Assembly: GCF_024679245.1 (NCBI RefSeq)
Contig: NC_090191.1
Coordinates: 2,252,778 to 2,316,777, forward strand
DNA: 64,000 nucleotides
Direction: 5' to 3'
Source: Pseudorasbora parva
Taxonomy: Eukaryota; Chordata; Actinopteri; Cypriniformes; Gobionidae
The position numbers were made by a program, and so were the translations under genes. Positions 1 to 64,000 of this stretch are shown piece after piece. The notes beneath the pieces were generated by a model, which saw nothing but the letters and a program-made list of their open reading frames with translations, did not search any database and was not told where the DNA came from. The first letter of the stretch is position 1. Each line of letters starts with the position of its first letter.

Positions 1-720
1 TTCAGTGCGGTGTGGCATGGAGGCGATCAGCCTGTGGCACTGCTGAGGTGTTCTGGAGGTCCAGGATGCTTCGATAGCGGCCTTAAGCTCATCCAGAGTG
101 TTGGGTCTTGCGTCTCTCAACTTTCTCTTCACAATATCCCACAGATTCTCTATGGGGTTCAGGTCAGGAGAGTTGGCAGGCCAATTGAGCACAGTAATAC
201 CATGGTCAGAAAACCATTTACCAGTGGTTTTGGCACTGTGAGCAGGTGCCAGGTCGTGCTGAAAAAACAAATCTTCATAAAGCTTTTCAGCAGATGGAAG
301 CATAAAGTGCTCCAAAATCTCCCGATAGCTAGCTGCATCCACTCTGCCCTTGATAAAACAACGTGGACCAACACCAGCAGCTGACATGGCACCCCAGACC
401 ATTATTGACTGTGGGTACTTGACACTGGACTTCAGGCATTTTGGCATTTCCTTCTCCCCAGTCTTCCTCCAGACTCTGGCACCTTGATTTCCGAATGACA
501 TGCAAAATTTGCTTTCATCCGAAAAAAGTACTTTGGACCGCTGAGCAACAGTCCAGTGCTGCTTCTCTGTAGCACAAAAGTGGCTTGACCTGGGGAATGC
601 GGCACCTGTAGCCCATTTCCTGCACACGCCTGTGCACGGTGGCTCTGGATGTTTCTACTCCAGACTCAGTCCACTGCTTCCGCAGGTCCCGCAAGGTCTG
701 GAATCGGTCCTTCTTCACAA
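1..720 (-). pseudogene. Tc1/mariner-like transposase remnant, runs off left edge
   Basis: On the minus strand this reads as the catalytic part of a Tc1-type DDE transposase. From about 583 down to 1 one frame is open and shows SDESKF (first catalytic Asp), IMVWGAMSAAG, QHDLAPAHSAK (second Asp) and NSPDLNPIENLWD (third acidic residue). The C-terminal end IASMPHRTE reaches the edge of the window. Upstream, 718-583 encodes the helix-turn-helix end (TSRATVHRRVQEMGYRCRIP) in a different frame. At the junction near 580 about ten codons normally present are missing, so a deletion plus frameshift breaks the gene. No start or terminal inverted repeat is seen on the right side. It is a dead copy; its product would have cut and pasted the element at TA sites. 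Confidence 0.85.
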
Positions 721-1020
721 TCTTCCTCTAGGAATCACGGCACTTTTCAAACGCGTCCTTCTCGGCAGTAGCTAAATGGGTCGTGTACGTGGCCTTGTGG
801 GCACTGAGCCCCTCCCCCTCAACATTTTTTAGGGGCGGGGCACCGACGTCCGCCGGCCCTCGCCGGCCGCCTGACTGACCCTGACCGATTTTGGTGGGCC
901 TGACCCTCTCAGGGGCCCGACGGGAGCCCGCAGAAGTTTGGAGCCACAAAAAGCAGTTTCCACCTTTCTCCACAGGATTACGACAGTGACATTCATTAAT
1001 ATGGTGGGGTGGACACATTC
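721..1020. other. GC-rich spacer, no gene recognised
   Basis: A locally GC-rich stretch (about 830-930) in AT-rich surroundings. No coding pattern, RNA gene or clear repeat boundary was recognised. It lies between the Tc1-like remnant and the GC-rich tandem repeat. Confidence 0.4.
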
Positions 1021-1282
1021 TCATCCCAAAAACCCATTATTTGTCCACTTACCCACTAAAGTGAAAGATTGACCCCTAGCCCCCAGCTGACCGATGCTGA
1101 CCACCGCCCCACCCCCAGCCCACAAAACCGCTATTTGTCCACTTAGCCACTAAAGTGACAGAATGACTCCTAGCCACTAGCTGACCGATGCTGACCACCA
1201 CCCCACCCCCAGGCCCCGCCCCCATCCCACAAAACCACCATTTGTTCACTTAGCCACTAAAGTGACGGAATGACCCCTAGCT
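1021..1282. repeat. Imperfect GC-rich tandem repeat, left half
   Basis: Three imperfect units of roughly 80-110 bp recur here. Landmarks are tatttgtccactta, cactaaagtga, tgacccctag, ctgaccgatgctgaccacc and ccccacccccag. The array stops inside a unit at the hAT insertion and resumes on its far side. Confidence 0.75.
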
Positions 1283-3157
1283 CAGTGGTTTTCAAACCCT
1301 GGGTCGCGACCCTCGTGTGGGTCGCGAGACTTAAAAAATGGGTCGCCAGGACAATTAAGAAAAATGGAGTTAGCTTACATTAAAAATTGAAAAAAAAAAT
1401 TTTTTTTTACATAAAATCATTCTATAGGCCTATATAAAAGTAATAAATACATGAAATATATATTGACTTAAATAATTAACAGATTAACAAATAAAAACAA
1501 AAAAAGGAAAAGAAATGTGTGAGTTGCTGCTGACTGGTTCATTATCGTGAGGCGCGACACTCCTCCAAACAAGTTCACGGAATGGAAACCCAGAAGACAG
1601 AAAGCAAATCGTGTTTTCTTTAGGCTATTTTATAGCACAATGTAAGTAAACACTTTTGCTATTTTAAATAATGTCCTTCTCTTCTGTATGACTATTACAG
1701 CTTTTATTTGTTTCCTCTGCTCTTTTGCACTGGCGCCTCGATCACGCGCACACAACATGCGAACTGTGATGGCATTGCAAACTTGACATCACAGCCAGTT
1801 CATTATCAAAATAAAATAGCCAACCTAATATATAAAAAGTTACACAGCTCAGTTTAAATAGTCAGTAGTAGCCAACACTTCGTGCCATTCAGCGTGAGCA
1901 CTGCTCCTGAGGTGTTTCCAAGTAGAGACCCGCTCACAACATGCATGTTTTGTCTCGCTCCTGGCCGCATACAAGTATAAATAGTTTTTTTTTCTTCTGC
2001 GTGGTTTGGCGTGGAAGAATACGCGCAAAGTGCGCTCATAATTCCAAAAAAGCTCATCTCAGTTCAACGCGATCTCACAAAGCTCTGTTATCAATACAAA
2101 TGACTGCGCAATGAATCTTTAATTATAATGTCTAAACTTTCTTTGTTATAATCAGAGGATTTGTCAGCATACAGAATTCAGCACTGCATTAAAACTCTTT
2201 TGAGCGGTGAAGGGATTTTTCTCTTAAATGCATCTGTTTGGCCATTGCGTTCTAGAAATAAACATTTGTTGTATCGGCTTTGTTTAACCAATATATTGGT
2301 TACATTGCACAACGTGGCAAAAACATGTTATACTCTGCCTCCACCTGTAATTTGTTTTTATTTTATTGTAACAAAGTTCTTAATGTGAGGAAGGAAGAGG
2401 ACACGGGGGTCGGCTGGACGGTTGATGTTCTTTTATTTCTTAACTCAATATTCAAAAGCACACTTAGAAGTGTGGAGATTCTTTCCTACTCCAAACACTC
2501 GCGATCACTTCCGGGTCGGTACTTCCAGCTTCCGGTTTCTCAGTCTGTGTTTCAGCATCAACCGTCCGTCTCTCTCTCTCTCCCTGGTCTCTGGTTCCGC
2601 CGCGGTTTTATACCCTCTCCGCGCTCATTACTGGAACAAGAGACAGGTGTTATTAATCTGCGTCCAACCCACTCACTTACCGCTCGTCCCGCGGCTCTCT
2701 CTCCCGCTGCAGACCTCGCTGAACCACGCCCCCCTTGCCACATTTATTTTATAACATTTTATTTGTTTCTAGATGTTTTCTTTTTATTTATTTTTATTTT
2801 GCTGTAGGCAGTCATGCAAATAGTTTTGTTCTCCCGAAATCCGTACACACACGAGTTACCGCCTGCACTCCGCCATCAAATCTAGTCCCGCGTCGCTCTC
2901 TATATGCCTTGGGTTCCGCGAGTCCCGCGGGAGTGCACTTCTCAAGCACAATTATGCTCATGTGAAGAGGATGATTTTTTACCCATCAATATTGGGAGGC
3001 GAGTTAAGTAGCCAAAGCCTATAATAAATAATGGTTTAGCATCTAAATTTATCACCAATATGGAAACATTTGGACTCGAATGAGGGAGTTAGGCTGGTTA
3101 CTTTTAGGTCGCGACAAAAAAAGAGGGTCGCTTTAAAAAAAAGTTTGAAAACCACTG
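1283..3157. mobile_element. hAT-superfamily DNA transposon, non-autonomous, 1.9 kb
   Basis: Terminal inverted repeats CAGTGGTTTTCAAAC (1283-1297) and its exact complement (3143-3157) are flanked by a perfect 8-bp target duplication, ccctagct (1275-1282 and 3158-3165). This is diagnostic of hAT elements, and the TIR sequence is Charlie-like. Subterminal GGTCGCGAC-type motifs occur at both ends. No transposase is recognisable inside, so the copy is non-autonomous. It interrupts the GC-rich tandem repeat and itself contains a solo LTR. Confidence 0.9.
2384..2742 (-). mobile_element. Probable solo LTR, minus strand, nested in hAT
   Basis: A 359-bp GC-richer block begins TGTGAGGAAGG and ends CCTTGCCACA, that is TG...CA as in LTRs. 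On the minus strand it has a TATA-like GGGTATAAAACC (about 2604-2615) and, about 170 bp downstream, AATAAA (2437-2432), in the U3-R-U5 order of an LTR. No perfect target duplication was found (cttaa versus tttat), so the boundaries are approximate. The retroelement family is not recognised. Confidence 0.5.
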
Positions 3158-3330
3158 CCCTAGCTGACCGATGCTGACCACCGCCCCGCCCCCATCCCAT
3201 AAAACCCCTATTTGTCCACTTACCCATTATAGTGTCAAAATGACCCCTTGACCCCTCTGCTGATCACCACCCTACCCACAGGCCCCGCCCCCAGTCCCAC
3301 GTACAAACTATTTGTCCGCTTACCCACTAA
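3158..3330. repeat. Imperfect GC-rich tandem repeat, right half
   Basis: The same unit as at 1021-1282 resumes immediately after the hAT target duplication (ctgaccgatgctgaccacc, tatttgtccactta). One array was therefore split by the insertion. Confidence 0.75.
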
Positions 3331-4437
3331 GGCCCTGTGGACACATGTTAATTAAGTGTATTTTTCATAAATATGATCAATAGTATCGATAAAACCACCT
3401 CTACTGTACTCTACACACTCAGTGGAACCATTCCACGTCTGTTTCATGTCACAATTGTGTATAGTTTGCATAAAAAACTGAATGTCCACGAAACCATTAT
3501 CAAGGGCCCACTGAATACATCAGAAATGGGATGTTTCTGTAATATTTGGTGCAACAAAGGGAAAACATCACAATTGCAATGTATTCAGTGCACTCCAGAT
3601 AGTGCTTAGGTAGATTTTTTTTTTAATTCAAGTTCTTGTCATGATATGAACTATTGACTGCACTCAGCAGGTGCCCCTGATCCTATAGCATCAAGTTTCA
3701 CCACAAAATTCCACTGTCCATGAACCTGTATTTTGTATAATGGAAAAAGTTGCATGTGGGATCTCCATATCTCAGATCTGGAGGGGTCTAGAGAGCCAGG
3801 ACTTGCATTCCTGTCTACATCTCAGTGCCTTCTATCAGAATCCAGAGTTTAAAGAAGATCCGAGAAACTCGAAAAGTTTCCACAAAAATACTCAAAGGGA
3901 TATTTTTTGGGTGGGAAAAAAATTTGTTTCCAATTTTCTCAAAACTCTGGATTCTGATAGAGGGCACTGAGACGTAGACAGAAATCTAAGTTTAGTGGTG
4001 CTAGAACCTTTCAGAGCTGAGATACAGAGATCCCACATGCAATTGATCCCATTCTACAAAACACAGGGTTCATGGACAGAGGAATTCTGGGATGAAACTT
4101 GATGCTGCCGAATCAGGGGCCCCTGCTGAGTGCAGATAAATATGTTTCATCAGAATATGTTGGCAGGAAAGATTAATCCTGTTCCTGTATTGGTGCAAAA
4201 ACAAGAAAACATCCCACTTCTGATGTATTCAGTGGACTCCTTGTAAAGGCCCTGTGGACACATGTTAATAAAGTGTATTTTTCATAAATATCATAAATAT
4301 TATTGATAAAACCACCTCTACTGTACTCTACACACTCAGTGGAACCAATCCATGTCTGTTTCATGACACAATAGTGTATCGTTTGCATAAAAATTTCTTT
4401 GTCCATGGATCCACTATTAAAGGCCACTAAATACATT
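3331..4437. repeat. Foldback structure: 193-bp inverted arms within direct repeats
   Basis: About 190-bp direct repeats at 3331-3525 and 4248-4437 both start ggccctgtggacacatgtta and share cacctctactgtactctaca. Between them lie long inverted arms at 3658-3850 and 3942-4135 around a loop of about 90 bp; gaatccagagttt faces aaactctggattc, and ctgcactcagcag faces ctgctgagtgcag. A shorter motif, actgaatacat, occurs near 3514 and inverted near 3583 and 4222. Repeated palindrome duplication is one explanation. No coding potential is convincing. Confidence 0.75.
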
Positions 4438-5000
4438 GCAGCTGGGACGTTCCTCTATTTCAGTGAATAAAACCCTTACATTGACCTAGGGGCGTCAAAT
4501 GCTTGTTTGTGGGGCCCTCATAAACAACATATTAAAGATCAAAATCCCAAAAAATCTGCAAAAATAATTCCGGTGAGAAATGAACCTGGGGGTAATTAAT
4601 ATGTTGTAATGGTTACCGAGTAGATCGTTCTCTGGGATGCGTTTTCGTGAAAATCGAATGTAATGAGTTTTATCTCTAAAAACAGATTAGCTTATAACGC
4701 TTGTCTATGGTGCATGGAATAAGTGAAATGAAATCGCTAGTTAATACCACTAACAAGGCTCAAACTAACACTAACACGGCAGCATAATGAGGCTCCCTAC
4801 ATGCAAACCGAAGCATTGAGAACTTTGTAAGTGTACAAACAGTTTAATAAGAAGATACTTTATAAAGACAGTACATTACGCATTAACAGGCAGTAGCCAT
4901 CTTGGAAAACAGTCTCGACTCGTCGAGCCACGAATGCTGTGCTAAGTGATGAACTGTGACTTGAAATCTCATATGGTCCGTTGTTTCCGGAAGAAGGTCA
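4438..5000. other. Intergenic, old repeat-like DNA, no gene
   Basis: No coding region, TIR pair or tandem structure could be supported. The 4880-4950 part resembles dispersed fish transposon sequence, but this cannot be confirmed by eye. Confidence 0.3.
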
Positions 5001-6110
5001 AGGTCAATTTGTTTATATAGCACCTTTACAACAACCACTTGACTGACCAAAGTGCTTTACAAAAAAGCCAGATAAAAGTCCAAAGAAAAACTACACAAAA
5101 ACAAAAGAACATAGCAGAAAAAGCAATACAAATTAAATATCAAGACAGAAAGCAGTAATAGAATCAAATAGCATTAGCAGACAAATAATAATAATAATTA
5201 GAAAAGCAGCATTGGCAGAACAATAGCAGACTAAGAAAGGACAAGAGAGATAAATGCGGAACAAATTTAGGCAGTAACATAATACAGCAAAAGGCAAAGA
5301 GTAACAAACTCAATATCAGATGATAAGAGGGAAGTGATGAATTAAAAGTGTCAAGTTTAAAGCTAACATAACACAACAGACAGTGCAAAACAGTCAAAAG
5401 TAGTCTAAAAGCTTGAGAAAACAGGAAAGTTCTCTAAGGGCAGGTTGTTCCAGAGTCGCGGCCCTACCACTGCAAATGCGCACTCCCCTCTGTGCTTGAG
5501 TCTAACACGAGGGACAACAAGCAGAGGCTGGTCGATCGACCATAAGTTTCTGGACAGAATGTATGGGTTAACAAGACCAGAGGGATAGCTAGGAGCTAAA
5601 TTATGCAGGGATTTAAAAACAAACCCTGCTAAATTATGCCGGGATTTAGGGGCGGCAGTGGCTCAGTGGTTCATGTAGGTTGTCTACAAACCAGAAGGTT
5701 GGTGGTTCAATCCCCGGTTCCACCTGACCAAGTGTCGAAGTGTCCATGAGCAAGACACCTAACCCCAGCTGCTCCCGACGAGCTGGATGGCGCCTTACAT
5801 GGCTGACATCGCCGTCGGTGTATGAGTGGGTGAATGTGAGGCAAAATGTAAAGCGCTTTGGATAAAAGCGCTATATAAATGCAGACCATTTACAAACATT
5901 ACAATTTTTAAATCAATTCTTTGTCAAACCGGCAGCCAGTGTAGAGATTTAAGAACCGGCAATTTATGGTCATATTTGTTACACTTATGAATAAGTCTAG
6001 CCGCAGCATTTTGGATTAACTGTAAACGAGCAATTTGAGAGCTTGCTATGCCGCAATATAAAGAATTGCAGTAGTCAAGCCTAGATGTGATAAAAGCGTG
6101 AAGAAACCAC
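5001..6110 (-). mobile_element. LINE (L2-like) 3' fragment, minus strand
   Basis: The left end carries the 3'-terminal motif of fish L2-type LINEs (tttatatagcacctttac...aaagtgctttac). To the right, the minus strand gives decayed C-terminal reverse-transcriptase text (the tail around 5900-6100 reads like RLDYCNSLYCGI..QIARLQLIQNAA). No intact frame remains and the 5' part is missing. A SINE is inserted at 5649. Confidence 0.65.
5649..5893 (+). mobile_element. tRNA-derived SINE, full-length looking
   Basis: The 5' part has a tRNA-like A box TGGCTCAGTGG (about 5659-5669) and a B box GGTTCAATCCC (about 5704-5714). It then has the SINE body, and a 3' tail with aaagcgctttggataaaag and cgctatataaatgcag, shared with LINE-type 3' ends. 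It splits the surrounding LINE. The host motif ctaaattatgc.gggattta occurs twice just upstream (5596-5617 and 5629-5648). It is not a functional tRNA gene. Confidence 0.8.
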
Positions 6111-7310
6111 TGAACGCAACAGAGAAAATAAAAATAATTATAATTTTAAAAAAATCAGATGGGTTTGGCCACCCACTGATGGCTTGCTTTGGTAAAGGTG
6201 TACTTGAATTGAGGGTCTCCTAACAAACACAAATAAAAATATTGATAAATCAATTATTTCCCACAATGTAGGTAACTATAATCACCTGTTCCACTAGAAT
6301 AAATGTTATTGCTGGTTGAGCCTTTAAATCAAATGTACAAATCTACTAATCAATAAATAATTGGGTACAATGCAGTAGAGTTATAGATTCAGAGGTAAAT
6401 ATATTTTTTTACCTTCTTGGGCTTTTTTTTTGTTCCCTGCTAGCATTCATATATTCATATTGTGGTCCATGATGGCTAGTTCAGTGCAGGCCCTCATTGA
6501 GTCATTGCCGAAGTGTAGTCGCTTTGGCGGATACTTGAGTGTAACATTGTGATAGACTTCAAGTGATCCTGCAAGTGTCCAATTGAAATATATTGCTCAA
6601 AAAGAAAAAGCCATTTAGAGTGTTGATAGATGGGTTGGTTACCAAGTTATAGTGTACTACAATTGTTATTATGCCTCTAGTGTTATTGCAATAGTACAGG
6701 AAAAAAGTGCTACTAATTTTCACAGCTTTGAACTCCCTATCCTATTGAGAATAAAATAATGGACAACAATTTAATTAGCTTGAGGGCATACCTGTATATT
6801 TAAAAAGTGACATTTGCCTTATATCACGGAGGAGATTTTTATCCATAATGATGCCCCTCAAAGCACAGAAAGCAGTAGAATCCTTTGTCAGCCATTTTTC
6901 CATCTTTGCTCCTCCTCTGTGAGTGATGGGTGAAGACATTGGTATTCTAAGGGGCTATTCTCCTCCCATCTATGAACACCACAAACATGGTACTGCAATG
7001 ATGTCCAACACCGCACAGTCCTGATAAACAAAATATAGTATACATTCTTAATTACTCAGTCAAAAAATTTTTTAAATACCATAATTGTTTTAGTAAGACA
7101 CATCAAGACAAATCAGTGTCGCTGCACAGATCAGGAGATTGTTTCGTCCCATGTCTTTTTCATCAGGACACGAAGCCCGACTCCCCTGAATGTCCACGCA
7201 GGCATGTCCAGTAGATTTTAAGTTGGCAGGCTCGTGTCACCATCCTTTTCTCTTCAATTGTTGTACCACATTAGCCTTGTTAAACCATACCATTCTCAGT
7301 AGTAACTGAG
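6111..7310. other. AT-rich intergenic DNA, nothing recognised
   Basis: Both strands were read. Only short random frames and poly-A/T tracts were seen; no TIR pair, tandem repeat or coding similarity was recognised. Confidence 0.4.
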
Positions 7311-8311
7311 TTTTGGTCTGGCAAAGCTTCAAAGAAAAATCATTTCCAAAGGGGCTTCACCAAAGGACGCCGCTCAAAGGCCTCTGGGTGCAATTGGATA
7401 GACCTAAAACCAATCATAGCAATGAAGGAGATGGGGATTGCAGAACAGAGAAACATCTGAGACTCTGACAGCAATTCTCCGTGTGTGATTTCGAGGAAGA
7501 TGTTGCAATGGCTTCTGACGACTTTTGCCGTTGTTGTAAAAGAAATATGATAATAGCTGAGCTGATAATAGTGTCCACCGCCACTCCATGAACATTTTTG
7601 CAAAATTTGGAAACCCTAATATAATCTCAGAGCAACTGAAACATCTCGGATTGACGGTCAAACAGAAAACTCCACGCTCTGATCGCATTGTTCGCCCCCA
7701 TTGTAAGGCATTTGTATTGCGATTAAAATGCCATTTGCAATATTTTGAAAATAAAATAATAATGATGAGTCTTTGGAAAATTGTATCACAAACTTTATTC
7801 AAATTCAGTAATTTCAGATGTGTTAGAACATTTTCAGACTTAAGAATAGTTACGCTAGTTATTTATTTACAATTTTTACATAATTACCAGATCTAGTGTG
7901 AGGAAATAAGCACCGAGAGGCCAGATACAGAGCTGCTGTGTGGCGTTAGCACATGATCACACACTCCCCATCCTCCTCATCAAAGTAGCCGGTGTAACAT
8001 TAATACACATCTGGTAGCCAAGTGTTGTTCTTTGCTCGGGTTTTAATGAAAAAGAAAAGTTTAAATCGCTTAAAACAGACGCGATAGCTGATTCGAACGA
8101 GTGATGTTCCACGGCGCCATCCATCTTTGAAATGTACAAATATGCTTCACCGTTGCTGCGCTGTCGTCATCGTGTAAAGCACGCCCTAATGTTTGATTGG
8201 TGCCGCGATTTCGACGGATTTAGAAATGGGTTTGAATGAGCTCTTTGCCAGGCTACTTGCAAGAGCAAATCTAAATTTGCCGGAAGTTGTCTGGGTTTTC
8301 CCAGGCTAGTA
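7311..8311 (-). mobile_element. Degraded DNA transposon with RecQ-like helicase N-terminal fragment
   Basis: The minus frame 8139-7957 reads SFESAIASVLSDLNFSFS followed by LKPEQRTTL. This matches the start of the helicase-like protein carried by the element at 55757-56274 (SFESALTATLEDLELSFS, LRKEQRTAL). The 7340-7450 part shares the noncoding motif tgcaattggatag...accaatcatagc with that element, and 8301-8311 ends in a similar aggcta terminus. The frame breaks right after the Gln motif and no Walker A is present. Boundaries are approximate. Confidence 0.5.
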
Positions 8312-9270
8312 CCACATGTGTGGCAGGTCTTGAAGAGCTCCAGCAAGTTGGACTCATCCACTATCCATTTTCTTCCTGCCACTCAATAGCGTAAAGGTGA
8401 AATCAGCAGTCTCTTCTATCTCCATCCCCCAAAGCTAACAATCAGATCATGAACAGATGCTCTTGAACCTTCCTCCATGTGTTCCTGTTCGTGTGACATG
8501 ACCTAATTAGGTAATTAAAAAAAACATTCAAGCTTTTACTTTGGAATGGCATTATCACTGAAGCAAAGAGTACTTGAAAAAGATACAGGAAGCCATTCAA
8601 CTCATTTGTGACATAGCTCCACTGCCTGCATGGATAGGACTCCAATAATAAGACAAATGTACAGTTTCAGTGAAGGTAACGTTACACCAACAGCTTTACT
8701 GCAGAAAGGCTCGAATTCAGCAAAAGCAAGCAAATAATGTTTAGTGTTCACACATTACCTCATCCAAATGATCTGCAAGAGGTATTTCGGCTCTTGGTAC
8801 CGCACTTTTCTTGAGGTGATTTTTTTCTGGGAGTGTTCAAGGCTCTTCTGGATAAGATGAAGTCATCCTTATCGAAATGTTTACTGCAGACGCGGTAGAC
8901 CCTTCTGTCGAAGCGTTTCTACCGGTGTTTCGACATCGACCTGTAATACGACCAGCCACTGCTTCAACATGTCACTATTCTTTAGAGGAAGTCTGTGAAA
9001 ACTTTCCGGATTGTAGTGTTTTTATTATCGTATCGCAGGCGGGAAAAGCACAAACACAAACCATTTTCTTATACACGTACTGTTCGCTCACCTTTTCACA
9101 ACTACTGATTCGTTCACATCTCACGTGTACAAAGCCTTTTCCGGCAACTGATAAAATTTATCTAAAACCAAGCATTAAAAAAATAAACAACCAAACTCAT
9201 TTTAAAACAAATTAAAACTAGAAAATGCTAAACTATAATAACCTTGGTCTATGTGTTTTTATGTCTTGGG
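8312..9270. other. Intergenic DNA, nothing recognised
   Basis: No gene, RNA or repeat boundary could be supported on either strand. Confidence 0.4.
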
Positions 9271-9545
9271 TGTCTTTAAACTGCTCTAAAACTGCCAGAT
9301 TTTAGCCCCGATAGGTTTTGCGAAATCGCCGACAAATGCCCGAAATCATAGGCAAATCGGTGCTTGTGCACGTGTGTGACAATCACGCAGTGTGAATGAT
9401 CAAAGACTCGATCAGAGAGAATCGCAGACACCCGCGAGATATTTGCCGTGCTAAACATCTGGACCTGTCGGCGATTCAAACTCCTGCTGTGTGAAATGAG
9501 AACAGCAGTGACCCGACGAGTTTGAAAATTGTGCAATCTGAACTA
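9271..9545. repeat. Dispersed MITE-like repeat fragment
   Basis: The composition and motifs (gcgaaatcgccgac, cgcagtgtgaatga, gtgtgaaatgag) resemble the cyprinid element at 30366-30908 with its cacagtgtg ends. Clear matching termini were not found, so this is a tentative call. Confidence 0.3.
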
Positions 9546-9628
9546 GGCTTTAGCATGGTGTTTAACAAACTTGCATTCTTGCACATTTGATCTCAACAGT
9601 TTACTCTTTCAGATGACAACTGTATTGT

Positions 9629-10620
9629 TCTTTTCTTAACAGACAGTGCAGTAAAACCATGACAGCGATTCTCAGAGTAATCTTGGGGCCAGACAGCTGT
9701 CAGAGGGTGTTGTTTCCTTCTGGTCTACCTTCAACTGTAACGGACCTAGAGACTGAGATAGAGACTCAATGTAAAATAAACAATCCTTTCAACTGCAATT
9801 TATGGATACACTTTTTGGCAATGACTTCAGGAACCTCACTTCTGTGGAAGAAGTATAAGACAAAGCTACAGTTAAGGTCATATACACATCTTGCAAACCT
9901 CTCGATGGAGATCACTGTGCTGACGTTGACTTACCAACCACTCACAATGATGACCCCCTTATGTTCTTCTAATGATGGCACCATAATTCTCTCATCATCC
10001 CAGTCCACCTATTCAAGGTCTTCGTAGACAGATTTTCCTCGTTTTTCATATGATGCAGAGTTAAAGCTTGAACAAGCCGACACAGGTTTCAGAGAAAAGG
10101 GGACCTTGCTCATTCCTGATCCAAAGCTGAAGTCCGATTTACTAGAGGGGTTGATACAAGCAATAGTCCAGCACAAAGTCTCTGTCACAGACAGGGAGTT
10201 TGACCAAGTTGCTGAGGCGCTCATCAAGAGGCATCCATGTTTACAAGAGAGAGGCTCAGCCACTGGCTATGGAGGATGGAAGACCAGCCTCAAATACAAG
10301 CTGTCCAACTACCGCACGCACACATCTCCGGAAAGTAGGATGTCCTGAAGTTTGTGTAAATGCTTTGAAACATAAACCTGATGGTAAACATAGTCCTGCC
10401 TTTGACGTTAAGAAACCAAAGAGGGGTGAAGTGGACTACTATCCCTCCTTTCCACTTGGGGAGTGCGAGGAGTCCCTGGAAACGATAATGGGGTGAACTA
10501 ATTTCAAATATCACGCAACGTAATAACAGAGACAATTAGGGCGAAAATTAAGAAGACAAGAAGTAATACGTTGTGCTCCAATGATCAGTGACTTTCTAGA
10601 GAGAATGGCCAGCTCTCTTT
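9629..10620 (+). pseudogene. Decayed SAMD3-like (sterile alpha motif-related) gene
   Basis: A reading begins MTAILRVILGPDSCQRVLF at 9659, behind a possible splice acceptor (ttttcttaacag, about 9630-9641). This is an N-terminal PB1/ubiquitin-like segment. After a frameshift near 9790 it continues FMDTLFGNDFRNLTSVEE, has in-frame stops (taa near 9868, tag near 10027), and then gives RFSYDAELKLEQA, IPDPKLKSDLLEGLIQAIV, GYGGWKTSLKYKLSNYRT and, in another frame, KVGCPEVCVNALKHK. This order matches an uncharacterised fish family annotated as SAMD3-like, recognised from memory. At least two frameshifts and several stops make it non-functional. The SAM domain itself is not seen. Confidence 0.65.
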
Positions 10621-10633
10621 GATGTAATGAAGG

Positions 10634-10856
10634 TAGGGGTGTAACGATTCGTTTAACAACGATTCGATTCGTATCACGATTTGAGGTTGTCGATACGATT
10701 TAAGGACGATATTGGTTAATTTAGAACGATATGATCTGAAACGATTCAGTAACTTGAAATCAATTCAGTAACTTTTTAGCCAAAAATTTTAATCAGTGTG
10801 ACTGTTTTATTTCAACCGAATCGAATCGTTGTTAAAACGAATCGTTACACCCCCTA
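10634..10856. mobile_element. hAT MITE, 223 bp, copy 1
   Basis: A nearly palindromic element with ends TAGGGGTGTAACGATTCG and, inverted, cgaatcgttacaccccCTA. It is flanked by the 8-bp target duplication aatgaagg / aatggagg (one mismatch, 10626-10633 and 10857-10864). It has no coding capacity. A second 223-bp copy lies inverted at 54056-54278. Confidence 0.88.
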
Positions 10857-10864
10857 AATGGAGG

Positions 10865-12326
10865 CAAGTAAAAAAAACGTATAAATTGTGAAATCTTGTG
10901 TGGCAGATTAGGGTTAGATTAACACTCGTCTCCACTTTGCATGCAATGATGTGGCTTGCAGGCTTATTTTAATGCTTACAGAGGTTAATGTTTTGTAGTA
11001 TGTCGGATGTGAAACTGTGGTGGGCCTCCACAGTTTACTACATTCATGTTTGGAAATACTGCATTTGATTTACTCTTAAAAATTAAATTTCTCTAAGGAA
11101 AAGGAGCATGAAAATATAATGATGGTATTTGACAAATAGAGGGATTGTTGCAGCTAAGAAATAATCAGTGTTGCCACATTTACTTTGAAAAAGTAATCTG
11201 ATTACTCCTTAAAAAAGTAACTTAGTTACTTTACAGATTACTTGATTTTAAAAGTAGCTAAATTAGATTACAAGTTACTTTATTAGTTACATTAAGCAGT
11301 TGCTGACAACACCCCTGCCACCTCAACATAGAAATGACAACTGTTTTTGGCAACACTCACTTTTTATTGGTAGTGAATTTTTAACAGTAACGTCAACAGT
11401 GTATCCTGACTAGAGCTCTGCATTTATGCCCAAGCCCGACGGCCCCGACTTTTTTACGCCCCTTTTTTTTAAGCTTCTCCTTCGTTTTATATTTATTTTA
11501 ATAATTAAAAGGAACAATGAGATGTGCTGCTCTGGTGGAAACAACATGAGACCATGATAGCTTACTCGACTGTCAAGACATAGCACAGTGTTTATAGTCC
11601 GCGTCAGCAGCAGTGTGCGTTTCTTCAGCGCAGCTGCTAGAGTTATGGCCTTTTTACAACTGTTTCCTTTATTCCTTTTCTCTGACCAGGTATCTATCTG
11701 ATTGCGAAATGACCAGGAGTCCGAGATTCATTCGAGACGTATTTAATTCCGATCCGTAAATTAAACTTAAAATAAGTCCAACAAAACACAATCATCTTCA
11801 ATAAAGATTAATGAGACTTAAGGATCTTACCAGTGCAGGTCGCTCTTTCTCATATTGCGATCTTTGAATTTGAAATAAGCTGAATAAAATGCATCCTCAA
11901 TCTTTTGCTTTGATGTGAACTCCCTTAAATGAGCATATACCGTGGGAATTGAAGATCGGATTTATATTCATTTTGCGGAAGTGTAAGGTAGGCTATAAGA
12001 CAACCTGCATGTTCTTTTTTTATTTTTATAATTTTTTTAGATTGTGTAGCCCGTTTCGTTTTTTGAGCGCCGTTGCAAGCAGGTTGATAGGCCTATATCA
12101 GCCTGCCTCAGCTTATCAAAAATGCCTTTTATTGTGGTGGTATAATAACTACTTTGTTTTTAATGTCAAAGTAGTTATATTTCGTTTAGTTTCTTTATTA
12201 GGTTAATTTAGAAAAATGTTTAAAGCCTCCCTCTGTCATCAAAGGACTCTGCATCTACCTAAACGAGGAACCTGATGATCTCGTGCAGGAGTATGTGGTG
12301 AGTGTATAGTGAAGTAATAGTGTAAC
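10865..12326. other. Intergenic DNA with a partial repeat
   Basis: At 11165-11300 the sequence cagtgttgccacattta followed by runs of aaaagtaa / agttactt resembles one end of a common fish hAT-type repeat; the other end is not found. The rest shows no gene. Confidence 0.35.
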
Positions 12327-12329
12327 ATT

Positions 12330-13312
12330 GACTACGTTTACATAGACAACAATACTCCGATATTAATCTGATTAAGACAATATTCTGATTAAGAGGCTAC
12401 CATGTAGACAGCGATTTCTAATTACCTTAATCTGATTAAAGTCATAATCTAACTAAACATAAATCAGATTAAGACATGTGGAGTATGCCTATTTTAGTCG
12501 CATTATCAGAGACATGTACACACCTTAATCTAACTATTAATGTTGTGTCGGAGATTTCGCCGCATTTTGTGACAGGACACATAACGTTACGCACAACAGG
12601 GGAGTGCAGAGGGGAGGCTTTGTGGGTTCGAGCCTGTGCCCTTTTAGAAAATTAATCAAAAGTGCCCCTTTCAACAATTATCGATAATATTGTGGCCAAT
12701 AAAACAAAATTTGAATTATAATTAATATAGCAACGTATACAAAACAGTAACAAATGGCGGAAAAGTCCCGTTTATCTTTTACGGATCTATCAGTCTGAAA
12801 TGTCGTTGCCATAACGCGTTGCTATGGGCGGTGTGTGTTTTGCTTGACTGTTCATTCTGGACACTGCTCTCTATCTATTTTTTTATTTTTGTTGTAATTA
12901 TTATGCTCATTGTAAAAGTAAAATACAATAAGTTTGTATCTGTAATCGCAAACCAGATGGTGAACGCCTGTGGCTCGATGGCAGGAAAAACAATCCAAAC
13001 AGTCACGATTTTTAAACCTTTTCATCATTAATCAAAGATATTATTATAAATGTAGGCTGTCAATAAGGAGGAAAGAGGGGTAGTGTCTCTTCAAAAAAAC
13101 AGAAAGAGACCATTCATAATATTACAAAAAAATTAACAGACGCTATGATTGGATGTTGGAGAACATAGCGTGGCATGAGGACGTAATGACGGGCCATAAT
13201 CGATCTATGTTCTATCACATGTAAAACGGGAACATGTAAACACCTTAATCAGAATATTGTCTTATTCAGAATAAGGTCAATAATTAGACTAATTGTCCAT
13301 GTAAACGTAGTC
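12330..13312. mobile_element. TIR element (GACTACGTTTACAT ends), non-autonomous
   Basis: Inverted ends GACTACGTTTACAT (12330-12343) and ATGTAAACGTAGTC (13299-13312), with subterminal ttaatc/gattaa motifs at both sides, are flanked by ATT on both sides. A 3-bp target duplication suggests a Harbinger-type element, but no transposase is present. A 70-codon frame at 12819 is not recognised and is probably chance. Confidence 0.75.
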
Positions 13313-13315
13313 ATT

Positions 13316-14140
13316 GTTAGGCTCAGATCAGACAGTACTACCCTTTTTGTTGAAGCCTACTTAAAAAAAACAAAAAAACAAGAAAGAGCAATTCATAGTT
13401 TTCAGTCATGTGACATGCATGGTGACCTGGACGGCAAAACAACAGACCAACATTGGGGCTCACACCACGACTTCCCCATAGTGATGCCGCAAAAGAAGTT
13501 ACATTTTATTCGGATCACCTCTCAACAAATATGGACACAACCTGGAAGTGTTGGGCACTTCCGATCCATGTTACGGCAAACGCTGCTGCATTTCTATCAT
13601 TCAAAAGCAGCACGACTGCGGTATTGTTCACGTATACCTTGCGGGGAATCCCTGACCGAACACATCCCAGGCTTGTTTCTTCCGTGATTAGTGTATCAGA
13701 AAGCACAACTACCATCCAGCATTTTGGCAACGCAAAAGTAACTAACTTAAAGTAACCGTGTATCACTTGCTTCCTGGTAGGCAGGCAGCGGAAAATGTAT
13801 GATTTGCCCTCCCAGGGATTGTTTTACTTAGAATCGGACACCATGTGAAAACTGTGAATATGCTGCTCTTGTTGGTTGCTGTACGACCACAGAATTAGCT
13901 GTAATTTTGCTGTAAATTGAACTTGCACCTCTGAAAAAAAACAAAAATAAATGGATGGGCAGAACCGCAGAATTTGAATAGTCGAATATACTTTTTAATC
14001 AAAAAATGTAGACTACAACATGTTTTATCTGCTTTAACAAAACAATACAAGTTAGCTTGCCCTTTAACTTAAAATAATGTAAATAAAAATAGGACGTCTA
14101 TTCCATGAAATTCCTTTGCCAGGGTAGCAAACAAAATCTT
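13316..14140. other. Intergenic DNA, nothing recognised
   Basis: Overlapping short frames at 13415-13766 on both strands are not recognised and look like chance. No repeat boundary was identified. Confidence 0.35.
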
Positions 14141-14385
14141 GGCCCTACTTTATATTAGGTGGCCTTAGGTACAATGTACTTACATCAAAAAGTAAGTACA
14201 ATGTACATATTGTGTTCATATTGTATTACAAAACTCTTTTGCTGATATTGAGTTGGGATACGGGTAGAGTTAGGGACAGGTGAGGTGGTCTGGTTTAAGA
14301 TTAAGGGTAGGGTTAGGTGTAAGGGAAGGGTCAACAATGATATTATAAATGTAACTACACAAATGTTCACAACAATCTTCTTACT
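14141..14385. repeat. Dispersed fish repeat (ggccctactttatattag type)
   Basis: The stretch beginning ggccctactttatattag, with cttacatcaaaaagtaagta and a gtagggttag segment, has the look of a common teleost dispersed repeat. The superfamily is not determined; the right boundary is approximate. Confidence 0.4.
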
Positions 14386-14486
14386 CTCTACTAAACATGC
14401 TTCTCCTCTCTTTTCTCCTCACTTGTCCCTTTTCTTTATGTCTCTTTTCGTTACCTGACACATTAAAAAATAAACGAGTTCAGTAT

Positions 14487-14558
14487 AGCATTTCCTTCAG
14501 CATTTCCTTCAGCATTTCCTTCAGCATTTCCTTCAGCATTTCCTTCAGCATTTCCTTC
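14487..14558 (+). repeat. 12-bp tandem repeat, six perfect copies
   Basis: The unit agcatttccttc is repeated six times without mismatch and followed by agatatatatat. In frame it would give Ser-Ile-Ser-Phe-type repeats, but there is no supporting gene. Confidence 0.95.
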
Positions 14559-14599
14559 AGATATATATATCAGGGCCCTTGGGGGTAGGGTAGGGGTAA

Positions 14600-15328
14600 G
14601 AGAATACAAGGTGGCAACAAATACAATATTGTGCTTGTTATTATTGAATATTATACTATTGTTATTAATAATAATTATTATGTTTCCAGTTCAAACTGAC
14701 CCTAACTGGTTTTAATCAAATTTACCAAAACTATATGAAAACTAGTGAATAGTAACCATTACAAATAGCAAAACGATCAAAACAATATTACATTATGACA
14801 AAAAAACATTACAAAATATAAATATTAACAAATATTAAACAAATGACTAATAATACTGCATTTACCATATTTAACATTTTCTAATTGTATTTAATATTTT
14901 AATTTTTAAAAACTGTTAACATGCTGTATACCATATGGTCAAACAAATACAGAGGTTTGGTTACAGCTGATTTTGTACTTTCTAACAAACCTTAATAAGG
15001 AAAGTTGCTTTCCTACCTTGGCTTGCTACATATTCTTTGGCTTTTCACCATGACAATGTTGTTGTTGACCAGATGCCTGGATATTTATAACAGTTAACCT
15101 CAATCTGCTGACCAGCAAAATACTACCTTTCATCTGTATTTAAAGAGCCTCCTCTTCTAAAAACCATAACTTTAGTTTTACCCAGATTCACTGTCGTAAG
15201 GGTTCCAGAATTTTCCAGCTCTTCGTGTTAAAATTATATTAACAAATGTTTATTGTTTTTGATTAAACTCTTTAAAAACAAATAAAAAGACAAAAACAAA
15301 AAACAAAGTTCTCTGCCCCTTTTTTATA
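14600..15328 (-). other. AT-rich intergenic DNA with LINE scrap
   Basis: The minus strand at about 15080-15200 reads as a short reverse-transcriptase tail (VNLGKTKVMVF-like, from cataactttagttttaccc), an old LINE remnant. The rest is AT-rich DNA without genes. Confidence 0.4.
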
Positions 15329-15329
15329 T

Positions 15330-15611
15330 GATTTCTGCACACAAACATTTGTGTTTAGCATTGACTGAATCTCACATATTAGATGTGGTTCAAACTCTTT
15401 CTTTGGTAGTTATTTTTAGCACATCACTGACCAACACGCATTTAAATATGTATTGAAGAATTAAACTGATATGTGTTTTATTGTTTGTATGTGAATGTCT
15501 CTACACATCTGTGACTTGAGCATGAGATCAGGACTTTTATTTTGTAGTGGAGATGTGACGTCATAAGGCTGCGCCGCGCTCCTGCATCTGTTGTGATTCT
15601 GCTGAAGAAAG
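15330..15611 (+). promoter_or_regulatory. Gene A promoter and 5' noncoding exon, with CRE
   Basis: This block is closely similar to 33290-33568 and, for its right half, 47938-48161 in front of the other two FiNZ genes. It contains a full palindromic CRE, TGACGTCA (15556-15563), followed by GC-rich aggctgcgccgcgctcctgc. The first exon probably ends at 15611 in ctgaagaaag followed by gtttgt. No TATA box is obvious. CREB/ATF binding is inferred from the site. Confidence 0.7.
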
Positions 15612-16110
15612 GTTTGTGTTTTAAGCTTTTAAAGTGTTTAAATCAATAAAAACTGTTCTGGCAATGTTATAGTTTCAACAAGAACAGTTAAATTAATGAA
15701 TTAAAATTAATAAAGTTTATCATAAACATGGAGAGTAAACTATCACATGTAAATACAATAAATGCAATAAAAAATTAACTATTATCAACAAATAATAAAA
15801 CGTGTATAAGCAAAGAATTGGTCTCAAAGCAGTATAGTACCAAATCACTGACACAGTAGCACTTCTAGAGATGATAATAATAGCAGAAACTATTACATTT
15901 ACATGTTTCATAAAGTTAAATGTGTAAATGGAACAAGAACAACTAATGAAAACTTCTGTAAAGCAAACTGCTAATGTTCTCACAGAAGTGTAATCTATTA
16001 AATGTAATCTACAGATGAATACATTTATCATAACATGTCTAAATATGAACCTACTATATAAATCTTGTTCTTTTATTCGTATTTAGAGAGTTTGTTGTTG
16101 TCGAATCAGG

Positions 16111-17033
16111 GCCTGCATTTATCAAGCTTCTCAAAGTGCTATTTTAGTCTTAAGTGCTGAGAATTTATGAAATTTACAAGCTTCATTAAATTTACTCCTA
16201 CTTTCAAACTTAAGTGTAAAAGCAAGTTATCAAATTTCTTAAAGCTAAGATTCACTCTTCCTCTCCCAGTTATTTAAGACAGCTCGAGAGGTCTCTCAGT
16301 GGTCAGGAGTGTCCAGTAGGGGCTTGTGATGGCGCTGAGGAGACAGAGACGTGCGCAAATCTTTCAAGAGAGGGAGAATGTGTTCGAAATGTGTGACGAC
16401 AAACAGACAGAGCAGGCAGCATCTTTTTTCAGCGCTGGTTAATGTTGGGCTTTATAATAATAAAAAAAACCTGTTCGACTAATTCAGCAAGCAGTAGCGA
16501 TCGCTTCTTCCTCCTGCCAGTTCAGCTTTCTTTTGGAATCCATGGTGGCTGATTATATTTTAAAATCTAGGCTGTATATAGGCAGGTCAGTTAACAGCAC
16601 ACCACCAGTTTAAAAATTGTAATTAAGACATGGTGAAAAACGTGATTATCTTTCATTTAAAATGTGTATATTATAATGTATTATCTTTAAAACCCTCTTT
16701 TATTGTCAAATGTGTGTTGGATGTAAACTCGTCTTAGGAATTTCACAATTCAATGTAAATTTATCTGATTGTATCCTTAAATAAGGACATCTTTTCAGAT
16801 ATTGGTTCATGCCTATGGCATCATCCAAAATCTCGTTTGTGGCACAGCAAAGTGTCGTAAATCATCTCTAAGACTGACACTTAAGATTTAGTCCTGCACT
16901 TTACTTAAAGTATGATTGGGACGCTTGATAACTAACTTTTAAGCGCAGCTTTGAGCCAAGAATTGTTTTACTCTTAAGTCAATTCTTAGCAGTGTTCTTG
17001 TGAGTAATTCTAGATGTTTGATAAATACGGTCC
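16111..17033 (+). mobile_element. Harbinger-like non-autonomous element in gene A intron 1
   Basis: Gene B gives the empty site: gaatcaggtcatttaagg runs uninterrupted there, whereas in A it is split by 923 bp with CAGG on both sides (16107-16110 and 17034-17037). The ends are inverted, GCCTGCATTTATCAAGC versus ..GTATTTATCAAAC. Inside, at 16329, a short frame MALRRQRRAQIFQERENVFE (stop at 16440) resembles the N-terminus of Harbinger-type transposases. Most of the transposase is missing. Confidence 0.75.
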
Positions 17034-17145
17034 CAGGTCATTTAAGGCCATTAACTCTCACTCTGACTGACACTCTTACCAGTGACTGAACTACTGATTT
17101 AGTTTGGATGTGTTTTTTATTTCTGTGATTATTCTTATCTCAAAG

Positions 17146-17230
17146 ATGGCGTTTATTAAAGAGGAGAGTGAAGACGTGAAGATTGAAGAAACACTGAGAG
17201 TCAAACATGAAGAAACTGAGACACAAACAG
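17146..17230 (+). CDS. FiNZ zinc-finger gene A, coding exon 1 (FiNZ domain)
   Basis: The exon encodes 28 residues plus one base: MAFIKEESEDVKIEETLRVK, then HEETETQT. This is the cyprinid FiNZ N-terminal domain, an acidic segment that precedes C2H2 arrays. The start is the ATG after ttatctcaaag. The end is the donor caaacag|gttggt, which leaves phase 1, matching the acceptor at 23750 (joined codon G|AT = Asp). Within the exon IKEE, VKIE and VKHE each fit the SUMO-acceptor pattern (hydrophobic-Lys-x-Glu). The same exon occurs at 34167 and, nine-fold, at 50248. The protein is expected in the nucleus; a transposon-repressor role is family-based inference. Confidence 0.85.
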
Positions 17231-17437
17231 GTTGGTTTCGTTCTCAAAGCTGAACTCACTCATTTGATCTTTATTAAAATGTCCAGCTCTACAGATATGA
17301 GTGATATTTTTGAAGAGTGTCCTAATTTAAAGCAGCTGTACACCGTGTTCAAGAGTATTATGCAAATGATATATTTCTCTGATTTTCATAATTAATGTAA
17401 ATGACAGTCAGTATAATTTTCAAGTCATCAACTTTAA

Positions 17438-17865
17438 AGCTGCACTGTGTGATATTTTCCCCCATCTAGCGGTGTAAAGGTTTATGACCATCCAGTGAAT
17501 AATAGTTTCTGTTCCTCTCAATTCTGATTTCGTTTAAACTCCTACGGTGGCCGATTTAGTCCAAGATTAACATGGCAATCCCACTCTTCACATTCGACAC
17601 GGTGCCATCGAGTGTTAAAACGTGAAAGGCGAAGCTTGAATTTACGGGTATGTCCCTCTTTGGCTACTGTACTTTCAAGATGGAGGAGCAACATGGCGAC
17701 CGGCACTCGAACCCCTCACCCGTATGTGTTTTCAATGGCATATTATAAACTTACGAGAATACATTATTACTTGAAAGAAGTAAATATACATTAATGAGCA
17801 CATATATTTTTGAAAGATCTGTGTTTTTAGCTAAGAATAAACGAAAAAAGTTACACAGTGTAGCT
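17438..17865. mobile_element. TTAA-target DNA transposon, short copy
   Basis: Ends AGCTGCACTGTGTGATATTT and, inverted, cacagtgtAGCT are flanked by TTAA at 17434-17437 and 17866-17869, the target site of piggyBac and Kolobok elements. It matches 45322-46564 at both ends but lacks about 800 bp of that copy's interior. No transposase is recognised. Confidence 0.8.
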
Positions 17866-17869
17866 TTAA

Positions 17870-18650
17870 GAGTAATTATAATTTACTGGACAAACATCCT
17901 AAAGATAACAGTAACATAAACATTTTATAGGAGGTAAAGAACTGAAAATGGGCATTTACTGAATGTGCGGCTTTAGGTGGTCATATTTACTGAAATCAAA
18001 ACCTATTTCAATCAAAAATCCTAACACCCAAGAAAGACCCTTTCTTTGATAGCACAATTTTTGCATCCATTGGTTCGCAATAGGGTTCGGATAAAGTCAA
18101 TAAGGTCACATGACTCCGCCACCTCCTTGTTGGGACATGGTGAAGATTTTTATTATTGAATTTAATGTAAAATTATCTGTATATAATACACTATTAGATA
18201 TCAGATGTATGCTGAGGTTGTGTTTGCCCTGTATTAAGTTCGTGGGGGCATTGACAACGTGCTTGAAAATGACATGTAGAAGAAGCATGATGGACAGAAA
18301 AAGATCTTGGTATGTTGTGACGTATGAGTCAGGAAACCAACTGGAAAACTAGCTGAAGGTTGTTACCATTTTGGGAAAGCAGCTATGCTAGGTAAACCAA
18401 AGAACTGGAGTGGTCTCCTGCAGGAGAGACTTGGCTTTGTTAATTTGAATAAAGTCTTTCTGAAATCAAATGATCTTTGGGAAATGATTTATGCAAGAAG
18501 AACATTTCCAACACCATCCACCAACCATCCAATACTCCATCTAGACCATCAAGGGTTGCACGACACTCATCAGTAAACAAGACAGGTGCTGGTCATACAA
18601 TTAGAGTATCATCAAAACAGTTGTTTTATTTCACTTATTCCATTAAAAAA
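17870..18650. other. Gene A intron sequence, no gene
   Basis: No coding region is supported. The part from about 18585 (acaggtgctggtcatacaat) resembles a dispersed fish transposon end, directly before the LINE. Confidence 0.35.
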
Positions 18651-19874
18651 TTCAAGGCAATTTTATTTGTATAGCACATTTCAAACCCATTTCATGACAA
18701 TTCAAAGTGCTTTACATACAAATTAATTAAAAGAACAAAGGTAAACTAAAACAATTATAAAAAGAATCAACAGATAAGATAGGGTGCAATCAGTCGGACA
18801 TACTCAGAGCTCATTCAGTAAATGCACAGCTAAACAGATGTGTTTTGAGTCTGGATTTGAATGTGGCTACTGTTGGAGCACATCTGATCTGTTCAGGAAG
18901 CTGGTTCCAACTGTGGCTGGCATAATAGCTAAAAGCAGACTCTCCTTGCTTTGAGTGAACTCTTGGTATTTCTAACTGACTTTATCCTGCTGATCTGAGT
19001 GATCTGTTGGGTTTGTATTTAATCAGCATATCTGCAATGCAGAGAGGTTCTAGGTCATTGAGTGATTTATAATCAAGTAATAGTACTTTAAAATCGATCC
19101 TAGATGTAATTGGAAGCCAGTGTAAAGACCTGAGGACTGGTGTGATATGGTCATATTTTCTGGTTCTGCTCAGAATCCTGGCCTAAGCGTTCTGTATGAG
19201 CTGCAGCTGTCTAATAGTCTTTTTGGGAAGGCCGGTGAGAAGTCCATTACAATAGTCCACCCTACTGGTGATGAAAGCATGAACGAGTTTCTCTAAGTCT
19301 TGCCTGTAGACAAAACATCTAAACCTTGCAATATTTTTCAGATGATAGTATGCTGATTTAGTTATTGCTTTGACATGACTACTGAAACTCAGGTCTGACT
19401 CCAAAATCACTCCAAGATTCCTGACTTGATTTTTTGTTATCAGGCCTTTAGCCTCAAGTTTCAAGTTCAAGTTTCACTTTATTTATCCTTAGAAAGGAAA
19501 TTTAGTATGCAGCAGGATATCCAGGATAGCCTCAAGATATGCGTTCACCTTGAGAATTTCATCTTTGTTTCCAAATGTAGTGATTTCGGTTTTGTCTTTG
19601 TTTAACTGAAGATAGTTTTGGCACATCCAGTTGTTAACTTCGTCAATGCATTTGCACAGGGAGTCAATGGGGCTGTAGTCATTAGGTGATAGTGCTAAGT
19701 AGAGCTGGGTGTCGTCAGCATAGCTGTGGTAAGCAATATTGTTCTTTTTCATTATTTGGCTCAGTGGCAGCATATACAGGTTAAACAGGAGTGGTGCAAG
19801 AATGGACCCTTGTGGGACTCCGCATGTCATGGATGTCCACTCAGACTTATGGTTACCTATACTCACATAATAAC

Positions 19875-20389
19875 TAGGGGTGTGCACGAATAGTCGAATA
19901 TTCGATCTCTAATTAATATTCAAATGCTAAAAATACAACAACAGCAAAAAGGGCATCACTGCGTTCACGAGTGCGGAGCCCATCTGTACCCGGAGTGAGA
20001 GCGAGATTACTTATGATAGCAAAATGATCTCGAAAAATGCTTCCTTTAAAGTTCATCGAGGGTTTAAGAACAGAAAACACAAAATGCTTCACTTAAACTT
20101 CACTTTACCGTCAGCTTTGTCTCCGCAACGTCTGTCAATTGCACGTTTTCTCACCCGATAATAATATCATCATCCAATTATATTATCGTTTCTCTCAACA
20201 TGAAAATGAGAAACAATATAAACAAGACAACCATATACCGACTTGTGTGTGTGTGTGTGTGTGTGTAAAACGTTACATTCAGCACAATAACATGGCGCGC
20301 TTCTATTTTAAATAAACAAATATTCAAATATTTGATTTTTATGAGCCCAAATATTCGAATACAATATTTTGGGAAAATGCCCATCCCTA
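19875..20389. mobile_element. hAT MITE inserted in the gene A L2 LINE
   Basis: Ends TAGGGGTGTGCACGAATAGT and, inverted, gcccatcccTA have a perfect 8-bp target duplication ataataac (19867-19874 and 20390-20397). The B-intron LINE reads straight through this site (cacataataacctctcc near 39786), which confirms the insertion. It contains a (TG)n tract and no transposase. Confidence 0.92.
20243..20267 (+). repeat. (TG)n microsatellite
   Basis: About eleven TG dinucleotides in a row lie inside the hAT MITE. Confidence 0.9.
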
Positions 20390-20907
20390 ATAATAACCTC
20401 TCCCTTCTAAGTATGACCTGAACCATTTGAGGACCTTCCCAGAGAGCCCGACCCAGTTTTCCAGCCTGTCTAGAAGTATGTTGTGGTCAACAGTGTCGAA
20501 TGCAGCACTGAGGTGCAGTTGTACCAGAATTGATGGTTTACTTGTATCAGTGTTTAAGCGAATATCATTTATAATCTTTATGAGCGCTGTCTCTGTGCTG
20601 TGATGCGGACGGAAACCAGATTGAAAATGGTCGAAGTATCTGTTTGAGCTTAAGAATTTGTTCAGCTGATTGAAAACAACTTTTTCAATGATCTTGCCTA
20701 TGAGGGGGAGATTTGAGATTGGTCTGTAGTTGCTCAATATGGAGTTATATTTCTCTTTTTCAGGAGAGGCTTAACTACTGCGGTTTTAAGGGAGTTTGGG
20801 AAAGTCCCATTTTTTTTAAACTCCCAAGTGGAGTTTACCACTTATAGGAGGTCTGCTTCTAAACAGTTAAACACACTTTTGAAAAAAGAGGTAGGGAGTG
20901 TGTCAGA

Positions 20908-23183
20908 AATCGTCGGCTGGGATATAAACCTGTTCTACATTTGGCTATTATGGGGAATGTCCGCTCCCTTGTCAACAAGGCGGACGAGTTGACAGCTTGT
21001 TTGAAGTTTGATCGCATGTTCCGGCAGTCCAGCTTAATCTGTTTCTCTGAGATGTGGCTTTCGAACAGGATACCTGATTCTCATGTGGATATTGAAGCTT
21101 TTACTCTTCATAGGGCAGACAGAGAGCAAGCAAGCACGGTCGAGGTGTTTGCGTGTATGTAAATGACCGGTTGTGTAATACCCAACATGTTACGCTCAAA
21201 GAGAGAGTTTGTGACCCGAATATTGAGCTCATTGTAGTGAGCAGTCGACCTTACTATCTATCCAGGGAGTTTTCTCATGTCCCTGTTATGGTGGCGTATA
21301 TTCCTCCATCGGGTAATGGGAAATGTGCCACTGAGAAAATTTTGAGAATTACGCATAAGTTACAGTGCTCTTCTCCTAATGCGCTGGTTATTTTAAACGG
21401 GGACTTTCATCACTGCTCTCTCTCCACCATTTTACCATCTTTAAAAACAAATGGTGACATGTCCTACGAGGGGTGACAAAACTATTAACTTGTTTTATAC
21501 AAACATTAAGGAGGGCTATGGAATGGTATGAAGTCTATTACTGGTTATTGGACCAGTAATCCCAGTTTATATCAACTGGGTATTCATGCTACTGATGCCA
21601 ATGCTTTTTTTGCTAGGTTTGATGAATTTGAATTTTTTCTCTCTACACAAGAATGTTCTTTCTGATCTTGGGCAGAGCAGCTCTGAGGATTGTATCCCAG
21701 CCATTAATCTTAACATTGAAGAGGTTCGTCAGCAATTAAGGTGTATTAAATCTAATAAGGCAGCAGGCCCTGGTGGTGTCCATCCACGCACCCTTAAAAC
21801 GTGTGCTGATCAGTTATGCTCTGTTCTTCATTCTGTTTTCTTTGTTTCTGTCTTCTGCTAAGATCCCTGTGATGTGGGAAACATCATGCCTTGTTCCTAT
21901 TCCTAAAAAAGCTAAGGTATCCAACAACCTTGCTAATCTGTGGCCTATTGCCCTGACTTCACACATTATTAAGTGTTTTGAGTGGGTTGTTTTTTCAGGA
22001 CCCCTTGCAATTTGCACATAGGAAGGGTGTTGGGGTAGATGATGCTTTACTTTTCATGGTCCATAATATTTATAGCCATCTTGAAACTTCTGCCAGCTCT
22101 GTATTTTTAATACTATACGGCCACATATTCCAGCCAACAAATGAATTGACTTTAAATTGCACCGTACAACTGTCTCCTGGATTTTAGATTACCTCTTATT
22201 ACGACCACAGTTTGTAAGGCTTGGTAATAATCTTTCGGATACCATTTTAAATAATACTGGAGCACCTCAGGGCACAGTTTTAGCTCCCTTTTTATTCACA
22301 CTTCATACTGCTGATTATAGGCATAGTCAGCCATCAAGTTGGTTACAAAAATTCTCTGACAATACTGGCTTAGTGGGTTTACTTAAAAAATGGTGATGAT
22401 CATGCGTACAGAAATGAGGTTCAGACTTTTTTCAGCTGGTGTGAGTCTAACTTTTTAAAACTGAATGTAGAGAAGACTAAAAAAGAAGGTTCTTCCAGTC
22501 ACAATTAACGGTCAGTTGATTGAAATTGTGCAGTCATATAAATTTATTAGGTGTCCACTTGGATGAAAAATTGAATTGGAAAGAGAATACAAATGCCCTA
22601 ATGAAGAAGGCCCATTCGAGACTTTTCTTTTTGAGGAAACTGAGATCATTTAATGTTAGCACAAAGCTTTTAAATGTTTTTTATCAAGGGATTTTAGCTA
22701 GTGTTCTTTTTTATGCTGTACCTGTTGAGGACAAAAATAGGATTAATAAGATGATTAAGAGGACTAGTTTGATTATTGGTCTTAGTCCAGACTTTGTGGA
22801 GGTCACCGTGGAGAAGAGGATAAGGTCAAAACTAATAATAGTTTTGCTTTTGGAAGGCCATCAACTCCACAATATATGTAAATGTCTTAGAAGTTTGTTC
22901 AGTGAACGATAATGCCTCGGTGCTCAAGTGAACGAAAGAGAAGGTATTTTGTCCCTTGCAGCTGTAAAATATTTCAATGAGCACCATTAATGTATGTATA
23001 TGTAAGATATTTATTTCCGTGGTACTTTTGAATTGTGATATTGTATCATGTCATCTTAATTATGTATATAGTTTATTATTTTATCTGTGTTAACTGTGTG
23101 TTGAGTTTGATGGTTGTATTTTCGAAGTTGGTGGCAAATCAGTTTCCTTAACGGGATTAATAAAGTTTTCCAATCCAATCCAA
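20908..23183 (+). pseudogene. Rex1/CR1-like LINE, decayed, plus strand
   Basis: In order: APE-type endonuclease remnants (MGNVRSLVNKADELTACLKF, CFSEMWLSNRIPDSHVD), then reverse-transcriptase blocks SNKAAGPGGVHPRTLKTCAD, PVMWETSCLVPIPKK, GAPQGTVLAPFLFTLH, and the tail LLGVHLDEKLNWKENT and SRLFFLRKLRSFNVSTKLL. The catalytic YADD position is degenerate (FSDNTG). Frames shift many times. The 3' end is ggattaataaagttttcc followed by short ccaat repeats. It adjoins the truncated L2 head to tail, perhaps after insertion into it. Assignment to Rex1/Babar is from memory. Confidence 0.75.
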
Positions 23184-23420
23184 TTACTCTTAGCTTTCTC
23201 ACTAATTTATGAATATGAACTTTGAAGGTTAGCTTTTCATCAATCCACAGACCAAGATATTTATAAGATAGGATAGTGTCTACAGTGTGTTATTAACTTA
23301 CTTGATGGACCATAGACTTGGTATGGGAACTCTTGAAATGGTAAAAAAATTTCCCATTCTAATGAGAAGTGTTACAATTTGGTGCTTTTTTTTCCAGTAT
23401 TGGGATTGGCCGTTGCCAAC
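23184..23420 (-). mobile_element. LINE fragment shared by gene A and gene B introns
   Basis: The minus strand reads like a non-LTR reverse-transcriptase tail (YLGLWIDEKLTFKVHI-type). Nearly identical sequence occurs at 42248-42480, where the LINE piece is longer. It predates the A/B gene duplication. Confidence 0.6.
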
Positions 23421-23749
23421 AGAGGCAACACATGGTTAGAACAGTGACTTTAACATTTTCCAATGCATTGCTTACATTCCAAATCACTTCATTAACACCT
23501 GTGGAAGTGTCCTGAACACAGAATCCAAACATCATTTAAAAAAAGTGTTTGGAAATTGTCCTAAAGAAAGGAAATGGTTATGAATATTGAGAAAAGGTTC
23601 TGAAATTGAATGTAGCTTCTCTTTTTGTAGCTTAATTAGTCAATTCCTATAGGATCTAGCACACATTTTTGGTTGTGATGCCTTAAATCTCTTGATGTCT
23701 GTTGTTTTGTGCCTTAGAATTGGGGTTAACTTGTTTTTGTCTCTTTTAG

Positions 23750-24471
23750 ATCTGATGGCTCTGAAAGTGGAGAGTCAAGAACTAAATGACATGGAAGAGA
23801 AAGATATGTATGGGCAACATCATGATTTCATAACTGGAGAAAAATCTTTTAGTTGCTCACAGACTGAAAAGATTTTCTCTCAAAAAATCACTCAAAAGCC
23901 TGAAAAGAGTTTAATTGTAGAAGGAACACTTGAGGAACACATAATTCACACTGGAGAGAAGCCTCACACCTGTCAACAGTGTGGAAAGAGTTTCACTCGA
24001 ATGGGGCATCTTAATTTCCACATGAAATTTCACACCAAAGAGAAGCCTTACACCTGTCAACAGTGTGGAAAGAGTTTTGCTCTAAAAGGAAACTTTAAGG
24101 AACACATTAGAATTCACACTGTGGGGAAGAATTACACCTGCCCTCAGTGTGGAAAGAGTTTCGCTCATAAAGGAAACTTTGAGAAACACATTAGAATTCA
24201 CACTGGAGAGAAGCCTTACTCCTGCCCAGAGTGTGGAAAGAGTTTCACTCAAACAGGGCATCTTGATGTCCACATGAGAATTCACACTGGAGAGAAGCCT
24301 TACTCCTGCCAAGAGTGTGGAAAGAGTTTCCCTCATAAAGGAAACTTTAAACTCCATATGCGTGTTCACACTGGAGAGAAGCCTTACACCTGCCCACAGT
24401 GTGGAAAGAGTTTCACTCAACCAGGACACTTTAAGCAACACATGAGAAATCACAATGGAGAGAAGCTTTAA
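23750..24471 (+). CDS. FiNZ zinc-finger gene A, terminal exon with 6 C2H2 fingers
   Basis: The exon follows the acceptor tgtctcttttag|atctg and continues Fi[21 protein letters not shown], then [20 protein letters not shown], a degenerate first finger lacking its second Cys. Six canonical fingers (CxxC...HxxxH with TGEKPY-type linkers) follow. Helix positions -1/3/6 read R/H/F, L/N/E, H/N/K, Q/H/V, H/N/L and Q/H/Q. Joined with 17146-17230 the protein is 268 aa. It ends HNGEKL-stop: the stop is created in what would be the linker before a further finger, because the next bases still spell TYQQCGKSF. Expected role: sequence-specific DNA binding in the nucleus, probably repressive by family; the target is unknown. 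Confidence 0.9.
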
Positions 24472-24586
24472 ACCTACCAACAGTGTGGAAAGAGCTTCAC
24501 AATAGGGAAGGGCGATATCTTCTCATTTGTGATAAATGTTGCACCGGTAAAATTCTTCCCACAATAAGAATTTGTCTTCCTGTGTT

Positions 24587-24592
24587 AATAAA
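24587..24592 (+). terminator. Polyadenylation signal AATAAA of gene A
   Basis: A canonical AATAAA lies 116 bp after the stop codon. Gene B's matching 3' sequence has lost it. Confidence 0.6.
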
Positions 24593-24728
24593 AGAAAATC
24601 CTAGTTGATGATATATATTTCTGTTTGGGACACTTTTGCATCTCATGTCCAGTGTGAAAACAATTATGGTGGAAGGCGATGAAGGAAGGAGGTACCTCTA
24701 CAATCTGGAACTGGTACACCCATATATA

Positions 24729-24965
24729 CACTATATTGCAAAGAGTATTGGGACCCCCCTCCAAATCATTGAATTCAGGTGTTCAATTACTTCCATGGCC
24801 ACAGGTGTATAAATCAAGCACTAGGCACAGAGACACTTCTACAAACATTAATGGAAGAATGGGTCGCTCTTAGTGAACTCAAGTGTGCTTCTGTGATAGG
24901 TTGCCACCTGAGCAATAAGTCCATTCGTGAAATTTCCTCCCTACTAAATATTCTACAAAAATATT
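24729..24965 (+). mobile_element. Tc1-like element, 5' end only
   Basis: Starts after TA with CACTATATTGCAAAGAGTAT and carries the element's 5' noncoding and first coding part (ATGGGTCGCTCTTAGTG). It matches 43952-44150. The upstream flank (ctggaactggtacacccata) is also shared with gene B, so the insertion preceded the duplication. It ends abruptly at about 24965. Confidence 0.8.
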
Positions 24966-25167
24966 TCCTCAAAGATGCCTTATTAATTTCAATACATTTA
25001 AAGTATGCCCCCTCAGTATGGATAGAAAATTGTTATATTAGGGCCAGGACAGGACATGAAAACAGGACATGTCCTGGGAAAACGGGACGTTTGGTCACCC
25101 TACTACAAATTAAACTTTCATAGTGTAATAGTTTAGTTTCTTTCATAGTTTCTGTGCGAGTCCGGAA
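24966..25167. other. Spacer between Tc1-like fragment and minisatellite
   Basis: About 200 bp with no recognised content. The stretch gaaaacaggacatgtcctgg is a short palindromic motif. Confidence 0.4.
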
Positions 25168-26695
25168 GATGAGCATGAGTAGGATGTGGCAGAGGATGGG
25201 GGAGCAGAGTTTGGAGACATTTAGTGGTACTCCATGGTGAGGAGGATCAGGATGAGGGGGAGCAGGGTTTGGAGACAGTCAGTGGTGCTCCATGGCGAGG
25301 AGGATCAGGATGTGGCAGAGGATGGGGGAGCAGAGTTTGGAGACATTCAGTGGTGCTCCATGGTGAGGAGGATCAGGATGAGTCAGGATGAGGGGGAGCA
25401 GGGTTTGGAGACAGTCAGTGGTGCTCCATGGTGAGGAGGATCAGGATGTGGCAGAGGATGAGGGTTTGGAGACAGTCGGTGGTGCTCCATGGCGAGGAGG
25501 ATCAGGATGAGTCAGGATGAGGGGGAGCAGGGTTTGGAGACAGTCAGTGGTGCTCCATGGTGAGGAGGATCAGGATGGGTCAGAGGATGAGGGTTTGGAG
25601 ACAGTCGGTGGTGCTCCATGGTGAGGAGGATCAGGATGAGTCAGGATGAGGGGGAGCAGGGTTTGGAGACAGTCAGTGGTGCTCCATGGTTAGGAGGATC
25701 AGGATATGGCAGAGGATGAGGGGGAGCAGGGTTTGGAGACGGTCAGTGGTGCTCCATAGTGAGGAGGATCAGGATGTGGCAGAGAATGAGGGGGAGCAGG
25801 GTTTGGAGACGGTCAGTGGTGCTCCATGGTGAGTAGGATCAGGATGAGTCAGGATGAGGGGGAGCAGGGTTTGGAGACAGTCAGTGGTGCTCCATGGTGA
25901 GGAGAATCAGGATGAGTCAGAGGATGAGGGTTTGGAGACAGTCGGTGGTGCTCCATGGTGAGGAGGATCAGGATGAGTCAGAGGATGAGGGGGAGCAGGG
26001 TTTGGAGACAGTCAGTGGTGCTCCATGGTTAGGAGGATCAGGATGGGGCAGAGGATGAGGGGGAGCAGGGTTTGGAGACGGTCAGTGGTGCTCCATAGTG
26101 AGGAGGATCAGGATGTGGCAGAGAATGAGGGGAAGCAGGGTTTGGACACGGTCAGTGGTGCTCCATGGTGAGGAGGATCAGGATGTGGTAGAGGATGAGG
26201 GGGAGCAGGGTTTGGAGACGGTCAGTGGTGCTCCATGGTGAGTAGGATCAGGATGAGTCAGGATGAGGTGGAGCAGGGTTTGGAGACAGTCAGTGGTTCT
26301 CCATGGTGAGGAGAATCAGGATGAGTCAGAGGATGAGGGTTTGGAGACAGTCGGTGGTGCTCCATGGTGAGGAGGATCAGGATGAGTCAGAGGATGAGGG
26401 GGAGCATGGTTTGGAGACAGTCAGTGGTGCTCCATGGTGAGGAGGATCAGGATGAGTCAGAGGATGAGGGGGAGCAGGGTTTGGAGACGGTCAGTGGTGC
26501 TCCATAGTGAGGAGGATCAGGATGAGTCAGAGGATGAGGGGGAGCAGGGTTTGGAGACGGTCAGTGGTGCTCCATAGTGAGGAGGATCAGGATGTGGCAG
26601 AGAATGAGGGGGAGCAGGGTTTGGAGACTGTCAGTGGTGCTCCATGGTGAGGAGGATCAGGATGAGTTCGAGGATGAGGGGGAGCGGGGTTTGGA
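25168..26695 (+). repeat. 70-bp minisatellite, about 22 units
   Basis: The basic unit is about 70 bp: tggtgctccatggtgaggag, then gatcaggatg, tggcagagga, tgagggggag, cagggtttgg, agacagtcag. Units vary by substitution (gtggcag or gagtcag, acagtcag or acggtcag) and some lack about 18 bp. Because 70 is not divisible by 3, reading frames do not persist, so it is not treated as coding. The same unit forms the array at 62966-64000 behind gene C. Confidence 0.95.
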
Positions 26696-26699
26696 AGTT

Positions 26700-27240
26700 T
26701 TGGAGGCAACTTTAATTTAAAAAGTGCAGCAATGTTGTTACCTCTAGTTAGTTCAGATATCCCCTGATGTCTTAACAAAAAAAATCTCAATTTGTCTTCC
26801 AAAAATATATGAAGCTCTTAAAAAAGTTGATTTTGCAAAAACAAGAAAATTACTTATCAAAGATGTCAACTAAACATCACCCTTTACTTTTTATTACCCC
26901 TCTTAACACCTTGTTGATTATGTCCTACTCTGCCCTTTGCCTCCCAACCGGGACTCTATTCAGATACTTAATTTGTAAATACTTCTACAAGTATCAAATC
27001 TTCAGGCAGTGCTTCTGTAAACTATTGAATATTTGCATTACTTATCACATCTTTGCCATGTCCTTCACAAGGCTGATTTGCTGACTTAGAACAACCTCCT
27101 TTGCCCTTCTCCAAACCCTGACTCTGAACAGTTTCACTTGTAAAGAACTCTTCTACCATCAAATCTTAAGACAGTGCTTCTGTAGATTCTTTCATGATTG
27201 GATGACAAATCACTCAGGAACACCTCCTTTGCCTTGTCCT
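26700..27240. other. AT-rich DNA after the minisatellite, no gene
   Basis: The repeated text cagtgcttctgta and tcctttgcc (about 26935-27235) suggests a short local duplication. No coding region is supported. Confidence 0.35.
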
Positions 27241-27641
27241 TCAGCATGAAACAGAAATGATGCGGACACTACGCTTTGTCCTCTGTATTTTGTGCAAATG
27301 TCCACAATCATCACTTAGCAACTTTGCTACCAAGTCATCTGGTTCCATCCGACTGTTCATTTCCACATTGAGCAACTCACAAACCACAAAGTCACCAATT
27401 ATAAAAGTGCTCATTTGATCACTCCTGTCCTGTATCATGACCGTTGAACTGATGTCACTTTCGCAGTTTTGCAGTACGCTGCACATTGTGGGCACCTTGC
27501 GATCAATGTCTGCAAATTGACAGCGGGCAAAGGATGCATTTTTGGACATAGGTATTCGCCTTTTACCTCTGCAGTCACAATCATTAAGGAAGGCTGTGGT
27601 TGTAGATAATGACAACTGGATCATTTTGACTGTCACATTCA
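27241..27641 (-). pseudogene. Unrecognised minus-strand exon-like frame, unit X
   Basis: A 133-codon open frame on the minus strand starts at a good splice acceptor (tgtattttag|gtgaatg) and ends in a stop at 27241. It reads VNVTVKMIQLSLSTTTAFLN ... IPMSKNASFARCQFADIDRK and ends KLLSDDCGHLHKIQRTKR-like text. The C-terminal 65 residues are similar to unit Y at 28161-28373: LLNVEMNSRMEPDDLVAKLL versus VLNVGSEKFFETDVLVSKLL. No known domain is recognised. It may be an exon of a duplicated host gene or of a large transposon; a complete gene is not visible, so it is listed as a probable pseudogene. Confidence 0.45.
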
Positions 27642-27821
27642 CCTAAAATACAAAATACAGGAAAAAATGTTACAATAAGCAAATCTCTTTACTTAGCAAC
27701 AATAACTTAATGTTACATCACAGACATAAATCCAATAAACAAGAACCTGTATCTGTATCTGTACGAATCCATATTAAACCCTGCAATTTAACTTAACTTC
27801 TGTTCTGAATTTGAACAAGGG

Positions 27822-28000
27822 TAGCCTAGAAATCTAGACGCACCCTAGCGGCAGCAAATCTAATCTGCTGCAAGTGTCGTCTAGCAACTTTCAATACACT
27901 TCTGAGCTGTAAAAGCCAAACTCTGGTCAGGCCAATCACATCATGTATAGAGTTGGTGAGCGGGGCTTAACATAATGACCGCCGAGTTGCTGATACCTCT
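27822..28000. mobile_element. Terminal part of the helicase-associated DNA transposon family
   Basis: Starting TAGCCTAGAAATCTAGACGC, this stretch matches the inverted right end of the element at 55757-56274 (cttctgagctgtaaaagcc, gcggcagcaaatct). The partner terminus was not located, so only one end is annotated. Confidence 0.65.
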
Positions 28001-28160
28001 AGCTCTTTTTTCTCACGTCCTTCAGCAAACTCTTCCTTTCATTCACAATATTCAGGGAACTCAGAAGTCTTCTCCACCTTCACTCAAAACATCTTCCACT
28101 GACTAATTAGAGATGCTGCAACTTCAATTTGGGACTGAATCTTTTGCCTCATCCATCTGC

Positions 28161-28743
28161 TTAGTAGATGCGGTACATGAAGTCAAAAATGAAACACATA
28201 ATACGGTTACCTCTGCACTTCAATTGGATGCCCTCAGCCCCAAGCAGCTTTGAGACTAAAACATCTGTCTCAAAGAACTTCTCCGATCCTACATTCAGCA
28301 CTTGACGTAGCACATCGATGACAAAATCTGCCATTTTGCCTTTACAATCTTTCAAAGTCACCATTGAACACAAAAACTGCTAAAGTTGCAACAGTTTTGA
28401 AAAATGCTCCACACATCTTGTGATGGAGGTTGACAGGTTCACATTAGGCACAACATGTTGCTTTGGACACTTGTAGTCAACTGTTATATCTGCTGTTACC
28501 AGTTGCCCTTCAATCACCTTTGAGTTGTCCTCAATATTAAGGTCTTCTTGTAGGGTTAATTTTGACTGAGCTGTTGCATGTTTCACCTCTGAACTGCCTC
28601 AGAGAAACATTTGTCATGCTGTACCAATTGCCAGAATTTCTCATCCACATACACACAAAGAGATGCTGTGTTTTTTCTGCCACATCATCTGCTCCATTCT
28701 TCATTTTCTGATGAGATCTTGTGAAGGTCCGATCTTCAATCAT
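28161..28743 (-). pseudogene. Unrecognised minus-strand pseudogene, unit Y
   Basis: One minus frame runs from 28586 to 28161 with a single in-frame TAG (28382-28380). Before it: IEGQLVTADITVDYKCPKQH; after it: CSMVTLKDCKGKMADFVIDV and VLNVGSEKFFETDVLVSKLL. The 28743-28570 part continues in other frames. The last 70 residues resemble unit X, so the two are ancient duplicates. The function is not recognised. Confidence 0.45.
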
Positions 28744-28800
28744 TTGCTAAATTTTCAGTCACATTGAAATAAAAATTCCAAAACAAACAAGAAACCAAAT

Positions 28801-31071
28801 TACCCAGCCAACACCCAAAGCACATGGGCTGATATTTGGGGCGCACCTGGCTACCCAACTGGGACCCAGCTAATTTTGTCCTCAGTTTAGAGGCCCTACA
28901 TTGGTTGATGGTGGGTGTCTTGATGGGCTCATACAGGCCCATATGGGTAACCCAGGTAGCACCCATTTGTGGCCTAGGCTAGCATAGTGTCTGTTTGGGT
29001 TACCTTATTTTACAGTAAACCCCATAATACAAACATTACATGAAATCCACTAAGTGTAGAAACTACACTAAAATGTTAAAGGTATTCAACAGGAACCAGT
29101 AGTTCATGCTTTACTTTATCATGCAAGGATTATTTAGAATAATTTTAAAATGACATTTACAACTTTACAATACAAAAGTATCAACAAAAAAAGCTGAAGT
29201 TAAAGTGAAGCTCCTGACAAACTTAATCTGACAAAACTTGTATTGTTTATATATGCATATCTGTACACTCAAAGTTTATGTATTTCACAAATGCAAAAGC
29301 TCCCCACTCATAGCTCGCCCAACGACCCTTTGAAAAATTCCAAATTGATCAACCATTGTGTCACTTTTTTATTCCCTTTTTCCTTAGTTAAAGCCTTTTG
29401 GTGCCCCACATCTAGTTGATCTTGATGAAATGCTCAGCAGGGTCAGACAAAAAACAGATGGCAAAGAGACGACACACGCTAACTGCAAATTAATTAAGAA
29501 TTAAGGTGAATAATTAAGTGTGAAACCATCAGAAACCCTTTAGTCTCCAGCAGCACAATTTTCCAGAACTGGCACCTACCTGGAGTTTCCAGAAGTGAAG
29601 GTATCAGGATCTCTGAGACTTACGTTAGCTAAAGAATCCTAAAAATATATTATTAAGTGGATGTGTTGTAAAAGGTTACAAGCCTGTCTTGCAGATTTTG
29701 TATGTCTCCCTATATCTGACACACCCATTTCAAGTTTTGCAGTCTCTACTAATGAGCTCATGAGTTGAAACAGGTGAGGGTGACGTGAAGATCCTGGTGT
29801 AACCTATTAGCAAAGACTCAGTATTACCAAACCCTTCAGAAGATATTACAACTCATTTGGAACAGTATTCTAAAATGTTACTATATTGGGTATCTTTTTT
29901 GCATTTGTTATTTGAATTAGCACTACATAAAAAGGGCAAAAAGCACAGGCAGCCATTACTAATTGGAAACTAGTGGTTCTGTGCCTAAATAAACATTTAT
30001 TAAATATTTATTCAAATTTAAAAAACTGAGACTGGAAATCATTTACTCAAGGTGTACACTTTTATAATAAAAGCTAAAACGGTCCCTGTATAGCGCTGTT
30101 TTGTGATCACAAAATTATCTCCTTTTTTCCTTTTTTCTCTGTATCAACAGGCTCTTGATACTTTTAAATGGCAGAAAATTTGGTGAAATTGCTATTGTGT
30201 TGCCATTTTTAGATTTTGATTAGATTGAAGTCCCATTAATTGTGTTCCAAGTATCAAAATAACAATTAAAAAATGTTCAAGGGTGCATATTTGTGTACTA
30301 TCTACCCATGTAATCAGCCTTTGGAATTGACTGTGTTTGAACTTGTCTTGACTGAGAATGAATTAAGCCGGGTGCACACTGTGGGATTTTGGCCACGATT
30401 TGACCGTCTGGGACAAATTTAGCAAATCCTAAAAGATTCCTCAGATCCTAGGCTAAAATCTGACATCTTTGGTCGTTAGTTTGACATGTTCACCGGCCGC
30501 CGATTAATGAGCGCTGCGATCAAATTTTACCTCAGATGAAATTCTGGCAGTGTCAGAAGATTTGGCACACAATCCTGCAGTGTGACTTCTCCTACGACGA
30601 CCGTCAAATATCTCCGTTTTTCAAGACAAACTATGACCAAAACGAGTGCTAGAGATTTCTTTGTAGCCAGCATTTCAGTCCCGCGTGTAATGCAGCTCAC
30701 CGTCACTGAACGCGTCATTCATTGATGATATAAAACTACGGGTGAGTTTTCTTGCGCGCGTCCGTTTTTAGCGCGCCTTCACTATCGTGCAGTCTGACAT
30801 TAATGTCAACTGAGATCTTACAGTGTGACACGGCGATCATGTTCGTACAGTCTGACAAGGGACATTCGCAAAGGATTTTGAAAAATCGCACAGTGTGCAG
30901 GACCCATTAGACCACTGAGTAGCCCATTTTCAAACAATGTACTCATTTTCCATTAGTGAACCAACCAAGTGGACCCCAGATAAGATGCCCATTTTGAGCC
31001 CATGCCCACTCTGTACCCCTGTAGCCCATGTTTAATCCCCGTGGGCCCCACATACACGTGTTTGCTGGGTA
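28801..31071. mobile_element. TIR element (TACCCAGC ends), 2.3 kb, with nested MITE
   Basis: Ends TACCCAGCCAACAC (28801-28814) and GTGTTTGCTGGGTA (31058-31071) are inverted with one mismatch. Subterminal repeats of the type catatgggtaacccaggt and agcccatg recur at both sides. No transposase frame is recognised and no convincing target duplication was found. Confidence 0.65.
30366..30908. mobile_element. MITE with TGCACACTGTG ends, nested
   Basis: Left end gggTGCACACTGTGggatttt; right end aaaatcgCACAGTGTGCAggaccc, inverted. It lies inside the 28801-31071 element. Noncoding; the superfamily is undetermined. Confidence 0.65.
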
Positions 31072-31077
31072 TAGGCT

Positions 31078-31402
31078 GCAACATACTCTGCAAGAAAAGT
31101 TCTCGCTCCCAGGGCTGCGAGAACAAAATTATGTCATTTAGTTCCCGCAGCCCTGGTTTGGGAGTTCTCGCAGCTTGTTCTCAACGGATCGCCTGAGCAG
31201 AACTTTTTTCTTGCGGGTGTCTGAGAACTATTGTGTGATTGGTCAGAGATTTAAAGTGGGCGTGGTTAATGCGGAGAAACGCAGATGATCGGCACCTGCT
31301 TTACTCGTGAAGTATGAATGTACTGCCTGAACGAACTTTGTTCTTGTTCTTGCCACCTCAAGAAAACAAATTAATTTCTTTGTTCTTGCAGAGTATGTTC
31401 CA
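31078..31402. mobile_element. MITE with AACATACTCTGCAAGAA ends
   Basis: Left AACATACTCTGCAAGAA (31080) and right ttcttgcagagtatgtt (ending about 31400) are inverted; ggttctcgcag-type motifs occur inside. It directly abuts the previous element. No transposase is present. Confidence 0.7.
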
Positions 31403-33285
31403 AGCTTAATTACCAAGCGGCAACCTCCCGCGATATCTCTTGAAGCCAATACGGATTTAATGTAAACTGCAATTCATCGACTGGCCACAGGCTCCAGAAG
31501 GGAGCAGAATCTCATTGAGCCCCAAGTTAAAATTCCCAACTTTACAGCAGAAAAAAACTGTTTACAGCCTGGTACAAATTGTGGCTTTGGCCTATACGGC
31601 TAATTTTGACCTTCATGACAACTGTGAGGGGGGTACATTTTTGTATAACTCATTTGTTTTAGTTATATAAAGCCTTAAAGTTCTGCATAATTAAGGGCAT
31701 GGTTACTTTGAGTGACAGGTGGATAGCCATTTATTCGCCGTCTATAGTCATTGTGTCACCTAAGCTCCGCCCACATCCCGCCTTTTTGACAATTTTCTGT
31801 TATCCGGGAGTGACACGCGATGACTAGCTCACAAGATGGCGATGCCCAGCTCACCTCCACTTTTCTATAGGGGCCTATACCTCCACTAGTAGAGCGCCCC
31901 AGCGTATATACGTCATCCAACCCAACCGTCACGCATAAGAAAGTAGTTGAAATAATCGTAACAAAACCCTGGAGTATATTACTTTTTATTATTTTATGGA
32001 AATTTCTTCATAAGCAAAACATTTGTAAACATTGTAGGATTCCATCCCTACACCCACTTTAAAATTTAATTAAACTCACTTCTTAAATCTCTATTTTATA
32101 TAAATAAGAACCCCAACCCAAGGTTTGAAGAAAATCTATGCATTTAAAGCCATCCTTGTAATTGTTTTTATGTTATTGTATTAAAATACTAAATAAAATT
32201 GTATCAAAGCAGTATACTAAGAAATAAACTGAAAATGTAAATTATTTATTAAAGTTAAATTATATTTCATTCATTAAAAATAACTTGAAATAATGATATA
32301 AAAGTGGTATACTAAGCTTTTATGGTTTACGACAAGAAAAATTTGCAGTAGGTTTAAAAGCGTATTTTGAGGGCCCCTGCCTTTTGTTCATGTTTGTTTC
32401 TTGACCACAAAGTTAAAATACAAATGTAATATTCCATACATTTTAGAAAGTAAACATGTTAAATAAATTAGTTTATATTTAAATATGAACACAAATAATT
32501 TAGGACTTAATCATATTTTTGTATTTAAAGCAAAACAACAACATGCATACAAATCAACCACAGCAACATAATTTACAATTTTGAAAAAAACAAAAAACAT
32601 CTTAAACTATATTGACAACACACATTAACTCCAAGTGACCATAGTGGTTACAGTAAAGATGCATTGCGTGCATATACACACTTCAAGGTTCAATACCTCC
32701 GTCATCTATAAAGCAATCCCAGCTACAGTAGCCAGGGTGGTCGTCTGAAGAGTAAAACCCCAAAAGCACTCCCCGTTGTCCATTTCCCTGGTAGCAGCCC
32801 CACAGTCTTTGTACAGCTGGCTGCACTGTAGACGGCTGCACTTAGAGATATATCTTTTAGAATTATGAAGACAAGGATCGTCCGCAAGATGTCATCTGGA
32901 AACTGTATATATGAAACATGATTTAATATAGTCATTACAAGCATTTTCATCAACATTTAAAGTGATTATGAACATGCCTGCAAAATGTCAGTGGCCAATG
33001 AGCCATCCAGTGAACCTCTTGTCATTTTTGCTGGTAGTTTAGGTGCCTTTAAAAAAAGTCAGACATAAAAAACATTGTTTACGAAACAGCTACACATTCA
33101 TACATGTTACTTTCACCACTTTTCACCTAAATATATGAGTAAGAAGGGGGGCAGTGGTATTGAACTTGGCAGCAGTCCAAACAGCCAATCAGAAGATATC
33201 TCCAAGGCACATGATGACAAGAGGGTAACCTTTGGCCAATGATTTTTTAATGATTTGGACCGCTTGTAAATGATTGCCGCTTGTA
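31403..33285. other. Intergenic, mostly AT-rich, no gene supported
   Basis: A minus frame at 32956-32723 (FPDDILRTILVFIILKDIS..., LLPGKWTTGSAFGVLLF) looks protein-like but is short and unrecognised. The GC-richer 31735-31930 part contains caagatggcgatgccc but no clear exon. Confidence 0.35.
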
Positions 33286-33289
33286 AATG

Positions 33290-33568
33290 ATTTCTGCACT
33301 CAAACATTTGTGTTTAGCTTTAACAGAATCTCACACATAAATTGTGATTCAAACTCTTTCTTTGGTAGTTATTTTTAGCACATCATTGACCAACACATTT
33401 AAATATGTATTGAAGAATTAAACTGAAATGTGTTTTATTGTTTGTATGTGAATGTCTCTACACATCTGTGACTTGAGCATGTGATCAGGACTTTTATTTT
33501 GTAGTGGAGATGTGACGTCATAAGGCTGCGCCGCGCTCCTGCAACTGTTGTGATTCTGCTGAAGAAAG
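33290..33568 (+). promoter_or_regulatory. Gene B promoter and 5' noncoding exon, with CRE
   Basis: Near-identical to the gene A block: TGACGTCA at 33513-33520, taaggctgcgccgcgctcct after it, and a likely first-exon donor gaagaaag|gtttgt at 33568. Homology to A starts about 33287, which marks the upstream border of the duplicated unit. Confidence 0.7.
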
Positions 33569-34166
33569 GTTTGTGTTTTAAGCTTTTAAAGTCTTTAAAT
33601 CAATAAAAAATGTTCGGTCAATGTTATAGTTTTAACAAGAACAGTTAACTGAATATTTGGCTATTGAACTTTACATTATAATGCGATATCTAACATTAAT
33701 GAACTTTACACACACAAACGAGTTGACTTTAAAGTTGTTGTGTTTGCTTGTGACCAGACAGTAAAGCATGAGCAAAAATCGTTGAGTGCATAAATAGTTT
33801 TGCTGCCTCTGTTGTTAAATATGGTCTTCTATGCCTAAAGTAAGTCAAATTAAATGTATTAATGTTAAATGTGTAAATGTAACGAACATGACAACTTCTG
33901 TAAAGCAACTGCTAATGTTCTCACTGAAGTGTAATTTATTAAATGTAATCTACAGATGAATAAATGTAGCATAATATGTCTAAATATGAACCTAATATAT
34001 AAATTGTGTTCCTTTATTAATTTGTAGTATTTAGAGAGTTTGTTGTTGTGGAATCAGGTCATTTAAGGCCATTAACTCTCACTCTGACCGACTCTCTTAC
34101 CAGTGACTGAACTACTGATTTAGTTTGGATGTGTTTTTTATTTCTGTGATTATTCTTATCTCAAAG

Positions 34167-34251
34167 ATGGCGTTTATTAAAGAGGAGAGTGAAGACGTGA
34201 AGATTGAAGAAACATTGAGAGTCAAACATGAAGAATCTGAGGACCAAACAG
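34167..34251 (+). CDS. FiNZ zinc-finger gene B, coding exon 1 (FiNZ domain)
   Basis: Encodes MAFIKEESEDVKIEETLRVK then HEESEDQT plus one base, and differs from gene A mainly near its end. The ATG follows ttatctcaaag, and the donor is caaacag|gttggt, phase 1. The intron to 42803 is about 8.5 kb and filled with nested transposons. Confidence 0.85.
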
Positions 34252-34670
34252 GTTGGTTTCATTCTCAAAGCTGAACTCAGTCATTTGTAGGGATGGGTAT
34301 CGTTAAGGTTTTTACGGTACTACTATTCTTACCGGTATTGCTTATCGATCCGGTACTTTAACAGTATTCTTATTGGTTATTCGTTTTTTATATTAAAAAA
34401 AATGAAATTAAGAACATACTTAACATTTAAAACATTACGTTTTTTGCATTAAATGGCACAATTGTCAGGTTTTATTAGACTGCTTCTTTAAGACCAAATG
34501 CAGGTCTTATACATAATATTTATAACTATTAACGCCCATTTAAGACATAAACTGTGTTTCTAGGCTATTTGTTGTGTGTATTTGATGGTTTAGATGTGCA
34601 CACGAAGCCTAAAGTACCATTATGAGCAAGTTTCGGTCGGATTTAAAGTGCACACACATAAGAGAAGGTA
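34252..34670. other. Gene B intron start with partial hAT-like end
   Basis: At 34288 tagggatgggtatcgttaag resembles a hAT-type terminus, but no partner end was found before the next element. No coding sequence. Confidence 0.4.
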
Positions 34671-34678
34671 AGGCAAAG

Positions 34679-36238
34679 TAGTGCTGCAACGGCGCATCCG
34701 TCGACGTTCGTGAAATGCGTTGGCACGTCGTGTCACACATTCATTCATGAAGAAAGTTCCCCATTCTATCACAAAAACCTAGACCACGAATATCAAGAGT
34801 ATGGGAATACTTTAAACAGAGGCCAGACAGTGTTTCCCCGCCACATAATCAATACCGGCCGCCACATATTGATTCGTCATTCATTCATTTTTACACGATT
34901 TAGAAGATGCACGCATATTCGTTTAGCTGCATTTCCTTAAGTTCTCTCTCCGCCCTTTTGCGCGTCTCTTACTCACTCACACACACACACGCTCGTTGCA
35001 TTCGACCGTAAAACAACTTTTATTGCATTTTGGCGCATTTAGTGTGACAGCTTTTAAAACCAGAGCAGTTGAATAACAGAGTTGCGACACGCCTTCATCA
35101 CGCGGCAGCGCGCGGTCACGGCACTCATTATAATTCTAAACAAACCAGCGCGGTGTCAATATTACAGACCAGTGTTTCCCAACCGGGATCCCGAGCAAAA
35201 GGTGCCGGGACGCACTTACACCGCGGGTCATCTCACATCTGATGATGCAGCTTTAATATGGGTTGTAACTTGAAAATAATGCTGTATGTATGTTTCTGTC
35301 GATGCATACACGTGCTGACTCCTCAGGTATACACTACAACAACAGCGATGATAAAAGAAAAACGTGGGCAAACCGGTCTCTCTTTGTAAACTTTATAAAA
35401 CGCATGCGAGTGCTGCCGTATGTCCGAATATGAGCAGTCATTTTCACCGTCATCACCCCGTGTAGCCAGGAGACGCGAATGAGAAGATCTGTCTCTTTCA
35501 AAAGTTATCTTTCAAATCCTGTGCTTAAACGGACAAACTCACACGAACAGTATGTCAAAATGTCACAGCCTACTCTATGCCTTAAGTGAACTTTATACAG
35601 AAAATACCACGACTATCCGTGGGTCTTAAAGGGGCAGTAGCCTTCACTGCTGTCTGTTTAATGTCAAACAAAAGATAAAGACATCACTCACTGCTCCTGA
35701 TTGAATAGCTTTTGTAAGTTTAATAAGGATTTTTTATTTTTATTTTAAACAGTTAAATGTGTGGTTTTTACATTTGATTACTTTATTCCATTTCTCTGCC
35801 TAAAAACTAATGTTAGACCTACCTGAAAAGCATTGTTTATTTTATTCTCATCTTTGCTCAATAGTATTTATTTGTGCTGCTGCTTCTATTTAAGTTATCT
35901 GTTCTTATTTTCTTTATTTTCATTTGACAGTAGTCCTTTTCCCCCTGAACATAGCAAATGCCGAACTGTACTGAAACGTGAACCTAAAACCGTGATACAG
36001 AGTGAACTGTGAGCAGTCTGTACTGTTACACCTCTAGCGTAACTTATGCGAGGGGGTGCCACAGAATTTTGAAAAATTTCAAAGGGTAAAAAAATAAAAC
36101 GTTAGATTAGTCGACTAATCGAAAAATAATCGTTAGATTAGTCGACTAATCGAAAAAATAATCGTTAGATTAGTCGACTAATCGAAAAATAATCGTTAGA
36201 TTAGTCGACAGAAAAAATAATCGTTAGTTGCAGCTCTA
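34679..36238. mobile_element. hAT element, 1.56 kb, at the 3' end of the B LINE
   Basis: Ends TAGTGCTGCAAC and, inverted, GTTGCAGCTCTA have a perfect 8-bp target duplication aggcaaag (34671-34678 and 36239-36246). No intact transposase is present. Its right end carries a four-copy tandem repeat. Confidence 0.9.
36101..36220. repeat. 31-32 bp tandem repeat inside hAT, 4 copies
   Basis: The unit gttagattagtcgactaatc followed by gaaaaataatc repeats about four times; the last copy is shortened. Each unit holds the palindrome attagtcgactaat. It is a subterminal array of the hAT element and could be a transposase-binding array (inference). Confidence 0.85.
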
Positions 36239-37221
36239 AGGCAAAGCAAGTTTATGTATATAGCACATTTCATACCCAATGGCAATTCAAAGTGCTTTAC
36301 ATAGAAATTAATTAACATAGTGATAACCTGAATAAGAATATCATGTGAAATTTTTAAAATATAAACAAGGATAATTAAAACATTTGAAAAGACAATTTTT
36401 TTACATTTTAAATAAAAAGGTGCTACATAGATCCCTATCTGCCTTGATCTCTAAATTCGGGTACCCCTATCTGCGATGGAAGAGATGGAGCAGGTTCGCA
36501 ATTAGACATTTTCGATTTATCACGTATATATAATGAATATGCACGATATTGTTATCGTGGGCATTTTAAAATATCATAAATAATAATTTATTAACAATTT
36601 ATAATTTTTTTATACTGCACTCAAGAATACTTTGCCCATCAACCATATAAATGCTCAACACCGCTGTATTCTGCGTCAAAGGGACACGTGCTCAGATATA
36701 AACAAGCCCAATGTGCGTTTGCACATGACTGAACCGGTGAAGGAGACGCGCTGCTGAAGTGCCGCTCAGTGACAGCAGAGGGCGCTGATGAACTGCAGAA
36801 TGCAGCGGTTACCCCGGAAACCAGCAAACAAAAGAAACCGCGTGTAGTTTTTAAAACAGCCATTGGTTTTTTTGTAATCTCAATGTTGTTCATCACAGCA
36901 CCAAATACTTAATACTTAAAGACTTAATAGGCTATTTATTTTCAAACTTAAACATTTTTATGTTTTATTCTGGACTACAACATGCCCTAATGATTAGAAC
37001 TGTTCTAATTATTTGTTATTGTTCAGTAAAACTTTGAGACATATGACTTCATTAGTTAACATGTTAATTCATTATTACCAAACTGACAATGAAAAATACT
37101 TATAAAGAATTAATCATTCTATGTTAATTTCTTAGTTACTTTTTAATAACATTAAAATTAAAATCAAAATAACTTTTTTAATGGACCTAAGATAAAACCA
37201 ACAATGATCAGTATTTCCTAA

Positions 37222-38028
37222 CCCCTTAAGTGTCACTGGCCCACCGGTGGGCCCATTTGCCACTTCATGTTTAAAACAATATATCCTATATTTGTCCTGA
37301 TCTAATGTTGACAAACGATATATCATTCGAAAGCTTACGAAGTCAAGATTCATCCTGTGCAACCCGATTTGAAATCGGACCTTGCGTTACCATGGAAACG
37401 GTGCTCTAAATTATTCTAGCGGGCTCCTCCCCAAGTGGCGTTGTCATGTTTCATATTTATTTAACATATTTAATTTATAATAAAAACCTTTTCTAATCTT
37501 GACAAAACGCATATCGTTGGAAAGGTCTTAGTCTCACGGATCTATATCTGCAAACTGTTTTGTGATATTTACACAAAAATATATACATTTGACACAGGAA
37601 ATTGCATTTAAAAAAATCAATGGAATTTAAATGACACCCGGTGGCTATTTGTGGTACAACGCCTAAAAAAAATCTCATGGGAACTTCAATTTTTGTGATA
37701 TCAACTTCAAATTTGGAACACAAATTGATTAGACATATGGCTTTGATTTGATAGTAATTTTAGAGTCCACATTATTTTGTAACATATATATTTTATATTA
37801 AATATCTAGTACAGTATATTTGATTTACAGTACATTTAAACTTCCATAACTTTTATAAACTTAATTTTTTTGAAGTGATTTCACTTGAGCAATACTCTGC
37901 TGACTGTCTTCTTTAAAATGAGACCAAACTTATGTCTATATTCCAAAGCATTCTTGAATTGCAACCATTTAAGTTTGGATAGTGAATTTTCATGTATATT
38001 TTCAAAAAGGGGGGTGACACTTAAGGGG
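37222..38028. mobile_element. TIR element (CCCCTTAAGTGTCAC), nested third level
   Basis: CCCCTTAAGTGTCAC (37222-37236) and its exact complement (38014-38028) bound 807 bp with no coding capacity. Its target duplication is unclear. It lies within the 36503-38484 hAT. Confidence 0.75.
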
Positions 38029-38202
38029 ACATTACCAAACATACTAACATTACCAAAAACATTATACTTTCTGTACCAAATGTAGCTGTTGCTCAATCTT
38101 AGTTAATGCATCAAATAATGAGACCTTATATTAATGTGTTACCTGTTGTTCTTTATAGCCTAATTCTTTTGCACTTTAATCTGTTTGAAAGTTGTACTTT
38201 TA

Positions 38203-38292
38203 CAGCTCTGGAAAAAATTAAGAGACCACTTAACATTGATTTCTCATTGATTTTAAGTGTTAAGTGGTCTCTTAATTTTTTTCCCAGAGCTG
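38203..38292. mobile_element. 90-bp palindromic Tc1-type MITE
   Basis: CAGCTCTGGAAAAAATTAAG at the left and its near-perfect complement at the right flank a very short centre, with TA on both sides (38201-38202, 38293-38294). The ends match a widespread vertebrate Tc1/mariner family; virtually only the two TIRs remain. Confidence 0.85.
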
Positions 38293-40350
38293 TATATATT
38301 TTTGGTGCATTATTGTATTTAAACATTCGGTTATTTTTGTTCTTACAAAAATAGTTCTTAAAGCGGTTATGCTATGGCAACACTTTTTTTTGCAACTTAT
38401 TTCAATATCGTGATAATATCGTATATCGTGATAAAACTTCATCAATTAATCGCAACATGAAAAATTGATATCGGCACATGCCTATTCGCAATGTCTCCTA
38501 ACCTTACAATTCGGTCCAAGACGGGCTCCTGTATAGATCGTGACCTTTGCTCCTGTAGGGGACGTGACCTTTGCCCTGCAGGGCCTGCCCTTTCTTGAGT
38601 CCGCTTCTTTCCTGTCTGCTACCACAAGCAGAATGAAGCAAAGCGCACTGCTCTCCTTTTCCCATCTCTTCCAGTCAGACAGCCTTAACCAGAATTAAAA
38701 ATAATCAAATGATGATGTATAGATAAAATGACAATAACCAAAGATAAAAACAAAGGTAAACTAAAATAATTAAAAGATGATGCATAGATAAGGTGCGATC
38801 AGTCGGACGTACAGTGGCTCAGAGCTCATTCAGTAAATGCACAGCTAAACAGATGTGTTTTGAGTCTGGATTTGAATGTGGCTACTGTTGGAGCACATCT
38901 GATCTGTTCAGGAAGCTGGTTCCAACTACGGCTGGCATAATAGCTAAAAGCAGACTCTCCTTGCTTTGAATGAACTCTTGGTATTTCTAACGAATTTGAT
39001 CCTGCTGATCTGAGTGATCTGTTGAGTTTGTATTTAATCAGCATATCTGCGATGTATTGAGGTCCTACACTGCAAAAAAGGCTTTTCTTACTTAGTATTT
39101 TTATCTTGTTTCTAGTCAAAATATGTGATATGTGACTGGTGTGATATGGTCATATTTTCTGGTTCTGCTCAGAATCCTGGCAGCAGCATTCTGTATGAGC
39201 TGCAGCTGTCTAATGGTCTTTTTGGGAAGGCCGGTGAGAAGTCCATTACAATAGTCCACCCTACTGGTGATGAAAGCGTGAACCAGTTTCTCTAAGTCTT
39301 GCCTGGAGACAAAACATCTAATCCTTGCAATATTTTTCAGATGATAGTATGCTGATTTAGTTATTGCTTTGACATGACTACTGAAACTCAGGTCTGACTC
39401 CAAAATCACACCAAGATTCCTGACTTGATTTTTTGTTATCAGACCTTTAGCCTCAAGATACGCGTTCACCTTGAGAATTTAATCTTTGTTTCCAAATGTA
39501 ATGATTTCAGTTTTGTCTTTGTTTAACTGAAGATAGTTTTGGCACATCCAGTTGTTAACTTCATCAATGCATTTGCACAGGGAGTCAATGGGGCTGTAGT
39601 CATTAGGTGACAGTGCTAAGTAGAGCTGGGTGTCGTCAGCATAGCTGTGGTAAGCAATATTGTTATTTTTCATGATTTGGCTCAGTGGCAGCATATACAG
39701 GTTAAACAGGAGTGGTGCAAGAATTGACCCTTGTGGGACTCCGCATGTCATGGATGTCCACTCAGACTTATGGTCTCCTATACTCACATAATAACCTCTC
39801 CCTTCTAAATATGATCTGAACCATTTAAGGACTTTCCCAGAAAGCCCGACCCAGTTTTCCAGCCTGTTTAGAAGTATGGTGTGGTCAACAGTGTCGAATG
39901 CAGCACTGAGGTTGAGTAGAACCAGAATTGATGTTTTACCTGTATCAGTGTTTAAGTGAATATAATTTATAATCTTTATGAGCGCTGTTTCTGTACTGTG
40001 ATGTGGACGGAAACCAGATTGAAAATGGTCGAAGTATCCGTTTGAGTTTAAGAATTTGTTCAGCTAATTGAAAACAACTTTGTCAATGATCTTGCCTATG
40101 AGGGGGAGATTTGAGATTGGTCTGTAGTTGCTCAATATGAAGTTATCCAGATTTCTCTTTTTCAGAAGAGGCTTAACTACTGCAGTTTGGGAGTTTGGAA
40201 AAGTCCCATTGAGAAGTGAGTTTACCTCTTCTAGGAGATCTGCTTCTAAACAGTTAAATACACTTTTAAAAAAAGAAGTTGGGAGTGTGTCAAGGGCGCA
40301 GGTTGAGGTTTTAGGTGCAGTACCATTTCTTCTAAAATTTTACCATCAGT

Positions 40351-40685
40351 TGGTTCGAAATCGGACATTATGGGTGGAACGGATCACAGCTGATCCATGA
40401 TCCGAACGGATCACGACCCACGGTTCGGCACGCACGTGACCCGCGGATTTATTGCGTTTTTTTATTATTCTTATTAATACAATTTATTAATTGTTTAGTG
40501 ATTGCAGAGTAAAAGGTCGTTTAATTTGCAGATATTGCTTTATTTGTAATTTTGTTCCTTTAAACTCGATGCCGAGTTTCAGTGAAACTACACACAGCAG
40601 TCGTTCACGTGAACAAGGCGTAATCAGTCAACAATGGCTAGCAGAGGAGCAAAAGAACTTGAAAAGCCTCCCGCATCGTTCAAAT
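40351..40685 (+). mobile_element. 5' fragment of a second hAT element
   Basis: gaacggatcacagctgatcc-type subterminal sequence is followed at 40634 by a start MASRGAKELEKPPASFK, which resembles hAT (ZBED-type) transposase N-termini. It is cut off at 40685 by the next hAT insertion, and its continuation is not found on the far side. Confidence 0.5.
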
Positions 40686-41542
40686 TAGGGGTGTCCATGG
40701 TTGACCGATTAACCGTTAAAAATTGCGTAACCGAGTGAAACATTTTGCTCGGTTAAGTGGCGTCAATGACGTGCCTTGAATTTAGTTGTAATATATGTTT
40801 GCACCCCTATAGACCGCCAGAGCGCTCCCAGACATTTGTAGTATCCATAGGGTTAGGGTAGTATCCACAAGAAGAAGTCATGACCAGCTTTCTAAGCGGG
40901 CAAAGAAAGCGTGGGAGCACTTTAAAAATGAGAGTGACGGGGCGAAATGCAAGTATTGCAATGCAGTGCTTACATCATTTTTCAGGCTATAAGTTGCTCC
41001 GGAGTATGAGTCGCATCAGTCAAAATATGCATCATGAAGAGGAAAATAACATACGTCGCACTGGACTAAAAGTCGCATTAGGGCAGAAGCAGAGCGCGAG
41101 CCGCGTCCACAGATGCTTGAACTCTCTGCCGGGAGAGGCTCATCAGCCGCGCGAGTCAAACGCTAGTCTGTGTGAATCATTCTCGGCTGCATATTTTACT
41201 AATGTTACATGCTCTAATCGTGCAGGCGGCCACTCGCATTGCTCGTGAACTGGAGCGCATCTCATCCTAATTTAACGAAACTCAGCGTACGCCTCGCAGA
41301 CATGAAATAGATCTTAAGAAACTTGAAATGTCTTAACAATTTAAAACGAAAATAAATAGGCTACTCTCTGATTGTGTAATCCATGATGTGCATTTCTCTC
41401 TATAGGCGCGTTCACTACGGAGATGGTGGTCGTCAAATTAATAAGCTAAAAATAACCCTGACGCACACTATGGTTAACCGAGTATTAACCGCTAAGGGCC
41501 TCGGTTAACGGTTAATGAAAAACTTGAAAACGTGCAGCCCTA
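40686..41542 (+). mobile_element. hAT element with BED zinc-finger remnant
   Basis: Ends TAGGGGTGTCCATGGTTGAC and, inverted, cgtgcagccCTA have a perfect 8-bp target duplication gttcaaat (40678-40685 and 41543-41550). At about 40900-40975 the + strand encodes KKAWEHFKNESDGAKCKYCN, a BED finger (W..HF...C..C) as in hAT transposases. The rest of the transposase is missing. Confidence 0.9.
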
Positions 41543-41550
41543 GTTCAAAT

Positions 41551-42480
41551 CACATTTTTATTTATTCCTTTATTTAACCAGGTGAAGTCCCATTGAGATA
41601 TATAAATCTCTTTTGCAAAGGAAGCCCTAGCGCAAGACAAAAGTTACACAAAATCACAAAAACAAACTCGACAAACAAAACACATTTACATTACATGTTA
41701 AACAATTTAAAATAGCATAAGGGGTCATTAAAAATTTGCATTTTTCAAATTTGGAACATTTAAATAATTGTTTAAAGTGTTCAAGGGAAATAAAATCAGA
41801 AAGCTTCAAAACTTTTTGGAGCAAATTCCAACACCAAGGAGCAGCATAACTAAAAGCAGTCTTACCAAATTCACTGTTATATGTGGGATATTTATAGCCA
41901 TAATGTTAACAAAGCAGAGATTATAAATGGAATGATTGCAGATCAACAGATTGCTAAAATAGCTGGGTAAATCACAGCTAATGGCTTTGTAAATATAAAT
42001 ATGCCAGTGGAGCCATCTACGCAAACCTAAAGTAAGATCAGTCGCCTCATATGCATGCCTGACTTGGCATTAATAATGAACCGTAATGCACCATGATAAA
42101 CTGTGTCAAGTGTGTGCAACGTGGTAGAGGCGGCATATAAATAACATCCCCATAGTCCAAGATTGGTTTAAAAGTGCCACTGATCAATTTCCTCCTAGCT
42201 TGGAGAATAAAACGGGATTTATTCCTAAAATAAAAGTTTTACTCTCCGCTTACTCACTAATTTATCAATATGAACTTTGAAGGTTAGCTTTTCATCAATC
42301 CACAGACCAAGATATTTATGAGATAGGATAGTGTCTACAGTGTGTTATTAACTTACTCGATGGACCATAGACTTGGTATGGGAACTCTTGAAATGGTACA
42401 TTTTTTTCCCCCATTTTAATGAGAAGTGTTACAATTTGGTGCTTTTTTCCCAGTATTGGGATTGGCTGTTGCCAACAGAG
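41551..42480 (-). mobile_element. LINE fragment, minus strand
   Basis: Starts with the fish LINE 3' motif tttatttaaccaggtgaag, and minus-strand text such as KYLGLWIDEKLTFKVHIDKL and TLDTVYHGALRFIINAKSG marks a non-LTR reverse transcriptase tail. It is broken by stops. Its right part is shared with gene A's intron (23184-23420). Confidence 0.65.
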
Positions 42481-42802
42481 GAAACACATGGTTAGAACAG
42501 TGACTTTAACATTTTCCAGTGCATGCTTACATTCCAAATCACTTCATTAACACCTGTGGAAGAGTCCTGAACACAGATCCAAACATAATTAAAAAAAGAG
42601 TTTGGAAATTGTCCTAAAGAAAGGAAATGGTTATGAATATTGAGAAAAGGTTCTGAAATTGAATGTAGCTTCTCTTTCTGTAGCTTAGTGGGTACAGGAT
42701 CTAGCACACATTTTTGGTTCTGATGCCTTAAATGTTTAAATATCTTGATGTCTGTTGTTTTGTTCCATTAAATTGGGGTTAACTTGTTTTTGTTTCTTTT
42801 AG

Positions 42803-43524
42803 ATCTGATGGCTCTGAAAGTGGAGAGTCAAGAGCTAAATGACATGGAAGAGAAAGATATGTATGGGCAACATCATGATTTCATAAATAAAGAAAAAACT
42901 TTTAGTTGCTCACAGACTGAAAAGATTTTCTCTCAAAAAATCACTCAAAAGCCTGGAAAGAGTTTACTTGAAAAAGGAACCCTTGAGGAACACATAATTC
43001 ACACTGAAGAGAGGCCTTTCACCTGCCAACACTGTGGAAAGAGTTTCACTCGAAAAGGAAACTTTGAGGAACACTTGAGAATTCACTCTGGGGAGAAGCC
43101 TTACTCCTGCCAACACTGTGGAAAGAGTTTCAGTCGAATGGGGCATCTTAATATTCACATGAGAGTTCACACCGAAGAGAAGCCTTTCACGTGCCTGCAG
43201 TGTGGAAAGAGTTTTGCTCTAAAAGAAAACTTTGAGGAACACATGAGAATTCACACTGGGGAGAAGCATTACACCTGCCCTCAGTGTGGAAAGAGTTTCA
43301 CTCATAAAGGAAACTTTGAGAAACACATTAGAATTCACACTGGAGAGAAGCCTTTCACCTGCCAACAGTGTGGAAAAGGTTTCACTCAAAAAGGAAATGT
43401 TAAACTCCATATGCGTGTTCACACTGGAGAGAGGCCTTACACCTGCCCACAGTGTGGAAAGAGTTTCACTCAAACAGGAAACTTCAAGGAACACATGAGA
43501 ATTCACAATGAAGAGAAGCTTTAA
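42803..43524 (+). CDS. FiNZ zinc-finger gene B, terminal exon with 6 C2H2 fingers
   Basis: Acceptor tttgtttcttttag|atctg, then [19 protein letters not shown] as in gene A and the same degenerate first finger ([12 protein letters not shown]). Six canonical fingers follow, with helix positions -1/3/6 R/N/E, R/H/I, L/N/E, H/N/K, Q/N/L and Q/N/E. Fingers 2-4 correspond to A fingers 1-3, finger 5 to A finger 5 and finger 6 to A finger 6. With 34167-34251 the protein is 268 aa, the same length as A. It ends HNEEKL-stop, and more finger sequence follows the stop. The duplication is old enough for contact residues to differ, so target specificity has probably diverged (inference). Confidence 0.9.
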
Positions 43525-43696
43525 ACCTACCAAGAGTGTGGAAAAAAAGGGTTTCACTCATAAAGGAAACTTCGAGAAACACATTAGAAGTCACACTGGA
43601 GAGAAGCCTTACACCTGCCCACAGTGTGGAAAGAGTTTCACTCAACCAGGACACTTTAAGGAACACATGAGAATTCACAATGGAGAGAAGCTTTAA
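43525..43696 (+). pseudogene. Two finger remnants after the gene B stop
   Basis: Right after the stop the text continues TYQECGKK, then a 4-base excess shifts the frame, then [20 protein letters not shown], a full finger [13 protein letters not shown] and again NGEKL-stop. This second terminus, not the first, matches the end of gene A (TQPGHFKQHMRNHNGEKL). The pattern is a tandem duplication that copied the terminal stop inward and stranded the original last fingers. Confidence 0.8.
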
Positions 43697-43817
43697 ACCT
43701 ACCAACAGTGTGGAAAGAGCTTCACAATAGGAAAGGGCGATATCTTATTGTTTGCGATAAATGTTGCACCGGTAAAATTCTTCCCACGATAAGAATTTGT
43801 CTTCCTGTGATAATAAC

Positions 43818-43823
43818 ATTAAA
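43818..43823 (+). terminator. Candidate ATTAAA polyadenylation signal of gene B
   Basis: At the position matching gene A's AATAAA, gene B has gataataacattaaatcc. Only the weaker ATTAAA variant is available. Confidence 0.35.
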
Positions 43824-43951
43824 TCCTAGTTAATGACGTATTTCTGTTTGCGAACCATTCGCATCTCACGTCCAGAGTGAAAACAACTATAGTGGAAGGC
43901 GATGAAGAAAGGAGCTACCTCTACGATCTGGAACTGGTACACCCATATATA

Positions 43952-45062
43952 CACTATATTGCAAAAAGGATTGGGACGCCCCTCCAAAATCATTGAAATC
44001 AGATGTTCAATCACTTCCATGGCCACAGGTGTGTAAATCAAGCACTAGGCACAGAGACACTTCTACCTCAAGCGTGGTACTGTGATAGGTTGCCACCTGT
44101 GCAATAAGTCCATTCGTGAAGTTTCCTCCCAACTAAATATTCTACGCTCAACTGTTAGTGGGATTATAACAAAGTGTAAGCAATTGGGAACTCAGCCACA
44201 AATAGGGAGGCCACGTAAAATCCCAGAGCGTGGTCAGTGCATGTTGAGAATCACAGTGTGCAGAAGTCATCAACTTTATCCAGAGTTAATAGCTACAGAC
44301 CTCCAAACTTCTGTGGCCTTCAGATGAGCTCAAGAACTGCGTAGAGAGCTTCACGGAATGGGTTTCCACGGCCGAGCAGCTCATCCAAGCCTTACATCAC
44401 CAAGAGCAATGCAAAGCGTGGGATGCAGTGGAGTAAAGCAGCCGCCACTGGACTCTAGAGCAATGAGACGTGTTCTCTGAGTGAACAAACACGCTTCAGT
44501 CTGACAATCCCATGGACGAGTCTGGGTTTGGCTGTTGCCAGGAGAACGGGACTTGCCTGATTGCATCGTGCCAAGTGTAAAATTTGGTGGAGGGGGATAA
44601 GGTTGTTTTTCAGTGGTTGGATCTCATGCTCCCAACTTGGTGGAAACAATTTGGGGATGGCCCCTTCCTGTCCCAACATGACTACGCTCCAGTGGACTAA
44701 TCGTCGGTCCATAAAGACATGGATGAGCGAGTTTGGTGTGGAGGAACTTGACTGGCCTGCACCGAGTCCTGAGCTCAACCCGATAGAACAGCTTTGGGAT
44801 GAATTAGAGCGGAGACTGAGAGCCAGGCCTTCTCGTCCAACATCAGTGCCTGACCTCACAAATGCGCTTCTAGAAGAATGGGCAAAAATCCCCATAGACA
44901 CACTCCTAAACCTTGAGGAAAGCCTTCCCAGAAGAGCTTAAGCTGTTATAGATTCAAAGGGTGAGCCGACTCCATATTAAACCTTACAGATTAAGAATGG
45001 GATGTCATTAAAGTTCATGTGAATGTAAAGGCAGACATCCCAAAACTTTTGGCAATATATTG
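43952..45062 (+). mobile_element. Tc1-like element, both ends present, transposase broken
   Basis: Ends CACTATATTGCAAAAAGGAT and, inverted, cttttggcaatatattg are flanked by TA (43950-43951, 45063-45064). The transposase reading shows RGTVIGCHLCNKSIREVSSQ (helix-turn-helix region), ELHGMGFHGRAA-like text and, at 44700-44940, KTWMSEFGVEELDWPAPSPE, LNPIEQLWDELERRLRARPS and NLEESLPRRA. Indels and a deletion of part of the catalytic core (around 44610) inactivate it. It was inserted before the A/B duplication. Confidence 0.9.
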
Positions 45063-45321
45063 TATTTTTACTCTGAATGCTTGAGAGTTTCACTATTGCG
45101 TCCTTGATAGTTTGGACTTGCTAAGATCGATTCAGCAGAACAAACACCGGAGGACCGGAGGACACAGTCCAGTAGTTCTGCAAATGGAACAGAATTCTTG
45201 ATAGCGTCACCCAGCCCACTCTGGATACTCACAAATATTTGTGTGTATATTTTAGAGAACAATAAAACAAAATGTTTTAAAACACCACTCTGCCTTTTCA
45301 TTTCCATTTTAAGAATCTTAA

Positions 45322-46564
45322 AGCTACACTGTGATATTTTCCCCCATCTAGTGGTGAAAAGATATATGACCATCCAGTGAATAATAGTTTCTGTTCCTCT
45401 CAATTTCGATTTTGTTTCAACCCCTATGGCCGATTTAGTCATGGCTTCCAGTTCGACCTCTTCGGTGAGTGTTGCTTCAAGTGATGAGGTTACTTTTGGA
45501 AACTATTATAATTTGCTATTATTTAATTTGCCAAATGATCTATGATCAAATTAATCTATGTAAAATGAATAATAGTTTTACGTTTTCGTTATTTTTTTAC
45601 CATTTCATTGCTAACATCAGCTATCAGGTTCCCAGACGAATGCAAGCTAATCTTGGTAAAGGAACTTTTATCAGTGCTATCGTTATTCTGTATATTGTAC
45701 GACATCACTAGCGTAAGGCAAACAGTTTATAATGCAATTAAAATATTAATCTCATGTTATCGGTCATAGAACACGGATTTATGTTATAAGGTAAACAATA
45801 CTTTTTCATCATTGACGCGAGGAAAACTATCCTAGACGTCGTTCTAGTGTTATGCTCAGCACACCATGATATAATTAGCCAAGCAACAATAAAACTTCCA
45901 ATATAAACAAATAGGCTGAATTAATATTACCTGTCGAGAAGAAAGCAGGCAACGTCGGCGTTCTTTTTAAAACCGTTGCTCCTCATGGGCTCTTTCCATC
46001 TTGGAAAGGCCACTCCAATATTTACTTTTGTCTTGTTGATTTGCCCGTTGCGTTGCCGTCTTAATTCTCTTTTCCGCTTCCTTGGCAACTCTGATACAAA
46101 TCACGCAATGTTACTAGGTCCCCGACCCGGGTCGAATTCGGTAATCAATTCCGGGACGTGGTTGCTTTCACACAGAAGGCGACCCGGCAATGTTCCGGGA
46201 ATATTGCGGGTCCGACGTGCAGTGTGAAAGGGGCTTAAGAGTGATCCTCCATCATCATATAGCAGCCTTAAGCAATCCTCCTCTTCACATTCGACATGGT
46301 GCCATCGAGTGTAAAAACGCGAAAAGCGAAGCTTGAATTTACAGGTATGTCCCTCTTTGGCAAATGTACTTTCAATATGGAGGAGCAACATGGCGACCAC
46401 CATCCGAACCCCTCACCCGTATGTATTTTCAATGGTTTATTATAAAATTACGAGAATACTTTATTACTTGAAAGAAGTAAATATACATTAATGAGCATAT
46501 ATATTTTTGAAACAACTAAGTGATTTTAGCTAAGAATAAACTAAAAAAGTTACACAGTGTAGCT
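45322..46564. mobile_element. TTAA-target DNA transposon, long copy
   Basis: Same ends as 17438-17865, again flanked by TTAA (45318-45321, 46565-46568). The interior includes atggcttccagttcgacctc followed by a splice-donor-like ggtgagtg (about 45440-45470), and near 46110-46245 a second repeat-like piece with ttcacacagaaggcgacccg. No piggyBac or Kolobok transposase was recognised. Confidence 0.8.
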
Positions 46565-46594
46565 TTAAACATTAATAACCACACAAATGTGTCA

Positions 46595-47484
46595 TGTGTT
46601 TGGATTTTTGAGGTATCACACACCCCTAACATGTCAGGAGTGCAGTAACAGGGTTTGCTCACTTAGCTCTGTTTCCGGATATGAAATATGAATTTGTCTT
46701 TTATTTAATTTATTAAATTTTATTCATTTTATATTTACTTTTGCTGAAACACTAAAGAGTCAAATGAATATTGCCTGTGCTATTGTCTGTACCTCTTACT
46801 GAGAGAAAGCACTTGCTATCAGCATGCTTTGTTTTAGAACTGGAGCTTAATCAGCTCCAACCTCGGAGAGACTGTGTATGTGTGCAATATTCTGTGTTAC
46901 AGATCAGTGTTGAGGTGGTCTGGATATCCCACAATGGACATCCTAAGAGATGAGTTGTTATTCTGGGCAAGCTGGCGCCTGCTCCAGATCTGGATATTCA
47001 CTACGGGACTAAAGGAGAATTTAGGTGCTATCAGAAATTTGATAATTCCCACTTCTGAAGTCATGATTACGAGCTCATGCCATTCAAATTTTGAAATGAG
47101 AAGGCGTTCATGTGCAATTTTTTTTACCTAGGAAACTCGTATTTACGATTAGCACGTGAATGCAGCATAATTCTGGGGTGACAATGTGTGGAAATTTACT
47201 ATGACTGTTCATTGTCTCTGAGCCAATTAAAACCATCCACCTTAGAGTAATGATGTGGATAGACCTTGAAAACAGTATAACCGTTAGGACAATTGTATAT
47301 TGGAACGGCGAGACGACGAGACTGGGAGAGAGGGAGCACAGCCTACAAACTCCTTCTGTGACTTAAAGCTTTCTTTGGTTAATGAAACTGCAAACTATTC
47401 TTAAGTAAATTTTAGTTGCACTCCTGACTCTTGGTCTTCATTTTTCACTACTGGTCGTGGGTCATGTACTGTTAACCCCTAACA
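46595..47484 (+). mobile_element. Solo LTR of a BEL/Pao-type element
   Basis: This 890-bp block (TGTGTTTGGATTTTTGAGG ... gttaacccctaaCA) is the inverted counterpart of 59205-59959, which directly adjoins BEL/Pao coding remains. No internal region follows here, so it is a solo LTR. A target duplication was not seen; termini are good to within a few bases. Confidence 0.6.
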
Positions 47485-47720
47485 CTTTAAAAGACAGACC
47501 AGAAGGTTTTTAGTGCACCCAGTCTTAAAGAACAGAGAGTCTGAAGGGGAGTATGCTAAACTTGTACAGGAGCTAAAACTTTACCATAGGCGGTTCCACA
47601 TTTATTTCCAATGTCCGTGGGACAATTTGAGGAGCTCCTCCAGAGACAGTAGCAGTGCATCTGATTAGTATATCTTGGCAGATACCCCTAAAGAATGTGC
47701 CATAGTTATAGGAGCGATAC
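47485..47720 (+). pseudogene. Harbinger-type transposase N-terminal scrap
   Basis: The + strand reads LKNRESEGEYAKLVQELKLY, then HRRFHIYFQCPWDNL, with a TAG just before. Spacing and residues resemble the region before the catalytic core of Harbinger transposases (EYxxLVQEL...RFxxYF). No catalytic triad is present. Confidence 0.45.
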
Positions 47721-47937
47721 CATCAGAATTTACCATGCTCTTAATATACTAAACAACTTTGGAAAAATATTGAGGCTTTTATTAATGATAATGCTTGCTT
47801 GTTACAAATTTAATGTATTTTCTTTGTAAATTTTATTACCAATCTTTCATGTCTTTTTGAAAGATTATCATATTTTTTTTTAACATTATTTCATCCTCTG
47901 TAAATAAGACAGCAAGTAATTTATATACCCTAATTAG

Positions 47938-48161
47938 TAAACTCTTTCTTTGGTAGTTATTCTTTAGCACATCATTCACCAACAAGCATTTAAATGTGTA
48001 TTTCAACAACAATTCAACTGATGTGTTTTATTTATTGTATGTGAATGTCTACACACATCTGTGACTTGAGCATGTGATCAGGACTTTTATTTTGTAGTGG
48101 AGATGTGACGTCATAAGGCTGCGCCGTGCTCCTGCATCTGTTGTGATTCTGCTGAAGAAAG
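47938..48161 (+). promoter_or_regulatory. Gene C promoter and 5' noncoding exon, with CRE
   Basis: The third copy of the promoter block: TGACGTCA at 48106-48113, aggctgcgccgtgctcctgc (one change from A), and first-exon donor ctgaagaaag|gtttgt at 48161. Homology to A and B starts near gtaaactctttctttggtag, shorter than between A and B. Confidence 0.7.
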
Positions 48162-48789
48162 GTTTGTGTTTTAAGCTTTTAAATCAATGCAAACTGTTCA
48201 GGCAATTTTATAGTTTTAACAAGAAATATTGAATTAATGTTTGATTATTGAACTTAACATTCTAATGCTTTATCAGACATTAATGGATGTTATTTTGTCT
48301 GAGTAAAGCTCATTCATCCATGAGTGACAGAAAAGCTGCATCTCATTTCTTTCTATATATTGTGATTTATGAAAGTCAACACAGGTTTTCCTGGCTCAAA
48401 ATGAGGAGGAGGGTTTAAATGTATCATTCATATGATGATTTGATGCTGGTTGTTTGATATTCAAAAATTTAAGGAACGTCTCTAAAGTTACATACGACAT
48501 TCGGACATTGGTATACATACACATTTCTAATTTCAATATCATTTGAACAGAATATGTAAAAGCTGTGCATCATAGATGAAACCTAGATCAACGTTTTACA
48601 ATTGGTTTTGATACTGTAAGTCATTCCTATTGCTATTAAAGTTAGAAATGTGTATGCCAATGTTGAATGTATTTTTATAGATTGTTCCTAAATTGATCGA
48701 TGGGGCAGTTTAAGATTTCCTAACTACAGAAAAGATGAGATTTTGTAAGATAAGGATCCTAAAAAGTTAAGATTTGCTTCTGTAATACA
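48162..48789. other. Gene C intron 1, no feature
   Basis: The first roughly 140 bp are similar to A and B intron 1; the rest is not recognised. Confidence 0.4.
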
Positions 48790-49601
48790 TAAAGGGTTAC
48801 TTCAGCGATTAGCATATGGCTTTGTATCAGTAGAAATCCTGGAGTATAATCAAATGATTGTGCTTTCCCCCCTCATATCCCTTTGAGACAAGAGATTAAT
48901 GCATTTTATTTCTGGAAATATTCCTCCCGTGACGCAAATTGACGATATTTGCGTCATCTTTAGAATGTTTGTCCAGAGGCTAAAGACTGCAGCCAGCAGA
49001 GGGAGCCATTTCCGCATGTTTTCGACCCGCACATGGGGGATGGGAGATCACACTCACAGCTCAGCTCAGCAGCAGGCATTCATTTAAATGGATGCTAAGC
49101 TATGTAAGTGTTTTAACATCTCAAATTAATTTCTATGAAAGTTAAGCTTCCAAAAGCATGAACTGAAAATGCGCCAGACTGAACACGTGTTGTGACGTAT
49201 GCCGCGAGTGTGATCGCGATTACCTCAGCTCTCATCACGAGAGCTCATCAGCTCATTTATAACGTTAAATGTAATCTGACTCCTAATCTGAGTTAGTGCT
49301 GTGAGACTCATCCGGAAACTCGATCGTTATATTGAACACACACGTTCAGTATTTAATTGTAGTGTCTGTTCTCTAACTCAAGCTCAGTCTCTGTAATCCA
49401 GTAGCAGTGGGTTTGGGAATGGCCTCACAGGGCAGCGAAGCATTCTGGGAATTGTAGTCTTTTATCCCCATGAGACAAATACATTTTCTGTCTTTTCTCA
49501 GTCTAGATGGCACCAAATTCAAAAATAATTTCACATTTCTACTACGTTAATGACCCAGTTTAAATACAGATTCATCTTTCTAGCGCTGAAATACCCCTTT
49601 A
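48790..49601. mobile_element. TIR element (TAAAGGG..TTCAGCG ends) in gene C intron 1
   Basis: Left TAAAGGGTTACTTCAGCGAT and right cagcGCTGAAATACCCCTTTA-type end are inverted. It contains palindromic aaattgacgatatttgcgtc and noncoding DNA only. Gene A and B introns lack it. Confidence 0.65.
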
Positions 49602-50247
49602 ACTTATCATATCTTAAGCAAAGATCTAAGATAGAAAGTTTCCGTAATATGCGCCCAGTAGAATATCTACGTCTGTGTTTGTGGAACAAATGGTCACACT
49701 TTTATTTGTTAAACACAATCCAGAAATGGCTCAAATTATATATTTAGGTCTTCTTTATCATGTAAACAGATATTATAGAAAATAAAAAATACTCTTGTAT
49801 TTTACACACCTTTTTACTGATGTTAAAAACGCTACACGTTAAAAACGCTACACAAAATGATTCACTGAGTCGACCCACTCAAATCACCTCAAACGCTGAT
49901 GACTCCTGCTAGTCAAACATTGTAAATGCAACGAAAACAAACGTTTATGACAACTTCTGCAAACCAACTGCTAATGTTTTCATGAAAATGTAGTTTATTT
50001 AAGCATAAGTGTCTAAATACAAAACAATAAATAATATGAGCTCTTGCAATAATGTTGTAGTATTAAGAGTGTTTTTATGGGAAGTTTTAGGAGAGTTTCT
50101 GATCTACTGAACTAGAGCTATTTGAGACACTCAGAGATTTAGCTTTGATGTGTATTTCTTTCTGTTAAATTATCTTAAACAGGACAAACACACAGAAAAA
50201 CTCCTGGTGGAGCAACTGAGATCCAAGTGACGCTGTTATTTCAAAAG
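49602..50247. other. Gene C intron 1 end and 5' untranslated sequence
   Basis: A good acceptor (tctgttaaattatcttaaacag, AG at 50181-50182) precedes about 65 bases of untranslated sequence before the ATG. This leader differs from those of A and B. No other feature. Confidence 0.45.
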
Positions 50248-51028
50248 ATGGCATTTATTAAAGAGAAGAGTGAAGACGTGAAGATTGAAGAAACATTGGG
50301 AGTCAAACATGAAGAAACTGAGGATCAAACAAAGATGGCGTTTATTAAAGAGGAGAGTGAAGACGTGAAGATTGAAGAAACATTGGGAGTCAAACATGAA
50401 GAAACTGAGGATCAAACAAAGATGGCGTTTATTAAAGAGGAGAGTGAAGACGTGAAGATTGAAGAAACATTGAGAGTCAAACATGAAGAAACTGAGGATC
50501 AAACAAAGATGGCGTTTATTAAAGAGGAGAGTGAAGACGTGAAGATTGAAGAAACATTGAGAGTCAAACATGAAGAAACTAAGGAACAAACAAAGATGGC
50601 GTTTATTAAAGAGGAGAGTGAAGACGTGAAGATTGAAGAAACATTGGGAGTCAAACATGAAGAAACTAAGGAACAAACAAAGATGGCGTTTATTAAAGAG
50701 GAGAGTGAAGACGTGAAGATTGAAGAAACATTGAGAAACAAACATGAAGAAACTGGGAAACAAACACAGATCTCGTTTATTAAAGAGGAGAGTGAAGACG
50801 TGAAGATTGAAGAAACATTGAAAGTCAAACATGAAGAAATTGAAGATCAAACAAAGATGGCGTTTATTAAAGAGGAGAGTGAAGATGTGAGGGTTGAAGA
50901 AACATTGAGAGTCAAACATGAAGAAATTGAAGATCAAACAAAGATGGCGTTTGTTAAAGAGGAGAGTGAAGACGTGAAGATTGAAGAAACATTGAGAGTA
51001 AAACATGAAGAATCTGAGGAACAAACAG
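50248..51028 (+). CDS. FiNZ zinc-finger gene C, coding exon 1: nine tandem FiNZ units
   Basis: A single exon holds nine head-to-tail copies of the 29-residue FiNZ unit (87 bp each, starting 50248, 50335, 50422, 50509, 50596, 50683, 50770, 50857, 50944), all in frame. Unit text is MAFIKEESEDVKIEETLRVK then HEETEDQTK with few changes (unit 7 starts Ile instead of Met; unit 8 has VRVE). Copies join as caaaca+aagATG, which removes the splice donor from all but the last, where caaacag|gttggt ends the exon in phase 1 as in A and B. The 260-residue product is highly acidic/lysine rich and contains about 24 hydrophobic-Lys-x-Glu motifs. The start is the first ATG after ttatttcaaaag. Confidence 0.85.
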
Positions 51029-51599
51029 GTTGGTTTTATTCTCAAAGCTCAACTCACACATTTTTTCTTTATTTAAATGTCCAGTTCTACAGAAATGAGA
51101 ATATAATCTCTCTATGTTTGAAGAGTGTCCTAAGTAAAGCACTTTTGTCTTACTTGAAGTAGGTCACCTTATGTGGACAGGCATGTAGATATCAAAAAAT
51201 CTGTCCCGTATTGTTTATAGGTCCACATATAGTTCTATAAACACAAGGATTTTATAGGGGGGCAAATACTAATAGCAAATATAATGAAATCATTTTCACA
51301 ATAAGTAGTAAAGAAGTTCATCTGCGCGTGATTACGTTTTAGTGGCTTTGTTGCCTTAGCGAACGAGTCTTGAGACCGCTGTAAACTTGGGCTTTTTTTG
51401 AAAACATTTTGAGGTCGCATCCACCATTTGAACGCAAGAGGATCTCCAGATATAGAGTTGAATAGAAAAAGGGTTTCAATGGGTCTGTCGAGTAACAAAT
51501 GATGAACCTCAGGAGAACTACAGTTTGCAAAAAAGCATTTCAGTGACGGACACTGCAATGTACTGCTCTTTCTCAGCCTTTTCCTTCTTTTTCTTTAGT
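51029..51599. other. Gene C intron, nothing recognised
   Basis: The first 60 bases resemble the A and B introns after the same donor. A minus frame at 51558-51235 is not recognised. Confidence 0.4.
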
Positions 51600-52080
51600 T
51601 ACCCAGATAGCAGACAAACAAATCAATGTTAATGCATCAACTAAAATATCATTGAATCAATGTTGAGATTTATCATTGATTTTTCATCAGGTTTGCACCC
51701 TGAAATAATGTTATTTCAACGATGAAAAATAGATCAAGATGGACTTAAAATCAATAGTTTTTCAACTAAAATTAAACCACTTATTTAAGTGAATCAATGT
51801 TGAATCAATGTTAATGCATCAATCAAAATATCATTGAATCAATATTGAAATATAACATTGATTTTTCATCAGGTTTGCACCGTGAAATAATGTTGTATCT
51901 TGTGTACAGCAGGATTTTATGCCAGTTAATTGTCTCTTTATTTTAATCAGAGAGCATGTGTGGCTAATCGATATGATTTTGCATCAAAAAGTCACTCAAA
52001 GTAAACACCATCCTTCAGTTGACATGCAAATTTATTTATTTATGCCCCCACAGTTACAACAGGAAATCTCACATCTGAAT

Positions 52081-52349
52081 TTATGACACAAATGAGAAGA
52101 GCCAGGAAAAACATAACAACGTGCATCTGCAAAATGGAAGTAAATACAAATGTAAACTTGCCAATAAATACAGAAATGACACAGTACTACTGAAAGAAAG
52201 AAGGCAGAAGAAAGAATGAAATACTCCAAACTCAGGGGGTTCCACCATGAGCAATGCCCCGAAGCCTTTCAGGATGTAATGGAGCCAGTTCTGCACCGTC
52301 CTAGCAATGATAAACTCTGATGCCTCCTTTTTATCAGCATTTACGGCAT
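52081..52349 (-). pseudogene. Candidate minus-strand exon inside the 3-kb element
   Basis: An acceptor (gttgttttag) precedes an open frame AVNADKKEASEFIIARTVQN then WLHYILKGFGALLMVEPPEF, which decays to hydrophobic text and stops at 52081. A perfect donor on the same strand (aagag|gtaagt) lies at 53466, about 1.1 kb upstream. The protein is not recognised. It could be a remnant of the element's own gene or a captured host exon. Confidence 0.4.
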
Positions 52350-52852
52350 CTAAAACAACAAGAAGTTAATAAATATTTGGAAATGTGATTAATTATACAT
52401 TACAAATATAGCCTACTACAAAATGAAGTGAAACTTGAAATTTTATCAAAATCTTGATATCCCAGTTAAAACGGTAACATTAAATTCAGGACTATTTAAG
52501 GCATTTTAAAATAGACTTTAAAGGACCTGCAGACACACAATGAATGAAAAAGCAAAGTGACTATATCCGGTGTTTTATCTAATAATATTATTGTATTTAA
52601 TAGTAAATAAATAAAGTGTGAAAATGAAACAAGTAAATGAATGACCAAATAGCTAAATTAAGAAAATAAAAGAGGAGCTGTATAGGCTACATGGTGGTTT
52701 GGAAGAGATTTTTTTTCCATTTACAACACTAACTGGAGGCACAACTGTTTACTAAATGTCTGTAGTTTGATATAGCTGCCTACAGAACTTAAAGATCTCA
52801 CTCTTTTCTTGCTGCATTAAAGATTAAACTGTAATGATGTAGTTGTGATCTG

Positions 52853-52975
52853 CTCTCGTGATGATATCTCACAGCTGAAGCAGAGCTGAACTGATTGTAT
52901 TTCCCCTCACAGCGCTAACAGGTCAATTAGTTCTAGTTCTGCTTCAGCTGTGAGATACTCTCACGAGTGGCGAAC
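52853..52975. repeat. Long hairpin, arms about 40 bp
   Basis: ctctcgtgatgatatctcac with agctgaagcagagctgaact (52855-52894) faces agttctagttctgcttcagc with tgtgagatactctcacgag (52930-52968). Confidence 0.8.
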
Positions 52976-53044
52976 ACAATTACTGACAAGCCAGAAATTC
53001 ATCTAACCTTCCGATCGCCTCTGGTTTATACACTGGACGAATAT

Positions 53045-53275
53045 AGGATGATTCAAAATGATTCATCTGTGTGTGCAACGAGTAAGATACGTTTGTGGAT
53101 CCGCGCTGCGCATTCATTGACTTTGTGAGTCGATCCTATATGGTCTCAAAATCCAAATGAATCAAATAGGATCGACTCACAAGTCAATGAATGCATGTGC
53201 AGCAACGTTTCCACAAATGCACATTTTACTCGTTGCACGCACAGATTAATCATCTTAATACTAAAATCATCTCAT
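53045..53275. repeat. Long hairpin, arms about 100 bp
   Basis: The left arm (53049-53141, gatgattc...gcaacgagtaa...gtgagtcgatcctat) is complementary to the right arm (53166-53265, ataggatcgactcac...ttactcgttgc...aatcatc). The best-paired core is tgtgagtcgatcctat. The loop is about 25 bases. Confidence 0.8.
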
Positions 53276-54055
53276 AAAATAGATGAACACCTCACAACAA
53301 ACTGGCCGTTGGTTGTGTAACTTATGAGGGCGTTCATGTGACTCTATTAACATTGCAGTTCACTCTGACTCGCTCAGGAGAAGCACACAAGTTGTAAAAC
53401 ATAAAGATGAATAAATATTAATTGAATAAATTGAATTTTATAAATATATTTTTGTAGGCCACTTACCTCTTAAAAACACGGTCGTTGTCCTGTGTCTCTT
53501 TTTCGCGATTGAAGTCTGTTCAGCTGCGCTTGCTTTGGTTGATTGGTGGATGTCTTGAAGGTGCATTACCGCCACCTGCTGGATTGGATTGTGGCGCATT
53601 CGATAGGGACATATTCTAAATTCTTTATTAACCCTGTATTCTTTAGATAAAAAATGAAATGCATGTACATTCTACATGATTTAAATAATAATAATAGCCT
53701 ACATTTTTATTTATTTAAAACTGATAGACTAAATTTATGGTAGAAGTTCTTTGTTTTGTTTTTTATTGTTGTTTTTTTTACATTTTTTATTATAATAACA
53801 TGAAACACAGAATGACTACATGCCAGTAAGCAGGAAAACAATATGCCTTTTAAAAAGATTCATAGTTTTTACAGCTTTCTTATTGGAAGAGTCAGAAATC
53901 AAACACACATACAATTTTAACTCTTCCAGATAAAGGTTAAAGAAAGGCTTACAATTACAAAATTTACATTTATGTATTCTTTGTTAATCCACACACTCGT
54001 TGGTGTACTCATCGTATCCTTTGAGGATAATAAATGTGCTCACATTCACACAAAT

Positions 54056-54278
54056 TAGGGGTGTAGCGATTTGTTTTAACAACGATTCGATTCGACTGAA
54101 ATGAAACAGTCACACTGATTTCAATTTTTGGCAAAAAAAATTACTGAATCGATTTCAAATCGCTGAATTGTTTCGGATCATATCGTTCTAAAGGAACCAA
54201 TATCGTCCTTTAATCGTATCGACAACCTCAAATCGTGATACAAATCGAATCATTGTTAAACTAATCGTTACACCCCTA
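54056..54278. mobile_element. hAT MITE, 223 bp, copy 2
   Basis: Same family and length as 10634-10856 in opposite orientation. Perfect 8-bp target duplication acacaaat (54048-54055 and 54279-54286). Nested in the 51600-54609 element. Confidence 0.92.
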
Positions 54279-54609
54279 ACACAAATGTACCCAATTGATT
54301 TGGACTTGCCTTAACATGTTGAATAATGTGACAGATAGATTGACCGTAAGCCCCACCGGTGGAGAATTAAGATGACCAAACATCAGCATTGATTCAATGT
54401 TTGTCTTTTCAACACTGAAAAGCATGGAATTATCAACATTGATCCAATATTATTTAGCAGTGAATTTTCAACATTGGTCCAGTATGGTTTTAGCATTGAA
54501 TTTTCAACATTGATCCAATATTACTTAGCATTGAAATTTCAACCTCAACCAAAATGATGATTCTGATGGAATTTCAACATTGAATCAATGTCACAATGCT
54601 ATCTGGGTA

Positions 54610-55360
54610 TCCTCCTGACGTTTTTTGACATGAACAGCATGTGTTCTGATCATGTCCTTCGTCCTATCCGATTTAACTCCGTTCCAGCTGCTGACAGTTC
54701 TGGCCTCAAGTCATTGAGGAAAATGTTGCACTTGTCCATATCCCACCGACTCAGGGTTTTCTCTTTCTGGGGGGCTGTGACATTCAAATTGAATTGAACT
54801 AAATTGAAAGCATTTATTATCATTGTATTTGCATACAATGAAATTAGGAGTGCAGCTCCAGAATGATGGTTGAAAGACATACATATAACCAGGCAACCAT
54901 TACCACAAGAAAACAAACTGTATTAATTATTTTAACGTTGATAATGTTCTTTACATTGTCATTATAAGTGATTACTGTCACTTTAAATGATCTTCCGCTG
55001 TCGCACATGATGAAGTCGCAGTTACAAAACGCGTGACTGTCCCCCACCTGCTCCTCTTCAAAAAATTACATTTGCTGCCCCATTGATCAATGTATTTACA
55101 TGAGGGTTTTGGTTTTTTGCCAGGAGTGCCTTCCGTCTCTATCGTTAGTTACGTCCATCATCCGCCTCGGTTTTGTTTTTTTCCCCGCGTTGTCACTCGT
55201 CATCTGACCTCACACACTAACCTCGTGACAACAGCCACCTATAGTGTAGGCAGTTATCGCGAGGCTAATTACAGAGCTCAGATTGGAAATGTTTTTGTTT
55301 TTTTTACTCCGGTATTATTATTATTTAATAACGCAGGTTAAAATACGGGTGATTTAGGGG
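54610..55360. other. Gene C intron, old LINE-like scraps only
   Basis: ttgaaagcatttattatcat at 54804 resembles a LINE 3' end. The GC-richer 55110-55260 part is not recognised. No gene supported. Confidence 0.3.
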
Positions 55361-57140
55361 AAAATATGAATACGGGAAAATGGCTACAGATTCAGCTGCT
55401 TGAATTAAGATCGGAAGGTCATTCGACCAGCTAGGAATGGTCCAGGAAAAGGTCAGTGAGAGAGAATTCATGTCTCTTTGGGATGGAGCCACAAGGTGTC
55501 GTTCAGTTGCAGAACGCAAGTTTTTGGATGGTCTTTAAATCTGAAAAAGCCGGTGACGGTGACCAAGAGATGGTGGCTGCTTTGTAGGCGAGCACCAGTG
55601 CCTTGAATTTGATGTGTGGCCATTGGCAGCCAGTGCAGTCTAATGAAGAGAGGCGTGACGTGCGCTCTCTTCGGCTGCTTTTTTGGATCAGACCACTCTC
55701 ACTGCTGCATTCTGGATCAGTTTGATTTGATTTGTTTTGATAGTGCATCCCAGAAGTAGCCTGACAAGCCAGACCCACATCAAGATGTTTGGTCTAGAAA
55801 CTCACCATTGATAGCTCAATCCGAGGGGCGGGATAAACGGTTGTCTTTCAAACTCCCTCTGCACGCGATTGGATAGCGCTACACCAACCAGAGCACGAAG
55901 GTGAAGCGGAGCTCGTTGACAGATTAAACATTTGCTGTATAAACATTGCAAAACTCCGAACACATCTTCCCTTCTTAAGAATGACTTCAGTGCTGTTCTT
56001 TGTTCTTTTCTCAGAGAAAAGCTTAACTCCAAGTCTTCCAGAGTCGCGGTCAAAGCTGATTCGAAAGACTGCCGTTCGCCAGTTTTTGTGTTTATTAGAA
56101 ACACACAAATGCAACTCGGCCGTCGTCATTATGGCCCCACCCACCGACTCAATACACGATGTGATTGGCCCGGCAAGAGTTTGGCTTTTACAGCTCAGAA
56201 GGGTATTGAGAGTTGCTTGACGACACTCGTGAGCAGATTTGCTGCCGTTAGGGTGCGTCTAGATTTCTAGGTTATGCCAGAAGGCCAGCTAGAAGAGCAT
56301 TACAGAATGTACATCCCAATGTTGTATATCGTAAATCTGCAGGACCGGGCTGTTGTAGTAATGTGCTCAGTGAAGTTTAACTGGTCATCAGTCACAACTT
56401 TAAGGTTCCTGGCTGTCCTGGGTGGAGTTATGGTTGATGAACCTAGCTGAATGGAGAAATTGTGATGAAGTGTTGGGTTGGTTGAGACCACAAGCAGTTC
56501 AGTCTTTCCACGGTTGACTTGAAGGTGATGCTCCTTTATCCAGTCAGAAATGTTTGTCAGTCAGGCAGCGATACGAACAGCGGCTGTAGGATCATCTGGT
56601 TAAAATGATAAGTAGAGTTGAGTGTCATCAGCATAGCAGTGATAGGAAAAGCCATGTTTCTGAATGAAAGAGCCTAATAATGACATGGAGAATAGAAGTA
56701 GTCAAAGCGCAAATATGACTTAGACATTTAACCTCTCCACGACACCCTAATTGACCTACCTGAGAGGTAAGACTTGAACCACCAGAGAGCAGTTCCTGAT
56801 ATGCCCATCTTCATGTGTATTGATAGGAGTATCTGATGGTTGACTGTGTAAAAAGCAGCAGACAGATTTCTGCCTCGGAGAGCAGAGAGAAGGAGGGGAG
56901 CGTGTGTGTTAGTTGTTGAGATATGCGTGTCAGTTTGTGGTGAGGAGAATTGGCTGCTCATGGAGGTGGTTTTGTTTGTGAAGAATGATGCAAAGTCATC
57001 AGCTGTAAGATGTCTGGATGAAAGGGGGCAAAAGCTGTCTAAGCAAGATGTTGAAAAAGAGATAACTTGAGAAACAGCCTGCTCCTTGGACAAGATAATT
57101 GGAAGCCTTTCTCCCTCATGCAATGGTGGCTCTTGCAAGT
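55361..57140 (-). mobile_element. L2-like LINE fragment, minus strand, interrupted
   Basis: Minus text includes HLTADDFASFFTNKTTSMSS, LSAAFYTVNHQILLSIHMK, GISGTALWWFKSYLSGRSI, and further left SRLDYCN-type and DCTGCQWPH pieces. The usual Asp of SAAFDTVNH is Tyr, and large parts of the reverse transcriptase are deleted. The helicase-associated element at 55757-56274 is inserted in it. Confidence 0.7.
55757..56274 (-). mobile_element. Helicase-carrying non-autonomous DNA transposon, 518 bp
   Basis: Ends TAGCCTGACAAGCCAGAC and, inverted, gtctagatttctaGGTTA are imperfect TIRs flanked by cccagaag / gccagaag (8 bp, one mismatch). The minus strand encodes FESALTATLEDLELSFSLRK, EQRTALKSFLRREDVFGVLQ, that is the N-terminal Gln-motif part of a RecQ-like superfamily-2 helicase. 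The Walker A position is degenerate (CLYSKC where GxGKS is expected). The superfamily is not identified. Confidence 0.7.
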
Positions 57141-57355
57141 CTCCCTCTTACTCTCAAAAGACCATTGTCCAGCACTGAATCTGAATGTCCCTTTTTCTCT
57201 TGACAGTAGCTCCTGCCTTCAATGCAATAATCTCATCAAGAAATCTCTCGCTGATAATCCTGAATAATAGCGAATTCTGCTTTCATGATATCATCTGCAG
57301 TCAATTATTTTCCACCCATTTTGGCCTTCCTCTTTCTTGTTGTATTAAATCTATT

Positions 57356-59204
57356 TCATTCAGTCCCTGGAGCACTCTGCATGAGTAGATGCCAGTAAAT
57401 CCCTCCTTTGTTTCCAAAACTGCATAAGCATCTCCTTGACCAGCATCCATGCGACAGACGGTTTAAGTCTTCCAAAATCTGAAAAGTAGAACTCAAAGGG
57501 TAGGAGACTTTTAAACCTGACGGGCAAAGGCATGTGCTGTGCATTATACGTTTGTTATATTTGGGTCATCTAGAGATATTGACAACAGATTCATGTTGGA
57601 ATTGTTGGGCCATGCTTCTTCTTTCAAAAGAAAATCAGGTCCCTTAAGCCATCCCTTACATGCTAAACATTCTTTAGCACCAATACCCCCTAGATGCCTC
57701 ATCAGCTGGATTTAAAGTTGACTTGATGTGCATTTCCACCATTCAGCTGGTGTGTGGTGAGTGTTCTGGCGCAATATGGCTGCTTTTGCATCATCCAGGT
57801 GGATTCTGCACATTGGTGGAGGTTGAGGAGACCCCCCCCCCCCTCTAAATGTAAAGCACATCGCTAAGGAAAGACCTGTGGAATATTATCTTCCCAGCCA
57901 ACATTGCACTTGCACATTTCTTAAAGGACCTGTTTTACAGGCAGAGTTAATGGTGAAAGAAACCCCCAAAGGGTCACCGAACTAACCACAGACAACATGC
58001 CATGTATTGTGTGAGGACGCTCTTTCATGGATTAACTACCGGTGAATTTATCTGTTTCAGTGCACCAGTGCAGACCAAGTATTCTTTCTATTGGCATTTC
58101 ATCTTTATCTAAGACAAGCTCTTTGGTTGCCTTTGACCTCTGTTCTTCTGGAAATGCAGGACATGAGGACACGACTACTATTCAGAAATTTTGACAGTTG
58201 AAATCCTACCTTAGCACAAGCAGCAATGATATGGAGCCATATGGAGTGCTTCAGCTTCTGTGGCAAAGATGTTAAGACTCCTGTCTGAACCTCATAAGAA
58301 CACCCAACAGATAGTTGGTGAGATAGGGGCCCTGCAACAGCTGACCATTCAGAGGTTCCTTTAAACATTGCAACACAATCGAACACTACTAAGTTTTCTT
58401 TTTTGATGATATACACCATGGTGTGGTATGTACCAAACCTTACAATCTTCTCTTATCAGCTTCTGAGGTGGTACTTCCTCTGCATATCCCGTATCAATTA
58501 CATCAGACAGAAAGGATATATACTCTTGCTGATGTTCTTGATTTCTTTTTAACTTCCTTTGGTTTCCATTTTTTTCTTGAACAGTTGGTCACATCATCAT
58601 CCGACAGTTTCTCATTAAAATTATGATTATTTTGAGCAATCAACACATCCTTTAGCCTGGCAACTGAGATCCAATTGGCCGTGACTACATGACAGCCATT
58701 GCTTCCTTTTTCACTATTACCACCTCTTAGTGGCCTATTCATGGCCCAATCCAATAGGGTCTTGTCAGCATATGGTCCTCTTACTTGACTGTCAGTGACT
58801 TCCCACGGTTCCATACGATTTGATGCAGTGAGACTAATCAACATTTCAACCTAATAATTTAAGTCATTCTGAGTGAGAATTTTATTCTTGCTCACCTGCA
58901 TTGGTTCTTGAGTATACAGCTCTGGTAAATCCATAAAAGTCTCTCCATAGGCTTGAAAGACCAGAGAGCATGAACATGTCTACAGACCTTTCTTGGCTCA
59001 TGTATGGAGCAGTATAAAGCTTCTTGTTCCTGTAAGATTCAGTGTTCTTAATAAGATGTTCTATAAAGAAACTGGCTGAACTTCCAGGATCCAAAAACGC
59101 CTAGGTGTTGACAATCTTGGTACCTGACTTTGCCTTGACTTAAATTATAGAGAGAACACATTCCTTGTTCCCGGCCCCAGTTTGACAACAAGCCTGAAAA
59201 GTAG
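57356..59204 (-). pseudogene. BEL/Pao retrotransposon internal fragment, minus strand
   Basis: Next to the LTR the minus strand reads FLDPGSSASFFIEHLI, an aspartic protease start, then ARLKDVLIAQNNHNFNEKLS, DCVAMFKGTSEW (reverse transcriptase, Asp of the first catalytic block) and ACAKVGFQLSKFLNSSRVLM. The order protease-reverse transcriptase and the spacing are those of BEL/Pao pol. Gag, most of the reverse transcriptase, integrase and the second LTR are missing, and stops are frequent. A SINE-like scrap (ctgcacattggtggaggttg) lies near 57800. Confidence 0.7.
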
Positions 59205-59959
59205 TGTTAGGGGTTAACAGCTTATGACCCAGGACCAGTAGTGAAGAAATGAAGTCAAAGAGTCAGGATTGCAATTAATTAAAATAAATGTACTTAAGAA
59301 TAGTTTACAGTTTCAAATGCAGCAGCCAGCTTCAAGTCTCACAAGGAGTTCGTAGGCCGCGTTCCCTCTCTCACAGTCTCGTTGCCTCGCCCTATCATAC
59401 ATAGAATTGTCCCAACAGTTATACCATTTTCAAGGTCTATCCACGTCATTACTGCAATGTGGATGGTTCTGATTGGCTCAGAGACAATGCACAGTCATGG
59501 TAAATGTCCACACATGTCAGTTAATCTGATGCAAAGTTTCCATAGAGTTGTCACTTGTTGATGCTTTCACCCGGAATTAGCTCCGTAGTGACCTTTCAGA
59601 TCTGGAGCAGGCCCCAGCTTTCCCAGAACAACAAGTCCACCCATCTCTTACTGTGCCCATTGTACACCATTCTCAACACTGATCTGTAACATAAAATATT
59701 GCGCATTAAGCTCCAGTTCTAACCAAAACATACTGATAACGTGCTTTCTTTCAGTGAGAGGGACACACAATAGTACAGGCAATATTCATCTTGACTCTTT
59801 AGTGTTTCAGTTAAAGGAAATATAAAAGGAATAAAATATAGTAAATTAAATGAAAGACAAATCCATATTTTGTATCTGGAAGCCGGGCTAAGTGAGCAAA
59901 CGCTGTTAATGCACTCCTGACGTGTTAGGGGTGTCTGATACCTCAAAAATCCAAACACA
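59205..59959 (-). mobile_element. BEL/Pao LTR, minus strand
   Basis: On the minus strand this begins TGTGTTTGGATTTTTGAGG and ends CCCCTAACA, directly before the protease-coding remnant. It matches the solo LTR at 46595-47484 in opposite orientation but is about 135 bp shorter. No target duplication was found. Confidence 0.65.
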
Positions 59960-60144
59960 TGACCTTGTTGCAAGTGTTTAGTGACACACCACACATCTCT
60001 AGGCCAAACCCTCAGTCACTCCTCAGAGACCAAATATACACTTTAGAAAACAAGAAACTAAAAGCAAAATCATAATTGGACAGAATCAATATAATAATAT
60101 AGGAAGATAAATATTGATTAAGGTTTTGATTATGAATTTAATTA

Positions 60145-60192
<48 letters not shown>

Positions 60193-60568
60193 TAATTAAG
60201 GTGGATTATATAGTGGATTTCAGAATTGCCCTTTCAGTAGCAAGAGCATTTTTTTACTGTTAATGGTGATAGTTTGCTTTTGGTTTCCATGTAAAGCAAA
60301 GAGGGATGCCTTTGATTGCAGATACATGGGTTTCTGCAATCTTTACTTGCATCCCCAGTCTTCTAGCAGCCAAAACAGAATCTATTCATTCTCAGTGTAG
60401 GGATCACTATACCAAAATTCCAGTAATCGGTACCAAATACCATAAAAATGTTACGGTTCTCTGTACCAATTACGATACCACAGCAAAACGTTTTTTATTT
60501 ATTTAACTATTTAATGTATGTTGTTTTGTGCACTTAAACTGGGGTTAACTTGTTTTTGTCTCTTTTAG
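59960..60568. other. End of gene C intron
   Basis: Contains an (AT)n tract and, at about 60400-60490, ctataccaaaattccagtaa / ggtaccaaataccataaaaa, probably the scrap of a hAT-type element. The last 60 bases (ggggttaacttgtttttgtc) match the intron ends of A and B. Confidence 0.45.
60145..60190. repeat. (AT)n microsatellite
   Basis: About 22 AT dinucleotides without interruption. Confidence 0.95.
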
Positions 60569-62592
60569 ATCCGATGGCACTGAAAGTGGAGAGTCAAGAG
60601 CTAAATATGAAAAAGAAAGATCCATATGGGCAACATCATGATTTCATAACTGGAGAAAAATATGAACAGACTGAAAAAATTTCCTCACAAAAAATAACTC
60701 GAAAGCCTCAAAAGAGTTTAATTGAAAAACAACAACTGAAAGTCCACAGGAAAATTCACACTGGCGAGAAGCCTCACATCTGCCAACAATGTGGAAAGAG
60801 TTTCACTCATAAAGGGCATCTTAAAGACCACATGAGAATTCACACTGGAGAGAAGCCTTACACCTGCCAACAGTGTGGAAAGAGTTTCACTCATAAAGGA
60901 AACCTTGAGCAACACATAAAAATTCACACTGGAGACAAGCCTTACACCTGCCAACAGTGTGGAAAGAATTTCACTCATAAAGGGATTCTAAACGGCCACA
61001 TGAGAATTCACACGGGAGAGAAGCCTTACATCTGCCAACTGTGTGGAAAGAGTTTCACTAATAAAGGGCATCTTAAAACCCACATGAGAGTTCACTCTGG
61101 AGAGAAGCCTTACAACTGCCCACAATGTGAAAAGAGTTTCACTCGAAAAGGGATTCTTAAAGGCCACATGAGAATTCACACTGGAGAGAAGCCTTACACC
61201 TGCCCACAATGTGGAAAGAGTTTCACTCGAAAAGGGATTCTTAAAGGCCACATGAGAATTCACACTGGAGAGAAGCCTTTCACCTGCCAACAGTGTGGAA
61301 AGAGTTTCATTAATAAATGGCATCTTAAAACCCACATGACAGTTCACACTGGAGAGAAGCCTTACACCTGCCCACAATGTGGAAAGAGTTTCGCTCATAA
61401 AGGAAGGATTGAGGAACACATGAGAGTTCACACTGGAGAGAAGCCTTTCACCTGCCAACAGTGTGGTAAGAGTTTCACTCAAATAAAGGTTCTTAAAGTC
61501 CACATGAGAGTTCACACTGGAGAGAAGCCTTTCACCTGCCAACAGTGTGGTAAGAGTTTCACTCAAATAAAGGTTTTTAAAGTCCACATGAGAGTTCACA
61601 CTGGAGAGAAGCCTTTCACCTGCCAACAGTGTGGTAAGAGTTTCACTCAAATTAAAGTTCTTAAAGTCCATATGAGACGTCACACTGGAGAGAAGCCATT
61701 CACCTGCCAACAGTGTGGAAAGAGTTTCAATTATAAAGGAAGCTTTGAGAAACACATGAGAGTTCACACTGGAGAGAGGCCATACACCTGCCAGCAGTGT
61801 GGAAAGAGTTTCAATCATAAAAGAAGTTTTGTGCAACACATGAGAGTTCATACTGGAGAGAAGCCTTACACCTGCCCTCAGTGTGGAAAGAGCTTTAGTC
61901 AAACATGGAATCTTAAAGTCCACATGAGAGTTCACACTGGAGAGAAGCCGTACACCTGCCAACAATGTGGAAAGAGTTTTAATCATAAAGGGAGTCTTAA
62001 AGGACACATGCAAGTTCACACTGGAGGGAAGAGTTTCACCTGCCAACAGTGTGGAAAGAGTTTCAATCATAAAAGAAGCTTTGAGCAACACATGAGAATT
62101 CACACTGGAGAGAAGCCTTACAGCTGCCAACAGTGTGGAATGAGTTTCGCTCAAAAAGGAAACCTTGAGCTACACATGAGAGTTCACACTGGAGAGAAAC
62201 CTTACACCTGCCAAAAGTGTGGAAAGAGTTTCACTCGAAAAAGAACCCTTGAGGAACACATGAGAGTTCACACTGGAGAAAAGCCTTACACCTGCCAACA
62301 GTGTGGAAAAAGTTTTAATCATAAAGGAAATTTCGAGGAACACATGAAAATTCACACTGGAGAGAAGCCCTACACCTGCACACAGTGTGGAAAGAGTTTT
62401 ATTCGAAGAGGAACCCTTGAGGACCACATTAGAATTCACACTGGAGAGAAGCCCTACACCTGCCAACAGTGTGGAAAGAATTTCAATCGGAAATGGCATC
62501 TTAAAGTCCACATGAAAGTTCACACTGGAGAGAAGCCTTATTCCTGCCAAGAGGTAATGACCCCTTCCTGTTCCAACATGACTGTACACTAG
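60569..62592 (+). CDS. FiNZ zinc-finger gene C, terminal exon with 21 C2H2 fingers
   Basis: Acceptor tgtctcttttag|atccg; starts [20 protein letters not shown]. The degenerate first finger of A and B is mostly lost ([10 protein letters not shown]). Twenty-one canonical fingers follow with TGEKPY/F linkers; the second linker is TGDKP, and linker 15 is TGGKS. Fingers 9-11 are almost identical ([27 protein letters not shown]), and fingers 5 and 6 share TRKGILKGH. With 50248-51028 the protein is 934 aa. Finger 22 is cut after YSCQE by Tc1-like sequence, giving a foreign tail [12 protein letters not shown] and a stop. A candidate ATTAAA lies at 62875. Expected role: nuclear DNA-binding, probably repressor; target unknown. 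Confidence 0.9.
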
Positions 62593-62961
62593 TGCACAAA
62601 GCAAGGTCCATAAATACATGAATGAGTGAGTTTGGTATGGAGGAACTTGACTGGCCTGCACAGAGTCCTGACCTCAATCCGATAGAACTCCTTTGGGATG
62701 AATTAGAGCGGAGACTGAGAGCCAGGCCTTCTTGTCCAACATCAGTGCCTGATCTCACAAATGCACTTCTAGAAGAATGGTCAAAAATTCCAATAAACAC
62801 ACTCTTAAACCTTGAGGAAAGCCTTCCCAGAAGAGCAGACGCTGTTATAGCTGCAAAGGGTGGGCCAACTCCATATTAAACCCTACAGATTAAGAATGGG
62901 ATGTCATTAAAGTTCATGTGCATGTAAAGGCAGGTGTCCCAAAACTTTTGGCAATATAGTA
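62553..62961 (+). mobile_element. Tc1-like element, 3' half, fused to the gene C finger array
   Basis: From 62553 the sequence is the 3' part of the same Tc1-like family as 43952-45062 (ccttcctgttccaacatgac; the transposase frame gives MSEFGMEELDWPAQSPDLNP, LWDELERRLRARPSCPTSV, NLEESLPRRADAVIAAKGG). It ends at ggcaatatagta. The 5' half is absent. The gene C frame passes through its first 40 bases in a frame different from the transposase. Confidence 0.88.
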
Positions 62962-62965
62962 GGGA

Positions 62966-64000
62966 GACAGTCAGTGGTGCTCCATGGTGAGGAGGATCAG
63001 GATGAGTCAGAGGATGAGGGGGGAGCAGAGTTTAAAGACAGTCAGTGGTGCTCCATGGCGAGGGGGATCAGGATGTGGCAGAGGATGAGGGGGAGCAGGG
63101 TTTGGAGACAGTCGGTGGTGCTCCATGGTGAGGAGGATCAGGATGTGGCAGAGGATGAGGGGGAGCAGGGTTTGGAGACAGTCGGTGGTGCTCCATGGGA
63201 AGGAGGATCAGGATGAGTCAGAGGATGAGGGGGAGCAGGGTTTGGAGACAGTCGGTGGTGCTCCATGGTGAGGAGGATCAGGATGAGTCAGAGGATGAGG
63301 GGGAGCAGGGTTTGGAGACAGTCGGTGGTGCTCCATGGCGAGGAGGATCAGGATATGGCAGAGGATGAGGGAGAGCAGGGTTTGGAGACAGTCGTGGTGC
63401 TCCATGGTGAGGAGGATCAGGATGTGGCAGAGGATGAGGGGGAGCAGGGTTTGGAGACAGTCGGTGGTGCTCCATGGGGAGGAGGATCAGGATGAGTCAG
63501 AGGATGAGGGGGAGCAGGGTTTGGAGACAGTCGTGGTGCTCCATGGTGAGGAGGATCAGGATGTGGCAGAGGATGAGGGGGAGCAGGGTTTGGAGACAGT
63601 CGGTGGTGCTCCATGGGGAGGAGGATCAGGATGAGTCAGAGGATGAGGGGGAGCAGGGTTTGGAGACAGTCGGTGTTGCTCCATGGCGAGGAGGATCAGG
63701 TTGAGTCAGAGGATGAGGGGGAGCATGGTTTGGAGACAGTTGGTGGTGCTCCATGGCGAGGAGGATCAGGATGAGTCAGAGGATAAGGGGGAGCAGGGTT
63801 TGGAGACAGTCGGTGGTGCTCCATGGTGAGGAGGATCAGGATGAGGGGGAGCAGGGTTTGGAGACAGTCGGTGGTGCTCCATGGTGAGGAGGATCAGGAT
63901 GTGGCAGAGGATGTGGGTGAGCAGGGTTTGGAGACCGTCAGTGGTGCTCCATGGTGAGGAGGATCAGGATGTGGCAGAGGATGAGGGGGAGCAGGGTTTG
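62966..64000 (+). repeat. 70-bp minisatellite, second array, runs off window
   Basis: About 15 units of the repeat found at 25168-26695; ctccatgg recurs every 70 bp (63191, 63261 and so on), with some 69-bp units (gtcgtggt in place of gtcggtggt). It starts within five bases of the Tc1-like end. Confidence 0.95.

What the first reader, a model, noticed from the sequence alone, without database searches (positions are those of the whole stretch)
50248..51028. Nine-fold in-frame amplification of a FiNZ domain within one exon
Genes A and B encode one 29-residue FiNZ unit; gene C encodes nine, near-identical at the DNA level, with frame and phase preserved and only the last splice donor kept. The joins (caaaca to aagATG) look like recombination at the shared caaa. 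Amplification of the N-terminal regulatory part, rather than of the fingers, is unusual for zinc-finger genes as far as I know, and the low divergence suggests it is recent or homogenised.
Basis: partly seen in the sequence, partly recalled or inferred. Interest (0 to 1): 0.9.

Follow-up and report, generated by a model that had tools for sequence, protein, structure and literature searches.

The report
Nine-copy repeat in a fish gene
In a small carp-like fish, one of many zinc-finger genes thought to silence jumping DNA carries its short acidic front-end module nine times in a row inside one exon; its neighbours carry one to six copies, so this looks like a repeat that grows and shrinks while the reading frame stays intact, not a one-off event.

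Summary
Nine in-frame 87-nt units lie at 50248-51027, and only the last is followed by the splice donor. Genes A and B have one unit.

In 264 contiguous kb around the window, 12 of 12 FiNZ exons are each followed by one zinc-finger exon. Their unit numbers are 4,1,1,9,3,6,2,2,3,2,2,2, so 10 of 12 are multi-unit. Another nine-unit exon lies 660 kb away. Predicted multi-unit FiNZ proteins occur in other cyprinoids, often without zinc fingers.

So gene C is the long end of a copy-number series. Its units differ from each other as much as from units of other genes (5.56 vs 5.61 of 84), so it is not specially recent. Units of different genes are far more alike than flanking DNA, pointing to homogenisation across loci. 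The join is not at 'caaa', which would give 83 nt and break the frame; it shares 1-2 bp.

Most likely this is an in-frame coding minisatellite lengthening an acidic N-terminal tail. Multivalent cofactor recruitment is plausible but untested. No transcript was available. A new variant of a known gene family.

The parts
50248..51028 (+). FiNZ exon of gene C (coding part): nine units of 28 FiNZ residues, eight K/Q linkers, and the phase-1 G before the donor
50248..50682 (+). units 1-5, the most alike block (1-5 differences of 84 between any two)
   Evidence: matrix
50770..50856 (+). unit 7: first codon is ATC (I), not ATG; shares the IEDQ tail (ATT GAA GAT) with unit 8
51029..51034 (+). splice donor GTTGGT, the only donor after a unit in this exon
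   Evidence: pattern across 33 exons
51029..60568 (+). predicted phase-1 intron of gene C (9540 bases)
   Evidence: no transcript seen
60569..62592 (+). zinc-finger exon of gene C, 21 C2H2 fingers to the stop
17146..17230 (+). FiNZ exon of gene A (coding part), one unit
23750..24471 (+). zinc-finger exon of gene A, 6 fingers, stop inside a finger
34167..34251 (+). FiNZ exon of gene B (coding part), one unit
42803..43524 (+). zinc-finger exon of gene B, 6 fingers, stop inside a finger

Best explanation
The array is a coding minisatellite in the FiNZ exon of a FiNZ zinc-finger gene. Shown: the unit is 87 nt, so each gain or loss adds or removes 29 residues in frame; internal joins lack the splice donor, so the array reads as one exon; copy number varies from one to nine among neighbouring paralogs. 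Inferred: a first tandem duplication with 1-2 bp of homology joined the end of the unit to the AAG before the ATG, removing the donor. Unequal exchange or slippage between units, with exchange between loci, then changed copy number and kept units alike across the cluster. Predicted product: a 934-aa protein with nine acidic FiNZ units (net charge -41) before 21 fingers. Most likely effect, not shown: several FiNZ units on one protein bind more of a silencing cofactor (TRIM33 is the reported candidate) with higher avidity, so that unit number tunes repression; the close alternative is that the extra units are tolerated cargo. The confidence given is for the minisatellite reading; the two effects are weighed as rivals.
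For: Structure. Copy-number series 4,1,1,9,3,6,2,2,3,2,2,2 in 12 consecutive genes, each FiNZ exon followed by one ZNF exon on the same strand. A second nine-unit exon at C20:2962970 with a three-unit period (p 0.0155) and adjacent units more alike in the window array (p 0.028). Joins AAG/CAG/CAA 61 of 61, donor 33 of 33. Frame: all spacings are 87 in the main cluster, and the irregular spacings in three distal exons (84, 75, 72, 60, 24) are all multiples of 3. No nonsense among 84 distinct base changes in 94 units, 3.0-5.0 expected, P 0.006-0.047. F3, K5, D10 and T28 unvaried in 94 of 94 units. Homogenisation: unit pS between gene C and the other 11 genes of the 264 kb is 0.031-0.149, against 76-87% intron identity over about 60 bases, gaps left out; 5' flank identity does not track unit identity (rho -0.42, p 0.005, 42 exons). 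Co-IP suggesting TRIM33-FiNZ protein interaction: PMC11603059, passages seen.
Against: No RNA evidence. No P. parva protein near-identical to gene C appeared in the database searches (these scored 7995 and 7990 candidates, capped), so this exon may not be annotated or used. pN/pS inside the arrays of six or more units is above 1 (1.18, 1.84, 1.39), and in four-unit arrays 0.46, 0.91, 2.31 and 0.84, which does not show that each unit is needed. FiNZ number does not track finger number (rho 0.35, p 0.27, 12 genes). Of nine order tests (three arrays, three lags) two fall below 0.05, uncorrected. PMC11603059 reports no significant correlation between FiNZ-ZNF and TE expression (passage). AlphaFold gives no confident fold (mean pLDDT 58). 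Low pS rests on only about 18 synonymous sites per unit, and promoter replacement in the other genes could mimic part of the flank discordance.
Confidence: 0.7

Rival explanations
1. Neutral coding minisatellite: copy number drifts by slippage and unequal exchange; frame is kept only because a shift would destroy the zinc fingers, and unit number has no functional effect.
For: pN/pS at or above 1 in the three arrays of six or more units; N:S of 16:4 in the window array is close to the neutral 66:18; no link with finger number; repeats of about 12-13 residues inside FiNZ in other species suggest a slippage-prone sequence.
Against: Residues F3, K5, D10 and T28 are unvaried in 94 of 94 units, internal ones included; multi-unit arrays are found in several cyprinoid groups and in front of other protein types.
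Confidence: 0.4
2. Selection (dose or avidity): more FiNZ units recruit more cofactor; exchange generates dose variants, as a counterpart to finger-array turnover.
For: Frame and some core residues kept in all collected copies; array-level N:S differs between arrays of six or more units (40:7) and of one or two (45:26), Fisher p 0.012, and p 0.020 with the 3-4-unit arrays (65:21) added to the long side; co-IP suggesting FiNZ protein-TRIM33 interaction (PMC11603059, passages).
Against: At the level of distinct changes the contrast vanishes (35:7 vs 22:5); I found no functional data on multi-unit forms in the passages read.
Confidence: 0.35
3. Assembly artefact: the nine units are a mis-assembled short array.
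For: Tandem repeats can be mis-sized; no reads were available here, and the read type of this assembly is not known to me.
Against: The array is only 780 bases, with 1-10 differences between units; another nine-unit exon and many other sizes exist at other loci; a nine-unit P. parva protein and an eight-unit relative from Rhinichthys are in public records.
Confidence: 0.04
4. Untranscribed or pseudogene exon: gene C is a relic.
For: No matching P. parva protein in the capped searches; genes A and B end inside a finger.
Against: 934-aa open product with 21 fingers, acceptor and donor as in the neighbours; no nonsense change in 94 units of the cluster.
Confidence: 0.15

Closest known systems
FiNZ-ZNF (FZNF) genes of cyprinid fish (PMC10547256; passages seen)
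   Same: FiNZ sequence, FiNZ exon followed by an exon of tandem C2H2 fingers, clustered genes
   Different: Described there as a 28-residue sequence encoded by a single exon; here one to nine units with a 29-residue period. A passage search of the main text for 'multiple FiNZ', 'two FiNZ' and 'FiNZ domains' gave 0; supplements were not seen.
KRAB zinc-finger protein with two KRAB domains, mouse ZFP568 (PMC5033580; one passage seen)
   Same: Duplicated N-terminal regulatory domain before a finger array
   Different: Two copies with differing activities, not a near-identical array of up to nine units in one exon. Different domain; homology of FiNZ and KRAB was not tested here.
Finger-array minisatellites such as PRDM9 (recalled, no call)
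   Same: Coding repeat of fixed in-frame period that changes copy number and is homogenised
   Different: There the DNA-binding fingers vary; here the N-terminal module does.
Predicted multi-FiNZ proteins of other cyprinoids (among P0001-P0154)
   Same: FiNZ units in tandem, commonest linker K (91 of 185 joins)
   Different: Many of the longer arrays (4-9 units) precede THAP-type, recombinase-like or other non-finger sequence. Of 71 proteins with units 28-30 residues apart, 8 have two or more fingers (2-3 adjacent units) and 58 have none. Some may be gene-prediction chimeras or cut short.

Membership tests
FiNZ-ZNF (FZNF) | 28-residue FiNZ sequence at the N terminus | tested here: met
   Nine copies of MAFIKEESEDVKIEETLRVKHEETEDQT type. 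Identification with FiNZ rests on the paper's description (28 residues, acidic, first coding exon), on MAFIKEE-type Danio proteins (P0058, P0152) and on recall; the paper's logo was not seen, and Pfam gave no FiNZ model.
FiNZ-ZNF (FZNF) | FiNZ in one exon upstream of one exon with the finger array | tested here: met
   12 of 12 genes in 264 kb; splice inferred from sequence, no RNA
FiNZ-ZNF (FZNF) | Array of tandem C2H2 fingers | tested here: met
   21 fingers in gene C; zf-C2H2 21 stretches
FiNZ-ZNF (FZNF) | Single FiNZ unit (canonical form as I read the paper) | tested here: not met
   Nine units; 10 of 12 genes in the 264 kb have 2 or more. Treated as a variant, since the paper calls its layout canonical and defines the family by presence of FiNZ.
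FiNZ-ZNF (FZNF) | Found in cyprinid fish | tested here: met
FiNZ-ZNF (FZNF) | Represses transposable elements in the early embryo | not testable with these tools
   Reported for zebrafish by knockdown (passages)
KRAB-ZNF | KRAB domain before the fingers | tested here: not met
   No KRAB among the four Pfam families listed for the exon at E up to 10

The most novel reading that the evidence does not exclude
FiNZ exons are recombination-driven dose dials: the cluster continually produces zinc-finger repressors with 1 to 9 cofactor-binding units and shares unit variants between genes by exon-sized exchange, so effector strength evolves by repeat number separately from DNA-binding specificity. The same module has also been joined to non-finger DNA-binding or transposon-derived proteins.
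Probability: 0.22. Interest if true: 0.8.

Novelty: new variant of a known kind. Interest (0 to 1): 0.5.

Why it matters
Zinc-finger families in conflict with transposable elements are known for rapid change of the fingers. Here the effector end also varies in copy number, in frame, across a gene cluster. That gives a natural series (1, 2, 3, 4, 6 and 9 units) with which to test whether FiNZ recruits a silencer and whether repeats add strength, a question the FiNZ paper leaves open (passage). It may also mean that annotation built around a single FiNZ unit counts these forms wrongly.

Tried and rejected
Recombination at the shared 'caaa': rejected, since it would give an 83-nt out-of-frame unit. 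A recent burst in gene C alone: rejected (other long arrays). Pfam matches of the array: IL1 reaches E 1.1e-5 and 25.6 bits, just above its cut-off of 25, but no single stretch passes; DUF4785_3rd, DUF3326 and Beta-prop_Rol-3 are below their cut-offs. I take all four as sums over repeats or composition artefacts. FiNZ number tracking finger number: not supported. The long-against-short selection contrast: p 0.012 only if changes are counted per gene, and absent on distinct changes, so not claimed. Structure prediction (collected in 67; 59, 62 and 65 were not finished): a repeated strand pattern with mean pLDDT 58, not interpreted; no fold search was run. Nearest-neighbour test on tandem units in the database proteins (94 units from 37 proteins that passed my length filter, out of 71 tandem proteins): 25% of nearest neighbours lie in the same protein against 2% when shuffled, while identity is 20.5 of 28 within and 19.4 between proteins; arrays there look mostly old with some local homogenisation. 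A genome-wide count of units was not obtained: the pattern search did not complete.

Sampling limits: the 31 exons outside the 264 kb come from the top 40 of 323 candidates of a multi-unit query (the other 9 of the 40 lie inside the 264 kb), so they favour multi-unit exons; only the 12 contiguous ones are unbiased. Unit numbers are match counts: for the exon at 5065488 the 8 matches include partial ones, and its translation shows about six units. The protein searches also used multi-unit queries, and the first two scored only the best 7995 and 7990 candidates. One search counts any two units, including short overlapping repeats; one search counts spans of 28-30 residues. In one search flank alignments span 73-154 columns, unit identities are ungapped (too low for the three exons with irregular units), and exons are not independent.

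Full report
What is there. The exon at 50248-51028 holds nine 87-nt units in one open frame, each a 28-residue FiNZ sequence, joined by one linker residue. Most joins read ...CAAACA|AAGATGG; only the last unit runs into the donor CAG|GTTGGT. The exon joins in phase 1 to a zinc-finger exon at 60569 with 21 fingers, giving an open 934-aa product. Genes A and B have one unit.

Where it is. The window lies at C20:2252778-2316777 of its assembly, which has 1228657085 bases in 79 contigs. This is an inference from contig length.

It is one of a series. In 264 kb of contiguous sequence around the window there are 12 FiNZ exons with 4,1,1,9,3,6,2,2,3,2,2,2 units, each followed on the same strand by one finger exon with 14,6,6,21,9,6,11,14,12,11,10,24 fingers. 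With the 31 other matches among the 40 scored there are 43 exons; 33 lie at 2.24-3.07 Mb and hold 94 units. A second nine-unit exon lies at 2962970, and a more divergent one with nine matches at 13681798. The extra 31 were found with a multi-unit query and are biased upward.

Other species. Of 133 proteins from the first two database searches, 92 hold two or more FiNZ units by my profile, and the linker is K at 91 of 185 joins. Over all three searches, 71 of 154 have units 28-30 residues apart; 8 of those have two or more C2H2 fingers and 58 have none. Tandem forms come from Leuciscus, Pimephales, Rhinichthys, Anabarilius, Garra, Carassius, Cyprinus, Sinocyclocheilus and others. The four hits named Danio (P0058, P0076, P0089, P0152) show no such tandem; P0058 has two units with 21 residues between them. 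This is a small and biased sample of database predictions.

Not specially recent. Units of the window array differ at 5.56 of 84 sites from each other and 5.61 from units of other main-cluster genes. Units 1-5 form a closer block, and adjacent units are somewhat more alike than chance (p 0.028); the other nine-unit array has a period of three units (p 0.0155). These are two of nine tests, uncorrected. Both fit slippage or unequal exchange.

Homogenised across loci. Between gene C and the other 11 genes of the 264 kb, pS of the units is 0.031-0.149, while intron starts are 76-87% identical over about 60 bases and the 60 bases before the ATG are 59-90% identical with 12-28 gap columns. Over 42 exons, the nine whose 5' flank is most like that of gene C (0.67-0.81) have mean unit identity of 0.59-0.85 to gene C; eight of them are distal and one is the exon at 2238292. 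The other main-cluster exons have flanks of 0.59-0.65 and mean unit identity of 0.89-0.96. The correlation is negative (rho -0.42, p 0.005). Exchange of the exon between genes explains this. Replacement of the promoter in the common ancestor of the other genes is a possible alternative for the 5' part, less so for the intron part.

Constraint. All spacings are multiples of 3 in the 41 of 43 exons that have more than one match. Among 84 distinct base changes in 94 units none is a stop, where 3.0-5.0 are expected (P 0.006-0.047 by transition weight). F3, K5, D10 and T28 never vary in the 94. Yet pN/pS within arrays of six or more units is 1.18, 1.84 and 1.39 against 0.54 between two-unit genes, with 0.46-2.31 in four-unit arrays. 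On distinct changes the contrast between long and short arrays disappears (35:7 against 22:5). So the frame and a few residues are kept; selection on each unit is not shown.

How it may work. FiNZ is described as acidic and its silencing mechanism as unknown (PMC10547256, passages seen). A co-IP suggests interaction with TRIM33, with FiNZ-TE expression correlation not significant (PMC11603059, passages seen). Nine units give a net charge of -41. Multivalent binding is a natural reading, but a neutral minisatellite fits as well or slightly better on these data.

In print. Searches list three papers on the family; one search lists 19 papers with words starting 'finz', among them the same three and PMC11753138 with one occurrence, not opened. 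A passage search of PMC10547256 for 'multiple FiNZ', 'two FiNZ' and 'FiNZ domains' finds 0. PMC11620358 passages describe a first coding exon that encodes a FiNZ domain. Two broader searches (10 of 23 listed, 2 of 2) show nothing on multi-unit FiNZ by title or start of abstract. Subscription papers and supplements were not searched.

Noticed in passing
P0105, P0106, P0110, P0114, P0115, P0116, P0021; C20:13681798: FiNZ arrays of 4-9 units precede a sequence of CPLC...LSQHLR type in predicted proteins of seven species, P. parva among them; it looks recombinase- or transposon-derived (my guess, not tested). Arrays also precede THAP-type (PF05485: P0001, P0002, P0004) and PF20478 sequence (P0008, P0011, P0015, P0017, P0018). 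FiNZ may be a mobile exon; some may be gene-prediction chimeras.
   Followed up: partly
P0085, P0056, P0077, P0154; window 50286-50331 and similar: Repeats of about 12-13 residues inside FiNZ occur in database proteins, and the unit itself holds a 22-24-nt internal repeat: FiNZ may be built from smaller repeats.
   Followed up: partly
25590-26695 and 62963-64000: A 70-bp minisatellite of like consensus (about 15-16 copies) follows the finger exons of genes A and C.
   Followed up: no
24469-24471 and 43522-43524: The finger frames of genes A (...NGEKL*) and B (...NEEKL*) both stop inside a finger, with finger-like sequence beyond.
   Followed up: no
19183-20770 and 38826-40339 (-); 44561-44941 (+): Reverse-transcriptase-like ORF pieces (YRPISNLPLIGK, SAAFDTVDH) and a transposase-like ORF (PAPSPELNPIEQLW); names are from recall.
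   Followed up: no
17034-17145 and the same place before other FiNZ exons of C20:2.24-2.50 Mb: The 107-117 bases before the ATG of gene A are 98-99% identical in 8 of the other 11 genes of the 264 kb, while introns vary: a shared or homogenised 5' UTR; gene C lacks it.
   Followed up: partly
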